Shown piece after piece: positions 1-64,000 of a stretch of 64,000 bases of DNA. The translations under genes were made by a program, and so were the position numbers. The notes beneath the pieces were generated by a model. The model ran no database searches and was not told where the DNA came from. It worked only from the letters and a program-made list of their open reading frames with translations. Every line of letters begins with the position of its first letter. Position 1 is the stretch's first letter. Source of the DNA: Tamlana sp. 2_MG-2023 (GTDB taxonomy: Bacteria > Bacteroidota > Bacteroidia > Flavobacteriales > Flavobacteriaceae); assembly GCF_030548465.1 (NCBI RefSeq), contig NZ_JAUOSF010000003.1, positions 62,001 through 126,000 on the forward strand, written 5' to 3'.

Positions 1-2754
1 AAACAATTTGTTAGTGGTCGCGCCAATAGTTGTTCTAGGTATACTATTTGTAGACCCTTCACCTGTCCATCTGTTCAGGTACATATTTAATCTGTTCACA
101 TTAGGCTCGTCACGTTCGTAGTTACGAACCGTTTCTTTACCAATTTCTGCATACATATAAGTACCAAAATCGAAATTTTTATAGTTGAAGCTTAGGTTTA
201 AGCCCATAATGTAATCGGCTTGTGGTTTTCCTAAATAGGTTCTATCATCAATAGTAATTTCGCCATCACCATTTACATCTACATATTTAAAATCACCTGG
301 AGCCGATACGGCACCTAAACTTGATTGTGATGGATAAGCATCAATTTCAGCTTGGTTTTGGAAAATACCGTTGGTTTTAAGTCCGTAAAAGTAACCCAGA
401 GGTTGTCCAACTTCCATTCTTGCGATAGCTGGTTGCCCAACACTAAAGTTTCCTGATTCTGGAATAACACCACCATTAATTTCAATAACTTCACCATTAA
501 TTTGAGTCATATTATAACTTGCTGAAAACGATAGATTTTCAGAAAATGATTCCTTATAATTGATAAAAAACTCAAACCCTCTATTTCTTGTAGTTCCAGC
601 ATTTACAGTAGGTAAGCCCGCACCTGGAGCTCCTGCTCCCAAAATTCCTGAAACTGGAAAATCTGTAATCAATAAATTATTTCTATCATCTATAAAATAA
701 TCGGCTGTTATTTCGATTTTATTTTTGAATAAATTTAGATCTAAACCTAAATCAAATTTTTCAGCAGCTTCCCATTTTGCATCAGGGTTTGGAATTCTAC
801 CATTTGCTGTACCCGAAATTAAAGCGCTATTAAAAACATAAGTTGCTTCACCATTTAATTCTGCTCTGTATAAATCACTTCCTACACTATTTCCTAAAGT
901 TCCATAACTCCCTCTTAATTTTAAAAAGTTTATCACGTTAGAATCCTTTAAAAACGCCTCATCTGAAACTTTCCAACCTCCAGTAAAAGAGTAGAAACGA
1001 TCAATTCTATTTTGAGTAGAAAAATCTGAAGATCCGTCTCTACGAAACATAGCGGAAAGCAAATACTTACTTTTATAATCGTACTGTAATCGTCCAAAAA
1101 ATGATGCTAATCTACTATCATAGTTTGATGACCCCGTAGATTTTGCGTCACTTAAACCATTAGCTAAAGAAATATCTGCGAATTCCCAAGAATTATTAGG
1201 AACATCAAAACCTGTCGCATTCAAATTATCTCCCCAACTACGTTGTGCACTAGTACCCAAAGTGAATGTGGTATTGTGGTTAGTAGCGAATACTTTATTA
1301 TAATTAGCAAAGGTTTCCCAAGTATAAGAATTATAAGTGTTTCTGTATTGATTCACACTACTTCTATCATTATTAAATACTTTTCCAGCACCATAATTAA
1401 CAATAGGAGCAAAAGTCTTCCCTTTGTCGTTATATGCTTTTAAACCAATACGTGATGTAATGCTTAAACCTTCAATGACCTCATAATCTAATCTAAAATT
1501 ACCTTCAAGTGAATTTCCATTATACTCATTAAAGGTATTTGCAATTTGAGATAAGGGGTTAATCACCTCATTTCCTAAAAACCCAGTAACATCTTCTTGA
1601 TCGATACTATACGTTGGTGCGTAATTTAAAGCGTTAAATAACGGCACTCCTAAAGCATTTTCACCAATGCTTTTTCTATTCGAATTAAAATAATTTGCAG
1701 AAGTTGAAAATTTTAATTTATCGGTAATATCAAATCCAACTTTAATCTTAACATTAGCGCGTTGGTAATTTGATTTATCACTCGAAATAATACCATCCTG
1801 CTCTAAAATAGAACCTCCGACATAATAAGTGCTTTTTTCACCACCACCAGTAACAGATAGGTTATGATTGGTTATTGGTGCTGCTTCAAAAAGTTGATCT
1901 TGCCAATCTACACCTACGCCTAAACTACTTACATCAGGAAATGGTAAAGGTTGACCATCTGCTGCATAGCTCTCATTTAATATTAAAGCATATTCCGTAG
2001 CGTTCATCATTGGTAATTGACGTTCGGTTTGTTGCATACCTGTATAGGCATTATAACTAATTGTAGCTGCTGAATTTTTTTTACCACTTTTTGTAGTAAC
2101 TAAAATCACTCCATTTGCACCTTCAATACCATAAATAGCAGCTTGCGCATCCTTTAAAATAGAGAACGTTTCAATATCACTCGGGTTAATCGTATTTAAA
2201 TCCCCTTTATAACCATCAATGATTACTAATGGACCATTATCACCATTGGAACTCATACCACGAATCACTATATTAAACCCACCTCCAGGAGAACCTGACG
2301 GCGTAGATACAGCAACCCCGGCTGAAGTTCCTTGCAAGGCTTGAGCTGCATCGATAGGATTTAATTTTTCAATAGTTTCAGAATTAACAATAGATACTGC
2401 TCCTGTAAGATCCCCCTTTTTTTGAGTACCATAACCAATAACAACAACTTCATCAAGAACTGCGATGTCTTCTTCTAATAGAATTAATAAATTCGAATTA
2501 TCTGTAATAACCAATTCTTTAGTGATATACCCAACATAACTAACCAAAATAGCGGCCCCCGTGCTAACTTGAGTTAAGGTAAAACCACCATCAAAATCGG
2601 TTATTTCACCTTGATTGGTATTTTTTACAATAATGTTTGCACCAGGAATGGGAATCCCTGATTGATCCTTTACAATTCCGCTCACGTCTATATTTTGTGC
2701 ACTCGAGTAAGCCACAAAGAACAGAGCTAAAATTTTTAATAGTTTTAGTTTCAT
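1..2754 (-). CDS. SusC/RagA-family TonB-dependent outer-membrane receptor, 3' end cut off by window
   Basis: Translation from the ATG at 2754 stays open for 918 codons to the window edge, so the C-terminal barrel strands are missing. Residues 1-20 are a signal peptide ending A-Q. Residues 23-100 look like a carboxypeptidase-regulatory-like domain, then V-I-G-Y-G-T (105-110) starts the plug, and I-D-G-Y-K-G-D (179-185) with Y-G-I-E-G-A-N-G-V (208-216) are SusC signatures. The rest reads as TonB barrel. SusC proteins import oligosaccharides or peptides through the outer membrane with a SusD lipoprotein, which would lie beyond the left edge. The gene sits 217 bases downstream of a membrane-tethered regulator on the same strand, the usual order in a glycan-use locus. 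The substrate cannot be told from this part. Confidence 0.93.
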   Translation of the reverse strand, partial: MKLKLLKILALFFVAYSSAQNIDVSGIVKDQSGIPIPGANIIVKNTNQGEITDFDGGFTLTQVSTGAAILVSYVGYITKELVITDNSNLLILLEEDIAVLDEVVVIGYGTQKKGDLTGAVSIVNSETIEKLNPIDAAQALQGTSAGVAVSTPSGSPGGGFNIVIRGMSSNGDNGPLVIIDGYKGDLNTINPSDIETFSILKDAQAAIYGIEGANGVILVTTKSGKKNSAATISYNAYTGMQQTERQLPMMNATEYALILNESYAADGQPLPFPDVSSLGVGVDWQDQLFEAAPITNHNLSVTGGGEKSTYYVGGSILEQDGIISSDKSNYQRANVKIKVGFDITDKLKFSTSANYFNSNRKSIGENALGVPLFNALNYAPTYSIDQEDVTGFLGNEVINPLSQIANTFNEYNGNSLEGNFRLDYEVIEGLSITSRIGLKAYNDKGKTFAPIVNYGAGKVFNNDRSSVNQYRNTYNSYTWETFANYNKVFATNHNTTFTLGTSAQRSWGDNLNATGFDVPNNSWEFADISLANGLSDAKSTGSSNYDSRLASFFGRLQYDYKSKYLLSAMFRRDGSSDFSTQNRIDRFYSFTGGWKVSDEAFLKDSNVINFLKLRGSYGTLGNSVGSDLYRAELNGEATYVFNSALISGTANGRIPNPDAKWEAAEKFDLGLDLNLFKNKIEITADYFIDDRNNLLITDFPVSGILGAGAPGAGLPTVNAGTTRNRGFEFFINYKESFSENLSFSASYNMTQINGEVIEINGGVIPESGNFSVGQPAIARMEVGQPLGYFYGLKTNGIFQNQAEIDAYPSQSSLGAVSAPGDFKYVDVNGDGEITIDDRTYLGKPQADYIMGLNLSFNYKNFDFGTYMYAEIGKETVRNYERDEPNVNRLNMYLNRWTGEGSTNSIPRTTIGATTNKLF

Positions 2755-2971
2755 AAATATTTAGTTTTAGTTACTTGTAAATTTAGTAGGAGTTATTGCA
2801 GACTTGCTATTTTATGCCCAAACAAAAAATATACATCGTAAAAAAAAGTCTGTAATTTTATGAAAATGTTAACAAATAGAGGTGTTTACTAACAAATGAA
2901 AACGAGCGATTTACTCCAATAAATGAAAATGTTGTGGTGTTGTATAGGTGAAAAACCAGATTGTAGTGTCT

Positions 2972-5782
2972 TTATATTTCCAAAATATAATCTGTTAAGC
3001 TAGATTCATGTGGTAAATCCATTTTTTTCCTTAGTCGGTAACGTTTTACTTCGACGCTTCTTGGTGAAATATTTAAAAGTGGCGCAATCTCTTTTGAAGA
3101 CAAATTTAAACGCAAGTAAGCACAAAGGCGCAGATCATTTGAAGTGAGTTGTGGGTGTATTGATTTTATCTTTTTTAAGAAATCCTTATCGACATTATTG
3201 AAGGCTTCTTGAAATACATGCCAATCGTCTGTATTATTAAGGTTTCTATCAATAACTTTTATAACTTGATTAATGTTTTTTACTTCCTTAACTTTTTGAA
3301 GATCGTTTTTTAAACTGTTAAGAAATTCGTTCTTTTTAATTAAACTCATTGTAGAGATACTTAATTCTCTATTTTTATTTTCAATATCCTGTCTTAACTT
3401 GTCATTATTGAAACGCATCAACTGTTGTTTATTTTCTAACTCTTTTACTTCAAGTTCACGCTCCTTTTTAAGTAATATTTTTTGACGCTGCTTTTTATAA
3501 TAACGCATGTACAGCGTGTGCATAAACAATGAAAAAACAATAATTAATAAAATATAACTCGTAAACGCCATATTTGACAAATACCAAGGACGTTCAATAT
3601 TAAAACTATACGATGCCGTATTAACAGTCATATCATTACCAAGTCTTGCTCTTACGTAAAATTTATAATGACCGTAGGATAAATTCTTAAATAATACACT
3701 AGATTTTGTAGACCAATCACTCCATTTATCGTAAATACCTTCTAATTTATATTGATATTCTACAACCAAATACTTTTTATATTCTGGTATATTGTAACTA
3801 ACCTCTATGTTATTTTCATTATTTTTAAAATAACCAACCTCTTGTTTATTATGCAATTGTGTTTTATAACCATCATCGTAGGTACTATTAGAAATTAAGT
3901 TAATATTTATTTGATAAGGTCTATCTTTAAACAGATTAGTATTAATAATTATATAACCATGAGAAGTACCGTATAAGTAGTTATTATTACTTAAATAAGA
4001 TATATTTTCATAACCAGAAACATCATTCCTAACAAAAGCGGGTAGGGAAATTTTATTAATATTAGGTGTATTACTTAACTTTCCAGGTGTTAAATAACTT
4101 AAACCATATTGAGAAAAAGCCCAAAGTTTGTTGCTTTCAATATCGTTAACTAATTTACCAGATGTAAATTCTTGCTCATTAAATAATCCACTTAAAACAG
4201 AATCTCTTACAAACTTCTTTTTTAATACATTATAGGTAAAAACACCTTTTTTTTCTGTGTATAAAATCTTGTTATTGTATTTAATAAGACTTGTTTTTAA
4301 TCCTTTACTTATTGAAGTCTCCTCTTCTACACTAAGTGTTTCAGTAAAATCGTTATCAACTTTTATTTTAAAAACACCTTTATATTCATGACTAACAAAG
4401 ATTTCATGTGTATTAAGAAATTCAAAATATCTAGTGGACATATCATAGCCCTGAATTTTATTTCTCAATTGCCACAATCCGTTTACATTTTCAAGAATAT
4501 ACAAACCGGTATAATTCCCTTGAATTAATAAATTATCTTTTCCTTGTATCGTTTTTATGCCCCAGGTACCAAGAACATCTGAAACTTTCTTTGCCCCAAC
4601 ACCATCAATAACAAATGTTCCCGAATTATGCCCGCAAAATAAAGTATCACCAATTTTAGTTAGGCACCAAGTAGCGCCTTGAGTTCCTTCAACCATGACA
4701 AAATCGTCGGTAGAATTAAACTTCTTATAAAATAAACCTTGGTTCGTACCTAAATAAAGTATGTTATTATACAAAATTGATGCATTAACAGCACCAATAT
4801 TCCCTTTATCATCATTAAAAATTTTATAAGGAGATTTGATATTGATGCAAATGACACCGTTTTCCAGTCCCAACCAAATGTTGTTTTCTACATCTTCAAA
4901 AACTGATAATACGGTGTTATTACTTAAACCACTACTTTGGTCTATTTGTGATAATAAATTTCCATGAGCATCCATATGAAATATACCATTGGAAATACTT
5001 CCTAGTATAAAGCTCTCATCTTTTAGTTGAATACTATTGTAGATTCTATTTTTATAAATTTCTTTATTTGCGGGTATTTCCCAACTTTCAAGAGAACTTT
5101 CATTCACAATAAAAAAACCATAATCTTCGGTTTGGAATAATAATTTACCTTGATGATTAAATATGTTAACCAAAACATTTTCTTGTACAACAACATCATC
5201 TGAAACTAATTTTGAAGTCCCATTAACAATCTCATAAATACCATCCTTTACACTTTGAAAGTAAATACTATTAGCAACCTTGAATATTTTATAAATGGTC
5301 GTGTTTGAATTAATAACAGAATATGTTTCTTCATTTATATTATATATGTAAATTCTTTTGAGAGATTGAAACAGAATAAAATTATCTACATTTATGATAT
5401 TCCAAATTTCTTCATCTTCTAAAAATGAGATGTTTAATTTGTCTGATAAAGACGTATAATCAAGTTTGCCTAAATCATTTCGGTTCCAATACCCAAAATC
5501 TCTATAACTACCGGTATAAATAAGCGAATCAATAACATTTACAGATCTCATAATAGTTTTGTTAGGAGATAGATATAGTGCCCATTCTGCACCGTTATAT
5601 TCCAACAAACCCTTATTGTTTGCGACATAAATAAATTTGTCTTTTGATTGTGAAATCGACCAGTTCTGACTTTCAGCGCCGTAATCTTTAGTAGAAAAAA
5701 TCTGAATTGGTGAACGCTCTTGCGCTAAGACTATGGGTGAAACTAAAATGAATATTAAAAAAGTAAATAATAATGGTCTCAA
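2972..5782 (-). CDS. Membrane-tethered Y_Y_Y / LuxR-HTH transcriptional regulator (SusR-like)
   Basis: A 936-residue one-component regulator. Residues 1-20 form a signal peptide, about 25-640 are beta-propeller-type two-component-regulator repeats, and about 650-730 a Y_Y_Y domain, all predicted periplasmic. One membrane helix lies at about 738-759, a charged coiled coil at 763-830, and a GerE/LuxR-type HTH at 879-936 with L-S-S-K-E-I-A and R-S-V-E-V-K-R-Y-R. No histidine-kinase or receiver domain is present, so a ligand signal presumably passes straight through the membrane to DNA. The start codon is TTG: upstream in frame there is a TAA after six codons and no ATG or GTG. The likely target is the adjacent SusC gene. 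The family assignment is firm; ligand and target are inferred. Confidence 0.9.
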   Translation of the reverse strand: MRPLLFTFLIFILVSPIVLAQERSPIQIFSTKDYGAESQNWSISQSKDKFIYVANNKGLLEYNGAEWALYLSPNKTIMRSVNVIDSLIYTGSYRDFGYWNRNDLGKLDYTSLSDKLNISFLEDEEIWNIINVDNFILFQSLKRIYIYNINEETYSVINSNTTIYKIFKVANSIYFQSVKDGIYEIVNGTSKLVSDDVVVQENVLVNIFNHQGKLLFQTEDYGFFIVNESSLESWEIPANKEIYKNRIYNSIQLKDESFILGSISNGIFHMDAHGNLLSQIDQSSGLSNNTVLSVFEDVENNIWLGLENGVICINIKSPYKIFNDDKGNIGAVNASILYNNILYLGTNQGLFYKKFNSTDDFVMVEGTQGATWCLTKIGDTLFCGHNSGTFVIDGVGAKKVSDVLGTWGIKTIQGKDNLLIQGNYTGLYILENVNGLWQLRNKIQGYDMSTRYFEFLNTHEIFVSHEYKGVFKIKVDNDFTETLSVEEETSISKGLKTSLIKYNNKILYTEKKGVFTYNVLKKKFVRDSVLSGLFNEQEFTSGKLVNDIESNKLWAFSQYGLSYLTPGKLSNTPNINKISLPAFVRNDVSGYENISYLSNNNYLYGTSHGYIIINTNLFKDRPYQININLISNSTYDDGYKTQLHNKQEVGYFKNNENNIEVSYNIPEYKKYLVVEYQYKLEGIYDKWSDWSTKSSVLFKNLSYGHYKFYVRARLGNDMTVNTASYSFNIERPWYLSNMAFTSYILLIIVFSLFMHTLYMRYYKKQRQKILLKKERELEVKELENKQQLMRFNNDKLRQDIENKNRELSISTMSLIKKNEFLNSLKNDLQKVKEVKNINQVIKVIDRNLNNTDDWHVFQEAFNNVDKDFLKKIKSIHPQLTSNDLRLCAYLRLNLSSKEIAPLLNISPRSVEVKRYRLRKKMDLPHESSLTDYILEI

Positions 5783-6156
5783 GCTTAATACGTTTAGTTA
5801 GGTTACCAAAGTACTAAAAATTAATGCTTGTAAAAAGAGTGAAGTATTTTCTATGCTTGAAAAGCACTTATTTAAATTAAAAAGTAAATATGCTACTACT
5901 TTATTTTATTATTAGTGTTGACAATTAAAAATTATAGTGTATTAGTTGGGTAAATTTTACACATTACTATCAATAATTACACACCTTTTACACAAAATCT
6001 ATAGACCAAAAAAATTGCTCATATTTATTAATTATCTAATTTTTAGTTACTTATAATAAATATAATTCTTAACATTTGTTCGTGGCATATTTATTTCAAT
6101 ATAACTAATCGTAAAACAAGAATAATAATAATTATAAATCTTAAATTTTAAAAATT
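5783..6156. other. Intergenic region between divergent genes, with phased TTACACA repeats
   Basis: This 374-base AT-rich gap separates the minus-strand regulator from the plus-strand small exported protein. It holds three copies of TTACACA at 5957-5963, 5977-5983 and 5988-5994. Their starts are 20 and 11 bases apart, about two and one helical turns. A sigma-54-like promoter lies at 6083-6098, so the repeats sit about 90-126 bases upstream of it, where enhancer sites for an NtrC-type activator usually lie. No other feature was recognised. Confidence 0.4.
6083..6098 (+). promoter_or_regulatory. Candidate sigma-54 promoter (-24/-12)
   Basis: The site reads TGGCATATTTATTTCA. The GG is correctly spaced (12 bases) from a TC in place of the usual GC of TGGCAC-N5-TTGC. 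It would start transcription near 6110, about 45 bases before the ATG at 6157. The next gene but one encodes a sigma-54 activator, which supports the reading. The -12 mismatch lowers confidence. Confidence 0.4.
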
Positions 6157-6468
6157 ATGAAAAAGTTAGTTTTAACAGTAGCAATCGTAGCAAGTGGATT
6201 ATCAACTTTCGCATTAACAAACCCTATAATGAACAATGACGCCGAAGTTGTGGTAATAAATGAGTCATTTAAAGAAATATCAGTAAATCAACTACCATCG
6301 GCTGTTGTTAGTGCAGTGAAGCAAAACTTTGCTTCTGCTACCATCAGCAATGCTTATGTAAATAGCAGCGAGCAATACAAATTGACCATTTCAATGGATG
6401 GAAGTGAAAATACAGTATATGCCGATAAAGATGGTAACTGGTTAAAAGAAGGAGATGTTGCTAAATAA
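6157..6468 (+). CDS. Small exported protein, PepSY-like
   Basis: A 103-residue protein with a signal peptide (M-K-K-L-V-L-T-V-A-I-V, cleaved after about residue 19). The mature part has the pattern S-A-V-V-S-A-V-K-Q-N-F-A-S-A-T-I followed by short beta strands ending in D-K-D-G-N-W. This resembles the small periplasmic PepSY-like proteins of Bacteroidota, some of which lie beside two-component systems. It stands alone between a candidate sigma-54 promoter and a strong terminator, so it forms a one-gene transcript just upstream of the sigma-54 response regulator. The function is unknown; a periplasmic sensor partner or stress protein is possible. Confidence 0.8.
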   Translation: MKKLVLTVAIVASGLSTFALTNPIMNNDAEVVVINESFKEISVNQLPSAVVSAVKQNFASATISNAYVNSSEQYKLTISMDGSENTVYADKDGNWLKEGDVAK

Positions 6469-6525
6469 CATATTTTAAAGCAACTAGATATTGAATATAA
6501 TATCTAAAAATCAAATTCTTTTAGG

Positions 6526-6561
6526 AAAAAGACGTTTTAAATTTAAAACGTCTTTTTTTTT
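6526..6561 (+). terminator. Rho-independent terminator after the small exported protein gene
   Basis: A 14-base perfect arm, AAAGACGTTTTAAA, pairs with its complement and runs into a tract of nine T. It lies 58 bases after the stop at 6468 and separates that gene from the response regulator at 6647. Confidence 0.85.
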
Positions 6562-6597
6562 GTGATTTTTTTAAAAGTAAAGTCCGCTTTATCTTAA

Positions 6598-6605
6598 TAT
6601 TTTTG
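6598..6605 (+). promoter_or_regulatory. Bacteroidota -7 promoter element for the response regulator
   Basis: TATTTTTG fits the TAnnTTTG element read by the Bacteroidota housekeeping sigma factor. It lies 42 bases before the ATG at 6647 and directly after the preceding terminator. Confidence 0.4.
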
Positions 6606-6646
6606 TTTGAAAGCGGTTCATTTTATAAAAAACAAATAGTTGACAT

Positions 6647-7987
6647 ATGAAACACATCCTACTGGTAGAAGACGATGTTGCATTCTCTGAAATGTTGAAA
6701 CAGTTCTTGCAACGTCATCAAAATAAAGTAGATGTGTGCTATACCTTAGAGAAAGCATCATCACAAATAAAAACACAAAATTACGATTTAGTTTTTACAG
6801 ATTTACGTCTTCCCGATGGTGATGGTATTGTGTTTTTAAAAGAAATCAAGTCAAACATACCACATATTCCAGTAGTTTTAATGACGAGTTATGCCGAAGT
6901 TTCTACAGCAGTTCAAGCTATGAAACAAGGGGCTTTCGATTATATTTCAAAACCTTTTAACCCTGATGAAGTCCTTGAAGTTATAAAAAATGCTTTAGCT
7001 AATAAAAAACCTGAACCCACTCCTATTCCAAATCAAACTAAAAAAAATTCTACAAAATCTACAACAGAATTTGTAAAAGGCATCAGTGCGGCATCAAAAA
7101 CGCTAAATGAATATATTAAGTTAGTTGCACCCACCAGTATGTCTGTATTAATAACTGGGGAAAGTGGTACAGGTAAAGAAGTGGTTGCTAAAAACATCCA
7201 TTTAAAAAGCCCGAGACATAATAAACCTTTTGTAGCAGTTGATTGTGGTGCTATACCTAAAGAAATTGCATCTAGTGAATTTTTTGGACATAAAAAAGGT
7301 TCCTTTACAGGAGCCACCGACGATAAAATAGGGCATTTTGAAGCAGCAAATAGCGGAACACTTTTTTTGGATGAAGTTGGTAATTTAAGCTACGAAAATC
7401 AAATACAATTATTAAGAGCTTTACAGGAAAGAAAAGTAAAACCTGTTGGTAGCAGCAGTGAAATTCATGTGGATATTAGGTTGGTAACGGCGACGAATGA
7501 AGATTTGTTAGTAGCTGTTGAAAAAGGTGATTTTCGCGAAGATTTATACCATCGATTAAATGAATTTTCAATAAAAGTGCCTAATTTAAAAAATAGAAAC
7601 GATGATTTGATTTTGTATGCCGATTTCTTTTTAGATAAAGCCAATGCACAACTTAATAAATCGGTTGCAGGGTTTTCAAAAGAAGCTTTAAATATATTTC
7701 AAAATTACAATTGGCCAGGCAACTTACGCGAACTTTCAAATGTTATAAAAAGAGCTACATTATTAACATCTACTGAAATTATTGATGTAGATGCATTACC
7801 AACTGAATTGAGCCAACCTAAGGAAAACCATATAGTATCTAACAAATTTTCAACTAAAGAAAATGAAAAAGTACTCATTATAAATGCTTTAGAAGAAGTA
7901 GGTAATAATAAAACACAAGCAGCCAAATTATTGAATATTACACGAAAAACACTTTATAACAAAATGAAGGAATACCATATTAATTAA
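6647..7987 (+). CDS. Sigma-54-dependent response regulator (NtrC family)
   Basis: A 446-residue protein with the full NtrC layout. The receiver domain spans about 1-120 with phospho-acceptor D52 and conserved T80 and K102. The AAA+ domain spans about 145-375 with Walker A G-E-S-G-T-G-K-E (171-178), Walker B L-F-L-D-E-V-G (239-245) and an arginine-rich sensor region. A Fis-type HTH occupies about 404-446. The sigma-54 contact loop is G-S-F-T-G-A (218-223), with Ser in place of the usual Ala. It should activate sigma-54 promoters when phosphorylated. The convergent hybrid kinase that overlaps its 3' end by 8 bases is the likely partner, and the small gene at 6157 a likely target; both links are inferred. 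Confidence 0.95.
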   Translation: MKHILLVEDDVAFSEMLKQFLQRHQNKVDVCYTLEKASSQIKTQNYDLVFTDLRLPDGDGIVFLKEIKSNIPHIPVVLMTSYAEVSTAVQAMKQGAFDYISKPFNPDEVLEVIKNALANKKPEPTPIPNQTKKNSTKSTTEFVKGISAASKTLNEYIKLVAPTSMSVLITGESGTGKEVVAKNIHLKSPRHNKPFVAVDCGAIPKEIASSEFFGHKKGSFTGATDDKIGHFEAANSGTLFLDEVGNLSYENQIQLLRALQERKVKPVGSSSEIHVDIRLVTATNEDLLVAVEKGDFREDLYHRLNEFSIKVPNLKNRNDDLILYADFFLDKANAQLNKSVAGFSKEALNIFQNYNWPGNLRELSNVIKRATLLTSTEIIDVDALPTELSQPKENHIVSNKFSTKENEKVLIINALEEVGNNKTQAAKLLNITRKTLYNKMKEYHIN

Positions 7988-10406
7988 GATAGTTTTCCAT
8001 AACATTTATAAAACTTTTCAAACTTTTTTCAAAATCTATAAAAATCTTATCATCAATAGATTTAGCCGTTTCAAAATATTCCAAATAAGGAATAACCGCC
8101 TTTACTTCCAGCTGTTTAAACATACTTAACATTTTATGCCCCACCTGATTGATTGTGATTATATCATGATTATTTTTAGCCTCTTCTAATAACAAATAAT
8201 TCTTTTTGGTATCTTCTATAAAAGTCCCTAACGTTTTTTTTATAGCACTCTCATCATGATTTAAAAAAGATCCCAAAGACATAACACTAAAGCCTTCCGT
8301 TTTTTTGCTATTATCGGTTATAAACTCCGATTGCACACTTGATAATTTGGACTGAAAAAACTGCTGCAAAACATCCACTATTTTATCCGTATCAAAAGGT
8401 TTTATCAATACTTCGGAAAAGCCACTGTTCATATAATCTTCTTTAGACATATTTACGCGTCCTGTCATGGCTATAATAGGTTGGTCTTTATAAGATACTT
8501 GATTTTTAAGTGTTTCCATAAAATGGATGCCGTTCATTTCAGGAAGTTGAATGTCGGTAAAAACCATATCATAAGCAATATCATCAATAGATTCCAATGC
8601 TTTTTTAGCATTATCAAACACAAAGGCCTCAATACCGTGTTGTTTTAAAATGGTTTTTAAAAGTAGTTGCATGGAATCATCATCTTCCACAACTATCGCT
8701 TTTAAATTAAAAACAATCTTAGGTTTGTGTGAATTGGAAGTTATTAAAACCGAACTTGAACGTAATACAGGTATTTTCAGGGTAAAGGTGCTACCTTTAT
8801 ATAATTCGCTTTCTAAAGTCAATGTTCCCCCTAATATCTTAGCTAATTTTTTTGAAATGGTAAGTCCTAAACCAAATCCTTTTTTTTGGTTTTCTATCTG
8901 CGAATCCGCTTGAGTAAATGCTTTAAAAATATTTTCTTTTTGATCTTTGCTAATACCTACTCCAGTATCGGCTACCGAAATCTCCAATTGGTCTTTATCC
9001 GCTTCTTTATTCAATAAACTTGTGATAGTAATACTGCCTTCATTTGTAAATTTATAGGCGTTTATAATCAAATTATACAAAATTTGCTTTAAGCGGAATG
9101 GGTCGCTAATAACTAAATGTTCTATAGATCTATCATGGTTTACGATAAACCGAATGGGTTTTTCTTCAACAATATTTTTAGCATTTTGAACAATCTCATC
9201 AATATGCATTTCTAAATTAAAAGGAATAGATTCTACAACAATATGACCATTTTCAAGTTTAGAAAACTCCAAAAGATCATCCACCAATTGTCCCATATAC
9301 GCCGAAGCATTTCTAATATGTGTAATGTAATTAGATTCTTTTGTGTTATGGTTTGTTTTCTGAAGCAACTCACTAAAGCCTGAAATAGTGTTTAATGGTG
9401 TTCTTAAATCATGACTTACCATAGAAATTAACTGTTCTCTGCTTTTTAACAAAGATGATTTGGTTTCATTAGCCTCTTCAAGCTGTTTACGATAGCGTTG
9501 GGTTTTCCAAAAATCATTCAAAATGATAACTGAAAATAAAATAATGATAATAAAACTGATACCCGCAGCAAGTAAAATAATGCCTTTACTATGATTAAGC
9601 GTGGTTTCTCGCTGATTATTCATCTTGCTGGCATACCTAATGACATCAATTTCCAAATTACTTAAAAGCTCTTGTAACTTTCTAGAAATGATCAAATCGT
9701 TATCGATAAGTTCTCGCTCTTTATTAAGCAGTGATATGCGTTGATTACTGGTTTTAATTTGAGCATCTTTAAGCATATCTCTAGAAATAGATAAAAGCGA
9801 ATCTACTTGTTTTTGCTCAACATTATTTATAGAATCCTTAGGATTGTATCTATTAAGTATGCTTACATATTCCTCAAACTTTTTACGATTTTTAGCATCT
9901 AAAGTATTAGGATTTTTTACCAAATCTCCTATAGTTACTTTACCTAAAAGGGAATCAATAGAACTTAATTTATTAATAGCTTTATTAAAGGACGTATCAG
10001 AATTATCCTTAGTCTTCAAACTTTTTAAGTCTTTAATATTTTTAAGCTTTTTGTCTATAACCAATTTGATGCTGTCTAAAATAGAGGCCTGAGAACTATT
10101 AGAAACAATGACATTGAGTGAATCAATTTTTGATATAAGTTTTTCATTTTCAATAAGATATTCATTGAATTTTTCTGTCGAGTTTAATTGAATGGCAGCA
10201 CGTGCTAAACTTTCATTTTTATAAATATCAGCTATTAAACCACCTGTTTTTACTATTTTATTACGGTCTGAAATATCTTGTTTTTGTAACTGAGTAAAGG
10301 TTCTAATCTCCGAAAGCACCAAAAACCCAGAAATAGTAGCTAAAATAACTAAGATGATATAACCTATTAAAACCTTGAAAGTAATTCTATGTTTTGATTG
10401 CTCCAT
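7980..10406 (-). CDS. Hybrid sensor histidine kinase with receiver and Hpt domains
   Basis: An 808-residue membrane kinase. TM1 is at about 11-32 and TM2 at about 275-297; between them is a largely helical periplasmic region of about 240 residues. A HisKA domain follows with S-H-D-L-R-T-P (phospho-site H332), then the HATPase with N-L-I-I-N-A (445-450), D-T-G-V-G-I (480-485) and G-F-G-L-G-L (510-515). A receiver domain (about 567-685) has D618 and K669, and an Hpt-type helical domain near the end has Q-V-G-H-K-M with H757. This gives a complete His-Asp-His relay able to pass phosphate to a separate receiver. The sigma-54 regulator encoded convergently next door is the obvious candidate. No specific ligand domain is recognised in the periplasmic part. 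Confidence 0.93.
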   Translation of the reverse strand: MEQSKHRITFKVLIGYIILVILATISGFLVLSEIRTFTQLQKQDISDRNKIVKTGGLIADIYKNESLARAAIQLNSTEKFNEYLIENEKLISKIDSLNVIVSNSSQASILDSIKLVIDKKLKNIKDLKSLKTKDNSDTSFNKAINKLSSIDSLLGKVTIGDLVKNPNTLDAKNRKKFEEYVSILNRYNPKDSINNVEQKQVDSLLSISRDMLKDAQIKTSNQRISLLNKERELIDNDLIISRKLQELLSNLEIDVIRYASKMNNQRETTLNHSKGIILLAAGISFIIIILFSVIILNDFWKTQRYRKQLEEANETKSSLLKSREQLISMVSHDLRTPLNTISGFSELLQKTNHNTKESNYITHIRNASAYMGQLVDDLLEFSKLENGHIVVESIPFNLEMHIDEIVQNAKNIVEEKPIRFIVNHDRSIEHLVISDPFRLKQILYNLIINAYKFTNEGSITITSLLNKEADKDQLEISVADTGVGISKDQKENIFKAFTQADSQIENQKKGFGLGLTISKKLAKILGGTLTLESELYKGSTFTLKIPVLRSSSVLITSNSHKPKIVFNLKAIVVEDDDSMQLLLKTILKQHGIEAFVFDNAKKALESIDDIAYDMVFTDIQLPEMNGIHFMETLKNQVSYKDQPIIAMTGRVNMSKEDYMNSGFSEVLIKPFDTDKIVDVLQQFFQSKLSSVQSEFITDNSKKTEGFSVMSLGSFLNHDESAIKKTLGTFIEDTKKNYLLLEEAKNNHDIITINQVGHKMLSMFKQLEVKAVIPYLEYFETAKSIDDKIFIDFEKSLKSFINVMENYLN

Positions 10407-10418
10407 TGTTTATAAAAC

Positions 10419-10426
10419 CAAAAGTA
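10419..10426 (-). promoter_or_regulatory. Bacteroidota -7 promoter element for the hybrid kinase
   Basis: The minus strand reads TACTTTTG (TAnnTTTG), 12 bases before the ATG at 10406, which implies a very short leader. Confidence 0.4.
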
Positions 10427-10625
10427 AATGACTAAATTTTTTCTTTGATGAAACACTATAAAAGAACATACCAAATTCACCATTACCATCTTTAATAATA
10501 TTTAAATTTACGAAGCTCAATAGATTATTTGGGTTTCTATGTAGTGTTACTAGAGTTGTAAAATTAAAGGATTTGAGTGTTTTTGTATGATTTTAATCTA
10601 AAAATTGAATTATCAAAGCTCCCAA

Positions 10626-10666
10626 ATAAAAAAGACACCATCGTAACATGAAGGTGTCTTAAAAAA
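10626..10666. terminator. Terminator downstream of the DUF2807 gene, possibly bidirectional
   Basis: AAGACACC pairs with GGTGTCTT around a 13-base loop, with A/T runs on both sides. Read on the minus strand it ends in a T tract directly after the stop of the DUF2807 gene at 10685. Confidence 0.75.
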
Positions 10667-10684
10667 TTAATATTAATTATATTT

Positions 10685-11368
10685 CTATTTATCCATACGC
10701 TTTACACTACCACCTAAAGCGGTATTTTCGTTTATAACCTCAGGTCTTCCGTAGATATAAACATCACCGCCTGCTCTAATTTTAGCATTAACCTCTTGTG
10801 TCGCATTAACATAAGCTTCACCACCAGCTTTTATAGACACATCGGTGTCTTCGGTTATTAATGCTTCTCCTTTAAAAACACCACCTGTATTTATATCTAT
10901 ATTTTGATCTTTAGAAGTTCCTGTAACAGTAATTATACCACCTGTAACGGATTTAACAAGGGTATGCTTCACATCAACCGGTACGCTAATAGTAGCGCCT
11001 TCTTGAGCTCTTAAATCGATTTCAAATTGTTTTATAACATCATCTGAAGTAATTTGAGCGCCTTCATTAACATCAATCACATCGATATGTTTGTAATACA
11101 AGGTGACTTTAGTATCATTACCATTGAATAATTTTTCAATGTTCATTTTAATCTTCAGCTTTCCATTTTTATTATTTATGGTAACCTGTTCGGTATTTTT
11201 ACCTGTGATAACAATTTTATTTTCTTCGGAATTTACAAGTTCTAATTGAATTAAATCGTAAACTTTAAGTTCAGTAAATTCCCCAATTGTTTTTTCTACA
11301 GTCTCAGTCTCTTGGGCGAAAATACTTCCTGAAATTATTAATGTTAAAATGAAAAATATGCGTTTCAT
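10685..11368 (-). CDS. Exported head GIN domain (DUF2807) protein
   Basis: A 227-residue protein with signal peptide M-K-R-I-F-F-I-L-T-L-I ending at I-F-A-Q. The mature protein is a run of short beta strands with repeated A-G-G-E / T-G-G pattern and many V-x-I-x-A turns, typical of the right-handed beta-helix-like DUF2807 fold. The ATG at 11368 is chosen over an in-frame GTG at 11395 because the GTG lies inside the -7 promoter element and only the ATG places the signal peptide at the N-terminus. It is probably a periplasmic or surface protein; the role of the family is not established. It lies 73 bases after rnr on the same strand but has its own promoter element. Confidence 0.85.
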   Translation of the reverse strand: MKRIFFILTLIISGSIFAQETETVEKTIGEFTELKVYDLIQLELVNSEENKIVITGKNTEQVTINNKNGKLKIKMNIEKLFNGNDTKVTLYYKHIDVIDVNEGAQITSDDVIKQFEIDLRAQEGATISVPVDVKHTLVKSVTGGIITVTGTSKDQNIDINTGGVFKGEALITEDTDVSIKAGGEAYVNATQEVNAKIRAGGDVYIYGRPEVINENTALGGSVKRMDK

Positions 11369-11394
11369 ACGTTTGTTTGTTTTAGTTATAGGCA

Positions 11395-11402
11395 CAAAAT
11401 TA
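11395..11402 (-). promoter_or_regulatory. Bacteroidota -7 promoter element for the DUF2807 gene
   Basis: The minus strand reads TAATTTTG (TAnnTTTG), 26 bases before the ATG at 11368. It overlaps the alternative GTG start and so rules it out. Confidence 0.45.
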
Positions 11403-11441
11403 TCAATAATTATACCAGCTTAAATTTACTTTGTGATAATT

Positions 11442-13640
11442 TTAATTTTCTTGTTCTGGCTTTCCTAACAAGTTGAAATCTAAGTGTTTCTTAACTAAAT
11501 CGGTGTTTTTAACTTTTACAACAACTTCATCACCAAGTTGATAGGTCATGCCTGTATTTTTTCCAACCATAGCAAATTGATCTTGATCAAAAGCATAATG
11601 ATCGTCGGTCATATCACGCACACTCACCATACCTTCACATTTATTTGAAATGATTTCTACATAAATTCCCCAATCGGTTACCCCAGAAATTACCCCTACA
11701 AAATTCTCATTTTTATGATCTTCCATAAAACGGATTTGCATGTACTTTATAGAATCTCTTTCAGCACGTGTTGCCAAACCTTCCATATTACTGGAATGAT
11801 TACATTTTTCTTCGTAAACATCTTCATTAGCCGATTTTCCGCCATCCAAATAATGTTGCAATAAACGATGCGCCATCACATCTGGATAACGACGAATAGG
11901 CGATGTAAAATGACTATAGTAATCGAAAGCCAAACCGTAATGCCCGATATTATGGGTGGTATATTCAGCTTTACTCATACTTCTTATCGTTAAAGTATCA
12001 ACTAAATTTTGTTCCTTTTTACCGTTAACTTCCTTCAATAAATGATTCAATGAAGTGGCGGTTGTTTTACGATCTTTAAAATTAAGTTTATAACCAAATT
12101 TTGAAACAATGCCTTGTAAATTCGCTAGTTTACTATCGTCTGGTTCGTCATGAACACGATAAACAAAGGTCTTTTTAGGATCTTGTTTTCCAACAAATTC
12201 TGAAACTTTACGGTTTGCTAAAAGCATAAACTCTTCAATAAGTTTATTCGCATCCATACTGGTTTTAAAGAACACACCAATTGGGTTTGCTTCTTCATCT
12301 AAATTGAATTTGACTTCTACTTTATCAAAAGAAAGAGCACCAGATCGCATGCGTATTCCACGCATGATTTTAGCCAATTCGTCCATTTTTAGAATGGCAT
12401 CAGCTAATTTTTGATCGGTTTTATAAGCTTTTCCTGTTAAAGAGACTTCAGCAGGAATGTCGTTTGTTTTGGATTCTAAAATGGCTTGTGCTTCTTCATA
12501 AGCATAACGTGCATCACTGTAAGTAACCGTTCTACCGAACCACTGATTTTTAATTTCAGCTTTATCATTCATTTGAAACACTGCAGAAAAGGTATATTTT
12601 TCTTCATGAGGACGTAATGAACAAGCGTTATTAGACAGTACTTCTGGTAACATAGGCACCACACGATCTACTAAATACACCGATGTGGCACGCTCGTAAG
12701 CTTCATCGTCTAAAATAGTACCTTCTTGTAAATAATGCGATACATCGGCAATGTGAATACCAATTTCATATAAACCATTATCTAAAACTTCAAAGGATAA
12801 GGCATCATCAAAATCTTTAGCATCTTTAGGATCTATGGTAAAGGTTAAATCCTTTCGCATGTCACGACGTTTGGCAATTTCTTCTTCAGTAATAGAAGTA
12901 TCTAATTGATTTGCAAACTGTTCTACTTCATAAGGAAATTCGTGAGGTAGACCATATTCAGCTAAAATCGCGTGAATCTCAGTATTATGATCACCTGGTT
13001 TCCCAAGTACTTGCACCACTTTTCCGTAAGGTGAATCGGCTTTTTCAGGCCAATCTTCTAGTTTTACTAAAACTTTATCGCCGTCTTCAGCTTTAAAGGT
13101 TTTATTGATAGGTACAAAAATATCTTTGTACATTTTATTACTATCTGCAATTACAAAAGCATATTTTTCATGCAATTGAATCACACCAACATACTCTGAT
13201 TTTGAGCGTTTTATAATATTTGTAATCTCACCTTCTAACTTACCGCGTCTTCTACGTTTGTAAACATAGAATTCTACTTCGTCATCATGTAAGGCTTTAT
13301 TAATATTATTTGAAGCGATAAATACATCATCTTCAAAGTCTTCACAAATAATATAACCATTGCCTTTAGCGGCTAAATCGAGCCTACCGGTATGGTATTC
13401 TGAGTTAATCACGGCTTTAAATTTACCACGTTCTACTTCTTCAATTTCTTGTTTGCCTTGTAAATCGCGTAATTTTTTTATGATTTGATTTCTACTACTG
13501 GCATCGTTTACACCAAGTTTAGCGGCGATTTGCTTGTAGTTGAAAGACTGATTTCTTTCTTTTTTTAAAATACTTAAGATAGTATTTGATAGGTTGGAAA
13601 TCCCTTTATTCTTGGATTTTCCTTTTCTTTTTCTAGTCAT
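11442..13640 (-). CDS. rnr: Ribonuclease R
   Basis: A 732-residue 3'-5' exoribonuclease of the RNB family. The N-terminus is basic with a winged-helix-like segment, followed by cold-shock/OB domains (about 75-240). The RNB catalytic core has D-P-K-D-A-K-D-F-D-D-A-L with its metal-binding Asp cluster, H-I-A-D-V-S-H-Y and S-P-I-R-R-Y-P-D. A C-terminal S1 domain reads F-V-G-V-I-S-G-V-T-D-W-G-I-Y-V. Length and domain order are normal. It degrades structured RNA, including mRNA and rRNA fragments, in the cytoplasm. It flanks the candidate origin region on the left and is transcribed away from it. Confidence 0.96.
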   Translation of the reverse strand: MTRKRKGKSKNKGISNLSNTILSILKKERNQSFNYKQIAAKLGVNDASSRNQIIKKLRDLQGKQEIEEVERGKFKAVINSEYHTGRLDLAAKGNGYIICEDFEDDVFIASNNINKALHDDEVEFYVYKRRRRGKLEGEITNIIKRSKSEYVGVIQLHEKYAFVIADSNKMYKDIFVPINKTFKAEDGDKVLVKLEDWPEKADSPYGKVVQVLGKPGDHNTEIHAILAEYGLPHEFPYEVEQFANQLDTSITEEEIAKRRDMRKDLTFTIDPKDAKDFDDALSFEVLDNGLYEIGIHIADVSHYLQEGTILDDEAYERATSVYLVDRVVPMLPEVLSNNACSLRPHEEKYTFSAVFQMNDKAEIKNQWFGRTVTYSDARYAYEEAQAILESKTNDIPAEVSLTGKAYKTDQKLADAILKMDELAKIMRGIRMRSGALSFDKVEVKFNLDEEANPIGVFFKTSMDANKLIEEFMLLANRKVSEFVGKQDPKKTFVYRVHDEPDDSKLANLQGIVSKFGYKLNFKDRKTTATSLNHLLKEVNGKKEQNLVDTLTIRSMSKAEYTTHNIGHYGLAFDYYSHFTSPIRRYPDVMAHRLLQHYLDGGKSANEDVYEEKCNHSSNMEGLATRAERDSIKYMQIRFMEDHKNENFVGVISGVTDWGIYVEIISNKCEGMVSVRDMTDDHYAFDQDQFAMVGKNTGMTYQLGDEVVVKVKNTDLVKKHLDFNLLGKPEQEN

Positions 13641-13731
13641 TTAATATTGTAATCTTTTCAATTCCTAAGATACAGGAATTGTGTTAGTAAATAGCAGGAA
13701 TTTAGGAGAAGATTTTGCTATTTATTTTATA

Positions 13732-13739
13732 CAAAGCTA
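13732..13739 (-). promoter_or_regulatory. Bacteroidota -7 promoter element for rnr
   Basis: The minus strand reads TAGCTTTG (TAnnTTTG), 91 bases before the rnr ATG at 13640. Confidence 0.4.
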
Positions 13740-14295
13740 CGTTTTTAAAATTAAACGAATATTTCCTTAAGTTTAATTCATATCAAAGTCAATTTTTTAA
13801 ATCGTAATTCAAAAACGAACGACAACTTCCTTTCTCTTCACAATACTCAATTTTTGAAGTTATCCACACTTATATATATATTATTATTTTTCTTTTAAAA
13901 TTTAAAAAAACAATGGTGGTTATTATAGGGTGTTAATAACTGGTATAACTTTTTTAAATTTTATTTTGATGGCTTTAAATTTACAGTTTGTTAATAGGTT
14001 CTTAACAATGTAATTACGATTAATTGTCTAATTTTAAGTCTTTTTCATTTTTATATCCACAGTTGTTAACAACCAAAAACCAGTAGTGTTTATTCATAAG
14101 TTTTTTTAATTTTGTGTTCATAGTGAACAATTTTTAGGCTGATAACATCGCTAAAAAAAATGAATTAAAAATTTGGATTTTAAGTTGCGGTTTTTGATTG
14201 GAAAAATAAATGGATATTCAATATTTTTCTTTTAGAAAGTAATGAACAGTTATTAACAACTCATCCACATTTTAATACACATGGTTAATAATTAC

Positions 14296-14303
14296 TACCT
14301 TTG
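14296..14303 (+). promoter_or_regulatory. Bacteroidota -7 promoter element for rpiB
   Basis: TACCTTTG (TAnnTTTG) lies 28 bases before the ATG at 14331. Confidence 0.5.
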
Positions 14304-14330
14304 TATAACAATACAATATAAGATATACAC

Positions 14331-14765
14331 ATGACAATTTCTATAGGAAACGACCACGCCGGAACAGATTATAAATTTGCAATTAAGGAACTCCTTGAAT
14401 CTAAAGGTTATACCGTAAATAACCATGGTACCGATGCTAATGATAGTGTTGATTACGCCGATTTTGTACACCCCGTAGCAACCGATGTTGTTAATAACAC
14501 CTCTACTTTTGGTATTTTAATTTGCGGAAGCGCCAATGGTGTGGCCATGGCCGCGAACAAGCATCAAAAAATTCGTGCGGGTTTATGTTGGAATAAAGAA
14601 ATTGTACACCTTATAAGAAGTCATAACAACGCGAATATTTTATGTATTCCTGCAAGGTTTACAGCTATTCCACAAGCTTTAGAAATGGTTGAGGTCTTTT
14701 TAAATACAGAATTTGAAGGCGGAAGACATCAAACTAGAATCGATAAAATTCCGGTGTCTTGCTAA
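14331..14765 (+). CDS. rpiB: Ribose-5-phosphate isomerase B
   Basis: A 144-residue RpiB/LacAB-family enzyme that interconverts ribose-5-phosphate and ribulose-5-phosphate in the pentose phosphate pathway. The N-terminus I-S-I-G-N-D-H-A-G carries the phosphate-binding start, and L-I-C-G-S-A-N-G-V-A holds the active-site Cys. N-K-x-x-K-I-R-A-G and H-N-N-A-N-I-L are also conserved. Length is normal. Its stop codon abuts the ATG of the transporter at 14766 with no gap, so the two are translationally linked. Confidence 0.95.
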   Translation: MTISIGNDHAGTDYKFAIKELLESKGYTVNNHGTDANDSVDYADFVHPVATDVVNNTSTFGILICGSANGVAMAANKHQKIRAGLCWNKEIVHLIRSHNNANILCIPARFTAIPQALEMVEVFLNTEFEGGRHQTRIDKIPVSC

Positions 14766-15683
14766 ATGAGTCATTCTCATGGGCACCATCACACTCATGA
14801 TCATCCCGATTTAAAAGGTCGGAACCTTGTTATATCCATACTTTTAAACATCGTTATTACGGTAGCGCAAGTTATTGGCGGACTCCTATCTGGTAGTTTG
14901 TCCTTACTTAGTGATGCTTTACATAATTTTAGCGATGTTATTTCGCTCATTGTAAGTTATATAGCTACTAAACTTGTTAGAAAAAGAGCCTCTTTTCAAC
15001 GTACTTTTGGTTATAAGCGTGCTGAAATTTTAGCAGCTTTCATCAATGCCGCCACATTAATAGTTGTAGCTGTTTTATTGATTATTGAAGCGGTTAAACG
15101 TTTTCAGCATCCTCAAGAAATAGAATCTGAATTAGTCATCTGGTTATCTTTAGTGGCTATTTTAGGTAATGGTTTTAGTGTGCTTTTACTTAAGAAGGAT
15201 TCTAAAAGTAATATGAATATGAAAAGTGCCTACATTCATTTACTTACCGATATGATGGCGAGTGTTGCCGTATTGGTTGGCGGACTTCTTATGAAGTATT
15301 ACCAGTTGTTTTGGGTAGATAGTGTCCTTACTTTAGCTATTGCCGTTTATTTAATTTGGATGGGCTTTGATTTACTTATCAATTCTACTAAAGTTCTTAT
15401 GTTATTTACACCAGATTCGGTGCCTATTGAAAAAATTGTAGATGAAATTAATGCTTTTGAAAGTGTTAAAAACGTGCATCATGTACATGTTTGGCAATTA
15501 AACGAAGATGAAGTACATCTAGAAGCCCATATTGATTTTAGTAAAAATATTACATTATCTGAATTTGATACCATTTTACAGAATATCGAGCAGCACGTTT
15601 TTAAAAAATACCATATTAATCACGTGAATATTCAGCCAGAATATAGTTACGATGATGCTAAAGACGTTATCGTTCAAGATTAA
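14766..15683 (+). CDS. Cation diffusion facilitator (zinc/cobalt efflux)
   Basis: A 305-residue CDF transporter of the CzcD/ZitB type. The N-terminus is His-rich (M-S-H-S-H-G-H-H-H-T-H-D-H), followed by six predicted membrane helices. The metal-site patterns L-S-D-A-L-H-N-F-S-D-V (helix 2) and H-L-L-T-D-M-M-A-S (helix 5) are intact. The cytoplasmic C-terminal domain has V-H-H-V-H-V-W-Q-L and ends H-V-N-I-Q-P-E. It exports divalent metal, most likely Zn2+, in exchange for protons. The start directly abuts the rpiB stop. Confidence 0.93.
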   Translation: MSHSHGHHHTHDHPDLKGRNLVISILLNIVITVAQVIGGLLSGSLSLLSDALHNFSDVISLIVSYIATKLVRKRASFQRTFGYKRAEILAAFINAATLIVVAVLLIIEAVKRFQHPQEIESELVIWLSLVAILGNGFSVLLLKKDSKSNMNMKSAYIHLLTDMMASVAVLVGGLLMKYYQLFWVDSVLTLAIAVYLIWMGFDLLINSTKVLMLFTPDSVPIEKIVDEINAFESVKNVHHVHVWQLNEDEVHLEAHIDFSKNITLSEFDTILQNIEQHVFKKYHINHVNIQPEYSYDDAKDVIVQD

Positions 15684-15703
15684 ATTCCTGCGAAGGCAGG
15701 AAT
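15684..15703. repeat. Short palindrome directly after the transporter stop
   Basis: ATTCCTGC and GCAGGAAT form a perfect 8-base stem around GAAG. It begins at the base after the TAA. It resembles small dispersed hairpin repeats of Flavobacteriaceae and could end or stabilise the transcript, although no T tract follows. Confidence 0.6.
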
Positions 15704-15750
15704 CTCATCAATTAAAAGGAGTAACTTCAATTCATTAATAGAAAACACCC

Positions 15751-16194
15751 ATGCTTAAATATATAATAAAAACCTTTGAAGATTTAACCACTACCGAACT
15801 CTATAAACTGCTTCAATTACGAAGTGAAGTTTTTGTGGTAGAGCAAGACTGCGTGTATCAAGATATAGATGGTAAAGACGACAAAGCCCTTCATGTTTTA
15901 GGTTATAAAGGGAAAAAACTTGTGGCCTACACGCGTGTTTTCGAACCTGGTTTATATTTTGAATCGGCCAGTATCGGGCGCGTTTTGGTGGCTAAAAGTC
16001 AACGCAATCACCAATATGGTTATGAACTTATGGAAATGTCTATTGAAGTCATTCGCATGCATTTTAGAGAAACGAAGATTAAAATTTCAGCGCAATATCA
16101 TTTAAAACAATTTTATAATAATTTAGGTTTTAAAGAAGTAGGCGACACTTATTTAGAAGACGATATTCCGCATATCGGGATGTATCGAGTTTAA
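15751..16194 (+). CDS. ElaA-type GNAT N-acetyltransferase
   Basis: A 147-residue protein of the ElaA subgroup. The N-terminal L-L-Q-L-R-S-E-V-F-V-V-E-Q and Y-Q-D-I-D-G-K-D are hallmark sequences, and I-G-R-V-L-V supplies the acetyl-CoA-binding strand. The end reads F-Y-N-N-L-G-F-K-E-V-G. It should transfer acetyl groups from acetyl-CoA to an unknown small molecule or peptide. It follows the transporter in the same direction after a 67-base gap holding the short palindrome. Confidence 0.9.
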   Translation: MLKYIIKTFEDLTTTELYKLLQLRSEVFVVEQDCVYQDIDGKDDKALHVLGYKGKKLVAYTRVFEPGLYFESASIGRVLVAKSQRNHQYGYELMEMSIEVIRMHFRETKIKISAQYHLKQFYNNLGFKEVGDTYLEDDIPHIGMYRV

Positions 16195-16251
16195 CGAACA
16201 TCATATCTAAAGTATTATTTTTTAAGTTTATCTTTTAATTAAAAAGGATCA

Positions 16252-17130
16252 ATGAATAATTTATTAAAAATCTGTTTTTTACTATTTATCTTACCCTTAA
16301 GTTTTTCTTATGCACAAGCTAAAAAACAGATAAATATTGATGATATTGTACCATGGTGTGTGGTTTCTTTTGATGCTTTAGAACGTCAGCCACAAGAAAG
16401 AATAAGCATGCTTAAAGACCTGGGCTTTTCTAAGTATGGTTATAATTGGCGTGAAGAACATTTAGATTATATTCAAGAGGAATTTGTTTTAGCGAAGGAA
16501 AACAATATGGACATTGAGGCTATATTTCTATGGTTAAATGCAAAAAGAGATAGCATAGGAAAGTTAAGTCCGTTAAACAAATCACTATTAACAAAGCTTG
16601 AAGGCGTTGATAACAAACCGGATATTTGGTTGAGTTTTAGTCCTAATTATTTCGAAAATTTAAGTCAGGAAGAAGCCATAAATCGTGCTATAAAATACAT
16701 TAGATTTATAAAAGATAAAGCTGATGCTTTAGGTGTTGGCTTAGCTTTGTATAATCACAGTGGTTGGTTTGGTAATACCGATAATCAAGTTGATATTATA
16801 AATAGATTGCCCGATTTTAATTTAAAGATCGTTTATAATTTCCACCATGCTCAGGAAGATTTAGACGATTATACACGGGTATTTAAAAACATAAAACCTT
16901 ATTTAACCTGTGTGAATTTAAACGGTTTGCGTAAAGATGGTCCTAAAATTTTAACTATTGGTGAAGGCGATTATGAATATCCTATGATTAAAAGCCTATT
17001 TGATTTAGGTTATGACGGACCCTGGGGCGTATTAGGTCATATAAAAACGGAAGATGTTGAACAGGTTTTAAAACGAAATATGGCTGGTATACAAATGATA
17101 AACCAAAGGTTATTACAGGAGGAAGATTAA
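16252..17130 (+). CDS. Exported sugar-phosphate isomerase/epimerase-like TIM-barrel protein
   Basis: A 292-residue protein with a signal peptide (about 1-22, ending S-Y-A-Q-A). The rest has the pattern of the xylose-isomerase-like TIM barrel (AP endonuclease 2 superfamily): L-G-F-S-K-Y-G-Y-N-W near the start, G-L-A-L-Y-N-H-S-G-W, V-Y-N-F-H-H-A and G-P-W-G-V-L-G-H near the end. The conserved His, Glu and Asp residues fit a metal-dependent isomerase fold. A periplasmic place and sugar-related substrate are likely; the exact reaction is unknown. Confidence 0.8.
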   Translation: MNNLLKICFLLFILPLSFSYAQAKKQINIDDIVPWCVVSFDALERQPQERISMLKDLGFSKYGYNWREEHLDYIQEEFVLAKENNMDIEAIFLWLNAKRDSIGKLSPLNKSLLTKLEGVDNKPDIWLSFSPNYFENLSQEEAINRAIKYIRFIKDKADALGVGLALYNHSGWFGNTDNQVDIINRLPDFNLKIVYNFHHAQEDLDDYTRVFKNIKPYLTCVNLNGLRKDGPKILTIGEGDYEYPMIKSLFDLGYDGPWGVLGHIKTEDVEQVLKRNMAGIQMINQRLLQEED

Positions 17131-17201
17131 AAACTCTAACATTGGGTTATGAATTTATTATTAGCCAGTAATACCTCTAAATAAAAGTAACTTTAAAATA
17201 A

Positions 17202-17744
17202 ATGAAAAAAATAACTTTACTAATGTTTTGTCTATTTGGAGTAATCTCTGAAAGCAAAGCTTGTGATCCTGTATATACAACCTTTAATGAATGGTTAAAT
17301 CAATATAACAAAAATGATTATATAATTGTAGAAGGATATTTTAAGTCAGAAACAGAAACCCATTATTCCTCAAAATTTAAAGTCACACGTTCTTCAGACC
17401 CGTCAATAAAAAGTAACCAAGAATATGAAGTTTTTGAATACGGACCATTTGGAAGTATGTGTGAAATGTTAGAAATGGAGTCAAGTATAAAATCTAAACT
17501 TACAGGACAAGAAAATCCTAGATTACTAATTCTATATAAAGGTAGAAGTATTAATGGAAAATTGGTTACCCCAATTTTTTGGGATGCTGGAGTAGACGCT
17601 TCAAACAATAAAATAGCAGAAAAAAGATATGATTATGCATCCAGACTTTATATTTCATATGAGTGTATTACTCCGTTAGATGAAATTTGGAAACAGATTT
17701 TAAAAGGAAATGGAATATTAGAATGGGTAAGGATAAAAGAATAA
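17202..17744 (+). CDS. Exported protein of unknown function
   Basis: A 180-residue protein with a clear signal peptide ending near S-K-A-C. The mature part starts C-D-P-V-Y-T-T-F-N-E-W and has three further Cys, including one in G-S-M-C-E-M and one in Y-E-C-I-T-P, which could form disulfides in the periplasm. It reads as mixed alpha/beta with no motif I recognise. It is the last of the plus-strand run before the element at 17905. Confidence 0.7.
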   Translation: MKKITLLMFCLFGVISESKACDPVYTTFNEWLNQYNKNDYIIVEGYFKSETETHYSSKFKVTRSSDPSIKSNQEYEVFEYGPFGSMCEMLEMESSIKSKLTGQENPRLLILYKGRSINGKLVTPIFWDAGVDASNNKIAEKRYDYASRLYISYECITPLDEIWKQILKGNGILEWVRIKE

Positions 17745-17904
17745 CTAAAATATACTATTTTAAATAATTACCCTGTTAAACGTGCGCTAAAACGGGTAGC
17801 ATAGCAAAAATTGAATGTATAGAAATACTAAAAATGTTTTCACATAAAATTTAATTGATAAGAAAAATAGATTTTCTTATCATAGTTGGAGAGGTTTTTC
17901 ATGT

Positions 17905-18129
17905 TAAATTTATAGAGGTCAGTAGCTAGTTACATACTTTTAAGTTGAGATTTAGCTGAATGTCAGGTCGAGCCTGCCTATCGGCAGACAGGCGCAGTCA
18001 AGATCCGATTTTTAAAAACGAAAAGTTCTCGACTGCGAACCGACAATAGTACTACATACAACATTCTCATTTTTAAATTTATCTTGAGTTTAAATTATAA
18101 GTATTTATCTACCGACCTCTATAAATTTA
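17905..18129. mobile_element. MITE-like element with 16-base terminal inverted repeats
   Basis: TAAATTTATAGAGGTC (17905-17920) is repeated exactly in inverted orientation at 18114-18129; the match extends to 21 bases with one mismatch. The 225-base interior has no ORF. It contains T-G-T-C-A-G-G-T-C-G-A-G-C / G-C-A-G-T-C-A-A-G-A, the same palindrome half seen at 62356-62378, here split by a 20-base insert that is itself palindromic (17974-17993), and the other half near 18027-18037. It lies between convergent genes. It is probably a non-autonomous mobile repeat. Confidence 0.6.
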
Positions 18130-18135
18130 TATACA

Positions 18136-19002
18136 CTATTTCACATTATCATCAACATAAGTAATGACAATTTCCACACGGCGGTCAAATTTTGGATCAC
18201 CACCTAAGGGAAATTTTCTACGCATACCTAAGTGTCTCATCCGTTTTTTACTTACGCCTTTTTCAGCAAAATAGTTATAAACATACTCTGCCCTAGCTTC
18301 AGAAAGGTTGCGTTTTTTAGTTTTTCTATCCACGGCATCTCGTGAATTTTGGGTACAGCATACATGACCTTGAATGGTAAAATAAATTTCTTTCCTTTTC
18401 ACTAATGCATCAGCGATGGCTTCCAATATTTTTTCCGATCCAGCATTCATAGCAACTTCACCAGTTTTAAATAAAATAGTATTGAATACTATCTTATCAC
18501 CTTTTTCACCTTCATTAATGAGTTCAACCGTTGTTTTATCTTTTTCAATAACTGGCGTTTCTATTTCAGCTACAGGCTCTGGAATTGGTTTTGGTAATTT
18601 AGGCTCTACGATAATTTCAACTTTTCGGTTTAATCCGCGAATCTTTAGAATATCTTCTTCTTTGACAATCTTTAATAAAATTTTACCCTTGCCATCGACA
18701 TTGGTAATTAAGCTCTCACTAATTTCATTGTTAGAAAAAATGGTTTTTATAGCATCTGCCCGTTGTTGAGAAAGGATTAAATTATAAGTATCGGCTCCGC
18801 GATCATCACAAAATCCGAAAATGGAAATGGATGCTATTTCAATATCATTTAAATTAGAAATAAAAAGAAGCAAACGGTTCTCTTCGGTACTTGGAACGTC
18901 ATATTTATCGGTTTCAAAATAAACCACATGCGTAAGCGCTCTTTGTGAAAAAGCAGACACAGATTGAAGTATTATTAATATAAACACTAATAATTTAGAC
19001 AT
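18136..19002 (-). CDS. Exported protein with two OmpA-like domains
   Basis: A 288-residue protein with a signal peptide (1-20, ending A-F-S-Q). Residues about 25-100 form a first OmpA-type peptidoglycan-binding domain (V-Y-F-E-T-D ... G-F-C-D-D-R-G ... Q-Q-R-A-D-A-I). After a Pro/Glu-rich linker (about 130-155), residues 170-285 form a second one (I-L-F-K-T-G ... G-H-V-C-C-T-Q ... L-S-E-A-R-A-E-Y-V ... R-R-V-E-I-V-I). There is no barrel. It is likely a periplasmic protein anchored on peptidoglycan. The C-C pair in the second domain is unusual. Confidence 0.88.
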   Translation of the reverse strand: MSKLLVFILIILQSVSAFSQRALTHVVYFETDKYDVPSTEENRLLLFISNLNDIEIASISIFGFCDDRGADTYNLILSQQRADAIKTIFSNNEISESLITNVDGKGKILLKIVKEEDILKIRGLNRKVEIIVEPKLPKPIPEPVAEIETPVIEKDKTTVELINEGEKGDKIVFNTILFKTGEVAMNAGSEKILEAIADALVKRKEIYFTIQGHVCCTQNSRDAVDRKTKKRNLSEARAEYVYNYFAEKGVSKKRMRHLGMRRKFPLGGDPKFDRRVEIVITYVDDNVK

Positions 19003-19069
19003 AGTAGGGAGTTCTATCGATATAAATATAATATTTTTAATCGAAAATTTTACTAGAAGTCTGTGTATC

Positions 19070-19114
19070 TGAATATTTTATAGATGAACTGAAATTTAAG
19101 CTATAAAATATTCA
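19070..19114. repeat. Perfect 14-base inverted repeat
   Basis: TGAATATTTTATAG (19070-19083) and its complement (19101-19114) form a stem between the S41 peptidase and the OmpA-like gene. No T tract follows, so an operator or mRNA-stabilising hairpin is as likely as a terminator. Confidence 0.5.
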
Positions 19115-19141
19115 AATTGAAATAAATAAGTTGGAGGTTTT

Positions 19142-20776
19142 TTACCTTAAATAACTTTGATAAGACGTTGAATTGCTCAAAATTTCTGAAGCTTTTTTAA
19201 TTTCAGTATCATGAACCTTATAATAATCATATAAACCTTCTCTGTGCACATAGCATTTCACAATGTCTTCTGTTAGTAATTCTAACAAATAGGCTTTATT
19301 TTCGTCTATAACTTTGTTTTTAGAAGCGTTTAAATGATTAATAAGGGCATTGTATTCTTTTTCAATATCGTCGTTTAAAGCTTCTTTTTTAGAGGTTTCA
19401 AAAGCTTTATTTAGTGCTTTTTCAGTTTCAGTTTCAAAAGAAAAATTATTGGTTTCTAAATAACTTTTGAAGTTTGAAAAATCTTTATCCGTTAAGGTAA
19501 AATTGTTAATATCTTCAATTTTATGATTGTAATAGTAATCTACGGCATAATTGAAAATTAAATCGCTGTCTTGAATAGCCTTTGTAATGGTTGGATTTTT
19601 TGTTGCACCCAGTGCAACATCTGGAAGTACACCACCACCATCAAAAACTTTACGACCATTTTTGGTTTTAAACTCGTGATAATTTTCTTGTTTTACACGA
19701 ACGGCTTCCCCTTTTTCATTTCTATTCCAATAATCTAAAGATTGTATACAGCGTCCGGAAGGTGTATGATACCTCGAAATTGTAATTTTAACCTGCGTGC
19801 CATAAGTAAGTTGTTTTGGTCGTTGTACTAACCCTTTACCAAAACTTCTAGACCCAACAATAACAGCACGATCTAAATCTTGTAAAGCACCCGATACAAT
19901 TTCACTGGCCGAAGCACTAGCGCCATCAATTAAAACTACTAAAGGAATTTCGGTATCTATTGGCTGGTTTTGAGTGATGTAAGTACGATTATACTGTTTT
20001 ACTTTAGATTTTGTGGTTACTACAAGCTGTCCCTTAGGAACAAAAAGATTCACAATTTTAATAGCTTCATTTAGTAATCCACCTGGATTTCCTCTTAAAT
20101 CTAAAATAATTTTTGACGCACCTTGAGCTTTTAAATCACGTAACGCATAGTTCGTTTCTATATAGGCTTTGTTACTAAAACGGCTTAAAACAATGTAACC
20201 TGTTTTATCATTAACCATAGAAAAATGTGGAACCGCTTTTATATCTACTTCGGCACGTTTTATAGTTGCTGTATGTGTTTTTCCTTGGCGTAAATAAGTA
20301 ACCTCTACAGAAGAACCTGAAGTACCTTTTAATAAATCACCAGCATGATCTTTATATCCAGCAACAACAGTATTGCCAATTTTTATGATTTCATCACCAG
20401 GTTTTAAACCAGCTTGGTCAGCAGGATAATCCTTGTAAGGTTCAATAACCAATAATTTATCTTCTAAGGTTTTTATACGAGCACCAATACCTGTATAATC
20501 ACCAGTATTGTTAATACGAGCAGCTTCAACATCTTGCTCGTTCATAAAATTGGTGTATGGATCTAAATCGGCTAACATGCTTTTAATAGCCGTATCCATG
20601 AGTTCACCAGGATTGGTTTCATCCACATAATTCATGTTAAGTTCCTTGAACAGTGTGGTGAAAATTTCAATCTGTTTTGCTATTTCAAAAAAATCATTTT
20701 TAAATGCCGATGTCGTTAAAAACACAACACCAACCATAACTGGAATTATAATTTTTTTATTGAAGATTTTTTTCAT
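19142..20776 (-). CDS. S41 C-terminal processing peptidase
   Basis: A 544-residue serine protease with an N-terminal signal/anchor segment (about 10-25). A PDZ domain lies at about 85-175 (G-I-G-A-R, G-L-K-P-G-D-E-I). The S41 catalytic core has L-D-L-R-G-N-P-G-G and G-A-S-A-S-A-S-E-I; the nucleophile is S289 and the general base K314 in S-F-G-K-G, exactly 25 residues apart as in CtpA. A helical C-terminal region of about 150 residues follows. It should cut periplasmic or envelope proteins from the C-terminus. It starts 8 bases after the rnpA stop, so the two are co-transcribed. Confidence 0.94.
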   Translation of the reverse strand: MKKIFNKKIIIPVMVGVVFLTTSAFKNDFFEIAKQIEIFTTLFKELNMNYVDETNPGELMDTAIKSMLADLDPYTNFMNEQDVEAARINNTGDYTGIGARIKTLEDKLLVIEPYKDYPADQAGLKPGDEIIKIGNTVVAGYKDHAGDLLKGTSGSSVEVTYLRQGKTHTATIKRAEVDIKAVPHFSMVNDKTGYIVLSRFSNKAYIETNYALRDLKAQGASKIILDLRGNPGGLLNEAIKIVNLFVPKGQLVVTTKSKVKQYNRTYITQNQPIDTEIPLVVLIDGASASASEIVSGALQDLDRAVIVGSRSFGKGLVQRPKQLTYGTQVKITISRYHTPSGRCIQSLDYWNRNEKGEAVRVKQENYHEFKTKNGRKVFDGGGVLPDVALGATKNPTITKAIQDSDLIFNYAVDYYYNHKIEDINNFTLTDKDFSNFKSYLETNNFSFETETEKALNKAFETSKKEALNDDIEKEYNALINHLNASKNKVIDENKAYLLELLTEDIVKCYVHREGLYDYYKVHDTEIKKASEILSNSTSYQSYLR

Positions 20777-20784
20777 GTAATAGA

Positions 20785-21162
20785 TTATTTTTCTGAAACC
20801 TGACTTCTAAATTTTTCAAATAGAAGTGTCATACGTTTTTCCAATTTAACATATTCTGGTTTATCTTTACCAATGTACAAAATCATAAACGCATAGGGCT
20901 GACTTAAATTGTTAAAATACGAGGCTTTGTTAAGTCGGTATGATTCACGCATTAAACGCTTTATGCGGTTTCTATCTACAGCCAATTTAAAATAACGTTT
21001 ACTAACCGAAACCCCTGTTTGTGCTGGGATGTTAGTTTCGAAAGTTGTAGGCAAATAAACAAGGCGCAACGGATATGCTATAACAGATTTTCCTTCGGCA
21101 AACAATTGCTCAATAAGTTTTTTGCTTTTAAGTTTTTCTTTTTTATTAAAGGTAAAGCTCAA
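20785..21162 (-). CDS. rnpA: Ribonuclease P protein component
   Basis: A 125-residue basic protein, normal for RnpA. The family signature R-N-R-I-K-R-L-M-R-E-S is present, with F-x-F-x-K-K-E-K-L near the start and V-S-V-S-K-R-Y-F-K. It binds the RNase P RNA and helps mature the 5' ends of tRNAs. It is not next to rpmH here but upstream of the S41 peptidase. Confidence 0.95.
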   Translation of the reverse strand: MSFTFNKKEKLKSKKLIEQLFAEGKSVIAYPLRLVYLPTTFETNIPAQTGVSVSKRYFKLAVDRNRIKRLMRESYRLNKASYFNNLSQPYAFMILYIGKDKPEYVKLEKRMTLLFEKFRSQVSEK

Positions 21163-21181
21163 TTGGTGTGTTTTAAAGGCT

Positions 21182-21189
21182 CAAAGGTA
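21182..21189 (-). promoter_or_regulatory. Bacteroidota -7 promoter element for rnpA
   Basis: The minus strand reads TACCTTTG (TAnnTTTG), 19 bases before the rnpA ATG at 21162. Confidence 0.5.
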
Positions 21190-21277
21190 ATGAAATAAAA
21201 AAGTTGCTTTTACATAATCTGATTTTAGCGCTGAAAAATTTTCAGAAGATTCTTATTCAGTCATAAGTCTTACAAAC

Positions 21278-21304
21278 GTCACTCTGAACTCGTTTCAGGG
21301 TCAC
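21278..21304. repeat. REP-like palindrome
   Basis: GTCACTCTGAA ... TTCAGGGTCAC forms an imperfect palindrome between thiH and rnpA. The CTGAA/TTCAG core recurs at 40485-40510 and 46712-46735, which marks a dispersed repeat family. Confidence 0.6.
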
Positions 21305-21328
21305 ATAAAGATGCTCACATTGAGCTTA

Positions 21329-22456
21329 CTATTCTAAATTTGAATTCACATAACTGCGATCCCAATCTTTCCAAACCACCTCATAACCTTGTGATTGAAT
21401 CATATTTTTGATACTTTCTGTAGAACGCTCATCTGAAATTTCAAACTGCTCTAAAGATTGTGGTTCTACAGCATAACCGCCCGGATTGGTTTTAGATTCG
21501 GCACTTATTGAGGTGATTCCTAATCTGATGATGTTGTTTCTAAAGGTTTCACTTTCGCGTGTAGACATCGATAATTCAACATCTTCATCTAATAAACGGT
21601 AGGCACAAATGAGTTGTACTAAATCAATATCTGTCATTTCTACCTTAGGTTCTACATCGCCTTGGTGCGGACGTAATCTTGGGAATGAAATGGAATATTT
21701 TGTTCTCCAATAGGTTTTTTGAAGGTATTTTAAGTGTAAAGCGGTATAAAAACTATCCACACGCCAATCTTCCAAACCAAATAAAGCCCCTAAACCGATT
21801 TTATGAATACCTGCCTTTCCTAAACGATCTGGCGTATCTAATCGGTAATTAAAATTCGATTTTTTTCCCTTCGGATGATGGACTTTATAGGTCGCTTCAT
21901 GATACGTTTCTTGATAGACTAAAACAGCATATAAACCTTCCGCGATAAGCGTTTCATATTCATCTTGATCTAAGGGTTGAACTTCAATACTTATGTTTGA
22001 AAAATATTTTTTAACCAGTTGAATCGCATGCTTCAAATACGAAACCCCAACGGTTCTATTTGCTTCTCCGGTTACTAACAAAATATGGTCATACCCTAAA
22101 CTTTTAATATGCGCCACTTCTTTTAAAATTTCGGCGTCACTTAAGGTTTTCCTCGGAATTTTGTTCGTCATACTAAATCCGCAATAGGTACATATATTTT
22201 GACATTCATTAGACAAATACATCGGAATATACATCTGAATAGTATTCCCAAAACGCTTTTTAGTCAGCTGATTACTACGTTGCGCCATTTGCTCTAAAAA
22301 AGGCGTCGCTGCTGGGGAAATAAGGACTTTAAAGTCGTTTAATGTTATTTTTTCTTTGGCCAATACTGCTTGAACATCTGCTTTGGTAAACGCATAGATT
22401 TCACGTTCTAGGGTGTCCCAATCGTATGTATTGAATGTATTTTTGAATGTGTTCAT
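21329..22456 (-). CDS. thiH: 2-iminoacetate synthase (thiazole synthesis)
   Basis: A 375-residue radical SAM enzyme that cleaves tyrosine to dehydroglycine for the thiazole ring of thiamine. The 4Fe-4S motif C-x3-C-x2-C is present as C85, C89 and C92 in N-E-C-Q-N-I-C-T-Y-C-G. V-T-G-E-A-N-R, Q-P-L-D and S-F-P-R-L-R-P are also conserved. It is the last gene of the thi operon, 46 bases after thiG. Presence of ThiH rather than ThiO fits an organism able to use an oxygen-sensitive route. Confidence 0.95.
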   Translation of the reverse strand: MNTFKNTFNTYDWDTLEREIYAFTKADVQAVLAKEKITLNDFKVLISPAATPFLEQMAQRSNQLTKKRFGNTIQMYIPMYLSNECQNICTYCGFSMTNKIPRKTLSDAEILKEVAHIKSLGYDHILLVTGEANRTVGVSYLKHAIQLVKKYFSNISIEVQPLDQDEYETLIAEGLYAVLVYQETYHEATYKVHHPKGKKSNFNYRLDTPDRLGKAGIHKIGLGALFGLEDWRVDSFYTALHLKYLQKTYWRTKYSISFPRLRPHQGDVEPKVEMTDIDLVQLICAYRLLDEDVELSMSTRESETFRNNIIRLGITSISAESKTNPGGYAVEPQSLEQFEISDERSTESIKNMIQSQGYEVVWKDWDRSYVNSNLE

Positions 22457-22502
22457 TTATTATGAGTAGTTAAGTAGTTAAGTAGGTAGAGAAGTTAACT
22501 CC

Positions 22503-23282
22503 TTAACTACTGACGTTAAGAAACGAAGTCAACGGACTACTGGCTTCGGCATGTTGTTTTACAGGTGCTAATTTTGCGTTATAAGCCATTCTCCCCGACT
22601 CTACAGCCATTTTGAAGGCTTTACCCATTTCTATTGGATTTTGTGACACGGCTATTGCGGTATTAACCAGAACAGCATCGGCTCCTAATTCCATGGCAAA
22701 AGCGGCGTGTGATGGGGCTCCTATTCCCGCATCAACAATAACTGGTACATTGCTTTGTTCGATGATAATTTCTAAAAAGTCGTTTGTTTTTAACCCTTTA
22801 TTACTACCTATTGGTGCGCCTAAAGGCATCACACATTGTACGCCAACTTCCTCTAAACGCTTACACAGTACAGGATCGGCATGAATGTATGGCATCACTA
22901 CGAAACCTAATTTAACGAGTTCTTCCGCAGCTTTTAAGGTTTCAATGGGGTCGGGTAATAAATATTTTGGATCTGGATGAATTTCTAATTTCACCCAATT
23001 GGTTTTTAAAGCTTCACGTGCTAATTCTGCCGCAAAAACAGCTTCTTTTGCAGTTCGTACACCTGAAGTATTTGGTAATAAATTAATATGATTTTCTTTT
23101 AAATGAACCAGCATATCATCCGATTCGTTGTCCATTTCAACACGTTTTAAAGCCACAGTTACAAGTTCACTTTCTGAAGCTAAAATACTGTCACGCATTA
23201 AACTTGAATTACTAAATTTTCCTGTGCCTGTGAATAATCGTGATGTGAATGTTTTATCGGCTATTTGTAGTGTGTCTTTCAT
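22503..23282 (-). CDS. thiG: Thiazole synthase
   Basis: A 259-residue TIM-barrel enzyme that joins 1-deoxyxylulose-5-phosphate, the ThiS thiocarboxylate and dehydroglycine into thiazole phosphate. [12 protein letters not shown] opens the protein. W-V-K-L-E-I-H-P-D provides the Schiff-base Lys, followed by P-Y-I-H-A-D-P-V and the phosphate-binding [11 protein letters not shown]. Length is normal. The gap to thiE is 25 bases. Confidence 0.95.
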
Positions 23283-23307
23283 TTTGTTTTTTTAGGAGTT
23301 GAAGTAG

Positions 23308-23958
23308 TTAAGAATTTTTTGGTTTCCAAACTTGTTCTTCTAAATCTTCTGAACTTTTTAAGAGTTGTTTAAAGACGTTGATATTATTAAAATTTTTAGT
23401 GATTTCTCTTGAAACGGCTATGCCATGAATACCTGTTGTTAGTAATTCTGGAATATCATCTGTTGTTAGTCCGCCTATGGCAATTATTGGTGTTTCTGTT
23501 TTTAGCGTTTCTATAATTCCTTCGTAACCTTTTAAACCTAAAACGGGACTTAAATTATCCTTGGTTTCTGTAAACCTGAAAGGACCTAAACCGATATAAT
23601 CTACTTTTTTATTGATCAGGTTTTCACAGTCTTCTAGCGTATTGGCTGTCCCGCCAACAATTTGCCATGAATACAATGCTTTTCTTGCTATTGAAGGACA
23701 AGTGTCTGATTTTCCTAAATGAACCCCATCAGCTTTGACTTCTTTTGCAATTTTATAATGGTCGTTTATAATTAACCGTGTTTGATAATGTGACGTAATT
23801 TCTCTGGCTTCTTGTGCGGCTTTTAAAATCTTTTTTTCTGAATAATGCTTCAAACGCAGTTGCACTAATTCGGCTCCAGACTGACAGGCTTTTTGAATGT
23901 TTTCTATGTGCGTCTTCGGCGTTGCGCCTTGTGATATGTAGTGTAATTTTGGGATCAT
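23308..23958 (-). CDS. thiE: Thiamine-phosphate synthase
   Basis: A 216-residue TIM-barrel enzyme that couples HMP pyrophosphate to thiazole phosphate. V-Q-L-R-L-K, I-I-N-D-H-Y, V-H-L-G-K-S-D and I-G-L-G-P-F-R-F-T-E-T-K match the ThiE active-site strands, and I-A-I-G-G-L is the phosphate loop. It is clearly the catalytically complete one of the two ThiE-like proteins in this operon. The C-terminus (about 195-216) is a short charged tail. Confidence 0.92.
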   Translation of the reverse strand: MIPKLHYISQGATPKTHIENIQKACQSGAELVQLRLKHYSEKKILKAAQEAREITSHYQTRLIINDHYKIAKEVKADGVHLGKSDTCPSIARKALYSWQIVGGTANTLEDCENLINKKVDYIGLGPFRFTETKDNLSPVLGLKGYEGIIETLKTETPIIAIGGLTTDDIPELLTTGIHGIAVSREITKNFNNINVFKQLLKSSEDLEEQVWKPKNS

Positions 23959-24011
23959 TTTTTAGGAGTTAAGGTAGTTAAGTAGTTAGAGGAGTTAAAG
24001 TAGGCTAGGAG

Positions 24012-24380
24012 TTAATTATTTATTTTTCTTAAGATGCCTTGGCAATACGCGTTTAACATTTTACTAACTTCTTGAATTAATTCAGTTTGTTTTTTATTGT
24101 TTTCTACATAACCTAAATCTTTTGATAGTATTAAAAAATATCGACATTCTTCTAATGATGCTTGTGAAAAATTATAAAAACGTAGTTTCTCTTTCGGACT
24201 TTTACGTTTATAACCTTCAGCGATATTTGCCGTAATTGACACTGCTGCTCTTCTAAATTGAGAGGTTAATCCGTAAATTTCTTCTCTTGGAGATGCCTTA
24301 CTCATTTTGTAAACCTCTAAAACAAATTGACGACCTTTTTGTTAAACTTTTAAATCTTCAAAACTTTTAGTCATTTCCAT
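24012..24380 (-). pseudogene. Four-helix-bundle (S23/IVS-type) protein gene with in-frame nonsense codon
   Basis: The four-helix-bundle family usually has about 118-122 residues and starts with a Phe-x-Asp-Leu-x-Val-Trp-Gln pattern. Reading from the ATG at 24380 gives M-E-M-T-K-S-F-E-D-L-K-V, then TAA exactly where the conserved Trp belongs, then Q-K-G-R-Q-F-V-L-E-V-Y-K in the same frame. The intact frame would encode 122 residues. Translation could restart at the ATG at 24305, giving 97 residues with helices 2-4 complete (G-L-T-S-Q-F-R-R-A-A-V-S-I-T-A-N-I-A-E-G). It sits between thiD and thiE, unrelated to thiamine synthesis, and is flanked by 12-base inverted repeats. Confidence 0.75.
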
Positions 24381-24424
24381 TATTAATTTTCTTTTTTTGT
24401 ATTCCCTTAACTCCTCTATAGAAA

Positions 24425-25231
24425 TCACCCCGTCGCAACAATCATTTTATGCGTACCTAATAATCCTTTGCTGCTTCGTAAATAGGTTTCAATGTAAATT
24501 TTAGAGTTAATTGCTGCATCCTTTATTGGATAATTAGAAGCGATATTACAAGCCAAGCTAGATGATAAAACACAACCACTACCGTGCTTTTGGTATACCG
24601 TTTTATAGATTGGAAAAATTTCAATAGCACTGGTTCTATCGTAATAAAGCTCATCCCAGCCTTTTAAATCTGAGCGATGTCCACCTTTTAAGTATATTCT
24701 TGTAAATTTTGAAATATGTTCTATCGTTTTCTTAATGTTCAAATTGGGGTATAAACTTTGAATTTCATCATAATTGGGTGTGATAATAAAACACTGTTTC
24801 CAAATTTTATCTAGCATTTCCTGACTTTCTTTATAATGGAAATCGAATCCAGAACTGGCTTTAAAAACGGGATCTAAAACCACTTTAATTCTCGGGTTTA
24901 GCTCGTGTAACTTATCCAAAATTAAGGATAATGTTTTCCAGTTTTCAATGATGCCTATTTTAACTACTGATATTTCAAAACGTTCGAAAAGCGTTTCAAT
25001 TTGCAATAGAATGACTTCTGGCTTTGTCCAAATAGATTGTTTAAAATTAGTGTCATTTTGAATGGTTATCGCGGTGCAAACCGTTAATCCATAAAATCCG
25101 TGGGCTTCGAAGGTTTTCAAATCGGAAGTAATTCCGGCACCTCCAGAAGGGTCATGACCTGCTATACTTAATACATAATTATCAAATAACGAAGGGTAAT
25201 TAGCAGAAGATTTGGTAGAATCTTTTTTCAT
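24425..25231 (-). CDS. thiD: Hydroxymethylpyrimidine (phosphate) kinase
   Basis: A 268-residue ribokinase-fold enzyme that phosphorylates HMP and HMP-phosphate. The N-terminus has A-G-H-D-P-S-G-G-A-G-I and the C-terminal half the catalytic/ATP region K-H-G-S-G-C-V-L-S-S-S-L-A, in place of the usual G-T-G-C-T-L-S-S. V-L-D-P-V-F and I-T-P-N-Y-D-E are also conserved. It is part of the thi operon, although a 258-base gap separates it from the upstream gene. Confidence 0.93.
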   Translation of the reverse strand: MKKDSTKSSANYPSLFDNYVLSIAGHDPSGGAGITSDLKTFEAHGFYGLTVCTAITIQNDTNFKQSIWTKPEVILLQIETLFERFEISVVKIGIIENWKTLSLILDKLHELNPRIKVVLDPVFKASSGFDFHYKESQEMLDKIWKQCFIITPNYDEIQSLYPNLNIKKTIEHISKFTRIYLKGGHRSDLKGWDELYYDRTSAIEIFPIYKTVYQKHGSGCVLSSSLACNIASNYPIKDAAINSKIYIETYLRSSKGLLGTHKMIVATG

Positions 25232-25489
25232 ACTTTAAATTAGTTAAGTTAAATTGATAATAGCAATTCAATTGTAGGATATCGTTAGGGATTTTAAAAA
25301 TACTATAGTGATAACATTGTAGGCCCTCTGGGAGAGAGATATCCTGATAAGGGGTGTGGTTTTAGTTCATGTTTTAATTTTAGTTGATAAATAAATTGAG
25401 CAAAGTTGCGAAAATACATATTTTTATTTTATAATATTCTTACGTGTATGATTTTGTGAGCATTATGAAATACTTTTAACTAATTGTTC

Positions 25490-26077
25490 TTATTTTTGAA
25501 AATTAATTATTGATTTGAAAGTTTCTTTGGGATTTTCACTTTGCCAAATGCCTCCTAAAACACCAACACCTTTATATCCTAATTTTGTAAATTCTGCAAG
25601 GTTTTTTGTTGAAACACCTCCCATTCCTATAATTGTTTTATCAATGTGAGTAACATCAAAACCACGACCTTTATAACCGGTTTTAGAAATGGATGAAAAC
25701 ACCGGACTCAGTAAATGGTAATCGAATTCGAAATAACAACTTTCTATATCCTCAGTCTCATGAAAGGATGAACTTATCGTTTTACCAAACATGTTGAGGT
25801 TTTTAAAATACTGCCCCGGATTATCAATATGGTCGATACGTTTTTGTTCTTGAAAATGAATGCCTTTTAAAGAAAACTCATTAATTAATTCATGAAAATA
25901 ATGCACTACGATTCTATCATGATATTGTTTATCTATCAGATTTAAGTAATTAACATGTTCTTCATAATTTTTGTTGGGTTTCCTTAAATGATAGTATTGC
26001 AAACCTGCTTGAAATAGCTGATGTAGTATTTCAATTTCGTTTGGAATATCATTTTCTGGAGCTATTAGAATGACCAT
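25490..26077 (-). CDS. ThiE/TenI-like protein, degenerate active site
   Basis: A 195-residue TIM-barrel protein of the ThiE/TenI superfamily, paralogous to thiE at 23308. It keeps Y-Y-H-L-R-K-P (strand 2), L-S-P-V-F-S-S-I-S-K (substrate loop) and I-G-M-G-G-V (phosphate loop). The ThiE I-N-D motif is replaced by V-H-Y-F and H-L-G by H-F-Q. It therefore more likely acts like TenI, a thiazole tautomerase, than as a second synthase, but this is inference. It lies between thiC and thiD. Confidence 0.8.
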   Translation of the reverse strand: MVILIAPENDIPNEIEILHQLFQAGLQYYHLRKPNKNYEEHVNYLNLIDKQYHDRIVVHYFHELINEFSLKGIHFQEQKRIDHIDNPGQYFKNLNMFGKTISSSFHETEDIESCYFEFDYHLLSPVFSSISKTGYKGRGFDVTHIDKTIIGMGGVSTKNLAEFTKLGYKGVGVLGGIWQSENPKETFKSIINFQK

Positions 26078-26095
26078 TTTCTTGAGTTAATAATT

Positions 26096-26142
26096 AAAAA
26101 TGAAGAATGAAAAATTAGATACCTTATTCATTCTTCATTTTT
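26096..26142 (-). terminator. Hairpin between thiC and the TenI-like gene, possible attenuator
   Basis: AAAAATGAAGAATGAA (26096-26111) pairs perfectly with 26127-26142. On the minus strand the stem is followed by TTTTTAATTATT. It falls directly after thiC in the middle of the operon, so it may lower expression of the downstream genes or protect the thiC mRNA end. Confidence 0.5.
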
Positions 26143-26156
26143 ACTTTTTCATTTTA

Positions 26157-28034
<1,878 letters not shown>

Positions 28035-28085
28035 TTAATTTCATTTTTGAGCGTATCTAGTTCCCCATTTGGGGGTTAGGGGACT

Positions 28086-28289
28086 TTACCCACCTTGGGT
28101 CGCTTGTATAATTAAAATATTGTCGTTTTCTGAAAAATGTTGGGTCGCCCAAACCTCCTTTGAAATAATAGCGCTGTTTATAGCCACAGCAATACCATTT
28201 TTGGGGGTGTTTAGTTGTTCAAGTAATTGAAGAATGTTGAAGTCTTTAGTGACTTCCATGATGTTCTCGTTAACCCGTATTTTTATCAT
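28086..28289 (-). CDS. thiS: ThiS sulfur-carrier protein
   Basis: A 67-residue ubiquitin-like protein, M-I-K-I-R-V-N to the required C-terminal G-G (A-T-Q-G-G), which becomes a thiocarboxylate and donates sulfur to ThiG. The ATG at 28289 is chosen because it gives the normal ThiS length. An in-frame extension upstream to 28415 would read into the riboswitch leader and is hydrophobic and unrelated. First gene of the operon. Activation needs a ThiF-type adenylyltransferase, which is not found in this window. Confidence 0.92.
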   Translation of the reverse strand: MIKIRVNENIMEVTKDFNILQLLEQLNTPKNGIAVAINSAIISKEVWATQHFSENDNILIIQATQGG

Positions 28290-28417
28290 TTTACAGTACA
28301 TTTTTAATGATGCTGTAAATTTTAAAGGCTTGAGAAATATGACTTTGAAATGAAAAAGTACGCGGAGTACTTTCACGAAAAGGTGTGTAAACACATATTG
28401 CAATGTGCTTTTCAACT

Positions 28418-28489
28418 TTTCCCTTCGACGGTACTAACCGCATCAGGTTCAAAGGGTTTTTCTCAGTTCTACAATTAGAACACCCCTAA
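28418..28489 (-). promoter_or_regulatory. TPP riboswitch (thi box) controlling the thiamine operon
   Basis: The minus strand shows the TPP aptamer in order: GGGGTG, a variable stem, CTGAGA, then A-C-C-C-T-T-T-G-A-A-C-C-T-G-A-T, GGTTAGTACC and GAAGGGAA at the end. These are the hallmark P2/P4/P5 sequences. It lies 128 bases upstream of the thiS ATG; the leader between must contain the expression platform. It should turn the whole operon down when TPP is plentiful. Confidence 0.95.
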
Positions 28490-28693
28490 AGTTTACACTG
28501 CGAAGGTATTAAAAAATAAATAAGGTTTTTAAGGATTGTCGTTTCTTTTTTGTGATTTAGAAATAGTGAGTATACCTATAATACTTTTTTTATATACTTT
28601 GCCATCGCTTTTTGGAAAATGATTAATCATTTTCTGATCCAACAGACTTGAAGTAGTTTTTAAATGAAACAGAAGAAATATAGACTCCTGCAT

Positions 28694-29389
28694 CTAGTTT
28701 TCTAATTTTTTCCAAGTAGTTATTGACCCATTTTTATTTCTAACTGTAAAATATTTTGGTCTTTTTTTATCTATTATTAAAGTATCTATTTGATTTAGTA
28801 TTGGTAATCCTTTTCCAACTTTTTGTAGATATACAGAAATAACATAATTGTAATTTTTATCAATACTTAATTCGTATGGGGAATAACCAATATTAGTCAT
28901 TTTTAACTTTAAAAATGTTTTATCCTTTTTTAGATTTAAAGAAGCAACTCCCTTTTCATTTGCAACGCCACCACCATAACCTTGTTTAGACAAACTATCT
29001 TTATAAAAGACGTTTACATTAGGAACGGGAATACTGTCAAAATCGAAAAACTTAAAATTTAAAGTAATAGTATTTTTATTGTTTGTCCATATTTTAGATA
29101 GATGATATCCTGTTTTTACAGGTTCTGTCTTATTATAGTTGAGAATTAATTTATTGTCTATAAAATTATATTCTCCTTTTCCATGAGCTTCTGTACCCAT
29201 GTCTCCGCCAAAACTATGTACAAATGTGTTGTCAGTTTTTAATGTTATACATGCCCCGTAATCTTTAATTTCATATTCTTCACAGAATTTACCTTTGGAT
29301 TGATTTTGGGCGTATACATTGCAATAAAATAAGCTGATATAAATCAATAGTTTAATCACATTCTGTGTCCTTCGAGCTATGGTTGCCAT
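28694..29389 (-). CDS. Exported protein of unknown function with a C-terminal beta-sandwich-like part
   Basis: A 231-residue protein with a signal peptide ending near V-Y-A-Q; a basic stretch precedes the hydrophobic core. Residues about 110-190 (I-P-V-P-N-V-N-V-F-Y ... N-E-K-G-V-A-S-L-N-L ... N-I-G-Y-S-P-Y-E-L) read like a carboxypeptidase-regulatory-like beta sandwich, a fold common in Bacteroidota surface proteins. The N-terminal half is unknown. It lies between the thi riboswitch and the small gene at 29414, on the same strand as both. Confidence 0.7.
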   Translation of the reverse strand: MATIARRTQNVIKLLIYISLFYCNVYAQNQSKGKFCEEYEIKDYGACITLKTDNTFVHSFGGDMGTEAHGKGEYNFIDNKLILNYNKTEPVKTGYHLSKIWTNNKNTITLNFKFFDFDSIPVPNVNVFYKDSLSKQGYGGGVANEKGVASLNLKKDKTFLKLKMTNIGYSPYELSIDKNYNYVISVYLQKVGKGLPILNQIDTLIIDKKRPKYFTVRNKNGSITTWKKLEN

Positions 29390-29413
29390 CTTATTTTGGT
29401 GAGGTTTCTTTTT

Positions 29414-29530
29414 TTATTGTTGTGGTTTGTATTTTATATATATGGTATCCTCAATATTAGTTTGTGCATGAATTATTGAAAACAGACATATTGCAAAAAG
29501 TATTAATAGGATATTTTCTTTATTGCGCAT
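29414..29530 (-). CDS. Possible 38-residue exported peptide or N-terminal gene remnant
   Basis: From the ATG at 29530 the frame reads M-R-N-K-E-N-I-L-L-I-L-F-A-I-C-L-F, then S-I-I-H-A-Q, then 16 residues ending K-P-Q-Q and TAA. The first 22 residues are a textbook Bacteroidota signal peptide ending A-Q. The mature part would be only 16 residues. Either it is a real short exported peptide, or the 5' stub of a decayed gene. The rest of this 336-base gap holds only the terminator at 29672. Confidence 0.4.
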   Translation of the reverse strand: MRNKENILLILFAICLFSIIHAQTNIEDTIYIKYKPQQ

Positions 29531-29671
29531 CGTTACAATCTTTAGTTAATACATCTATATCTAACTCTACAGTCTCCAACTGTTTTATTTCACTACTTAT
29601 ATAACAAACATACATATAAACTTATACATCTTAAAATGTTATATTATAGTTAGATACAATTAGTTATCCAC

Positions 29672-29701
29672 AAAAAAGCCCTTTTGATAAATCAAAAGGG
29701 C
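29672..29701 (-). terminator. Terminator of the M1 peptidase gene
   Basis: GCCCTTTTGAT and its perfect complement form an 11-base stem around a 2-base AA loop. On the minus strand it is followed by six T. It lies 25 bases after the peptidase stop. Confidence 0.85.
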
Positions 29702-29725
29702 ATATAAAATTTAGAAAAATTATTT

Positions 29726-31561
29726 CTAGTTTTCGTTATTTTCTCTATCGATATCGGCCATCATTTCGTCTGGGTCGATAGTCACGGTTTTCACGGTTTT
29801 TTCAGTTTTAAACGAATAGGTTGGATAAGCCCAAGCCCAGTCGTTTAAGGTTGTTGCTGTGGTTGGTTTTTCACCACGCATCATTTGTAATGGAATGTAA
29901 AAATCTTCAGTAGTACCATCAGTATAAGTTACGGTTAGGTCTATAGGCATTGGCATGAGGCCAATTCGTTCTAAAGTAATACTATTATTTTCAACCAATT
30001 TTACGCCGTAATCAATGGTGTTTGTGGTACGTGTCCAATCGTTTAAATACCAGTCTAATTCTAGTCCTGAAACTTTTTCCGCTACGCGGATAAAATCGTT
30101 ACCGTTAGGGTGTTTAAACGCCCATTTATCAAAATATGCTTTTATGGTTTTTTGCTGATTTTCTTGTCCGATGACATAAGCTAATTGGTTTAAAAACACA
30201 TAACCTTTGTAGTATGCCGAAATTGAAGAAGAACGATTAAAATGAAAACGATCGGCTTGAGTTGTCATTGGTTGTTCAGTTCCAGAATTAGCATAGTATG
30301 AATACACATCGTAAGTCTGTTTGGTATCTTTTTTAAATGATTTACCATTTATTTTGCTTTCTGCTAGTTTTCCAAAGTATTGGGCAAAACCTTCGTCCAT
30401 CCAATAGTTTGTTAGTTCGTTTGTAGCTAATAAAAACTGAAACCAAGTATGTGCTAACTCATGCGATGTTACACCAAATAAACCATCAAAATCACCTTCC
30501 CCTAGAATTAAAGTACACATGGCGTATTCCATGCCGCCATCGCCACCTTGAATCACTGAATATTGATCGTATGGGTATTTTCCAATGTTCTCACTGTAAA
30601 ACTGCATCAATTCAACCGTTTTTGGTTGTAGATTTTTCCAGTTTTCTAACTTGTCGGCCGGCATGGTACTTTTGTATAAAAAGTGCAGCAGCGGTCCATT
30701 AGGCACTTGCATGGTATCGTGCTTGTATTCTGGATCGGCAGCCCATGTAAAATCATGTACGTTAGGCGCCTTAAAATGCCATGTAAGTTTCTCTGATTTT
30801 GGCGTTTTGACAGTTCCTGTTTCATAACCATGACCAACGTCATTAGGGTTTTGTAAATAACCCGTTCCTCCTACTACATAATTTTTATCAATGTTAAGGG
30901 TCACATCAAAATCACCCCAAACACCATGAAATTCACGCCCTATGTAAGGATCGGCATGCCAACCTTCATAGTCGTATTCGGCTAATTTAGGATACCATTG
31001 CGTCATTGATAGGGCAACACCTTCTTTGTTATTTCGTCCAGAACGACGAATTTGAATAGGCACTTGAGCATCAAAAACCATGTCGAAAGTTACACTTTCA
31101 CCGGGCTGAATAGGTTTTGCGAGTTCCACTTCTAAAACGGTACCCACGGTTTCATGGTTAATAGTAACGCCATTTTGTTTAAGTGAATTGACTTTAATAT
31201 AACCAATTTCATTAGGTTTAAGTTTGCCTATACGATCTTTTACTCTAGCATCTGGATCAGGAATATTTTGAGAACGCACGTCCATTTCGCTACCTGGTTG
31301 AAAGGCATTAAAGTATAAATGGTAGAACACCTTGTTTAAAACATCTGGGGAATTATTGGTGTAAACCAGTTTTTGAGTGCCTTTGTATTGATAGGTGTTT
31401 ACATCCATATCAATTTCCATTTTGTAATCTACATGCTGTTGCCAATATGTAGAACAATTTTCAGGTGATGTTGCTGAGGTTTTTGTTGCGGCTGTTTGCT
31501 GTGTTGGTTTACACGAAACCAGTAATGAAACACAGAAAACAGATAAAAGAAAACGATTCAT
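29726..31561 (-). CDS. M1-family metallopeptidase lipoprotein
   Basis: A 611-residue zinc aminopeptidase. The N-terminus is a lipoprotein signal with lipobox L-V-S-C (C17). The exopeptidase motif region is G-G-M-E-Y (342-346), and the zinc motif is H-E-L-A-H with H367, H371 and the third ligand E390 in W-M-D-E-G-F-A-Q. E368 is the catalytic base. It should trim N-terminal residues from peptides, anchored to an envelope membrane. It lies in a minus-strand block with an S8 protease and an MBL hydrolase, but terminator-like hairpins bound it on both sides. Confidence 0.94.
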   Translation of the reverse strand: MNRFLLSVFCVSLLVSCKPTQQTAATKTSATSPENCSTYWQQHVDYKMEIDMDVNTYQYKGTQKLVYTNNSPDVLNKVFYHLYFNAFQPGSEMDVRSQNIPDPDARVKDRIGKLKPNEIGYIKVNSLKQNGVTINHETVGTVLEVELAKPIQPGESVTFDMVFDAQVPIQIRRSGRNNKEGVALSMTQWYPKLAEYDYEGWHADPYIGREFHGVWGDFDVTLNIDKNYVVGGTGYLQNPNDVGHGYETGTVKTPKSEKLTWHFKAPNVHDFTWAADPEYKHDTMQVPNGPLLHFLYKSTMPADKLENWKNLQPKTVELMQFYSENIGKYPYDQYSVIQGGDGGMEYAMCTLILGEGDFDGLFGVTSHELAHTWFQFLLATNELTNYWMDEGFAQYFGKLAESKINGKSFKKDTKQTYDVYSYYANSGTEQPMTTQADRFHFNRSSSISAYYKGYVFLNQLAYVIGQENQQKTIKAYFDKWAFKHPNGNDFIRVAEKVSGLELDWYLNDWTRTTNTIDYGVKLVENNSITLERIGLMPMPIDLTVTYTDGTTEDFYIPLQMMRGEKPTTATTLNDWAWAYPTYSFKTEKTVKTVTIDPDEMMADIDRENNEN

Positions 31562-31591
31562 ATGTAAATTTATTTAGTAGGATTATTTAAA

Positions 31592-31667
31592 TAAAAATGC
31601 CTGTTTGAAAATAATCGGCTGTTTTAAAACAGAACTTTGCAGTTTTTGATTATGTTCAAGCAGGCAT
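31592..31667 (-). terminator. Terminator-like hairpin after the S8 peptidase gene
   Basis: ATGCCTGTTTGA and TCAAGCAGGCAT pair at 11 of 12 positions, with an inner stem CTGTTTTAAAACAG. On the minus strand it runs into TTTTTATTT. It lies 21 bases after the S8 stop. Confidence 0.6.
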
Positions 31668-31687
31668 AAATACTAATTGTTGTAATA

Positions 31688-33298
31688 TTATTTAGCTGCA
31701 GATAATTTTGCAGCCATAATTAATGCGTTATAAGCATTTACCATTTTACCAGATTTTGTTAAATCGGCAAACGGACGAATATCAGAAGTGTTACCTCCAA
31801 CAATAACTTTTCTATTAATCGCTAAACCAGAATCTAAGATTACTGTTTTTACTTGAGCAGCTGTTAAATCTGGATAGTAAGAACGAATTAATGCAGCAAC
31901 ACCAGCAACAGCAGGAGCGGCCATAGATGTACCTCCTTTAGTATCGTATTCGTTTTCTGGAGTTGTTGAGTAAATACTTGCTCCAGGAGCAAATACATCA
32001 ACGTTTTGTTTTCCGTAGTTAGAAAAACCAGCAATCATTTTAGAACCATAAGTCGGAGCTAAGGCGCCTACTCTAATATAAGTATCTGAAATCTCTACAA
32101 AATCTACATTATCATCTGGAAAGTTAGGTGCAGTATCTACATCTTTACTGTCATTTCCTGCAGCATGTACAAAAACCACATTATTTTTAGCAGCATAAGC
32201 AATGGCTTCACGTACCCAATCGGCGTGTGGAGAATAGCTTTTACCAAAACTTCCGTTAATTACTTTAGCACCATTATCTACAGCATAACGAATAGATAAT
32301 GCCACATCTTTATCGTACTCATCACCGTTTGGCACCACTCTAACACTCATTAATTCTACGTTGTTAGCAACACCATTGGCGCCTTTTCCGTTGTTACGTA
32401 CGGCAGCAATAATTCCTGCTACGTGAGTTCCGTGACTTTCAGATTTTTTAACTGGTTTTACGTTGGCATCACCATAATTCGTATCAGTGATATCCTCTGG
32501 ATCATCTCCAGTAACACGTCCTTTTAAATCTTTATTTAAATTAGAATTTAATCGATCATTAATGCTTTCAACACCATTTTTAATTTCTTTTTCAGCATCA
32601 GCTAAAGAATCCATGCCATTGCCATACATGCTCATAGCGATTTGCTTAGCCTTTGCTAAATCTTCATCTTCTGTTTCAAGAGCTTTAACTTCTTCTTTAG
32701 TGTAATCTGCTTTCCCAAAATGTGCAGTTAAAGTTGCATTAGCATCTTTAATCACCCCATATATTTGATCGTAACGCGTTTTATTAGCGGTCCACTTCTT
32801 GTATTCTACTTCATATTCAGCTTCCGCTCTGGCATAATCTTCAGAATTTTTGTCACCACTAACTAAAATTCTAACCATTTCTAATTGTTCGTCGTAACCT
32901 TTACCTAAAAAGTTCCAACCGTGAATATCATCAACATAACCATTTTTATCGTCATCAATGCCGTTTCCAGGAATCTCATCTTCATTGGTCCAAAGAATTT
33001 CATTTAAATCTTCATGATCGATATCAATACCAGAATCAATCACAGCAACAATCACTTTTTTACCTTTTTTATTTTTAATTAATTCCGCGTAAGCGCGATC
33101 AACACTCATCCCAGGAATAGTATCTGTAACCAGGTCTAAATGACCCCAATTATGCGCTTCGGCTTCAGTAAGTTCTGAAACTTTTAAAGGAGAACTATCA
33201 ATATTTTCAACTGGTGTAGATACGATACTTGATCCACCGCAGCCATAAAGTAATACAGCTGCAAAAGCTGAAGTTGCTATTGTTTTAAATGTTTTCAT
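31688..33298 (-). CDS. S8 subtilisin-like serine protease, lipoprotein
   Basis: A 536-residue protein with lipobox L-L-Y-G-C (C20). The catalytic triad is D88 (V-I-D-S-G), H289 (S-H-G-T-H-V-A-G) and S458 (G-G-T-S-M-A-A-P), with N382 as oxyanion residue. The gap of about 200 residues between Asp and His is far longer than in plain subtilisins. It holds a largely helical, charged insert (about 135-285). A role in breakdown of outer proteins for nutrition or processing is likely. It follows the MBL-fold gene by 24 bases and is probably co-transcribed with it. Confidence 0.93.
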   Translation of the reverse strand: MKTFKTIATSAFAAVLLYGCGGSSIVSTPVENIDSSPLKVSELTEAEAHNWGHLDLVTDTIPGMSVDRAYAELIKNKKGKKVIVAVIDSGIDIDHEDLNEILWTNEDEIPGNGIDDDKNGYVDDIHGWNFLGKGYDEQLEMVRILVSGDKNSEDYARAEAEYEVEYKKWTANKTRYDQIYGVIKDANATLTAHFGKADYTKEEVKALETEDEDLAKAKQIAMSMYGNGMDSLADAEKEIKNGVESINDRLNSNLNKDLKGRVTGDDPEDITDTNYGDANVKPVKKSESHGTHVAGIIAAVRNNGKGANGVANNVELMSVRVVPNGDEYDKDVALSIRYAVDNGAKVINGSFGKSYSPHADWVREAIAYAAKNNVVFVHAAGNDSKDVDTAPNFPDDNVDFVEISDTYIRVGALAPTYGSKMIAGFSNYGKQNVDVFAPGASIYSTTPENEYDTKGGTSMAAPAVAGVAALIRSYYPDLTAAQVKTVILDSGLAINRKVIVGGNTSDIRPFADLTKSGKMVNAYNALIMAAKLSAAK

Positions 33299-33322
33299 AG
33301 TTACTTTTTAATTATATATGTG

Positions 33323-34186
33323 TTATTTATTGAATATTTCTGAAGTTGTAAATGTGTCTTTTAATCGAACACCTTTTTCGGTATGTTGCACAGTAATAAT
33401 CTCGTTATGTGCATCGTGTTCTAAAAACAAGTAGAGGTTTTCATCGGCAGCCATGTTTAGAAATTTTTCCTTTTCGTCCATGGTTAATAACGGTCTGGTG
33501 TCGTAGCCCATAACGTATGGGAGAGGCAAATGACCAACAGTAGGCAATAAATCGGCCATAAAAGCAATGGTTTTGTCCTGATATTTTATCATAGGAATCA
33601 TCTGCTTGTCGGTATGTCCGTTAGCAAAAAAGATATCGAAACCTAAAGCTGAATTTTTAAGGATATCGTTTTCTGGAAGTCCTGTAAATTTTAACTGACC
33701 ACTTTCTTCCATAGGAAGGATATTTTCCTTTAAAAAAGAGGCTCTTTCACGGCGGTTAGGCTGCGTAGCCCATTGCCAATGGTCTTCATTGCTCCAAAAA
33801 TGTGCATTTTTAAAAGCGGTTTCGTAACCTGTTCTATCTTTATTCCACTGGATACTTCCACCACAATGATCGAAATGCAAATGTGTTAAAAAAACATCGG
33901 TAATATCATCACGATGAAAACCATATTGTTTTAAAGAACTGTCTAAGCTAAAGTCGCCCCACTGGTAGTAATAACCAAAAAACTTTTCAGATTGTTTGTT
34001 CCCCATACCATTGTCGATTAAAATCAGCCGGTCACCATCTTGAATAAGAAGGCATCTCGCCGTTAAATCAATCATATTATTGGAATCTGAAGGGTTTGTA
34101 CGTTGCCAAATAGATTTTGGAACGACGCCAAACATGGCGCCACCATCAAGTTTAAAATTGCCCGTGTTTATAGGAAATAAGGTCAT
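33323..34186 (-). CDS. MBL-fold metallo-hydrolase
   Basis: A 287-residue metallo-beta-lactamase-fold enzyme. The metal motif is T-H-L-H-F-D-H-C-G-G (H-x-H-x-D-H), with N-G-H-T-D-K later and F-L-E-H-D-A-H near the end as further ligands. No signal peptide is seen. The layout resembles the lactonase/hydrolase branch of the family, but the substrate cannot be told. First gene of a likely two-gene unit with the S8 protease. Confidence 0.9.
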   Translation of the reverse strand: MTLFPINTGNFKLDGGAMFGVVPKSIWQRTNPSDSNNMIDLTARCLLIQDGDRLILIDNGMGNKQSEKFFGYYYQWGDFSLDSSLKQYGFHRDDITDVFLTHLHFDHCGGSIQWNKDRTGYETAFKNAHFWSNEDHWQWATQPNRRERASFLKENILPMEESGQLKFTGLPENDILKNSALGFDIFFANGHTDKQMIPMIKYQDKTIAFMADLLPTVGHLPLPYVMGYDTRPLLTMDEKEKFLNMAADENLYLFLEHDAHNEIITVQHTEKGVRLKDTFTTSEIFNK

Positions 34187-34193
34187 AGGGGAA

Positions 34194-34201
34194 CAAAACT
34201 A
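34194..34201 (-). promoter_or_regulatory. Bacteroidota -7 promoter element for the MBL hydrolase
   Basis: The minus strand reads TAGTTTTG (TAnnTTTG), 7 bases before the ATG at 34186, implying an almost leaderless mRNA. Confidence 0.4.
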
Positions 34202-34287
34202 AGGAATCTATTGTCAATCGGGTAAAATGTTAAGAATATATTAAGAAGATTTGTAGAAAAAATCGTTGTTTTTCCCTTGTTATGAAC

Positions 34288-34295
34288 TAAGTTTG
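34288..34295 (+). promoter_or_regulatory. Bacteroidota -7 promoter element for the metal-uptake operon
   Basis: TAAGTTTG (TAnnTTTG) is followed by C, with a TTG about 20 bases upstream as a possible -33 element. It lies 25 bases before the TTG start at 34321 and overlaps any longer reading of that gene, which helps fix its start. Confidence 0.45.
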
Positions 34296-34320
34296 CTTGC
34301 TTATTGTAAAAATTTCGTTT

Positions 34321-34698
34321 TTGAAGGCTGTTTTTTCATATATTCTCATTTTTTCATTGGCAATCAGACCCTTATATAATATGGGGTACATTGCCTATTT
34401 TGAGTTAAATGTTGACTATATTATAGAAACTTATTGTATCAATAAAGAGGCCCCGAAATTAGAATGTAATGGTAAGTGTCACTTGGTAACGCAACTGGCT
34501 TCAGGTACTTCAAATAATTCAACTAGCGATTCGTATTTGGCTTCCCTTTTTGAAGCCTTTGTACCTGTTTATTTTCAGCCTTATCATCTTAATAGTATCA
34601 ATTCAAATAGTTCAGAATTAATACCGCATAATTGGAGGTATCTCCATGCTATTAATACGGTATTTAAAGACTGTACGGTACCACCACCTAAGGTTTAA
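34321..34698 (+). CDS. Small conserved protein with C-N-G-K-C-H motif, upstream of TonB receptor
   Basis: A 125-residue protein if started at the TTG at 34321; an earlier TTG at 34297 lies too close to the promoter element. The N-terminus is one hydrophobic segment (V-F-S-Y-I-L-I-F-S-L-A-I). The sequence then reads Y-I-I-E-T-Y-C-I-N-K and L-E-C-N-G-K-C-H-L, a Cys/His cluster that could bind metal, and ends P-P-P-K-V. I know similar short proteins upstream of metal-type TonB receptors in this phylum, without a defined role. It lies 83 bases before the receptor, same strand. Confidence 0.7.
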   Translation: MKAVFSYILIFSLAIRPLYNMGYIAYFELNVDYIIETYCINKEAPKLECNGKCHLVTQLASGTSNNSTSDSYLASLFEAFVPVYFQPYHLNSINSNSSELIPHNWRYLHAINTVFKDCTVPPPKV

Positions 34699-34781
34699 TG
34701 TGTTTTCTAAAAACTTACAAGCGCTTTTTGAAATTTTCTCAAAAAGGAAGCTTGCTATTACATTAAACCAAACCTAATTAC

Positions 34782-37127
34782 ATGAAAAATATATTAATAC
34801 TCGCTATGAGTTTAGCGAGCTTATGCGGTTATGCGCAAAATACATATACAGGAAAAGTTGTTGATGCCAATCAAGAACCTTTAGCCGGAGCCACCATACA
34901 ATCGAAAACAAATTCTAGTAAAGCTGTAGTTTCTACAATCAATGGAAGTTTTAGTATTTCCTTATCGGAAGACCCTACAGTTATTGTGAAATTTATGGGT
35001 TATACCACTGTTGAACAAACCCTTTCAGCCACTGAAAACACCATTATTTTAACTGAAAATGACGAACTTTTAGAGGAAGTTGTTGTTTCAGCAAGTCGTG
35101 AGAAACAATTAAGGCGTGAAGTTCCTGCCTCTATTTCGGTAATTACTTCAGGGGCTATAAAAGAAACCAAAGCCTTTGGTATTGACCAATTGGTAAACGA
35201 TGTGCCTGGTGTGTTTATGGCCTCATCTAAAGCTGCAGGAAATGAGCAGCATACCATGGCGGTACGTTCGCCAATTTCAACAAGATCGTTGTTTTTATAT
35301 GTTGAAGATGGCCTGCCTATTAGACCAACCGCGGTTTTCAATCATAATGCCTTACTTGAAATGAACGACATTGCATTTAAGCGTGTTGAAGTTTTAAAAG
35401 GCCCTGCTTCAAGTATTTACGGTAGTGAGTCCATTGGAGGAAGTTTCAACTTTATTACCAAAGATCCAACACCTGATTTCTCTGGGTTTTTAGGCTTTCA
35501 AATTAACGATATGGGCTTAACACGTTACGACCTTGAAGTAGCGCAATATGCTAATGAAAAAACAGGATTTTACCTAGGAACCCACTACGTACAACGAAAA
35601 GATGGTCCTATAAAACACAGTGATTACGAAAAGTTTGCGATTACTTTTAAAAACGTGAATCATTTATCACCTAGTTTAGATTGGACGAACTCGATTCATC
35701 TTATTGATTATAGATCGGATATGTCTGGTTCGTTTAGTGAATCTGATTTTACTGATGGTAATTATGAAAGTGATCAAACTTTCGCAGAACGTATTGCTTT
35801 TGCCTTTCGCGCTAGAACGACATTAGATAAATTTTGGAATTCTAAGAACAAAACATCTTTCAACTTTATTTTTAGAAACAATAAGATGGATCAAATACCA
35901 TCGTACCGCATCAGTCAGTTTAGAGATTCAAATACGAGACAATTAACCGGCGATGGTAGTGGAGAAATAAACAGTAATTCATTCAATAGTTATGTTGGGT
36001 TAATTCAGCATAAAATGGATTTCGATTTTGCAAATTCATCATTAATTGTTGGAGCGTCAACCGATTTTTCCCCTCAGAAATATGAAGCTGAAACCATTGA
36101 TGTTACCGTAAATGCAGCTACTGGTCAGAACACTGGATACACATTAAATTCGGGTGATTATATTTTAAATTATAAGGCTGATATTTTAAACTACGCAGGA
36201 TATTTTCAATATGAAATTAACCCAACGGAAGCTTTAAAAGTGACAGCGGCTTTGCGTTATGATGGTTTTGAATACAATTATAACAATGCCGTAGATGGTA
36301 TTGCTGGGCCAAAGGATTCTAAAAACCATTATAATAACCTCTCTCCAAAAGTTGGAATTAACTATAATTTCAATCAAAACATTGGGGTGTATTCAAATTA
36401 TTCTAACGGGTTTACACCACCGCAAACATCAACGCTTTACAGAAATAGTTTTGTAGGCGTAGGGCAGGAGGTTTTCGAATTAAAGCCAAGTTCATATAAC
36501 AATTACGAAGTAGGAACGTATTGGAGTTTAAATCATAAACTACGTATGGATGCTGCGTTGTATATGCTCGACGGAAAAAACACTTTAGTGACTTTAAGAA
36601 ATGACAATGATGAATTCTACAATGCCAATGCCGGAAAAACAAGATCTTATGGTATTGAGTACGGTATTAAATACACCCCTTTTAGTCAACTAAGTTTTAG
36701 CTACAATGGAAGTTATGCCAAGCACCGCTATTTGGTGTTTTATGAAGGTGGTGTAGATTATTCAAACACCGATAGGGAAACGGCGCCTAGTCTTTTGGGT
36801 TCAACCAAAATTACATACAAGCCTAAAGCGGTGAAAAACTTGGTTTTAAACCTAACACATCAATTGGTTGGAAAATACAATACCAGTTTAGAAGGACAGG
36901 TTGATAACGGCGATGGTACTTTTGGTACGGCAACTTATGACGGTTATAACACCTTTGATGTTTTAGCATCATACAAGTTCAGGCATTTTGAAGTGTGGTT
37001 GCATGCTTTGAATATTTTTGATGAATTGTACTCTGTAAGGGCAAGTTATAATCAATATAGTAGAGAGAATAGCTATTCTGTTGGAAACCCGAGAGCGTTT
37101 CATTTTGGTGTAAACTATAACTTTTAG
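34782..37127 (+). CDS. TonB-dependent receptor, siderophore/metal type
   Basis: A 781-residue outer-membrane receptor. The signal peptide (1-18) ends G-Y-A-Q. A carboxypeptidase-regulatory-like domain (about 20-95) precedes the plug, which begins E-V-V-V-S-A-S-R-E and contains G-P-A-S-S-I-Y-G-S-E-S-I-G-G. The barrel ends in the aromatic F-H-F-G-V-N-Y-N-F. Unlike the SusC gene at the left edge it is of FecA/FepA type and has no SusD partner. The following PepSY gene points to iron-siderophore uptake. Confidence 0.93.
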   Translation: MKNILILAMSLASLCGYAQNTYTGKVVDANQEPLAGATIQSKTNSSKAVVSTINGSFSISLSEDPTVIVKFMGYTTVEQTLSATENTIILTENDELLEEVVVSASREKQLRREVPASISVITSGAIKETKAFGIDQLVNDVPGVFMASSKAAGNEQHTMAVRSPISTRSLFLYVEDGLPIRPTAVFNHNALLEMNDIAFKRVEVLKGPASSIYGSESIGGSFNFITKDPTPDFSGFLGFQINDMGLTRYDLEVAQYANEKTGFYLGTHYVQRKDGPIKHSDYEKFAITFKNVNHLSPSLDWTNSIHLIDYRSDMSGSFSESDFTDGNYESDQTFAERIAFAFRARTTLDKFWNSKNKTSFNFIFRNNKMDQIPSYRISQFRDSNTRQLTGDGSGEINSNSFNSYVGLIQHKMDFDFANSSLIVGASTDFSPQKYEAETIDVTVNAATGQNTGYTLNSGDYILNYKADILNYAGYFQYEINPTEALKVTAALRYDGFEYNYNNAVDGIAGPKDSKNHYNNLSPKVGINYNFNQNIGVYSNYSNGFTPPQTSTLYRNSFVGVGQEVFELKPSSYNNYEVGTYWSLNHKLRMDAALYMLDGKNTLVTLRNDNDEFYNANAGKTRSYGIEYGIKYTPFSQLSFSYNGSYAKHRYLVFYEGGVDYSNTDRETAPSLLGSTKITYKPKAVKNLVLNLTHQLVGKYNTSLEGQVDNGDGTFGTATYDGYNTFDVLASYKFRHFEVWLHALNIFDELYSVRASYNQYSRENSYSVGNPRAFHFGVNYNF

Positions 37128-37135
37128 ATGGCCTT

Positions 37136-38383
37136 ATGAAGAATAAAAAATTAAATCAATGGCTTTGGAAATGGCACTTTATTGCGGGTATTATTGCTTT
37201 ACCCTTTATCGTGTTGTTGGCCATAACTGGAGGTGTTTATTTGTTTAAAGATGCTTATGAAGCGCCTTTACAAGCTCCAATAACAGTAGTTGAAGCCACT
37301 GGCGACCCCATTTCTTTTCAAGAGCAATGGGGTTTAGCGCAAACAACATTACATAAAGCACCGAATGCGATGGTGATTCCAACGGAAAACACTCAGGCTA
37401 CCGAGTTTATTTCTGGGCGCTTTAGTCATAAAAATAGCGCTTATATAAACCCTTATGCCGCTGAGGTTTCTGGAACGATTAGCCCTAAAGATTCTAACAT
37501 GTACACGGTAAGAAAGCTACATGGTGAATTACTTTTAGGCAAGTTTGGTACAAAAATTATAGAGCTTGTGGCGAGTTGGATGTTTGTATTAATCATCACT
37601 GGTGTTTACGTGTTTTGGCCTGCTAAAAAAGAAGGTGTTAAAGCCTTTTTTAGGGTAAGAACAAGTTTAGGCAAGCGTATTTTCTTCAGAGATTTACACA
37701 CGGTTTTAGGCTTTTGGATATCTGTTTTATTATTGATGACTTTAGCAGGAGGGATGCCATGGACCGATGTTTTTGGCGGAAATTTTAGAAGTCTTCAAGA
37801 AGCAACAAACACCGGTTTCCCTAAAACCTGGGATGGCCGTGGATTGCATTCTAAAGTGACGGGTGATGCCTTACCCCTGGATCATTTTGTAGACCTTGCG
37901 AAATCTAAAAACTTAGATGGTACTTTACATATTGGGCTGCCGCAAAGTCCAGAAGGTGTTTATATCGTTTACAACCAAACTTACGATTTAGATAAACAAC
38001 AACGTTTTTATTTTGATCAATATTCTGGAAAGCAAATTTTTCAGCATAATTGGGAAGATGTTGGTGTGTTAATGCGTGGCCGTATGTGGTTTATGGCGTT
38101 TCATCAAGGCCAATTTGGGTATTGGAATTTTTTACTCATGCTAGGTGTTGCTATTTTACTAACGGTGATTGCTCTTGCAGGTTTAATATCCTATTTAAAG
38201 CGTAAAGAAAAAGGCAAGTGGGGCACACCAAAAGTGTCGGCTAAATTCAAAGTAGGTTACGGGGTAGTGGCAGTTGTTATTTTGCTGGCCATTATTTTTC
38301 CGCTTTTCGGAATTAGTGTAGCCTTAATTGCACTCTACGAATTTTTTAAAAACAAACGGAAAAAGAAGCAGAAATTCGCCTGA
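37136..38383 (+). CDS. PepSY-associated TM helix protein (iron-uptake type)
   Basis: A 415-residue inner-membrane protein. K-W-H-F-I-A-G-I-I-A-L-P opens the first helix, a PepSY region follows, and L-H-T-V-L-G-F-W and M-A-F-H-Q-G-Q-F-G contain the membrane His residues of the PiuB-like family, which may bind haem. About four to five helices are predicted. Such proteins usually accompany siderophore receptors and are thought to reduce or release the metal. It starts 8 bases after the receptor stop, so it is in the same operon. Confidence 0.9.
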   Translation: MKNKKLNQWLWKWHFIAGIIALPFIVLLAITGGVYLFKDAYEAPLQAPITVVEATGDPISFQEQWGLAQTTLHKAPNAMVIPTENTQATEFISGRFSHKNSAYINPYAAEVSGTISPKDSNMYTVRKLHGELLLGKFGTKIIELVASWMFVLIITGVYVFWPAKKEGVKAFFRVRTSLGKRIFFRDLHTVLGFWISVLLLMTLAGGMPWTDVFGGNFRSLQEATNTGFPKTWDGRGLHSKVTGDALPLDHFVDLAKSKNLDGTLHIGLPQSPEGVYIVYNQTYDLDKQQRFYFDQYSGKQIFQHNWEDVGVLMRGRMWFMAFHQGQFGYWNFLLMLGVAILLTVIALAGLISYLKRKEKGKWGTPKVSAKFKVGYGVVAVVILLAIIFPLFGISVALIALYEFFKNKRKKKQKFA

Positions 38384-38398
38384 TTTCATGGAGCAAAT

Positions 38399-38436
38399 AA
38401 CCCACAAACAGTAAAATTTTGTGGGTTGTTTTCTCT
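38399..38436 (+). terminator. Terminator after the metal-uptake operon
   Basis: AACCCACAAA pairs with TTTGTGGGTT, followed by GTTTTCTCTTT. It lies 15 bases after the PepSY gene. Confidence 0.75.
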
Positions 38437-38571
38437 TTAATAAGGTTTATAATTCGGGCTTTAAGCAAAAAAGTACTTATTTTATGGCTTTGAGGCCGAA
38501 AGATCACCTATTTAAAATCCTTAAATGGTCGGTTTTCTTTAAATTAGTGCCTTCATTCAGATTTTGATTAT

Positions 38572-40416
38572 ATGTTAGAACTTGCAGGGATTATTATTTT
38601 AGGGATATTGGCACAATGGGTCGCTTGGAAATTTAAGATTCCCGCCATTTTACCTTTAATTTTAATAGGGCTTTTAGTAGGGCCAATTGCTGCTGAGTTT
38701 ATTACTCAAGACGGATCGAAATGGATTGAACCGGTTTGGAATGGCAAAAAAGGTTTTTTTCCTGGTGACGGACTTTATTACTTTGTATCATTAGCCATTA
38801 GTATTATCCTTTTTGAAGGCGGTTTAACGCTTAAAAGAGCGGAGATAAAAAATGTAGGGCCCGTTATTACCAAATTAATTACTGTGGGTGCAACCATTAC
38901 TTTTTTAGGTTCTGGGGTATTAGCACATGAGATTTTCGGATTAAGTTGGGAGATTTCCTTCCTTTTTGCTGGTCTTATTATTGTAACAGGACCAACCGTG
39001 ATCACACCTATTTTACGTAATATTCCGCTTAAAAAAGATGTATCTGCCGTATTAAAATGGGAAGGTATTTTAATTGATCCTATTGGTGCCTTAGTAGCTG
39101 TATTGGTTTTTGAATTTATTAGTGTTGAAGGTCATGTAGGTTTTACAAAAATGGCCTTGATTGAATTTGGAAAAATTATATTATTCGGTACTACTTTCGG
39201 GTTCACCTTCGCTCATGCTTTGGCTTTTATGATTAATAAAAAAATGATTCCGCATTACCTTTTAAATGTGGTGTCTTTATCTACTGTATTGTTGGTTTTT
39301 GTAGAATCGGAACTCTTTGCTCACGAATCGGGACTGCTAGCCGTAGTGGTTATGGGTATGGTTTTAGGAAACGGAAAATTAAAAAACCTTAAAGAACTCC
39401 TTTATTTTAAAGAGTCTTTAAGTGTATTGTTAATTTCTATTCTATTTATTCTACTTGCTGCTAATATTGATTTTGAAGACCTCTTGTTACTTTACAACTG
39501 GAAAACATTAGCCTTATTTTTATCGGTGGTGTTTATTGTTAGGCCATTGGCGGTGTTTTTAAGTACCATCAATTCCTCGTTAAAATTTAACGAAAGACTT
39601 TTTATTAGTTGGGTAGGACCTCGCGGTATTGTTGCTGCAGGTATTGCTTCGCTTTTTGGTAGTAAATTATTGAAAGAAGGGGTGGAAGGTGCTGAGTATA
39701 TTACACCTTTGGTGTTTATGATCGTATTAGGTACGGTATTATTAAATGCAACAACCGCCCGTTTATTCGCAAAATTGGTTGGGGTATTCCTTAAGAAATC
39801 TGATGGTATTTTAATTGTTGGTGCTTCAAAAGTATCTAGACTTTTAGGACATTATTTATTTGAAAACGGTAGGCATGTGGTGCTTATTGATAGTAATGAG
39901 AAAAATATCGAGAAAGCTAAAGAACTCGGGCTAGAGGCTATAACTACTAATATTTATTCTGATACCTTAATGGACAATATTGAATTGAACGATGTGGGCT
40001 ATTTAATGGCTTTAACTGGAAATTCAGATATTAATAAATTCGCTATTAGCAAGTTTGGTAATGATTTTGGTGAGAATGGTGCATTTAGACTCGTAACACC
40101 GTTAGAAATGCTAGACGATAGCGAGAACCCTAAAGAGGGCTTGTTCTCCCATAAAGATGATTATAGTACATTATATGCTTTGGCGCGCAGACATCCTTCT
40201 ATTAATGAAATTGAATTAGAAGATAAGGACCACTATCAAGATTTAATTAAAGTAACGAATAAGGATAAAGACATGATTCCTTTGTTTATAAAAGATACTG
40301 AAGGGGAATTACATATTATTTCTTCATTTAACTTAGAAGTTGAAACCATCGAAAAAGGGTACCTATTGGTTTATTTAGGAAAACCTTTTGATGTTGAGAA
40401 GGTGCAAACGACTTAG
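38572..40416 (+). CDS. CPA1-type Na+(K+)/H+ antiporter with TrkA-N domain
   Basis: A 614-residue protein. The first about 400 residues form about 12 membrane helices of the CPA family, including I-I-V-T-G-P-T-V-I-T-P-I, the ion-site region D-P-I-G-A and W-V-G-P-R-G-I-V-A-A-G. The C-terminal soluble part starts G-I-L-I-V-G-A-S-K-V-S-R-L-L-G, a Rossmann RCK/TrkA-N nucleotide-binding domain that would gate the channel. It exchanges protons with Na+ or K+ for pH and salt balance. Single-gene transcript, convergent with GH31. Confidence 0.92.
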   Translation: MLELAGIIILGILAQWVAWKFKIPAILPLILIGLLVGPIAAEFITQDGSKWIEPVWNGKKGFFPGDGLYYFVSLAISIILFEGGLTLKRAEIKNVGPVITKLITVGATITFLGSGVLAHEIFGLSWEISFLFAGLIIVTGPTVITPILRNIPLKKDVSAVLKWEGILIDPIGALVAVLVFEFISVEGHVGFTKMALIEFGKIILFGTTFGFTFAHALAFMINKKMIPHYLLNVVSLSTVLLVFVESELFAHESGLLAVVVMGMVLGNGKLKNLKELLYFKESLSVLLISILFILLAANIDFEDLLLLYNWKTLALFLSVVFIVRPLAVFLSTINSSLKFNERLFISWVGPRGIVAAGIASLFGSKLLKEGVEGAEYITPLVFMIVLGTVLLNATTARLFAKLVGVFLKKSDGILIVGASKVSRLLGHYLFENGRHVVLIDSNEKNIEKAKELGLEAITTNIYSDTLMDNIELNDVGYLMALTGNSDINKFAISKFGNDFGENGAFRLVTPLEMLDDSENPKEGLFSHKDDYSTLYALARRHPSINEIELEDKDHYQDLIKVTNKDKDMIPLFIKDTEGELHIISSFNLEVETIEKGYLLVYLGKPFDVEKVQTT

Positions 40417-40484
40417 ATTAGCAGCTTTTTTATAAGTGATATACTTTTAATAAAAAAAGAGGCTGAATCAAAATAAAACCTTTC

Positions 40485-40510
40485 GTCAACCTGAACTTGT
40501 TTCAGGTTCT
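40485..40510. repeat. REP-like palindrome
   Basis: GTCAACCTGAA ... TTCAGGTTCT forms an imperfect palindrome of the same family as 21278-21304 and 46712-46735. It lies between two convergent genes. Confidence 0.6.
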
Positions 40511-40573
40511 TATCATAACTGGAAACAGGTTTAGAAACGGTAGTATTGCGGTAATTTAGATTTAATTCTTGCA

Positions 40574-40604
40574 GACCCTTCAGGTTTCAAAAACCTGAAG
40601 GGTC
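40574..40604. repeat. Strong 14-base inverted repeat
   Basis: GACCCTTCAGGTTT pairs perfectly with AAACCTGAAGGGTC around a 3-base loop. It lies next to the bidirectional terminator and may belong to the terminator region or to the REP family. Confidence 0.65.
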
Positions 40605-40610
40605 TTATAT

Positions 40611-40647
40611 AAAAAAGCCTTCATTTTAAACTAAATGAAGGCTTTTT
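40611..40647. terminator. Bidirectional terminator between antiporter and GH31
   Basis: AAAAAGCCTTCATTT and its perfect complement form a 15-base stem with A runs on the left and T runs on the right. It can end transcripts of both convergent genes. Confidence 0.85.
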
Positions 40648-40669
40648 GGTATGTTGTAAAAGTTGAATT

Positions 40670-43075
40670 TTATTCTCCAATAATATGAAGCTCTGTAAAT
40701 TCTTTGGTCAGTTTTAAACTTGTACCGCCTTTAAATCTTAGTTCTTCGAAAGGAATAATCACATTATCAATTTCTATTTCCTTTATGGTAAATGGTAATC
40801 CGTGGAAATGAATTCTAAATGTTTTATAAGTGGTAATGAATTTTCCAGATTTATGTTGCTGGATAATCACTTCTTTTTTCTTTCCTTGAAACTTAAAGTT
40901 TCTTAAGCTATAACGGCCTTTAATGTAATCGTAACCATCAGTAGCATCTTCATAAACTTCAGAGATTTCATTACCTTCTTTGTAATAAACATCAAGGGTT
41001 AATTCTTCAACGGTTTTTTCACCAACATACTGTTGAATTGGGTATTTTGGAATGATAGCACCTTCTTTTACAAAAATTGGCATACTATCTAAATCGGCAT
41101 CTACCCAAATTTCTTGTCCGCCATTAACCACTTCATCCGTCCAAAAGTTAAACCACTTCCCAATCGGGATGTACATGCGTCTTCCTTTTAAATTAGGACC
41201 TGTAATTGGGCAGGCTAATATTTGTTCACCAAAAACAAACTCATCATTTCTATAGTGTGTTTGCGGATCTTTTTGATCGTAAAGTACTAATGACTTTAAG
41301 ATTGGAATGCCTTCTTCGGCATATTTCCAAAATGCTGTATATAAGTATGGAAGTAATTGGTAACGTAGTTCAATAAATTTTCTAACCACATCGGTAATGG
41401 TTGTTCCAAAAGCCCATGGTTCTTGATCGCCGTGATCTCCAGAAGAATGTGTTCTACAGAACGGGTGAAAAATGCCCAATTGAATCCAACGGGCGTATAA
41501 TTCGCCGTTAGGTTGTTCAGCAAAACCACCAATATCCGATCCTATAAAGGAGAATCCAGACATACACATGCGTTGTGCTTGCAAATTAGCAATGTTGAGG
41601 TGGTCCCAAGTGGCTACGTTATCACCCGTCCAACTAGAGGTGTAACGTTGCGTTCCAGAATAAGCTGCTCTTGTAATTACAAAAGGTCTATTCGGGTAAG
41701 AGAATTTCTTTAAACCTTGGTAGGTTGCTCGCGCCATTTGCATGCCGTAAACATTATGTGCTTTTCTATGACTACATTGGTTTCCGTCGTAATCATGGCG
41801 CACATCGTTAGGGAATGTTTTTCCAGGAACATCCATAACAGCAGGTTCGTTCATGTCGTTCCAAACCCCGCGAACCCCGATATCTTCAACAAGTTCTTTA
41901 AACAAATTGGCCCACCATTCTCTTACTTCAGGATTTGTGAAGTCTGGGAAGTAACACTCGCCAGGCCAAACTTTACCTTTCATATATGGGCCATCGGCAC
42001 GTTTACAGAAGTAGTCTTTTTCAAGCCCTTCTCTAAACACCGAATAATCCATGTCTATTTTAATTCCTGGATCTATAATAACAATGGTTTTAAAGCCATC
42101 ATCAGCCAGTTCCTTCACCATACGTTTAGGGTCTGGGAAAAACTGTTCATTCCATGTAAAGCATCTAAAGCCTTCCATGTAATCAATATCTAAATAAATG
42201 GCATCACAAGGAATTTGTAATTCTCTAAACTTAGCGGTGATTTCTTTGACGTTCGATTCTGGATAATAACTCCACTTACATTGGTGGTAACCTAATGCCC
42301 AAAGTGCAGGCATGGCATGTGGTTTCCCTGTTAAATCGGTGTAGTTCACTACAACATCACCCATATCTGGCCCATAAATGAAATAATAATTCATTTCACC
42401 ACCATGAGCCCAAAAACTGGTGATATTTCTACGTTCGTTACAAAAATCGAAATACGATCTAAAGGTATTATCGAAAAATATACCGTAAGATTTTTTATTG
42501 TGCAAAGCCGTGTAAAACGGAATGGTTTTATATATGGGATCGGTATCACGACCGTAAGCATACGAATCGGTTACCCAGTTCTCAAAACGCTTCCCTTTTA
42601 AGTTGTTATCAACAGGTTTATCGCCTAAACCATAATAACTTTCTCCTGGTTGCGCGGTTTTAGACATCTTTACAACATCGCCTCCAAACTCATAACTTTC
42701 TTCCCAGTGGAAACCAAGTTCATCTTCACAAATTAAAGAATTATCCTTGGCATCATAAATAGCAGTGCGTAAGTCTAATTTTGAAATTTTACAGATAAGT
42801 TTTGAAGTAGTTATGGTATAGTGGTGGTCGTCTTCAGTAACTTCAAGGTGGTTGTACCCTCTACTAGCATATTTTGTAATGGCATAAGAGAAATCGTTAT
42901 CAAAAATGCCTGTAGTTGTAAACCTGAAACGGAGGATACTATCTCTTCTAACTGTGACTTCCAAAATCACACCGTTTTCAGTAGTAAAGGAAAGGACATT
43001 AAGGTTTTTCTCGTATTTCACTATTCGAGTAGGAAACAAATTGCCCTTATATTCTAATTCGGTATTTAAAATCAT
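40670..43075 (-). CDS. GH31 alpha-glucosidase
   Basis: An 801-residue glycoside hydrolase of family 31. The N-terminal beta-sandwich is followed by the catalytic barrel. The nucleophile is D407 in W-N-D-M-N-E-P, and the acid/base is D485 in S-W-T-G-D-N. D-I-D-Y-M and R-A-A-Y-S-G-T-Q-R are also conserved, and a beta-rich C-terminal domain ends the protein. There is no signal peptide, so it acts in the cytoplasm on alpha-linked glucosides, plausibly starch or glycogen fragments. This ties loosely to the glycogen operon 13 kb away. Confidence 0.94.
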   Translation of the reverse strand: MILNTELEYKGNLFPTRIVKYEKNLNVLSFTTENGVILEVTVRRDSILRFRFTTTGIFDNDFSYAITKYASRGYNHLEVTEDDHHYTITTSKLICKISKLDLRTAIYDAKDNSLICEDELGFHWEESYEFGGDVVKMSKTAQPGESYYGLGDKPVDNNLKGKRFENWVTDSYAYGRDTDPIYKTIPFYTALHNKKSYGIFFDNTFRSYFDFCNERRNITSFWAHGGEMNYYFIYGPDMGDVVVNYTDLTGKPHAMPALWALGYHQCKWSYYPESNVKEITAKFRELQIPCDAIYLDIDYMEGFRCFTWNEQFFPDPKRMVKELADDGFKTIVIIDPGIKIDMDYSVFREGLEKDYFCKRADGPYMKGKVWPGECYFPDFTNPEVREWWANLFKELVEDIGVRGVWNDMNEPAVMDVPGKTFPNDVRHDYDGNQCSHRKAHNVYGMQMARATYQGLKKFSYPNRPFVITRAAYSGTQRYTSSWTGDNVATWDHLNIANLQAQRMCMSGFSFIGSDIGGFAEQPNGELYARWIQLGIFHPFCRTHSSGDHGDQEPWAFGTTITDVVRKFIELRYQLLPYLYTAFWKYAEEGIPILKSLVLYDQKDPQTHYRNDEFVFGEQILACPITGPNLKGRRMYIPIGKWFNFWTDEVVNGGQEIWVDADLDSMPIFVKEGAIIPKYPIQQYVGEKTVEELTLDVYYKEGNEISEVYEDATDGYDYIKGRYSLRNFKFQGKKKEVIIQQHKSGKFITTYKTFRIHFHGLPFTIKEIEIDNVIIPFEELRFKGGTSLKLTKEFTELHIIGE

Positions 43076-43286
43076 ATGTGGTAGTTATTAGAATTCATTA
43101 ACGAATTTAATAAAATTAAGTCTGCATTCATATCGCTAATCATTAAAAAACAAATAGATATGTTATGTAATGAACAAATAATGAGGCGCTTAATTAACTA
43201 ATTCCTAAATGAGGATAAAATGAAAGAAATTTATTACTCATTTTGTTTTAAAATGTGAAGAACCAATTTATGAAACGCGTGAATCT

Positions 43287-44252
43287 TTATAAAGACGCTT
43301 TCATTTTCATTTCAGCATTTATAATTTGTTTAACCGCCTGTTTATATTTTACGGGGTTTGACGCTTTTTTTATGGCTTTATAGGTTTTCTGCGGATTTGA
43401 AGTTGACTGTGAAAAATACTCCCAGAAACCAAGCATCTTCATTTTTATAGGCGTTGGCCCAGATAAATACGCGTCGTATTGCTCATAAATAGTATCGTGA
43501 AATTCTGAAAAAATAGCCCATCGGTTTTCAGGATAAACGGTCGTATTGTTTTTTATCATACTAGGCAGAAAGGGATCTGCGATTAAGCCGCGGCCAATCA
43601 TAAAGTGATCGATCTTCGGAAAGCGATCTTCAATAGCTTTAAAGGCTGAAACACTAGTGATATCACCATTGTAATACAGTTTGTGCTTGGTGCTACTGAT
43701 GCATTTTTCAAAAGCATCTAAATCTACAGCGCCTTTGTAAAGTTGTTTACCAATTCTAGCGTGAATGGCCACGTTTTTAAGTGGATAAGCATCTAAAATA
43801 GGGAAGGTTTCTAGAATTTCTTGAGCATTTTCATAGCCCATGCGCATTTTCATAGAAACCAAAATATCAGTTTCGTTATGTGCTTTTTGAAGGACTTCGT
43901 TAATTCTATTGGGCTGACAAATAAGTCCAGAACCCATACCCGATTTGGTGACCATAGGGTAGGGACAACCCAAATTCCAGTTGAGTTCTTTGTAGCCTAA
44001 ACTTTGCACGTACTTTGCAACATAAACAAACTCGTCAGGATCGTTAGTGATGACCTGCGGAATAACTTCCAACGTGTTATTGTTTTCGGGTAACAAATCA
44101 TTTTGGTACGACTGCTTAATTTTCAGCTTACCATTTAGCCTAATGTAAGGCGCGTAAAACGTATCAACACCACCAAAATAATGGTTAAATGCATTACGAA
44201 ATCTGAAATCGGTAAAACCTTGTAAAGGTGATGAAAGTAGGGTAGCAGCCAT
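43287..44252 (-). CDS. tRNA-dihydrouridine synthase, DusC-like branch
   Basis: A 321-residue flavin enzyme that reduces specific uridines in tRNA. L-S-S-P-L-Q-G-F-T-D-F-R-F-R-N starts the TIM barrel. The catalytic Cys is in N-W-N-L-G-C-P-Y-P, followed by K-S-G-M-G-S-G-L, and I-G-R-G-L-I-A-D-P is the flavin-phosphate loop. It is clearly distinct from the DusB-type protein at 61248. The exact tRNA position is not known. Confidence 0.9.
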   Translation of the reverse strand: MAATLLSSPLQGFTDFRFRNAFNHYFGGVDTFYAPYIRLNGKLKIKQSYQNDLLPENNNTLEVIPQVITNDPDEFVYVAKYVQSLGYKELNWNLGCPYPMVTKSGMGSGLICQPNRINEVLQKAHNETDILVSMKMRMGYENAQEILETFPILDAYPLKNVAIHARIGKQLYKGAVDLDAFEKCISSTKHKLYYNGDITSVSAFKAIEDRFPKIDHFMIGRGLIADPFLPSMIKNNTTVYPENRWAIFSEFHDTIYEQYDAYLSGPTPIKMKMLGFWEYFSQSTSNPQKTYKAIKKASNPVKYKQAVKQIINAEMKMKASL

Positions 44253-44269
44253 GTTGTTAATTCGAGCTG

Positions 44270-44277
44270 CAAAGATA
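44270..44277 (-). promoter_or_regulatory. Bacteroidota -7 promoter element for the Dus gene
   Basis: The minus strand reads TATCTTTG (TAnnTTTG), 17 bases before the ATG at 44252. Confidence 0.45.
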
Positions 44278-44407
44278 GGGTAATTGATTGATGCTTTTTT
44301 ATGAGAATTATCTTTCCTATAAACTGTTTTATTGTTTGATGTTGATTAAATTTGTTTAGTATTCAGAACTTCAACTAACACTTCTTAACACTTTTACATC
44401 TCTTTAT

Positions 44408-45787
44408 ATGTCAGATTACCTTACTGTCTTATTAGTAATGATAAGCGTAGGCTTGTTATTTTTAACTCCTGCTGCATTTTTTGGAGGAAAAACAGGCGTT
44501 ATTATAACCGTCATAATTTTAACTGCTATAAGTTGTTATCTATTAATGTATGCAATTGGTTTGGGAAAGTCTTTTGGAAATAGTAGTGCGCCAACATCTT
44601 TTAGAGTAGAGTCGCTTCTGCCGTATTTAAAATTTGCTGCTTTGTATGCTTTTATTGGTTACGGGGCGTTTTGTTTTAGTCAAATGGAACACGGCGTAGA
44701 GGGCTATAAAATAAAATGGTTAGTTTGTACCTTAATTTTGGTGGGGTATCCCGCTTATTTATTTGCAAGTGAAGTTATTAGTGAAAGTAACACAAAGCTA
44801 AAATATTATAAAACGGATATTGTCATTGCTCATCCTGTAGATTTTCCTGTTCAAATAGACCAACTGCGATTTTTTGATTCTAAAACAAAAAAATCAACGC
44901 CAACACATTATCGATATATGGAAAATGATCTGATATTATCTGATTTTGAAGGCTTAGATGTTGAAAATAACCCCTTTAGAAGCCATAGGTACTATAAAGA
45001 AGGAATTTCTAGATACCTTCCTATAAGTTTTGATTCTTTTGAATTGTCTTGGTACTCAATTTTAGAGCAGCGATTTTATAAAGATGTTTTTCGTTTAGAT
45101 CAAGAAAAACTGAAAACTCGTCAGGAAAGCGAAGGACAAATGGTTATTAGCGATATGCTTATTAACATTTTACCAAAAGGCCATGTAGATTTATTAAAAA
45201 GGGAATACATGGAATATATACACGTGGCAGCTTATGGTAAGGTTGCATTCACGGCTGTAGATGGCCAAAGTTTAGATGAGATATTTGGACTTTTCACACC
45301 TATTGGGGCGCCAGATGATCATAAGGCCAATCGAAAAAGAGATTATGCTAAGATTGAACAAGACATAACACATAATTTAAGCCCTGAGGAGATTTTAAGT
45401 TTTAGAAGTGTATACAATTACGATATTAATGTTGAATATATACAATACCCCAATGAAGTTAAAGAACTAAAAGAAATAGAAATTATCGATTTTTACTTAA
45501 ACCAATACAAAAGAAGTCCAGATTTTTTAAGTGAACGACACACAAAGCCTTTACCGAGTTATATGAAACTTAAATTGAAGGGTTATGATAAAGATAAAAG
45601 GCCATGGATAGAAATTGGATTTGATAAAAAGCTATTATTTCACGCCTATAATACTTTTGCTGAAGAACATAATGAAGCTATTTCATTTGAAATTCTTGTC
45701 GATATTAAAGATTTAAATAAAAGTAAAATTTGGTTAAAATCGAAAGAAGAAAAAATGTCTTTAGACGGTTGGAAAATGTATAAATGA
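44408..45787 (+). CDS. DUF2931-like protein with N-terminal membrane domain
   Basis: A 459-residue protein. The first about 125 residues contain four predicted membrane helices. The soluble rest has features I associate with DUF2931 proteins: H-P-V-D-F-P-V-Q-I, I-S-F-D-S-F-E-L-S-W-Y-S followed by F-Y-K-D-V-F, and L-K-L-K-G-Y near the end. Known DUF2931 proteins are mostly lipoproteins, so the four-helix N-terminus is a variation. No enzymatic motif is visible. Function unknown. Confidence 0.7.
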   Translation: MSDYLTVLLVMISVGLLFLTPAAFFGGKTGVIITVIILTAISCYLLMYAIGLGKSFGNSSAPTSFRVESLLPYLKFAALYAFIGYGAFCFSQMEHGVEGYKIKWLVCTLILVGYPAYLFASEVISESNTKLKYYKTDIVIAHPVDFPVQIDQLRFFDSKTKKSTPTHYRYMENDLILSDFEGLDVENNPFRSHRYYKEGISRYLPISFDSFELSWYSILEQRFYKDVFRLDQEKLKTRQESEGQMVISDMLINILPKGHVDLLKREYMEYIHVAAYGKVAFTAVDGQSLDEIFGLFTPIGAPDDHKANRKRDYAKIEQDITHNLSPEEILSFRSVYNYDINVEYIQYPNEVKELKEIEIIDFYLNQYKRSPDFLSERHTKPLPSYMKLKLKGYDKDKRPWIEIGFDKKLLFHAYNTFAEEHNEAISFEILVDIKDLNKSKIWLKSKEEKMSLDGWKMYK

Positions 45788-45800
45788 TTGACAATCACGT

Positions 45801-46499
45801 TTAAATCTTATGATGTAAACTTAACTGAATTTGGTTTTTATTCCAATTATTGGTGGTTTGGTTCATCACACCCAATTGCACTTTAAGATTATCTTTTATC
45901 ATGTAGCCTACGGCTGAATAAAATCGGTTTCTATCAAAAATTTCAACGTCAATACCGTTTCCTATATCACGTTGCCCGTTAATGAATAGTTCATTGTAGA
46001 AGGCCAAATAGATACTGTTCTTTTCCAAAACAGCTTTGTTTAGCGGAATATTCAAAAAGAGGTTGTAGCGGTAGCGCGTTCTAAAATCTTGGTTTTCCAC
46101 AAAACGTTGTTCAAAACGAAAACGGTGGTTGGTGTAAAATCGTTTCCCGAATTTAACTGGAAATAAAGCTTCTTGATAAATTCTACTTTCTTGGGTGGTA
46201 TCGTCAATATCGCCATAGGTTCCCGTGGTAATATGCCCGTAACCAAGCGTAAATTTGATATCTGCTTGCTTTGGTTTATAGGTAACTCCAGCTCTTAATA
46301 ACAGTTGTTCTAGATCGCCACCCATATTCCAATTACGGTATTGAACATCGCCTTGAACACCCCAAGAACTGGCGTTAAAAGTCGTATCGAAAAAGTACAT
46401 GTACCAAGCGCCCATGGCACTTTCATCAATTTGTGCATTTCCGTTTTTCGGACATAAACATAGTATACTAACAGTAATTAATAACAGGTACTTTTTCAT
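45801..46499 (-). CDS. DUF2490 outer-membrane beta-barrel-like protein
   Basis: A 232-residue protein with a signal peptide ending near G-N-A-Q. G-A-W-Y-M-Y-F at the start, R-F-E-Q-R-F-V and alternating strands such as Y-R-Y-N-L-F-L-N-I and S-I-Y-L-A-F-Y-N-E-L-F-I match DUF2490, a predicted outer-membrane barrel family. It ends Q-L-S-L-H-H-K-I. The role of the family is not known. It is transcribed alone from the element at 46516. Confidence 0.85.
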   Translation of the reverse strand: MKKYLLLITVSILCLCPKNGNAQIDESAMGAWYMYFFDTTFNASSWGVQGDVQYRNWNMGGDLEQLLLRAGVTYKPKQADIKFTLGYGHITTGTYGDIDDTTQESRIYQEALFPVKFGKRFYTNHRFRFEQRFVENQDFRTRYRYNLFLNIPLNKAVLEKNSIYLAFYNELFINGQRDIGNGIDVEIFDRNRFYSAVGYMIKDNLKVQLGVMNQTTNNWNKNQIQLSLHHKI

Positions 46500-46515
46500 T
46501 GAGAATAGTTTTCTG

Positions 46516-46523
46516 CAAAAATA
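46516..46523 (-). promoter_or_regulatory. Bacteroidota -7 promoter element for the DUF2490 gene
   Basis: The minus strand reads TATTTTTG (TAnnTTTG), 16 bases before the ATG at 46499. Confidence 0.4.
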
Positions 46524-46547
46524 AAGGTTATCTACAGAAATACAATT

Positions 46548-46631
46548 TCATCTGAAGATAGTTTCCTGCTTTCTACTTAAATGCTTAAGCTTAGCTACGC
46601 GCGCGTCGTGTTCTGGAGTAGTTGTTGACAT
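46548..46631 (-). pseudogene. Possible N-terminal remnant of a DUF2200-like gene
   Basis: From the ATG at 46631 the frame reads M-S-T-T-T-P-E-H-D-A-R-V-A-K-L, then an unrelated 12-residue tail and TGA. The opening T-P-E-H-x-A-R-x-A-K resembles the start of DUF2200 proteins as I recall them from Flavobacteriaceae. The conserved part after it is missing, so this looks like a stub left by a deletion. It may be chance; confidence is low. Confidence 0.3.
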
Positions 46632-46642
46632 GAGTTAAAATC

Positions 46643-46693
46643 ACAAAAAAAATCCAATTTTAAACTTTCTTAGAAAGCCTAAAGTTGGATTTG
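46643..46693 (-). terminator. Terminator-like hairpin downstream of the alginate lyase gene
   Basis: On the minus strand AAATCCAA pairs with TTGGATTT, with an inner stem CTTT/AAAG, and ends in eight T. It lies 75 bases after the lyase stop. Confidence 0.7.
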
Positions 46694-46711
46694 TGTTGTT
46701 TCGTGATGAAA

Positions 46712-46735
46712 ACCTGAATCAAGTTCAGCTTGACG
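46712..46735. repeat. REP-like palindrome
   Basis: ACCTGAATCAAGTTCAGCTTG carries the CTGAA-N-TTCAG core of the dispersed family seen at 21278 and 40485. It lies between the lyase stop and its terminator. Confidence 0.55.
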
Positions 46736-46767
46736 ACATGTTTTCTGTTGAAGTTGTTTTATTCTAT

Positions 46768-47703
46768 TTAATCGGTGTGATCTGTTACCACTTCGTGCAA
46801 TACCACCTGAGCAGCTTTTTCATAATCATCATGCCAACCAAAATAATTACCAGTTTTGAAATAGTTTTCATGAACATAACCATTCCCTACATAGTCATAA
46901 ATTTCGGTATAGTCTATATTTAAACCTTTTGCTTCACAAACTAGGGCACAATACATTTTACCGTCTTCAATTTTAATTTTGAAGGTGAATTTTTCATTAT
47001 CTACACGTCCGAAATCTAATTTTTCATCATAGCTGCTTGTCCATGCTTCTCCTTCTGCTGGTTTGGTGTAGTAATCAATTTGAATCATACCGCTGTTCCA
47101 TCTAATTTTTACTGTTGCTGGATTTCCGCTAATGCCTTCAGATTCTTTACCGTGAATTTGAGCAACAATGGTACGGCCGTTACCTTCAACATAATCAACA
47201 TGTATGGTAGATTCTAAAATATGAGTTCCTGTAGCCATTGACCAATTGTCGCTGGTGTCTTGATTGCCTCTCCAGTATTCTCTAAGTTCTGTACGGCAGT
47301 ATTTATCGCCTAAAGCAGATTCACCAGAGGTTGTGAACCCTGTAAATTTTGTATATAACGTGTAGCTTCCATCGTCATTTTTGTAAAAGTATTTAGCTTG
47401 ATCTGCTGTTAAATTGTTATTAACAATAGTTTCATAACCAATAGAAGTTGCACTACCGTTTCCTCGGTTTAAAGGCACAGAGAGGTACCAATTTTCCCAT
47501 GTGATGTTTGTGATTTCTTCTTCCTCTTCAATAGGTGGAGTCACTTCTTCTTCAATTTCCTCTTCTACAGGTGGAGTTACTTCTTCTTCTGGCTCTTTTT
47601 CTACTTCAGGCGTTTCTGTGACATCGTTAGAACTGCAGGCTGAAATAAAAACAATAGATAACAATACGATAGCCGTATGTCTTAAAAATGATTTAATCTT
47701 CAT
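46768..47703 (-). CDS. PL7 alginate lyase, lipoprotein
   Basis: A 311-residue lipoprotein (lipobox I-S-A-C, C23). Residues 30-64 are a linker almost wholly of Glu, Pro, Val and Thr with a repeated V-T-P-P pattern. The PL7 domain follows with all three signature blocks: R-T-E-L-R-E-Y-W (137-144), Q-I-H (182-184) and Y-F-K-T-G-N-Y (281-287), which hold the catalytic Arg, Gln, His and Tyr. The Ile in Q-I-H is usually linked to guluronate-containing alginate. The lipid anchor and long acidic linker suggest display on the cell surface. No other alginate gene is nearby. Confidence 0.92.
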   Translation of the reverse strand: MKIKSFLRHTAIVLLSIVFISACSSNDVTETPEVEKEPEEEVTPPVEEEIEEEVTPPIEEEEEITNITWENWYLSVPLNRGNGSATSIGYETIVNNNLTADQAKYFYKNDDGSYTLYTKFTGFTTSGESALGDKYCRTELREYWRGNQDTSDNWSMATGTHILESTIHVDYVEGNGRTIVAQIHGKESEGISGNPATVKIRWNSGMIQIDYYTKPAEGEAWTSSYDEKLDFGRVDNEKFTFKIKIEDGKMYCALVCEAKGLNIDYTEIYDYVGNGYVHENYFKTGNYFGWHDDYEKAAQVVLHEVVTDHTD

Positions 47704-47795
47704 AAACTTAAATGTTATTTTTTGGGGTATACTTTTTATTTGGTAGAACTAAAAGTATGCGTTTTGTTATGAAGTAGTTGTTTGTTTTATTCTGC

Positions 47796-47803
47796 AAAGA
47801 TAA
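47796..47803 (-). promoter_or_regulatory. Bacteroidota -7 promoter element for the alginate lyase
   Basis: The minus strand reads TATCTTTG (TAnnTTTG), 92 bases before the ATG at 47703. Confidence 0.4.
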
Positions 47804-47922
47804 GATTTTTGAAACTTCATTTTGCTAACATCAATTCAGTGATAATCACGATAGTTTTTAAAGACTATTTAATAATCTTGTTATGAAAGTTGTGATTGCC
47901 ACATTTTTCTTGAAATTAGTGT

Positions 47923-47930
47923 TATTTTTG
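47923..47930 (+). promoter_or_regulatory. Bacteroidota -7 promoter element
   Basis: TATTTTTG (TAnnTTTG) lies 37 bases before the ATG at 47968. Confidence 0.4.
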
Positions 47931-47967
47931 AAGCCTCTACAATTCATTCATAAATAAAACTTCAGTT

Positions 47968-48357
47968 ATGTCTTATCAAGAAGATTTTGTTCTTTTCTGG
48001 GAACAAGTAAAAGAAAGTGTTCAAGAAGGGCGATTTGCTAAATTAACGATGGCAAAGACCATTGGTAAGCCTGATTTGAAGAATATATTTTTGAGACCGC
48101 TTACTTCTGAAGGTGATTTTAAAGTCCTACTAAAATTTAGGTATCGATTAAAAGAAACCGAGGATGTGGAAGAAGAGCTTACTTTAGAGCAGGCTTTAAA
48201 TGTTATAAAACCACATCTTAAAAAGTCTTTTTTAACCGTTTTGTTATTTACTACCACTAAAGATGTGACGTTTAAAATAAACAAAAAAGGTGTTGGAAGC
48301 ATCACAGAGGGTGCGCCGACTTTTCAAGATGTGAGATTAGCTGATCGGGATATGTAA
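47968..48357 (+). CDS. Stand-alone N-terminal domain resembling SAM-methyltransferase leaders
   Basis: A 129-residue protein with F-A-K-L-T-M-A-K near the start, L-L-K-F-R-Y-R-L-K-E-T-E-D, L-L-F-T-T-T-K-D-V-T and I-N-K-K-G-V-G-S. These resemble the N-terminal domain of a class of flavobacterial class I methyltransferases of about 390 residues. Here the frame stops just where the catalytic domain would begin, and the next gene starts 29 bases later on the other strand. It may be a truncated gene or a genuine one-domain protein. The family link is from memory and uncertain. Confidence 0.6.
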   Translation: MSYQEDFVLFWEQVKESVQEGRFAKLTMAKTIGKPDLKNIFLRPLTSEGDFKVLLKFRYRLKETEDVEEELTLEQALNVIKPHLKKSFLTVLLFTTTKDVTFKINKKGVGSITEGAPTFQDVRLADRDM

Positions 48358-48386
48358 ACCCTAAAATCAGTAGCTTATCAACAAGA

Positions 48387-49160
48387 TTACTTATTTTCTT
48401 CTAAAAATGTAGTTAATGCTGAAGGTTCCGCTCTATTGCGATAATCGGCATCTAAAAAGGCATATTCAATTTCGCCATTTTGATTGATGATGTACGTCGC
48501 TGCTAAAGGCAATTCGTTTGAAGCATCACCATTATGGTTGTTCATATCAAAGGCTGCATTGTAAGCTTCTGCAACTTCATCAGTGAGTTTAAAAACGATG
48601 CCGTATTCTTTAGCGACTTTATTTCCAAGGTCACTTAAAACTTCAAATTCTAAATCGTTTTTTTCTGAAGTACTCATCGATTCGTCTGGAAGCTCTGGTG
48701 TTAAAGCAATTAATGTCGCGCCATTGGCTTTGAAGTTAGCCAATTCTCCTTGTAATTCATGAAGTGTTAGGTTACAGTATGGACACCAACCACCGCGATA
48801 CCAGGTTAAAACAACCTTGCCTTCTTTTAAATAGTCGCTCAATGAAACAGGTTCGCCTAGAGCATTTTTTAAAGTGAAGTCAGGCGCCTGGTCTCCAACT
48901 TGTTTTGCGCTGCTCGTGATTCCGCTGTTTTCAACAGATTCGATGCCTTCTGCGTAAATTTTCTTTTTATAGTCGTCGGCTTTAAGCTCGAAATTGGCTT
49001 TTTTTTCGTCTAATTGGGATTTCAACGTTGGTTCTTCCATGTTTTTTTCTTCTTTTTCAGTTTCCACTTCGGTTACCGTGTTTTGCTTTTTGTCGTTTTT
49101 TCCGCCGCAAGCTATCAAGGTAGCTCCCAGAAATAATGTAGATAAGATTTTAATTTTCAT
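48387..49160 (-). CDS. Peroxiredoxin-like (AhpC/TSA) lipoprotein
   Basis: A 257-residue protein with lipobox L-I-A-C after M-K-I-K-I-L-S-T-L-F. A Glu/Lys-rich linker leads to the thioredoxin-fold domain. The active site is W-Y-R-G-G-W-C-P-Y-C-N-L, preceded by A-P-D-F-T-L-K-N-A. Such C-x-x-C peroxiredoxin-like proteins reduce peroxides or act as thiol oxidoreductases in the envelope. The ATG at 49160 is chosen over an upstream TTG because it places the signal peptide at the N-terminus. Confidence 0.88.
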   Translation of the reverse strand: MKIKILSTLFLGATLIACGGKNDKKQNTVTEVETEKEEKNMEEPTLKSQLDEKKANFELKADDYKKKIYAEGIESVENSGITSSAKQVGDQAPDFTLKNALGEPVSLSDYLKEGKVVLTWYRGGWCPYCNLTLHELQGELANFKANGATLIALTPELPDESMSTSEKNDLEFEVLSDLGNKVAKEYGIVFKLTDEVAEAYNAAFDMNNHNGDASNELPLAATYIINQNGEIEYAFLDADYRNRAEPSALTTFLEENK

Positions 49161-49256
49161 AAGTCGATTTTTGTGCAATAAAGAACTTAAAAATGGGAAG
49201 GATTTGCTATAATTATTTGTTAAAATTGGAGGAAAGGGTTGTTCATAACGATTTAT

Positions 49257-50021
49257 TTAATTCCAAATATCATTTGACGCTGTTAATATGACTGGACGGT
49301 TATCAGTTACGAGTATGGTGTGTTCGTGTTGCGTGACATATCCACCTTTGTTTCCTACTAAGGTCCAACCATCATTTAATTCCACAGCAACTGTTGAGTG
49401 GGTTGAAATAAAAGTTTCTATGGCTACTGTTGTATTTTTCTTAAATCGTGTTCGGTTACTTTTAACTCTGTAATTTAAAATATTATCAGGCGCTTCATGT
49501 AAACTTCTACCAACGCCGTGTCCAGCTAAGTTTGTAATGACTTTATAACCTGATTTTTTAGCTTCGGTTTCAATTAAATAGCCAATTTCAGAAATTTTTA
49601 CTCCGCCTTTTATATTACTTATGGCCTTGCGTAAAATGTTTTTAGAAGCATTGACAAGAGGTTGGTGATTATGTATGTCTCTTCCAAGTATAAAAGACCC
49701 CCCATTATCAGACCAAAAACCATTTAGTTCTGCGGAAACGTCAATATTAATTAAATCACCTTCTTTAAGTATTTTTTTGTCGGAAGGTATGCCGTGAGCA
49801 GCTTCTTCATTTACACTGATACAAGAATAACCAGGGAACCCATAAGTTTCATACGGTGCAGACTTAGCTCCATAACGCTTTAAAATAAAACCTCCGAACT
49901 CATCAAGCTCTTTCGTTGACATACCAACTTCAGCATATTCTCGCATTAATTTTAGTGTGGTTCCAACAACTTCACTAATTTTTTGCATGCCTATTAATTC
50001 AGATTCCTGTGTTATGGACAT
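49257..50021 (-). CDS. map: Type I methionine aminopeptidase
   Basis: A 254-residue creatinase-fold metalloprotease. The two-metal site residues appear as I-D-V-S-A-E-L-N-G-F-W-S-D-N-G, L-A-G-H-G-V-G-R-S-L-H-E-A-P, I-E-T-F-I-S and Q-H-E-H-T. C-I-S-V-N-E-E-A-A-H-G-I-P supplies the catalytic His. It removes the initiator Met. In F-I-S-T-H the spacing is normal. It is not in the ribosomal-protein operon, so it may be a second Map. Confidence 0.9.
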   Translation of the reverse strand: MSITQESELIGMQKISEVVGTTLKLMREYAEVGMSTKELDEFGGFILKRYGAKSAPYETYGFPGYSCISVNEEAAHGIPSDKKILKEGDLINIDVSAELNGFWSDNGGSFILGRDIHNHQPLVNASKNILRKAISNIKGGVKISEIGYLIETEAKKSGYKVITNLAGHGVGRSLHEAPDNILNYRVKSNRTRFKKNTTVAIETFISTHSTVAVELNDGWTLVGNKGGYVTQHEHTILVTDNRPVILTASNDIWN

Positions 50022-50041
50022 TTTGTTTTTTTTAATTCAGT

Positions 50042-50049
50042 CAAAGGTA
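50042..50049 (-). promoter_or_regulatory. Bacteroidota -7 promoter element for map
   Basis: The minus strand reads TACCTTTG (TAnnTTTG), 20 bases before the ATG at 50021. Confidence 0.5.
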
Positions 50050-50122
50050 AAAGTTTATTTTTAAACTCAGTTGACTTTATTGTATCTTGGTAAAAGATTG
50101 ATTTAGAGTTAAATATGTATAT

Positions 50123-51124
50123 CTAAAATTGTTCGTTTGATAATTCCATATTGATTACTGCCCCTGCAACATTTCCAGAGGCGACAGCAAGTGCTACAGA
50201 ACGCATTCTTGAGACATTGTCTCCACAGGCAAATACTCCTTCAATAGATGTTTTCTGCATCATATCTACCTCTATATAGCCTTGTTCGTTCAGTTCGCAA
50301 CCTAACAATTCAGGAATATTAGAGTGTTGTTCAAAAGGAAGAGAAGCATAAGTAGCTTCAATGGATGCTTTACTATGGTCTTTAAAAATCACGTTTTTAA
50401 TTTGCCCATTTTTATGTTCTATTTCTGATATTTCTTTTTCAATAATATCAATATTGTTTTTCTTTAATTTGGCTAGTTGTTCTAGATTGAATTCAGCTTT
50501 TCCTTGAGTTAAGATGCTCAGATTTGGCGTTAGGTTTTTTACTAAAGTCGCCAAGTGAAATGCAGTTTCACCATTAGCAATAATACCCGTTTTCTTATTT
50601 TTTATTTCGTAACCATGGCAATACGGACAATGGACAACGGTTATACCCCAACAATCAGAAAACCCTTTAATTGGTGGCATGATATCTTTAACTCCAGTTG
50701 CAAAAATTAACTTTTTAGCCGTAAATGCTTTACCAGAAGCTGTGGTAATTTCAAAACTATTATCTATTTTTTTTCCTTTAAGTGCTTTGTCTTCAAGAAA
50801 ACTAATGGTATTGTATTTTAATACCTGTGCTTTTGCTTTTTCTGATATTTCTTTTGGTGTCGCACCGTCTTGAGTTATAAAGTTATGTGAGTGTGGTGTG
50901 TTACGGTTACAAGGTAAACCACTATCTATAATTAAAACGTTACGTAAAGAACGCCCGAGTGCCATGGCAGCTGAAAGTCCTGAATAACTTCCGCCTATAA
51001 TAATTACTTCAAAATTCTTTAATGTATTCATGTTATTATATTTTTTAAAACTTGTTAGTGGTACTGGAAGGGTACATGCTAAAATAGATAAGCTTCCTTT
51101 TTTTATTAATTCCCTTCTATTCAT
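50123..51124 (-). CDS. Thioredoxin-reductase-like FAD oxidoreductase with Tat-like N-terminus
   Basis: A 333-residue flavoprotein. After an N-terminal M-N-R-R-E-L-I-K-K-G and hydrophobic L-S-I-L-A-C-T-L-P, the FAD motif is I-I-I-G-G-S-Y-S-G-L-S-A-A. A redox C-P-Y-C sits in V-H-C-P-Y-C-H-G-Y-E, and the second FAD motif is F-A-C-G-D-N. The ATG at 51124 gives the exported form; an internal ATG at 51031 would give a plain cytosolic enzyme. The promoter region is shared with a divergent Fur-family gene. The substrate is unknown. Confidence 0.88.
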   Translation of the reverse strand: MNRRELIKKGSLSILACTLPVPLTSFKKYNNMNTLKNFEVIIIGGSYSGLSAAMALGRSLRNVLIIDSGLPCNRNTPHSHNFITQDGATPKEISEKAKAQVLKYNTISFLEDKALKGKKIDNSFEITTASGKAFTAKKLIFATGVKDIMPPIKGFSDCWGITVVHCPYCHGYEIKNKKTGIIANGETAFHLATLVKNLTPNLSILTQGKAEFNLEQLAKLKKNNIDIIEKEISEIEHKNGQIKNVIFKDHSKASIEATYASLPFEQHSNIPELLGCELNEQGYIEVDMMQKTSIEGVFACGDNVSRMRSVALAVASGNVAGAVINMELSNEQF

Positions 51125-51142
51125 GTGTTTAAAATTACAAAC

Positions 51143-51155
51143 GCAACACTGTTGC
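51143..51155. promoter_or_regulatory. Perfect 6-1-6 palindrome, candidate Fur-family operator
   Basis: GCAACACTGTTGC is a perfect inverted repeat with a one-base centre, the geometry of Fur/PerR/Zur boxes. It lies 18 bases upstream of the oxidoreductase ATG and between it and the truncated Fur-family gene. Confidence 0.45.
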
Positions 51156-51223
51156 AATAGTGGTTTTTGCAAATATATGAATGTTTTGTATTACCGCTAC
51201 TTTGTTGCTATAATAATGTTGTC

Positions 51224-51454
51224 ATGAGAAGAAGTCATACAGCTACCAAAAAGGCTGTGCTTTCAGTTTTACAAGCCACAAGTAAGGCTATGAGTCAAGG
51301 TTCTATTGAAAAGAAAAAAGATGTTGATATTAAGAGGGCTACCATTTATAGGGTTTTAAATTGGTTTTATGAAGATGGTATTTTGTATAGAATTGTAGGA
51401 GACAACGGAGGACAATGTTTCGCGCTTTGTTTAGATTGTGCTCGTTCTAGCTAG
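51224..51454 (+). pseudogene. Fur-family regulator, truncated after the DNA-binding domain
   Basis: From the ATG at 51224 the frame reads M-R-R-S-H-T-A-T-K-K-A-V and D-I-K-R-A-T-I-Y-R-V-L-N-W-F, a clear Fur-type winged helix, and reaches F-A-L-C-L-D-C, the first Cys pair, before ending A-R-S-S-stop at 76 residues. Members usually have about 125-150 residues with a metal-binding dimerisation domain. That part is not found in any frame downstream up to 51523. It is likely inactive as a normal dimer, although a DNA-binding fragment could still be made. Confidence 0.75.
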
Positions 51455-51523
51455 GGTTGAATAATACAGAACAACAGTAAGATATGGAAGCATAAAGGGC
51501 AACTATTGTACTGCAATTATTTG

Positions 51524-52105
51524 TTAAAATTGATACCCAATACCAAGTTGTACACCAAATTCGGTTAGCCTTTGTTGATCGTTTTCTTTTTCAAAGGGAA
51601 TGACGGCGTGCATTTTGAAATTCGGATTTAAATAAATTAAAAACTTATCAAAATTGTATTTTCCGCCAAAGCCGATTCCGAAACCAAATCCGGATTGTGA
51701 ATCAAAGGATTCCCCTGAATTTTGAAAATCTAAACGTGGTCCGCCGTTTAAGAAAAAATAATTTCCAATCGTATAATTAACAAACATCGGGATGGACACT
51801 ATTTTTAAATGAGTATGTCTTTCACTATGTGTTCCATAGTTATTAGAGTTTATTTGAACCTTTGAACTCAAATAGTTAATACCGGTTTCAAGTGATAGCT
51901 TAGGCGTTAATTTTCTTAAGTATCGTATTCCAAATTCATATGGGTTTTCTAAGTCGTAGCTTCCAGCTCCATCTAAGTTCCCACTTGTTAAAAATTCGCG
52001 ATCCATGATTCCAAAATACGTTCTGAATTCATTAGATTCTTGGCAGTTAGCGTTCGTATTAAGAAAAAGTGTGATTAATATTAAAGTTATAAATTTTACT
52101 TTCAT
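51524..52105 (-). CDS. Outer-membrane beta-barrel protein (porin-like)
   Basis: A 193-residue protein with a signal peptide ending near N-A-N-C-Q. Alternating strands with Gly and aromatic residues (F-G-I-R-Y-L-R-K-L, F-G-F-G-I-G-F-G-G-K-Y-N-F) and the last segment G-V-Q-L-G-I-G-Y-Q-F, ending in Phe, are typical of an eight-strand outer-membrane barrel. Function unknown; many such proteins are structural or adhesion-related. Confidence 0.82.
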   Translation of the reverse strand: MKVKFITLILITLFLNTNANCQESNEFRTYFGIMDREFLTSGNLDGAGSYDLENPYEFGIRYLRKLTPKLSLETGINYLSSKVQINSNNYGTHSERHTHLKIVSIPMFVNYTIGNYFFLNGGPRLDFQNSGESFDSQSGFGFGIGFGGKYNFDKFLIYLNPNFKMHAVIPFEKENDQQRLTEFGVQLGIGYQF

Positions 52106-52180
52106 GTGTTTAGGTAAGTATTGTTTCAGTAGAAAAACGTTTGCTATTTCAAGTTTCTTTTTTAGTGCTGATAGCTTTTC

Positions 52181-52699
52181 TTACTCTGTTTTATTTGTAA
52201 CCTCATATTCATAAAAATCGATATCATTTTCAGGTGATTTGCTTTTTACTAACTTCATGCCGCAATGCTCAGATAATTTAATCGACGCTAAGTTTTCTTT
52301 AAACATTCGAGCGGTTAATTTTTCCAATTTTAATTTTTGAAACCCGTAATTGATCAGGGCGTTACAAATTTCAGAACCATAGCCGTTTCTCCAGAATTTA
52401 TGGTCAACAATATAGCCCAACTCTAAATGTTTAAAGTTTTGAAACGAATTGAATAGACCAGCTTCTCCTATAATCGTGTCTTTATCTTTAATTTGAATAA
52501 TGAAAACACCAAACCCATTGAAGTAGTTTTGATTTAATTTTTGGTATTTTTCTTTTAGTTTCGTTTCAGTCCATTTGAAATTAGAATTCGGAATAAAAAC
52601 CATGTTCTGTGGATTGTTATAAATTTCAAGTAAACAATCTATATCTTCAGGTTCTATTTCTCTAATCCAAAGTCTTTTTGTTTCAATAATGATTTGCAT
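52181..52699 (-). CDS. RimJ/RimL-like GNAT N-acetyltransferase
   Basis: A 172-residue GNAT protein. E-T-K-R-L-W-I-R-E-I-E-P-E-D starts it, and L-G-Y-I-V-D-H-K-F-W-R-N-G-Y-G-S-E is the acetyl-CoA-binding loop, followed by N-L-A-S-I-K-L-S-E-H-C-G-M-K. This is the pattern of acetyltransferases acting on proteins or small molecules. It lies 23 bases after the second GNAT gene on the same strand, so both may belong to one transcript with the glg genes. Confidence 0.9.
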   Translation of the reverse strand: MQIIIETKRLWIREIEPEDIDCLLEIYNNPQNMVFIPNSNFKWTETKLKEKYQKLNQNYFNGFGVFIIQIKDKDTIIGEAGLFNSFQNFKHLELGYIVDHKFWRNGYGSEICNALINYGFQKLKLEKLTARMFKENLASIKLSEHCGMKLVKSKSPENDIDFYEYEVTNKTE

Positions 52700-52722
52700 T
52701 CAATAAGAAAATCGGTTTGTAA

Positions 52723-53193
52723 TTATTCTGAAATATCTACTTTATTTGGCATTTTCATCTCATAAAGATCAAAATTTTCAGCCCAAAAATCCTTTTCGAT
52801 TCTAATAAGTTTAAACCCTAGTTTTTCATAAAACTGAAAGGCTAACTGTGTGGTTCGAACCACGATGAATTCAATATTTTGATTTTCAAGTAGATGATTG
52901 ATTCGGTATAGCGTTAATGCTTTCCCGATGCCTTTTCCATGGTAATTTGGATGAATCATATCCCATGAAATTCGTGCTGTTTTTTTAGTTGGAAAGTAGT
53001 TGATGCCTCCAGCTCCAATAATTTGAGAATGTTGTTCGTAAACAAAGTAATCTTCTACTTCATTTTTTAGATAATTTTCAAAGTCTGTTTCCTCAGAAGA
53101 GGCAAAATACTTTGGTGTATTTTGCCTTAATAATTCAATAACTTGATGCCTATCCTTATTAATGTATTTTCTAATCATTCTGTCTTGTTTCAA
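52723..53193 (-). CDS. GNAT N-acetyltransferase
   Basis: A 156-residue GNAT protein. Y-H-G-K-G-I-G-K-A-L-T is the acetyl-CoA pyrophosphate loop, and F-Y-E-K-L-G-F-K-L the final helix-strand. It differs from the next gene (RimL type) in sequence. It starts 33 bases after the glgB stop on the same strand. Substrate unknown. Confidence 0.9.
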   Translation of the reverse strand: MKQDRMIRKYINKDRHQVIELLRQNTPKYFASSEETDFENYLKNEVEDYFVYEQHSQIIGAGGINYFPTKKTARISWDMIHPNYHGKGIGKALTLYRINHLLENQNIEFIVVRTTQLAFQFYEKLGFKLIRIEKDFWAENFDLYEMKMPNKVDISE

Positions 53194-53226
53194 TGATTTT
53201 TAAATACTATCAACTAATAAAAACAC

Positions 53227-55134
53227 CTATTTAAACTTAAAAACGGTTACAGCCAAAGGGGCTAAAGTAACATCTGCAGAAAATGGTTTACCATCCCAAG
53301 CGTCTTTTTTAATGGTTATGGCTTTTTTGTTTCCTATACCACTACCACCAAAAGTTTCGGCATCACTATTAAAAATTTCTTCAAGCTTACCTTTAGTGTT
53401 GACCCCAATTTTATAGTTTTCTAAAACAGCTGGTGTCATATTACAAACCACCACGACGTTTTCTTTTTCCTTATAGCCTTTTCTAATGTATGAAATCACA
53501 GCGTTTTCATGGTCGCCATAGCTAATCCATTCAAAACCTTCATGACTAAAACCTTGCTCGTAGAGTGCTGGTGTCGTTTTATACAGTTTATTAAGCGCTT
53601 TGTAATAGTTTAGCGTGTCTTGATGAGGTTTAAATTCTAGTAAGTCCCATTCGATACTTTCTTGAAAATTCCACTCGTTATATTGTCCGAATTCACCTCC
53701 CATAAATAAAAGTTTTGTTCCTGGATGTGTGAACATGTAACCGTATAGTAGGCGTAGGTTTGCAAAACGTTGCCACTCATCGCCAGGCATGCGCCCTAAA
53801 ATGGAGTTTTTACCGTAAACTACTTCATCATGAGAAAGTGGAAGCATGAAATTTTCAGTAAAAGCATAAGCTAAACTGAAGGTGATATCATTTTGATGGT
53901 ATTTTCTATAAATAGGATCTTTACCAAAATACTCCAGTGTATCGTGCATCCATCCCATCATCCATTTCATACCAAACCCTAAGCCACCTACAGAGGTTGG
54001 TTTAGAAACCATTGGGAATGCTGTGGACTCTTCGGCAATGGTTTGAACATCAGGGAATGAGGCGTAAACTTCTTCATTTAATTCTTTTAAGAAACTTATA
54101 ACGGCTAGATTTTCTCTACCGCCATACATGTTAGGTTCCCATTCGCCATCTTCTCTAGAATAATCTAAGAATAACATAGAGGCCACGGCATCAACACGCA
54201 GTCCGTCGGCATGGTATTGGTCTAACCAAAAAAGTGCGTTACTTATTAAGAAGGAACGGACTTCATTACGTTCATAATTGAATATTAAGCTTTTCCAATC
54301 TTGATGGTAGCCTTTTTTAGGATCTGGATGTTCATATAAATTTGATCCATCAAAAAAGCCTAAGCCATGAACGTCTTCAGGGAAATGTGAAGGCACCCAG
54401 TCTAAAATAATACCAATATCATTTTGGTGTAATTTATCTACGAGATATTTGAATTCTTCAGGATACCCAAAGCGTGATGTTGGAGCGAAATACCCTGTAA
54501 TTTGATAGCCCCACGACGGATCGTATGGAAATTCCATAATAGGCATGAGCTCGACATGAGTAAAATTCATGTCTTTGACATAAGTCACCAAATCGTCTGC
54601 TAATTCATAATAGGATAAAAAGCGGTTTTCTTCTAGGTTCTTTTTCCAAGAGCCTAAATGCACTTCATAAACCGAATATGGCGCATCCAAGGCATTGTGT
54701 TTTTTACGCTTTTTTAACCAGCTTTTGTCTTTCCATTTATAGGAATCTTCCCAAACAATGGAAGCGGTTTTTGGCGGGTGCTCACAGCGTCTCGCATAAG
54801 GATCGGCTTTTTCAGTCTTTATACCGTTGTTGTTACTCTCAATTTTGTATTTGTAAGTGGTTCCTTTTCCTATAAGCGGAATAAAACCTTCCCAGATACC
54901 ACTTGAATCCCAGCGCACGTTAAGTTGGTGTTCACCTTCTTTCCAGAAATTGAAGTCTCCAATAACGGAAACTTGTTTTGCTGATGGAGCCCAAACGGCA
55001 AAGTAAACTCCTTCAATACCATCGACGGTAACAATGTGTGAACCAAATTTTTCGTAAAGCCTAAAGTGTTTTCCTGCTTTGAAAAGGTTAATATCAAATT
55101 CTGTAAATAAACTGTAAACTTTTACCTGTGCCAT
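53227..55134 (-). CDS. glgB: 1,4-alpha-glucan branching enzyme
   Basis: A 635-residue GH13 enzyme that makes the alpha-1,6 branches of glycogen. The N-terminal CBM48 part is followed by the catalytic barrel. The nucleophile is D315 in D-G-L-R-V-D-A-V, the acid/base E368 in T-I-A-E-E-S-T, and L-P-L-S-H-D-E-V-V-Y supplies the third acidic residue. A beta-sandwich C-terminal domain ends the protein. It is the last glg gene, 3 bases after glgC. Confidence 0.95.
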   Translation of the reverse strand: MAQVKVYSLFTEFDINLFKAGKHFRLYEKFGSHIVTVDGIEGVYFAVWAPSAKQVSVIGDFNFWKEGEHQLNVRWDSSGIWEGFIPLIGKGTTYKYKIESNNNGIKTEKADPYARRCEHPPKTASIVWEDSYKWKDKSWLKKRKKHNALDAPYSVYEVHLGSWKKNLEENRFLSYYELADDLVTYVKDMNFTHVELMPIMEFPYDPSWGYQITGYFAPTSRFGYPEEFKYLVDKLHQNDIGIILDWVPSHFPEDVHGLGFFDGSNLYEHPDPKKGYHQDWKSLIFNYERNEVRSFLISNALFWLDQYHADGLRVDAVASMLFLDYSREDGEWEPNMYGGRENLAVISFLKELNEEVYASFPDVQTIAEESTAFPMVSKPTSVGGLGFGMKWMMGWMHDTLEYFGKDPIYRKYHQNDITFSLAYAFTENFMLPLSHDEVVYGKNSILGRMPGDEWQRFANLRLLYGYMFTHPGTKLLFMGGEFGQYNEWNFQESIEWDLLEFKPHQDTLNYYKALNKLYKTTPALYEQGFSHEGFEWISYGDHENAVISYIRKGYKEKENVVVVCNMTPAVLENYKIGVNTKGKLEEIFNSDAETFGGSGIGNKKAITIKKDAWDGKPFSADVTLAPLAVTVFKFK

Positions 55135-55137
55135 ATA

Positions 55138-56403
55138 TTATATTACAAATCCGTGAGGGATAGTTGCTCCGTTTTTAATTACTACGATACCATCTTTAAT
55201 AACATAGCTATCGGTTTCGATATTTTCTAAATGTGGTCCGCCATTAATTCTAACATCATCTCCAATGCGGCAATTTTTATCTATAATCGCATTTTTGATA
55301 AAACAACGATCGCCTATACCCATTAAAATGCTTATTTTCTTTTCATCAATTTCTTGAAGAGTTTCATAGTAATCGCTACCCATCATATAGGTTTTTATAA
55401 TCGTGGATTCGGCGCCAATTCGAGAACGAATACCAATTACCGAGCGCTCTATTTTTGCAGCGCCAATAATACAACCTTCTGCAATCACAGCCTTATCCAA
55501 GGTGGTGCCTGCTACTTTGGTGGTAGGAAGCATTCTGGCGTGGGTGTAAATACGTTTAGCTTTATCGTATAAATCGAATGCAGGGATATCGTCGGTTAAA
55601 CCAATATTAGCTTCAAAGAAAGAATCGATGTTTCCAATATCCGTCCAATAGCCCTCGTATTGGAAGCTTAACGTTTTATGTTTTTCAATGGATTGTGGAA
55701 TGATTTCTTTACCAAAATCGATTGTAGAATCATCGTCCATCAATTTAACCAACAAATCTCTGTTGAAAATATAAATCCCCATTGAGGCTAAATAATTTCT
55801 TCCTTGAGCTTTCATTTCATCACTAACATCTGATGTCCAGTCTGGTAATAAACTAGCGTCTGGTTTTTCTATAAAAGACGTTATAATACTTTCGTCGTTT
55901 GATTTTAAAATACCAAATCCAGGAGCGTCTTTTGCGTCAACAGGAATCGTAGCAATTGAAATTTCAGCACCACTGGCTTCATGCGCTTCAATCATTTTTA
56001 CATAATCCATTTGATATAATTGATCTCCCGAAAGAATTAGGGCATATTCAAAATCATGTCTTAAAAAATGATGCATGCTTTGTCTTACGGCATCGGCAGT
56101 ACCTTGGAACCATCCTTTATGCCCTGGGGTTTGTTCTGCAGCCAATACATCTACAAAAGCACTACTAAAAAAACTAAAGTGGTAAGTGTCTTTAATATGA
56201 CGGTTTAAGGATGCCGAATTAAACTGTGTTAATACAAACATGCGTTTTATATCTGCATTGATACAGTTAGAAATTGGAATATCTACCAATCTATACTTTC
56301 CAGCAATTGGCACCGCGGGTTTCGATCTTTCTTCAGTTAATGGGTGTAACCTAGAACCTTGTCCGCCTCCTAAGATTATGGATAAAACCTTGTTGTTAAT
56401 CAT
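55138..56403 (-). CDS. glgC: Glucose-1-phosphate adenylyltransferase
   Basis: A 421-residue nucleotidyltransferase that makes ADP-glucose, the committed step of glycogen synthesis. G-G-G-Q-G-S-R-L-H-P-L-T-E-E-R-S-K-P is the nucleotide-binding start, L-S-G-D-Q-L-Y holds the metal Asp, and F-I-E-K-P-D the sugar site. The C-terminal part is a left-handed beta helix with I-x-x-x-x-I repeats. It lies 6 bases after glgA and 3 before glgB. These enzymes are normally allosterically controlled. Confidence 0.96.
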   Translation of the reverse strand: MINNKVLSIILGGGQGSRLHPLTEERSKPAVPIAGKYRLVDIPISNCINADIKRMFVLTQFNSASLNRHIKDTYHFSFFSSAFVDVLAAEQTPGHKGWFQGTADAVRQSMHHFLRHDFEYALILSGDQLYQMDYVKMIEAHEASGAEISIATIPVDAKDAPGFGILKSNDESIITSFIEKPDASLLPDWTSDVSDEMKAQGRNYLASMGIYIFNRDLLVKLMDDDSTIDFGKEIIPQSIEKHKTLSFQYEGYWTDIGNIDSFFEANIGLTDDIPAFDLYDKAKRIYTHARMLPTTKVAGTTLDKAVIAEGCIIGAAKIERSVIGIRSRIGAESTIIKTYMMGSDYYETLQEIDEKKISILMGIGDRCFIKNAIIDKNCRIGDDVRINGGPHLENIETDSYVIKDGIVVIKNGATIPHGFVI

Positions 56404-56409
56404 ATTTAA

Positions 56410-57819
56410 TTAGTTTTTAATGGAATTATATAAGTTTATATAGTCGTTAGCTGAAACATCCCAAGAGTGGTCTATTTCCATAATTTGTTTTTGAATGGCT
56501 TTGTATTTGGGTTGACTTTTGTAAAGGGCAACACCTCGGTTAATAGCTTCGGTAATTTCTGTAACATTTACGTTTTGGTGGCAAATACCAAAGCCATTTT
56601 CTTTTTCTATATCAATAACGGTATCTTTTAAACCGCCAATGCTCCTTACAACTGGAATCGTACCATAGCGTAAGGCGTACATTTGATTTAAACCACATGG
56701 TTCGACTCTAGAAGGCATGAGTAAAAAATCGGCGCCGGCATAAACAATATGCGAAAGTTGCTCGTCGTAACCAATATGCGCATTAAATTTTCCTTCAAAA
56801 AGTGGTTTTAAAGCTTCTAATTGTGCTTCGGTATCTGGGTTCCCTGAACCTAATAAAAGTATGGAAATGTCGTTTTCTTCCAGGGCTTGTTTAAAAACTT
56901 CAGGGAATATATCTGATCCTTTCTCGTACACTAAACGACCTATAAAGGCGAAAAGTGGTTTTTTAGGATCTAGATTAAAGGTTTCACATAAATGTTTTTT
57001 ATTGGCTTTGGCTCCAGAACTTACATTTTTAATGTTGTAATTTTTAACTAGGTAATGGTCAGTTTCTGGATTCCATACGGCATTGTCGATACCGTTTAAA
57101 ATTCCCGTGCATTTTTCATGTTCTGTACTTAATAAATGCTCTAAACCATTAGCAGCTTGTTTAAGCTCTTCCATGTAACTTGGTGAAACGGTGGTTACGC
57201 TCCAAGCACATTTTATAGCTGCAGCTAGGGGGTTTATATGACCTCCCCAATCTAATAGACCAACATGATCAAAATTAAAGGGCGGAATTAAACCCACTTT
57301 GTCGTGCGAAAACCAGCCTTGGTATTGGGCGTTATGTATAGTGAAAATGTTTGGTATTTTTCTAAAAGGCTCATATTTAAAGCTTTCTTGAAGCATAAAA
57401 GGAATGAGCCCCGTATGATGATCGTGGCAATGAATAATATCTGGATAAGTTTCCCAAGTAAGGAGCCAATCTAAAGTGGCCATTTGGAAGGCTAAAAAGC
57501 GCTCAGTATCGGATGATGAATAGACATAGTCCTTAAATAGTAAATCTGGAATGTCTATAAAAAACACATCAAAATCTAATGGTTTTTCATCTAAAACTAA
57601 AATCCGGAAAGGGTACGTTTTGTCTCCTAAAATAACACTTGAATGCTGTACAGGAACAAATGAGTTTGCTTTTGTAAAGGCATTGTCGTAAAACGGCATG
57701 ATAACCTGAGACGTAATGTTATGGCTATTTTGGTACTTAGGCAAGGCGCCTACTACATCTGCGAGGCCTCCAACTTTGGCTATAGGATAACATTCTGCAC
57801 TAATATGAATAATGTTCAT
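56410..57819 (-). CDS. glgA: Glycogen synthase (ADP-glucose type)
   Basis: A 469-residue GT5 enzyme that extends alpha-1,4-glucan from ADP-glucose. E-C-Y-P-I-A-K-V-G-G-L-A-D-V is the substrate-binding K-x-G-G-L motif, and H-C-H-D-H-H-T-G is conserved. P-S-R-V-E-P-C-G-L-N-Q-M-Y-A-L-R-Y-G-T marks the C-terminal active-site region. First gene of the glgA-glgC-glgB operon. No TAnnTTTG element was found close upstream. Confidence 0.95.
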   Translation of the reverse strand: MNIIHISAECYPIAKVGGLADVVGALPKYQNSHNITSQVIMPFYDNAFTKANSFVPVQHSSVILGDKTYPFRILVLDEKPLDFDVFFIDIPDLLFKDYVYSSSDTERFLAFQMATLDWLLTWETYPDIIHCHDHHTGLIPFMLQESFKYEPFRKIPNIFTIHNAQYQGWFSHDKVGLIPPFNFDHVGLLDWGGHINPLAAAIKCAWSVTTVSPSYMEELKQAANGLEHLLSTEHEKCTGILNGIDNAVWNPETDHYLVKNYNIKNVSSGAKANKKHLCETFNLDPKKPLFAFIGRLVYEKGSDIFPEVFKQALEENDISILLLGSGNPDTEAQLEALKPLFEGKFNAHIGYDEQLSHIVYAGADFLLMPSRVEPCGLNQMYALRYGTIPVVRSIGGLKDTVIDIEKENGFGICHQNVNVTEITEAINRGVALYKSQPKYKAIQKQIMEIDHSWDVSANDYINLYNSIKN

Positions 57820-58162
57820 TTATGAATAATTATCATTAATACTTAGGTTCGTTTATAAAACTACGAAAATATCATGTATTTATTCGCGCTAATTTAGGTT
57901 TAGTGTTAAAAATTACATTATTAGAACTATTACATTATTCTAATGTTAAAATGTAGTAAATAACAGATTCTTTTTGTTGTATTTTATTTATTTGTTTTTA
58001 AGATCTTAATATGATCCCTTTTAAGTGTTTTTATATAGTCTCACAAAAGTTTAACGTAAAATTATTCCTATTTGTTAAAATTATCAACTTACGTATTAAT
58101 GTGAATTTTCTTTCAATATTCTCGTAATATATTCGAATACATTAATCAAAAAACGTATAATT
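57820..58162. other. Intergenic region between divergent genes, nothing firm recognised
   Basis: This 343-base AT-rich gap must contain the promoters of glgA (minus) and the lipoprotein (plus). No good TAnnTTTG element, terminator or repeat was seen. A weak inverted pattern, ACGTATTAAT and ATACATTAAT, lies at about 58090-58150. Confidence 0.3.
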
Positions 58163-58410
58163 ATGAGAAAATTTATGTTGGTTGGTACAGTAATTTCATC
58201 AGTTTCTGTATTAGCTTGCTCGTCTGATGAAGGCGAAACACAACGGGAAGATTGCACTTCCTGTGAATCCTATGAGTTTCAAGGCAGAACTTTTCCAGCT
58301 GTAGATGTTTGCAAGGGAAAAAATAGCAGCTCTGTTGTTGGGGAGTGGATTTACTTATTGATTATGATGCTTATGTAGATTCTTTAGAAAAAGTAACGCG
58401 CTGCAATTAG
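58163..58410 (+). pseudogene. Small lipoprotein with a one-base frameshift
   Basis: The gene starts M-R-K-F-M-L-V-G-T-V with lipobox L-A-C and has D-C-T-S-C and V-D-V-C-K. The frame then runs through S-V-V-G-E-W to a stop at 58376-58378. One base added in the G run at 58340-58343 restores V-V-G-G-V-D followed by L-L-I-D-Y-D-A-Y-V-D-S-L-E and a Cys near the end (T-R-C-N), as in other small flavobacterial lipoproteins of this shape. It is either a frameshift mutation or a sequencing error in a homopolymer. Confidence 0.65.
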
Positions 58411-58443
58411 GCTTGTTGCTTTTCACAGAGTATTATTTCAAAA

Positions 58444-58654
58444 AAAACCATCTATCAAATTAGTTTTATACTAATACCATCTCTCATTTAAAATAACCGT
58501 AATAAAATGCGCCTTTTTACTTTCTATTTCAACATAAAAAGAAACCGTAGCTACGGCTATGCTTTATTTTTCTGTTTCCTATAAAACAAAAATTCATCAT
58601 TTTATTTTACAGTAATTTTAAACAAGAAATGGTATAGAAATGATAGATGGTTTT
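58444..58654. mobile_element. MITE-like palindromic element with 14-base terminal inverted repeats
   Basis: AAAACCATCTATCA at 58444-58457 is repeated exactly inverted at 58641-58654. Inside, further paired blocks (TACCAT, TTTAAAAT, AATAAAATG and others) make the whole 211 bases one large imperfect palindrome. Its near-centre is CCGTAGCTACGG (58545-58556). It has no ORF and lies between the frameshifted lipoprotein and the tandem-repeat lipoprotein. Confidence 0.65.
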
Positions 58655-58694
58655 GAGTTTTATTGCTTTTCTAAGGTTTTCGTGAACCTTGGTG

Positions 58695-59138
58695 TTATCC
58701 GTGATAGGCAGCGTTATGGGCTAAAGCGTTTCCACAAGATTTACAAGTCCCTGCGGTGCCAGAGCCTCCCATGCATCCTTTTGTACACGTGTAGTGCCAA
58801 ACGCCAGCAGCATTTTGACTAGGCTCAGCTGTAGGTGGGGCAGCGAAAGGCGAAGAAGATTGTACGTTATTAGCGTTGGCGTGATAGGCTTGGTTGTGAA
58901 TTAAAGTCATACCACAAGTTTTACAGTTTTCAGCTGTTCCAGAGCCTCCTGGGCAACCTTTCATACAAATGTAGTGCCATGTACCGCTGGTATTTTGAGC
59001 AGGCTCAGCAGTTGCTGTTCTTGTTGTTGTAACTGGTTTAACAGTATTTTGTTTAGGCGCTTTGGTTTCTTCTTTGCAAGATGTAAAGGTGATCGCTAGA
59101 CCAAAAAGAAGTGTGCTTAAAATTTTAATAGATTTCAT
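58695..59138 (-). CDS. Lipoprotein with two tandem Cys/His modules
   Basis: A 147-residue protein with lipobox T-S-C (start M-K-S-I-K-I-L). It holds two copies of one about 36-residue unit, G-x-W-H-Y-x-C-x-K-G-C-x-G-G-S-G-T-A followed by C-K-x-C-G and L-x-H-N-x-A-Y-H. Each unit has four Cys and three His, which suggests metal binding, perhaps zinc or copper, at the cell envelope. The units are joined by a Pro/Ala/Ser-rich linker. An upstream extension to 59171 is in frame but lacks signal features. Confidence 0.82.
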   Translation of the reverse strand: MKSIKILSTLLFGLAITFTSCKEETKAPKQNTVKPVTTTRTATAEPAQNTSGTWHYICMKGCPGGSGTAENCKTCGMTLIHNQAYHANANNVQSSSPFAAPPTAEPSQNAAGVWHYTCTKGCMGGSGTAGTCKSCGNALAHNAAYHG

Positions 59139-59170
59139 AGTAGGGCTTTTTTTTAAAATTGAAATATACA

Positions 59171-59202
59171 AAAAAGACCATCCTTTTCAGAATGGCCTTT
59201 TA
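59171..59202 (-). terminator. Terminator of lepA
   Basis: On the minus strand AAAGGCCATTC pairs with GGATGGTCTTT (one mismatch) and ends in six T. It lies 30 bases after the lepA stop. Confidence 0.75.
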
Positions 59203-59232
59203 CTTGTTTTGATTTTATGAGTTTTACGAAAT

Positions 59233-61029
59233 TTAATCATTAAGCTTCAAAACCGCCATAAACGCTTGTTGTGGAATTTCTACATTACCTACTTGGCGCA
59301 TACGTTTTTTACCTTTTTTCTGCTTTTCAAGAAGTTTACGCTTACGAGAAATATCACCACCGTAACATTTTGCCGTAACGTCTTTACGTAAGGCCTTTAT
59401 CGTTTCACGAGAAACAATTTTAGCACCAATAGCAGCTTGAATTGGAATATCAAATTGCTGACGCGGAATTAACTCTCTTAATTTCTCACACATTTTACGT
59501 CCGATGTTTTGAGCGTTATCAGCATGAATTAAAGCAGAAAGCGCATCAACAGGTTGTGCATTTAATAAAATGTCTAAACGCACTAATTTAGATGTTTTCA
59601 TCCCAATTGGCGAATAATCAAAAGAGGCATAACCTTTAGAAACTGTTTTTAGTCTATCGTAAAAATCGAATACAATTTCGGCAAGCGGCATTTCAAAAAT
59701 AAGCTCAACACGTTCTGGTGTTAAATAGGTTTGATTGATAACGATACCACGTTTTTCAATACAAAGCGACATCACGTTACCAACAAAATCGGCTTTTGTG
59801 ATTATAGTGGCTTTAATATATGGTTCTTCAACACGGTTTACGGTAGAAGGATCTGGTAAATCGGATGGGTTGTTTACGATAAACGCTTCATCAGGATTTT
59901 TGTTTGTAAAGGCGTGGTAAGATACATTGGGAACCGTTGTGATTACCGTCATATCAAACTCACGTTCTAAACGTTCTTGAATAATTTCCATATGAAGCAT
60001 CCCTAAGAATCCGCAACGGAAACCAAAACCTAAAGCGGCTGAACTTTCTGGAGCAAAAACTAACGAAGCATCATTTAACTGTAGTTTTTCCATAGAATTA
60101 CGAAGCTCTTCGTAATCTTCAGTATCAACAGGGTAAATACCAGCGAAAACCATTGGTTTTACATCTTCAAAACCTTCAACAATATTAGTTGTTGGATTCG
60201 CGAAATCGGTAATGGTATCACCAACTTTAACTTCCTTGGCGGTTTTTATGCCTGTAATAAGGTAACCTACATCGCCTGCTTTGACACTTTTTTTAGCCAC
60301 TTGAGTCAGTTTTAATGTACCAACTTCATCAGCATAATATTCTTTATCGGTTGCAACGAATTTAATTTTTTGTCCTTTTTTAATTTCACCATTAAAAACT
60401 CTAAAATACGTTTCAATACCTCTAAATGTATTGTAAACAGAATCGAAAATTAAAGCTTGTAAAGGCGCTTCAGGATCTCCTTTAGGCGCAGGAATACGTT
60501 TTATAATGGCTTCTAAGATGTTATCAACTCCAAAACCTGTTTTTCCACTGGCGTGAATCACTTCCTCTGGGTCGCAACCTAATAAATCGACGATATCGTC
60601 GGTAACTTCTTCTGGATTGGCACTAGGTAGATCTACTTTGTTTAAAACAGGGATGATTTCTAAATCATTCTCTAAAGCTAAATATAGATTAGAAATGGTT
60701 TGTGCTTGTATACTTTGTGCCGCATCAACAATTAATAAGGCACCTTCACAAGCAGCGATAGAACGAGAAACTTCATAAGAAAAATCAACGTGACCAGGCG
60801 TATCAATAAGGTTTAAAACGTATTTTTCACCTTCATATTCATAATCCATTTGGATGGCGTGCGACTTAATGGTAATACCACGTTCGCGCTCTAAATCCAT
60901 GCTATCTAGCAATTGGTCTTGCTTTTCTCTAGCGGTTACCGAGCCTGTGTGATCTAATAAACGGTCTGCTAATGTGCTTTTACCGTGATCTATATGTGCA
61001 ATAATGCAAAAGTTTCTAATGTTCTTCAT
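59233..61029 (-). CDS. lepA: Elongation factor 4
   Basis: A 598-residue translational GTPase. The P-loop is [13 protein letters not shown], switch [10 protein letters not shown], and N-K-V-D-L-P the guanine specificity motif. The LepA-specific C-terminal domain follows, ending with Q-K-K-G-K-K-R-M-R and V-P-type residues. Length is normal. It acts on stalled or mispositioned ribosomes. Confidence 0.97.
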
Positions 61030-61059
61030 AAAAGGAATCTATTACCTAGATTTAATTTG

Positions 61060-61067
61060 CAAATATA
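61060..61067 (-). promoter_or_regulatory. Bacteroidota -7 promoter element for lepA
   Basis: The minus strand reads TATATTTG (TAnnTTTG), 30 bases before the ATG at 61029. Confidence 0.45.
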
Positions 61068-61222
61068 GGCGTTTTATCCGTTTATATCTATTGTTTTTAA
61101 CAGCTTAGTAACGCGGTGATTTTGTTGGGGTTTTATAAGGAGGGCTGAAGGTAGGGGGATTTTATAATATTCACTAAATAATTTCAATACGCCTAAAAAC
61201 TTCGTGTTTAACTAAAAAGCTG

Positions 61223-61230
61223 TAATTTTG
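61223..61230 (+). promoter_or_regulatory. Bacteroidota -7 promoter element for dusB
   Basis: TAATTTTG (TAnnTTTG), followed by C, lies 17 bases before the TTG start at 61248. Confidence 0.45.
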
Positions 61231-61247
61231 CCGACAATTATTATATT

Positions 61248-62243
61248 TTGGTAAAAATAGACAATATAGAACTTCCAGATTTTCCATTGCTTTTAGCGCC
61301 CATGGAAGATGTCAGCGACCCGCCATTTCGTGCTTTGTGTAAAGAACAAGGTGCCGATGTGGTGTACACAGAATTTGTATCGAGTGAAGGTTTAATTCGT
61401 AATGCCGCAAAAAGTGTTATGAAACTAGATATTTACGAAAAGGAACGCCCTGTAGGCATTCAAATATTCGGCGCTAATTTGGATAGTATGTTACAAACCA
61501 TTGATATTGTAGCGGAATCTAAACCGGATATTATCGATATTAATTTTGGTTGTCCCGTAAAGAAAGTTGTAAGTAAAGGTGCTGGAGCAGGTATTTTAAA
61601 AGATGTGTGCTTGATGGAACAACTTACTGCCGAAATGGTAAAACGTACCAATATTCCTATTACCGTAAAAACCCGTTTGGGATGGGACCATGAGTCTATT
61701 CGTATTCTTGAGGTTGCCGAACGCTTGCAAGATGTAGGTTGTAAAGCGATTGCTATTCACGGACGCACACGTGCGCAAATGTATAAAGGTGAAGCCGATT
61801 GGAAACCGATTATGGATGTGAAAAACAATCCGCGTATGCACATTCCTGTTTTTGGTAATGGCGATGTGGATACTCCTGAAAAAGCCATGCTTATGCGTGA
61901 CGAATTTGGTTTAGATGGCTGTATGATTGGTCGTGCCAGTATTGGAAATCCTTGGTTTTTCAAACAGGTGAAGCACTTTTTTGAAACCGGAGAACATTTA
62001 GCGCCAATTTCATTAGAAGAACGTGTAGAAGCCGCTCGCCGTCATTTACAAATGTCTATTGATTGGAAAGGCGAGATACTTGGTGTTTTTGAAACCCGAC
62101 GCCACTATACCAATTACTTTAAAGGGATCCCGCATTTTAAAGAATACCGTATGAAAATGGTAACTTCAGACCATGCCGAAGATGTTTTTGCAGCTTTCGA
62201 TGAGGTTTTAGATAAATTTGCCGGTTATCAGTTTACGGAGTGA
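61248..62243 (+). CDS. dusB: tRNA-dihydrouridine synthase B
   Basis: A 331-residue flavin enzyme of the DusB branch. L-A-P-M-E-D-V-S-D-P-P-F-R starts the barrel. The catalytic Cys is in I-N-F-G-C-P-V-K-K-V, followed by K-G-A-G-A-G-I-L, and G-R-T-R-A-Q-M-Y-K-G-E-A-D-W and G-R-A-S-I-G-N-P-W are family hallmarks. The start is TTG: an in-frame TAA occurs at 61209 and no ATG or GTG lies between. It is transcribed divergently from lepA. Confidence 0.95.
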   Translation: MVKIDNIELPDFPLLLAPMEDVSDPPFRALCKEQGADVVYTEFVSSEGLIRNAAKSVMKLDIYEKERPVGIQIFGANLDSMLQTIDIVAESKPDIIDINFGCPVKKVVSKGAGAGILKDVCLMEQLTAEMVKRTNIPITVKTRLGWDHESIRILEVAERLQDVGCKAIAIHGRTRAQMYKGEADWKPIMDVKNNPRMHIPVFGNGDVDTPEKAMLMRDEFGLDGCMIGRASIGNPWFFKQVKHFFETGEHLAPISLEERVEAARRHLQMSIDWKGEILGVFETRRHYTNYFKGIPHFKEYRMKMVTSDHAEDVFAAFDEVLDKFAGYQFTE

Positions 62244-62355
62244 AATTTAGCCTGATTTACACATTTTTCATTTTGAGTTGCCGAGGTCAATAGTTATATC
62301 CGAAAAGCATAAAATTATTTTTGTTTTGAAAATGAGTTTGTTAATTAAATACTGT

Positions 62356-62426
62356 TGTCAGTTCGAGCGCAGTCGAGAATGTTTCGATGTTAAAGGGTAC
62401 CAATCTCGACTGCGCTCGATTTGACA
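62356..62426. repeat. REP-like palindrome with 23-base arms
   Basis: The arms 62356-62378 and 62404-62426 match at 21 of 23 positions. The core CGAGCGCAGTCGAGA also occurs inside the element at 17905-18129, there split by a 20-base insert. It lies in the 357-base gap between dusB and pgk; the rest of that gap shows only the pgk promoter element. Confidence 0.65.
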
Positions 62427-62558
62427 TGCTGATTAAAATTCAATTTTAGAATACGAAACTAACTTCCTACTTTATTACTTTTTATCGAATATGTTAATTT
62501 CTTTAAAATTTCAAACGTTTTCGTGAAAAAACAGATTTTTTAGCACTCTTTAATTAGT

Positions 62559-62566
62559 TACATTTG
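62559..62566 (+). promoter_or_regulatory. Bacteroidota -7 promoter element for pgk
   Basis: TACATTTG (TAnnTTTG) lies 34 bases before the ATG at 62601. Confidence 0.5.
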
Positions 62567-62600
62567 TATGTAAAATATTTAAAAGATAAAAAATAGAGCT

Positions 62601-63788
62601 ATGAAAACCTTAAATGATTTTGATTTCAAAGATAAAAAAGCCTTAATAAGAGTAGATTTTAATGTGCCTTTAAATGAAAAGTTTGAAGTGACCGATGCGA
62701 CTCGAATTGTGTCTGCAAAACCTACTATAATCAAGATTTTAGAAGATGGCGGAAGCTGTATTTTAATGTCTCACTTAGGGCGTCCAAAAGGATTTCAAGA
62801 TGAGTTTTCTTTAAAGCATATCGCAGATAAAGTTTCAGAAGTTTTAGGTGTGGAAGTAGAATTTGTTGCCGATTGTATTGGTGAAAAGGCTGAAGCTGCT
62901 GCTGCAAGTTTAGAGCCAGGAAAAGTTTTATTACTAGAAAATTTACGTTTTTATTCAGAAGAAACAGCTGGTGATGTCGCTTTCGCGGAAAAATTATCGA
63001 AACTAGGTGATATCTATGTGAATGATGCTTTTGGTACAGCACATAGAGCGCATGCTTCAACAACTATTGTAGCTCAGTTTTTTGAAGGTAAAAAATGTTT
63101 CGGAAACTTATTAGCTCAAGAAATTGAAAGCATTCAAAAAGTAATGGAAACGGGTGAAAAACCAGTTTTAGCCATTCTTGGTGGTGCAAAAGTATCTTCT
63201 AAAATAACCATTATAGAAAATATTCTTGATAAAGTAGATCACCTTATTATTGGTGGTGGTATGGCCTTTACATTTGTGAAAGCGCAAGGCGGAAAAATAG
63301 GTGACTCTATTTGTGAAGATGATAAAATGCCTTTGGCATTAGAGATTTTAAAGCAGGCAAAAGCTAAAAATGTACAGATTCATATCCCTGTTGATACGAT
63401 TGCTGCCGATGCTTTTAGTAACGATGCCAATAAGCAAACTGTAGATATTACTGCGATTCCTGATGGTTGGGAAGGTGTGGATGCCGGACCAAAATCTATC
63501 GCTGCTTTTGATAAAGTGGTTAATGCATGTAAAACAATTCTTTGGAATGGACCATTAGGTGTATTCGAAATGGAATCGTTTGCAAACGGAACAATTGAAT
63601 TAGGGAATTCTATTGCTGAAGCTACTAAAAACGGCGCTTTCTCTCTTGTAGGAGGTGGAGATTCGGTTGCGGCTGTGAAGCAATTCGGATTTGAAAATAA
63701 AGTAAGTTATGTAAGTACTGGTGGTGGTGCCATGCTTGAAAGTTTAGAGGGTAAAACCTTACCAGGTATAGCTGCCATATTGGAATAA
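62601..63788 (+). CDS. pgk: Phosphoglycerate kinase
   Basis: A 395-residue glycolytic enzyme that makes ATP from 1,3-bisphosphoglycerate and [20 protein letters not shown] and N-D-A-F-G-T-A-H-R are the substrate-binding signatures. The C-terminal nucleotide domain has [16 protein letters not shown] and L-V-G-G-G-D-S. Length is normal. Confidence 0.97.
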
Positions 63789-63867
63789 TCGCGCTTAAGT
63801 TTTTAGTTTAGCGTAAAATACACGAATTTTGCCATAATATCGTTCAATAACTATTGATATAGATTTT

Positions 63868-64000
63868 ATGGCAATTCGTTTTTTTATACTTTTCGTAGTA
63901 CTCAATATAAGCACTGGCTTCTCTCAAGTGCAAGATTCAACTTCTCTTAAAAAGAATTCTAGTAAAGACTCATTAAGAGTTGAGAACACACCAATTAAAG
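63868..64000 (+). CDS. Start of an exported protein, cut off by window end
   Basis: From the ATG at 63868 the frame is open to the window edge: M-A-I-R-F-F-I-L-F-V-V-L-N, a signal peptide ending G-F-S-Q, then a Ser/Lys-rich stretch. Too little is left to name the protein. It follows pgk by 79 bases in the same direction. Confidence 0.65.
   Translation, partial: MAIRFFILFVVLNISTGFSQVQDSTSLKKNSSKDSLRVENTPIK

Follow-up and report, generated by a model that had tools for sequence, protein, structure and literature searches.

A candidate chromosomal replication origin between rnr and rpiB in Tamlana sp. 2_MG-2023 and related Flavobacteriaceae

The window analysed in this work is a 64-kb stretch of DNA, positions 62001-126000 of contig C23, from the draft genome of Tamlana sp. 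2_MG-2023 (G000; 4.01 Mb in 45 contigs). It carries the gene rnr, encoding ribonuclease R, and on the opposite strand rpiB, encoding ribose-5-phosphate isomerase B, whose nearest named match is that of Tamlana agarivorans (96%). The two genes diverge from starts at 13640 (minus) and 14331 (plus), and the 690 bp between them (13641-14330) are AT-rich (76.8%) and contain no open reading frame of at least 60 amino acids, in agreement with a preliminary description which had singled out this gap as a possible replication origin. Towards both ends of the gap there is a match to TAnnTTTG, which we take to be the Bacteroidota promoter -7 element; of 69 other gaps, 49 have such a match no more than 160 bp from the rnr end, and 49 have one no more than 80 bp from rpiB.

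The perfect DnaA box TTATCCACA announced for position 13860 is indeed present on the plus strand (box 1), with the TA run at its side, as are two one-mismatch boxes in the same orientation, ATATCCACA at 14053 and TCATCCACA at 14261. The exact 12-base inverted pair (13931 and 14247) and the perfect 12-base palindrome (14062) agreed letter by letter, so that every feature described was found at its place. The count of three related boxes was right for the boxes named, but it was too low: the relaxed motif NTRTHMACA gives seven sites in the gap, all inside 420 bp, and among these the ones at 13931(-), 13989(-), 14063(+), 14064(-) and 14250(+) have to be added to the array. Both the inverted pair and the palindrome are made up of such relaxed sites. 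Box 1 and the opposing box 2 are 71 bp apart, start to start, in the host genome, and the least stable 60-bp stretch of the gap begins at 13868; 45 of the 63,940 window positions are less stable than this stretch, which ranks third among separate spots. Inspection of a nine-gap alignment by eye found no consistent DnaA-trio next to a box.

Table 1. Features of the candidate origin region (window coordinates).
Feature	Position	Strand	Basis or remark
oriC candidate gap	13641..14330		core ~13860-14269; skew switch, box cluster, family conservation
rnr, ribonuclease R	11442..13640	-	NCBIfam TIGR02063, over cut-off
rpiB, ribose-5-phosphate isomerase B	14331..14765	+	NCBIfam NF004051, over cut-off
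TAGCTTTG, TAnnTTTG match	13732..13739	-	probable rnr promoter, outside box core
Box 1, TTATCCACA	13860..13868	+	perfect canonical DnaA box
AT-rich spacer between opposed boxes, candidate DNA unwinding element	13869..13930		low stability; interval length conserved
Box 2, TTATTAACA, facing box 1	13931..13939	-	relaxed motif; homologous site in relatives
Conserved element GGTATAACTTTTTTAAATTTTATTTTGAT beside box 2	13942..13970	+	alignment of relatives' gaps
Relaxed box CTATTAACA	13989..13997	-	relaxed motif; alignment
Relaxed box ATATCCACA	14053..14061	+	relaxed motif; alignment
Palindrome GTTGTTAACAAC, two overlapping opposed boxes TTGTTAACA (14063 +, 14064 -)	14062..14073		recurs in relatives
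Relaxed box TTATTAACA	14250..14258	+	~80 bp before rpiB in many relatives
One-mismatch box TCATCCACA	14261..14269	+	not covered by NTRTHMACA
TACCTTTG, TAnnTTTG match	14296..14303	+	probable rpiB promoter, outside box core

The view that three boxes in so short a gap are rare by chance was borne out by dinucleotide shuffling of the gap, in which 4 of 2000 shuffles reached at least three sites with up to one mismatch, 18 of 2000 contained a perfect box and none of the 2000 combined both. In 320 contiguous kb of the contig, equal to 8% of the host genome and holding 113 such sites, the gap is the one place where three of them fall inside 420 bp. The perfect nonamer TTATCCACA has 34 copies genome-wide, 17 per strand, and for this reason a single copy tells little and it is the cluster that counts. 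With the relaxed motif the gap has seven sites, the runner-up of 109 ORF-free segments in the same 320 kb having three. In nine of nine related genomes the rnr-rpiB gap holds the densest 450-bp cluster of relaxed sites in the 100 kb, a result which is not independent of the motif, since NTRTHMACA was derived from 18 gaps of which nine come from these same genomes.

An independent set was formed by 52 named gaps (L108, whose contig is as long as that of G005, being left out), on which the motif, fixed beforehand as NTRT[CTA][CA]ACA, gave 339 sites against a mean of 49.4 in 100 shuffles (maximum 66), with at least four relaxed sites in 49 of the 52. In these gaps the reversed motif, too, occurs about twice as often as in the shuffles (106 sites against 48.6), so that part of the relaxed-site excess may be due to composition or palindromes. 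Canonical boxes alone, with up to one mismatch, were discarded as the conserved signal, the gap being no clear top cluster by this measure in five genomes (G005, G007, G012, G014 and G018). In G004 canonical boxes are more densely clustered at a place 14 kb away on the rnr side, which was set aside as it lies inside an ORF of 693 amino acids.

The divergent arrangement of rnr and rpiB is found in 20 of the 24 family genomes with rpiB (in two of the other four, G020 and G022, the contigs end nearby), and in none of 13 genomes outside the family. Among 80 named loci rnr is divergent at 70, and at 53 the gap does not exceed 1.6 kb; left out of the counts on named gaps were 17 loci with a gap above 1.6 kb and 10 without rnr upstream. 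ORFs of 600, 317, 628 and 441 amino acids are located between rnr and rpiB in G002, G003, G007 and G008, respectively, and therefore genes can insert beside the predicted origin.

A k-mer comparison of 18 family gaps, from which the long, ORF-containing gaps of G007 and G008 were excluded, recovered TATTAACA/TGTTAATA in 17 and TTATCCACA in 10. The nine-gap alignment delimits a conserved core of approximately 400 bp with a constant layout, namely a box, an AT-rich spacer, an opposing box about 72 bp further and then the element GGTATAACTTTT. At the position of box 1, in the 31 gaps out of 70 examined that had a clear anchor (up to five mismatches), the nonamer is TTATCCACA in 22, TTATTCACA in four, TTATCAACA in two, and TTATAAACA, TTATTAACA and TTTTCAACA in one each, while box 2 is mostly NTATTAACA and at times CTATTCACA or CTATCAACA. 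As different nonamers swap at one homologous position, they would be forms of one binding site, and the exchanged nonamers at box 1 are probably a single site class relaxed at two middle bases.

Box 2 and TATAACTTTT together were searched for, without any use of synteny, as the composite TGTTNATAN{3,6}TATAACTTTT. It matched 33 times, in 32 of 120 family genomes, as against 20 matches in 15 genomes for the reversed control. The exact composite is missing from the other 88, and the element is thus a variable one. Of 30 composite loci returned, 27 have rpiB and 28 have rpiB or rnr in their 1.5-kb flanks, and in 28 of the 30 a box-1-like nonamer precedes box 2 by 70-73 bp. Conservation of the boxes in relatives, one of the checks proposed at the outset, thus holds for the array, its spacing and its context but not for the exact TTATCCACA, which is present in only 23 of the 52 independent named gaps. 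What the family conserves is a wider site class and not the exact TTATCCACA.

A minimum of the cumulative GC skew at the gap had been a further expectation. When 100 kb from each of nine related genomes were aligned on rpiB and pooled, the minimum fell 818 bp before rpiB, and leaving out one genome at a time moved it between -490 and -827. Minima of the single genomes are scattered around the rpiB start, the extremes being 1.2 kb towards rnr and 19.7 kb in the rpiB direction: three of the nine lie on the rnr side at no more than 1.3 kb, the other six on the rpiB side at 6.9-19.7 kb. When these genomes are divided into 5-kb bins, the skew is negative in 95 of the 99 bins on the rnr side; the 72 bins on the rpiB side comprise 53 positive ones, 18 negative ones and one of zero. 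On the host contig, where the gap is at 75.6-76.3 kb, the 10-kb bins are negative at 1-80 kb (8 of 8), near zero at 80-120 kb and positive in 19 of 20 at 120-320 kb; this stretch of about 40 kb with a skew near zero accounts for the six single-genome minima on the rpiB side. Within the window, at 19142-34186 and 45801-61029, ORFs of at least 150 amino acids are mostly on the minus strand, against the direction of a rightward fork, and the skew is near zero.

On the scale of whole chromosomes, G004, a single-contig genome of the same genus with rpiB at 1.4816 Mb, was sampled in 20 stretches of 20 kb. The skew is negative in 8 of the 9 stretches before 1.48 Mb, positive in all 10 between 1.48 and 3.62 Mb, and negative again at 3.9 Mb. 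G019, a member of another genus, has rpiB at 911 kb and its sign change at 870-890 kb, 20-40 kb from rpiB on the rpiB side; its far switch falls at 2.8-3.1 Mb, roughly half a chromosome off.

The gap is not close to dnaA, which is carried by contig C1 of the host genome and located at 25-1419 in G004, with rpiB at 1.48 Mb; an origin adjacent to dnaA was accordingly rejected for both genomes. In G004 the DnaA model also gave weak AAA+ matches at 15 places; these may be IS21-type helper ATPases, and the genome may be rich in one insertion sequence. The DnaA protein of the host is complete, and its domain IV matches that of E. coli DnaA (1j1v, E 3e-18), with RDHATV as the recognition helix where 1j1v has RDHTTV. 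The residue that differs, at the position of E. coli Thr435, is alanine in 10, serine in 16 and threonine in one of the 27 Bacteroidota DnaA loci that were readable, out of 33, six having no match to the regular expression. Two of the 10 loci with alanine come from outside the order, so that the alanine is not confined to the family and serves only as a lead; as such it could explain the relaxed middle bases. A literature search on DnaA contact residues gave no match.

Because the skew of the relatives turns at the gap and a conserved array of initiator-binding-type sites is found there, we interpret the region between rnr and rpiB as oriC of the main chromosome, with a probability of about 0.9 on sequence evidence. 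The proposal of the preliminary description is thereby supported by the skew turn and by the array of DnaA-box-like sites. Points that count against it are the six displaced single-genome minima, the offset switch of G019, the many family genomes in which the exact composite is missing, the matches of the reversed composite and motif, and the overlap between the gaps that yielded the motif and the nine genomes.

Automated origin calls in Flavobacteriaceae sit beside dnaA or mnmG. Ori-Finder 2022, which weights lineage indicator genes and uses TTATCCACA as default box, put oriC beside mnmG in Mariniflexile litorale (PMC11278836) and in Algorimicrobium (PMC12843772), a placement said to fit the GC skew. 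One of these two papers contradicts itself, as its text gives mnmG as oriC and leuB as ter and its Figure 3 legend the reverse. The published origins are likewise away from dnaA and in the same chromosomal neighbourhood as ours, which differs in lying 17-43 kb off, between rnr and rpiB, as judged by pooled skew and conserved sites. The negative arm on the rnr side contains mnmG in the nine genomes, 17-43 kb away from rpiB, and at this distance an origin adjacent to mnmG was dismissed. In G003 there are two mnmG copies of equal score near a contig end (C26:305425-307272 and 308680-310527), possibly an assembly duplicate. That the true origin is nevertheless beside mnmG (gidA), with the gap as a secondary DnaA cluster, would fit these two reports and the presence of mnmG in the same neighbourhood in 12 of 12 genomes searched, but we give it very little chance: the bins from mnmG to the gap are negative almost throughout in the nine genomes, the cumulative curve at mnmG stands far above its lowest point in all nine, which are other genomes than the two published, and 0-3 sites of either motif occur within 2 kb of mnmG. 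The published origins placed at mnmG are likely misplaced. It is also very unlikely that the skew switch is merely a rough marker and initiation takes place at another site, up to some 20 kb away in the direction of rpiB. The six displaced single-genome minima and the switch of G019 on that same side speak for it; they are opposed by the stability of the pooled minimum when single genomes are left out and by the position of the densest relaxed-box cluster, and the many minus-strand genes on the rpiB side may dilute the skew.

The remaining alternatives accept the sites and assign them another role. As the gap is a divergent intergenic region, its sites could serve the transcription of rnr and rpiB, through a shared regulator or through DnaA as a transcription factor, and sites of the TTATTAACA type could bind another factor. 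We nonetheless regard this as hardly probable, since the putative TAnnTTTG promoters flank the box core without entering it, the core of about 400 bp keeps fixed spacings, the cluster is retained in some relatives despite long ORFs between the two genes, as in G007 with its ORF of 628 amino acids, and the skew switch would be left unexplained. A box cluster near oriC could also titrate DnaA, the gap being then a non-initiating reservoir such as datA or DARS; with no equally dense cluster of relaxed boxes elsewhere in the 100 kb of any of the nine genomes and the skew turning at the gap's own cluster, this is extremely improbable.

If the gap is oriC, DnaA encoded far off on another contig would bind the two opposed boxes on either side of the 62-bp AT-rich spacer, box 1 at 13860 and box 2 at 13931, and would spread from there onto 13989, 14053, 14063/14064, 14250 and 14261. 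We infer that all nonamer forms would be bound. The DnaA oligomer would melt the spacer, helicase loading would follow, and two forks would move apart, the left one running in the direction of rnr transcription and the right one in that of rpiB and the genes after it.

The predicted origin resembles oriC of E. coli and B. subtilis in being AT-rich and intergenic, with a cluster of DnaA-box-like sites that includes a perfect TTATCCACA, and in having an AT-rich stretch of low stability beside box 1 at the skew switch. It differs from them in that the gap is not adjacent to dnaA, most of its sites are TTATTAACA-like rather than TTATCCACA, and the gap holds the conserved element GGTATAACTTTT. The origin predicted for Elizabethkingia meningoseptica (PMC8994065) is similar in being a region of 649 bp, with three boxes of up to one mismatch, at a distance from dnaA. 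A literature search, with DoriC and most subscription journals outside its scope, recognised no paper on an origin between rnr and rpiB. The origin proposed here is ordinary in kind; what is new is its exact place, its conserved layout and a likely relaxed box.

To our knowledge, origins of the Bacteroidota have rarely been tested, and the conserved candidate of 400 bp offers a precise place to test initiation. The gap would also provide the correct zero point for methods which derive growth rate from coverage. More tentatively, and with rather less than even confidence, we suggest that in the Flavobacteriaceae at least the origin may follow a relaxed box code, NTRT[CTA][CA]ACA, in which TTATTAACA and CTATTAACA are the most frequent forms, with box 1, AT-rich spacer, opposed box 2 and GGTATAACTTTT in a fixed layout and an alanine to match in the recognition helix of DnaA (RDHATV in place of RDHTTV or RDHSTV); because of this relaxed code, finders that combine TTATCCACA with indicator genes would misplace the origin. 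In this family DnaA and its box may have changed together.
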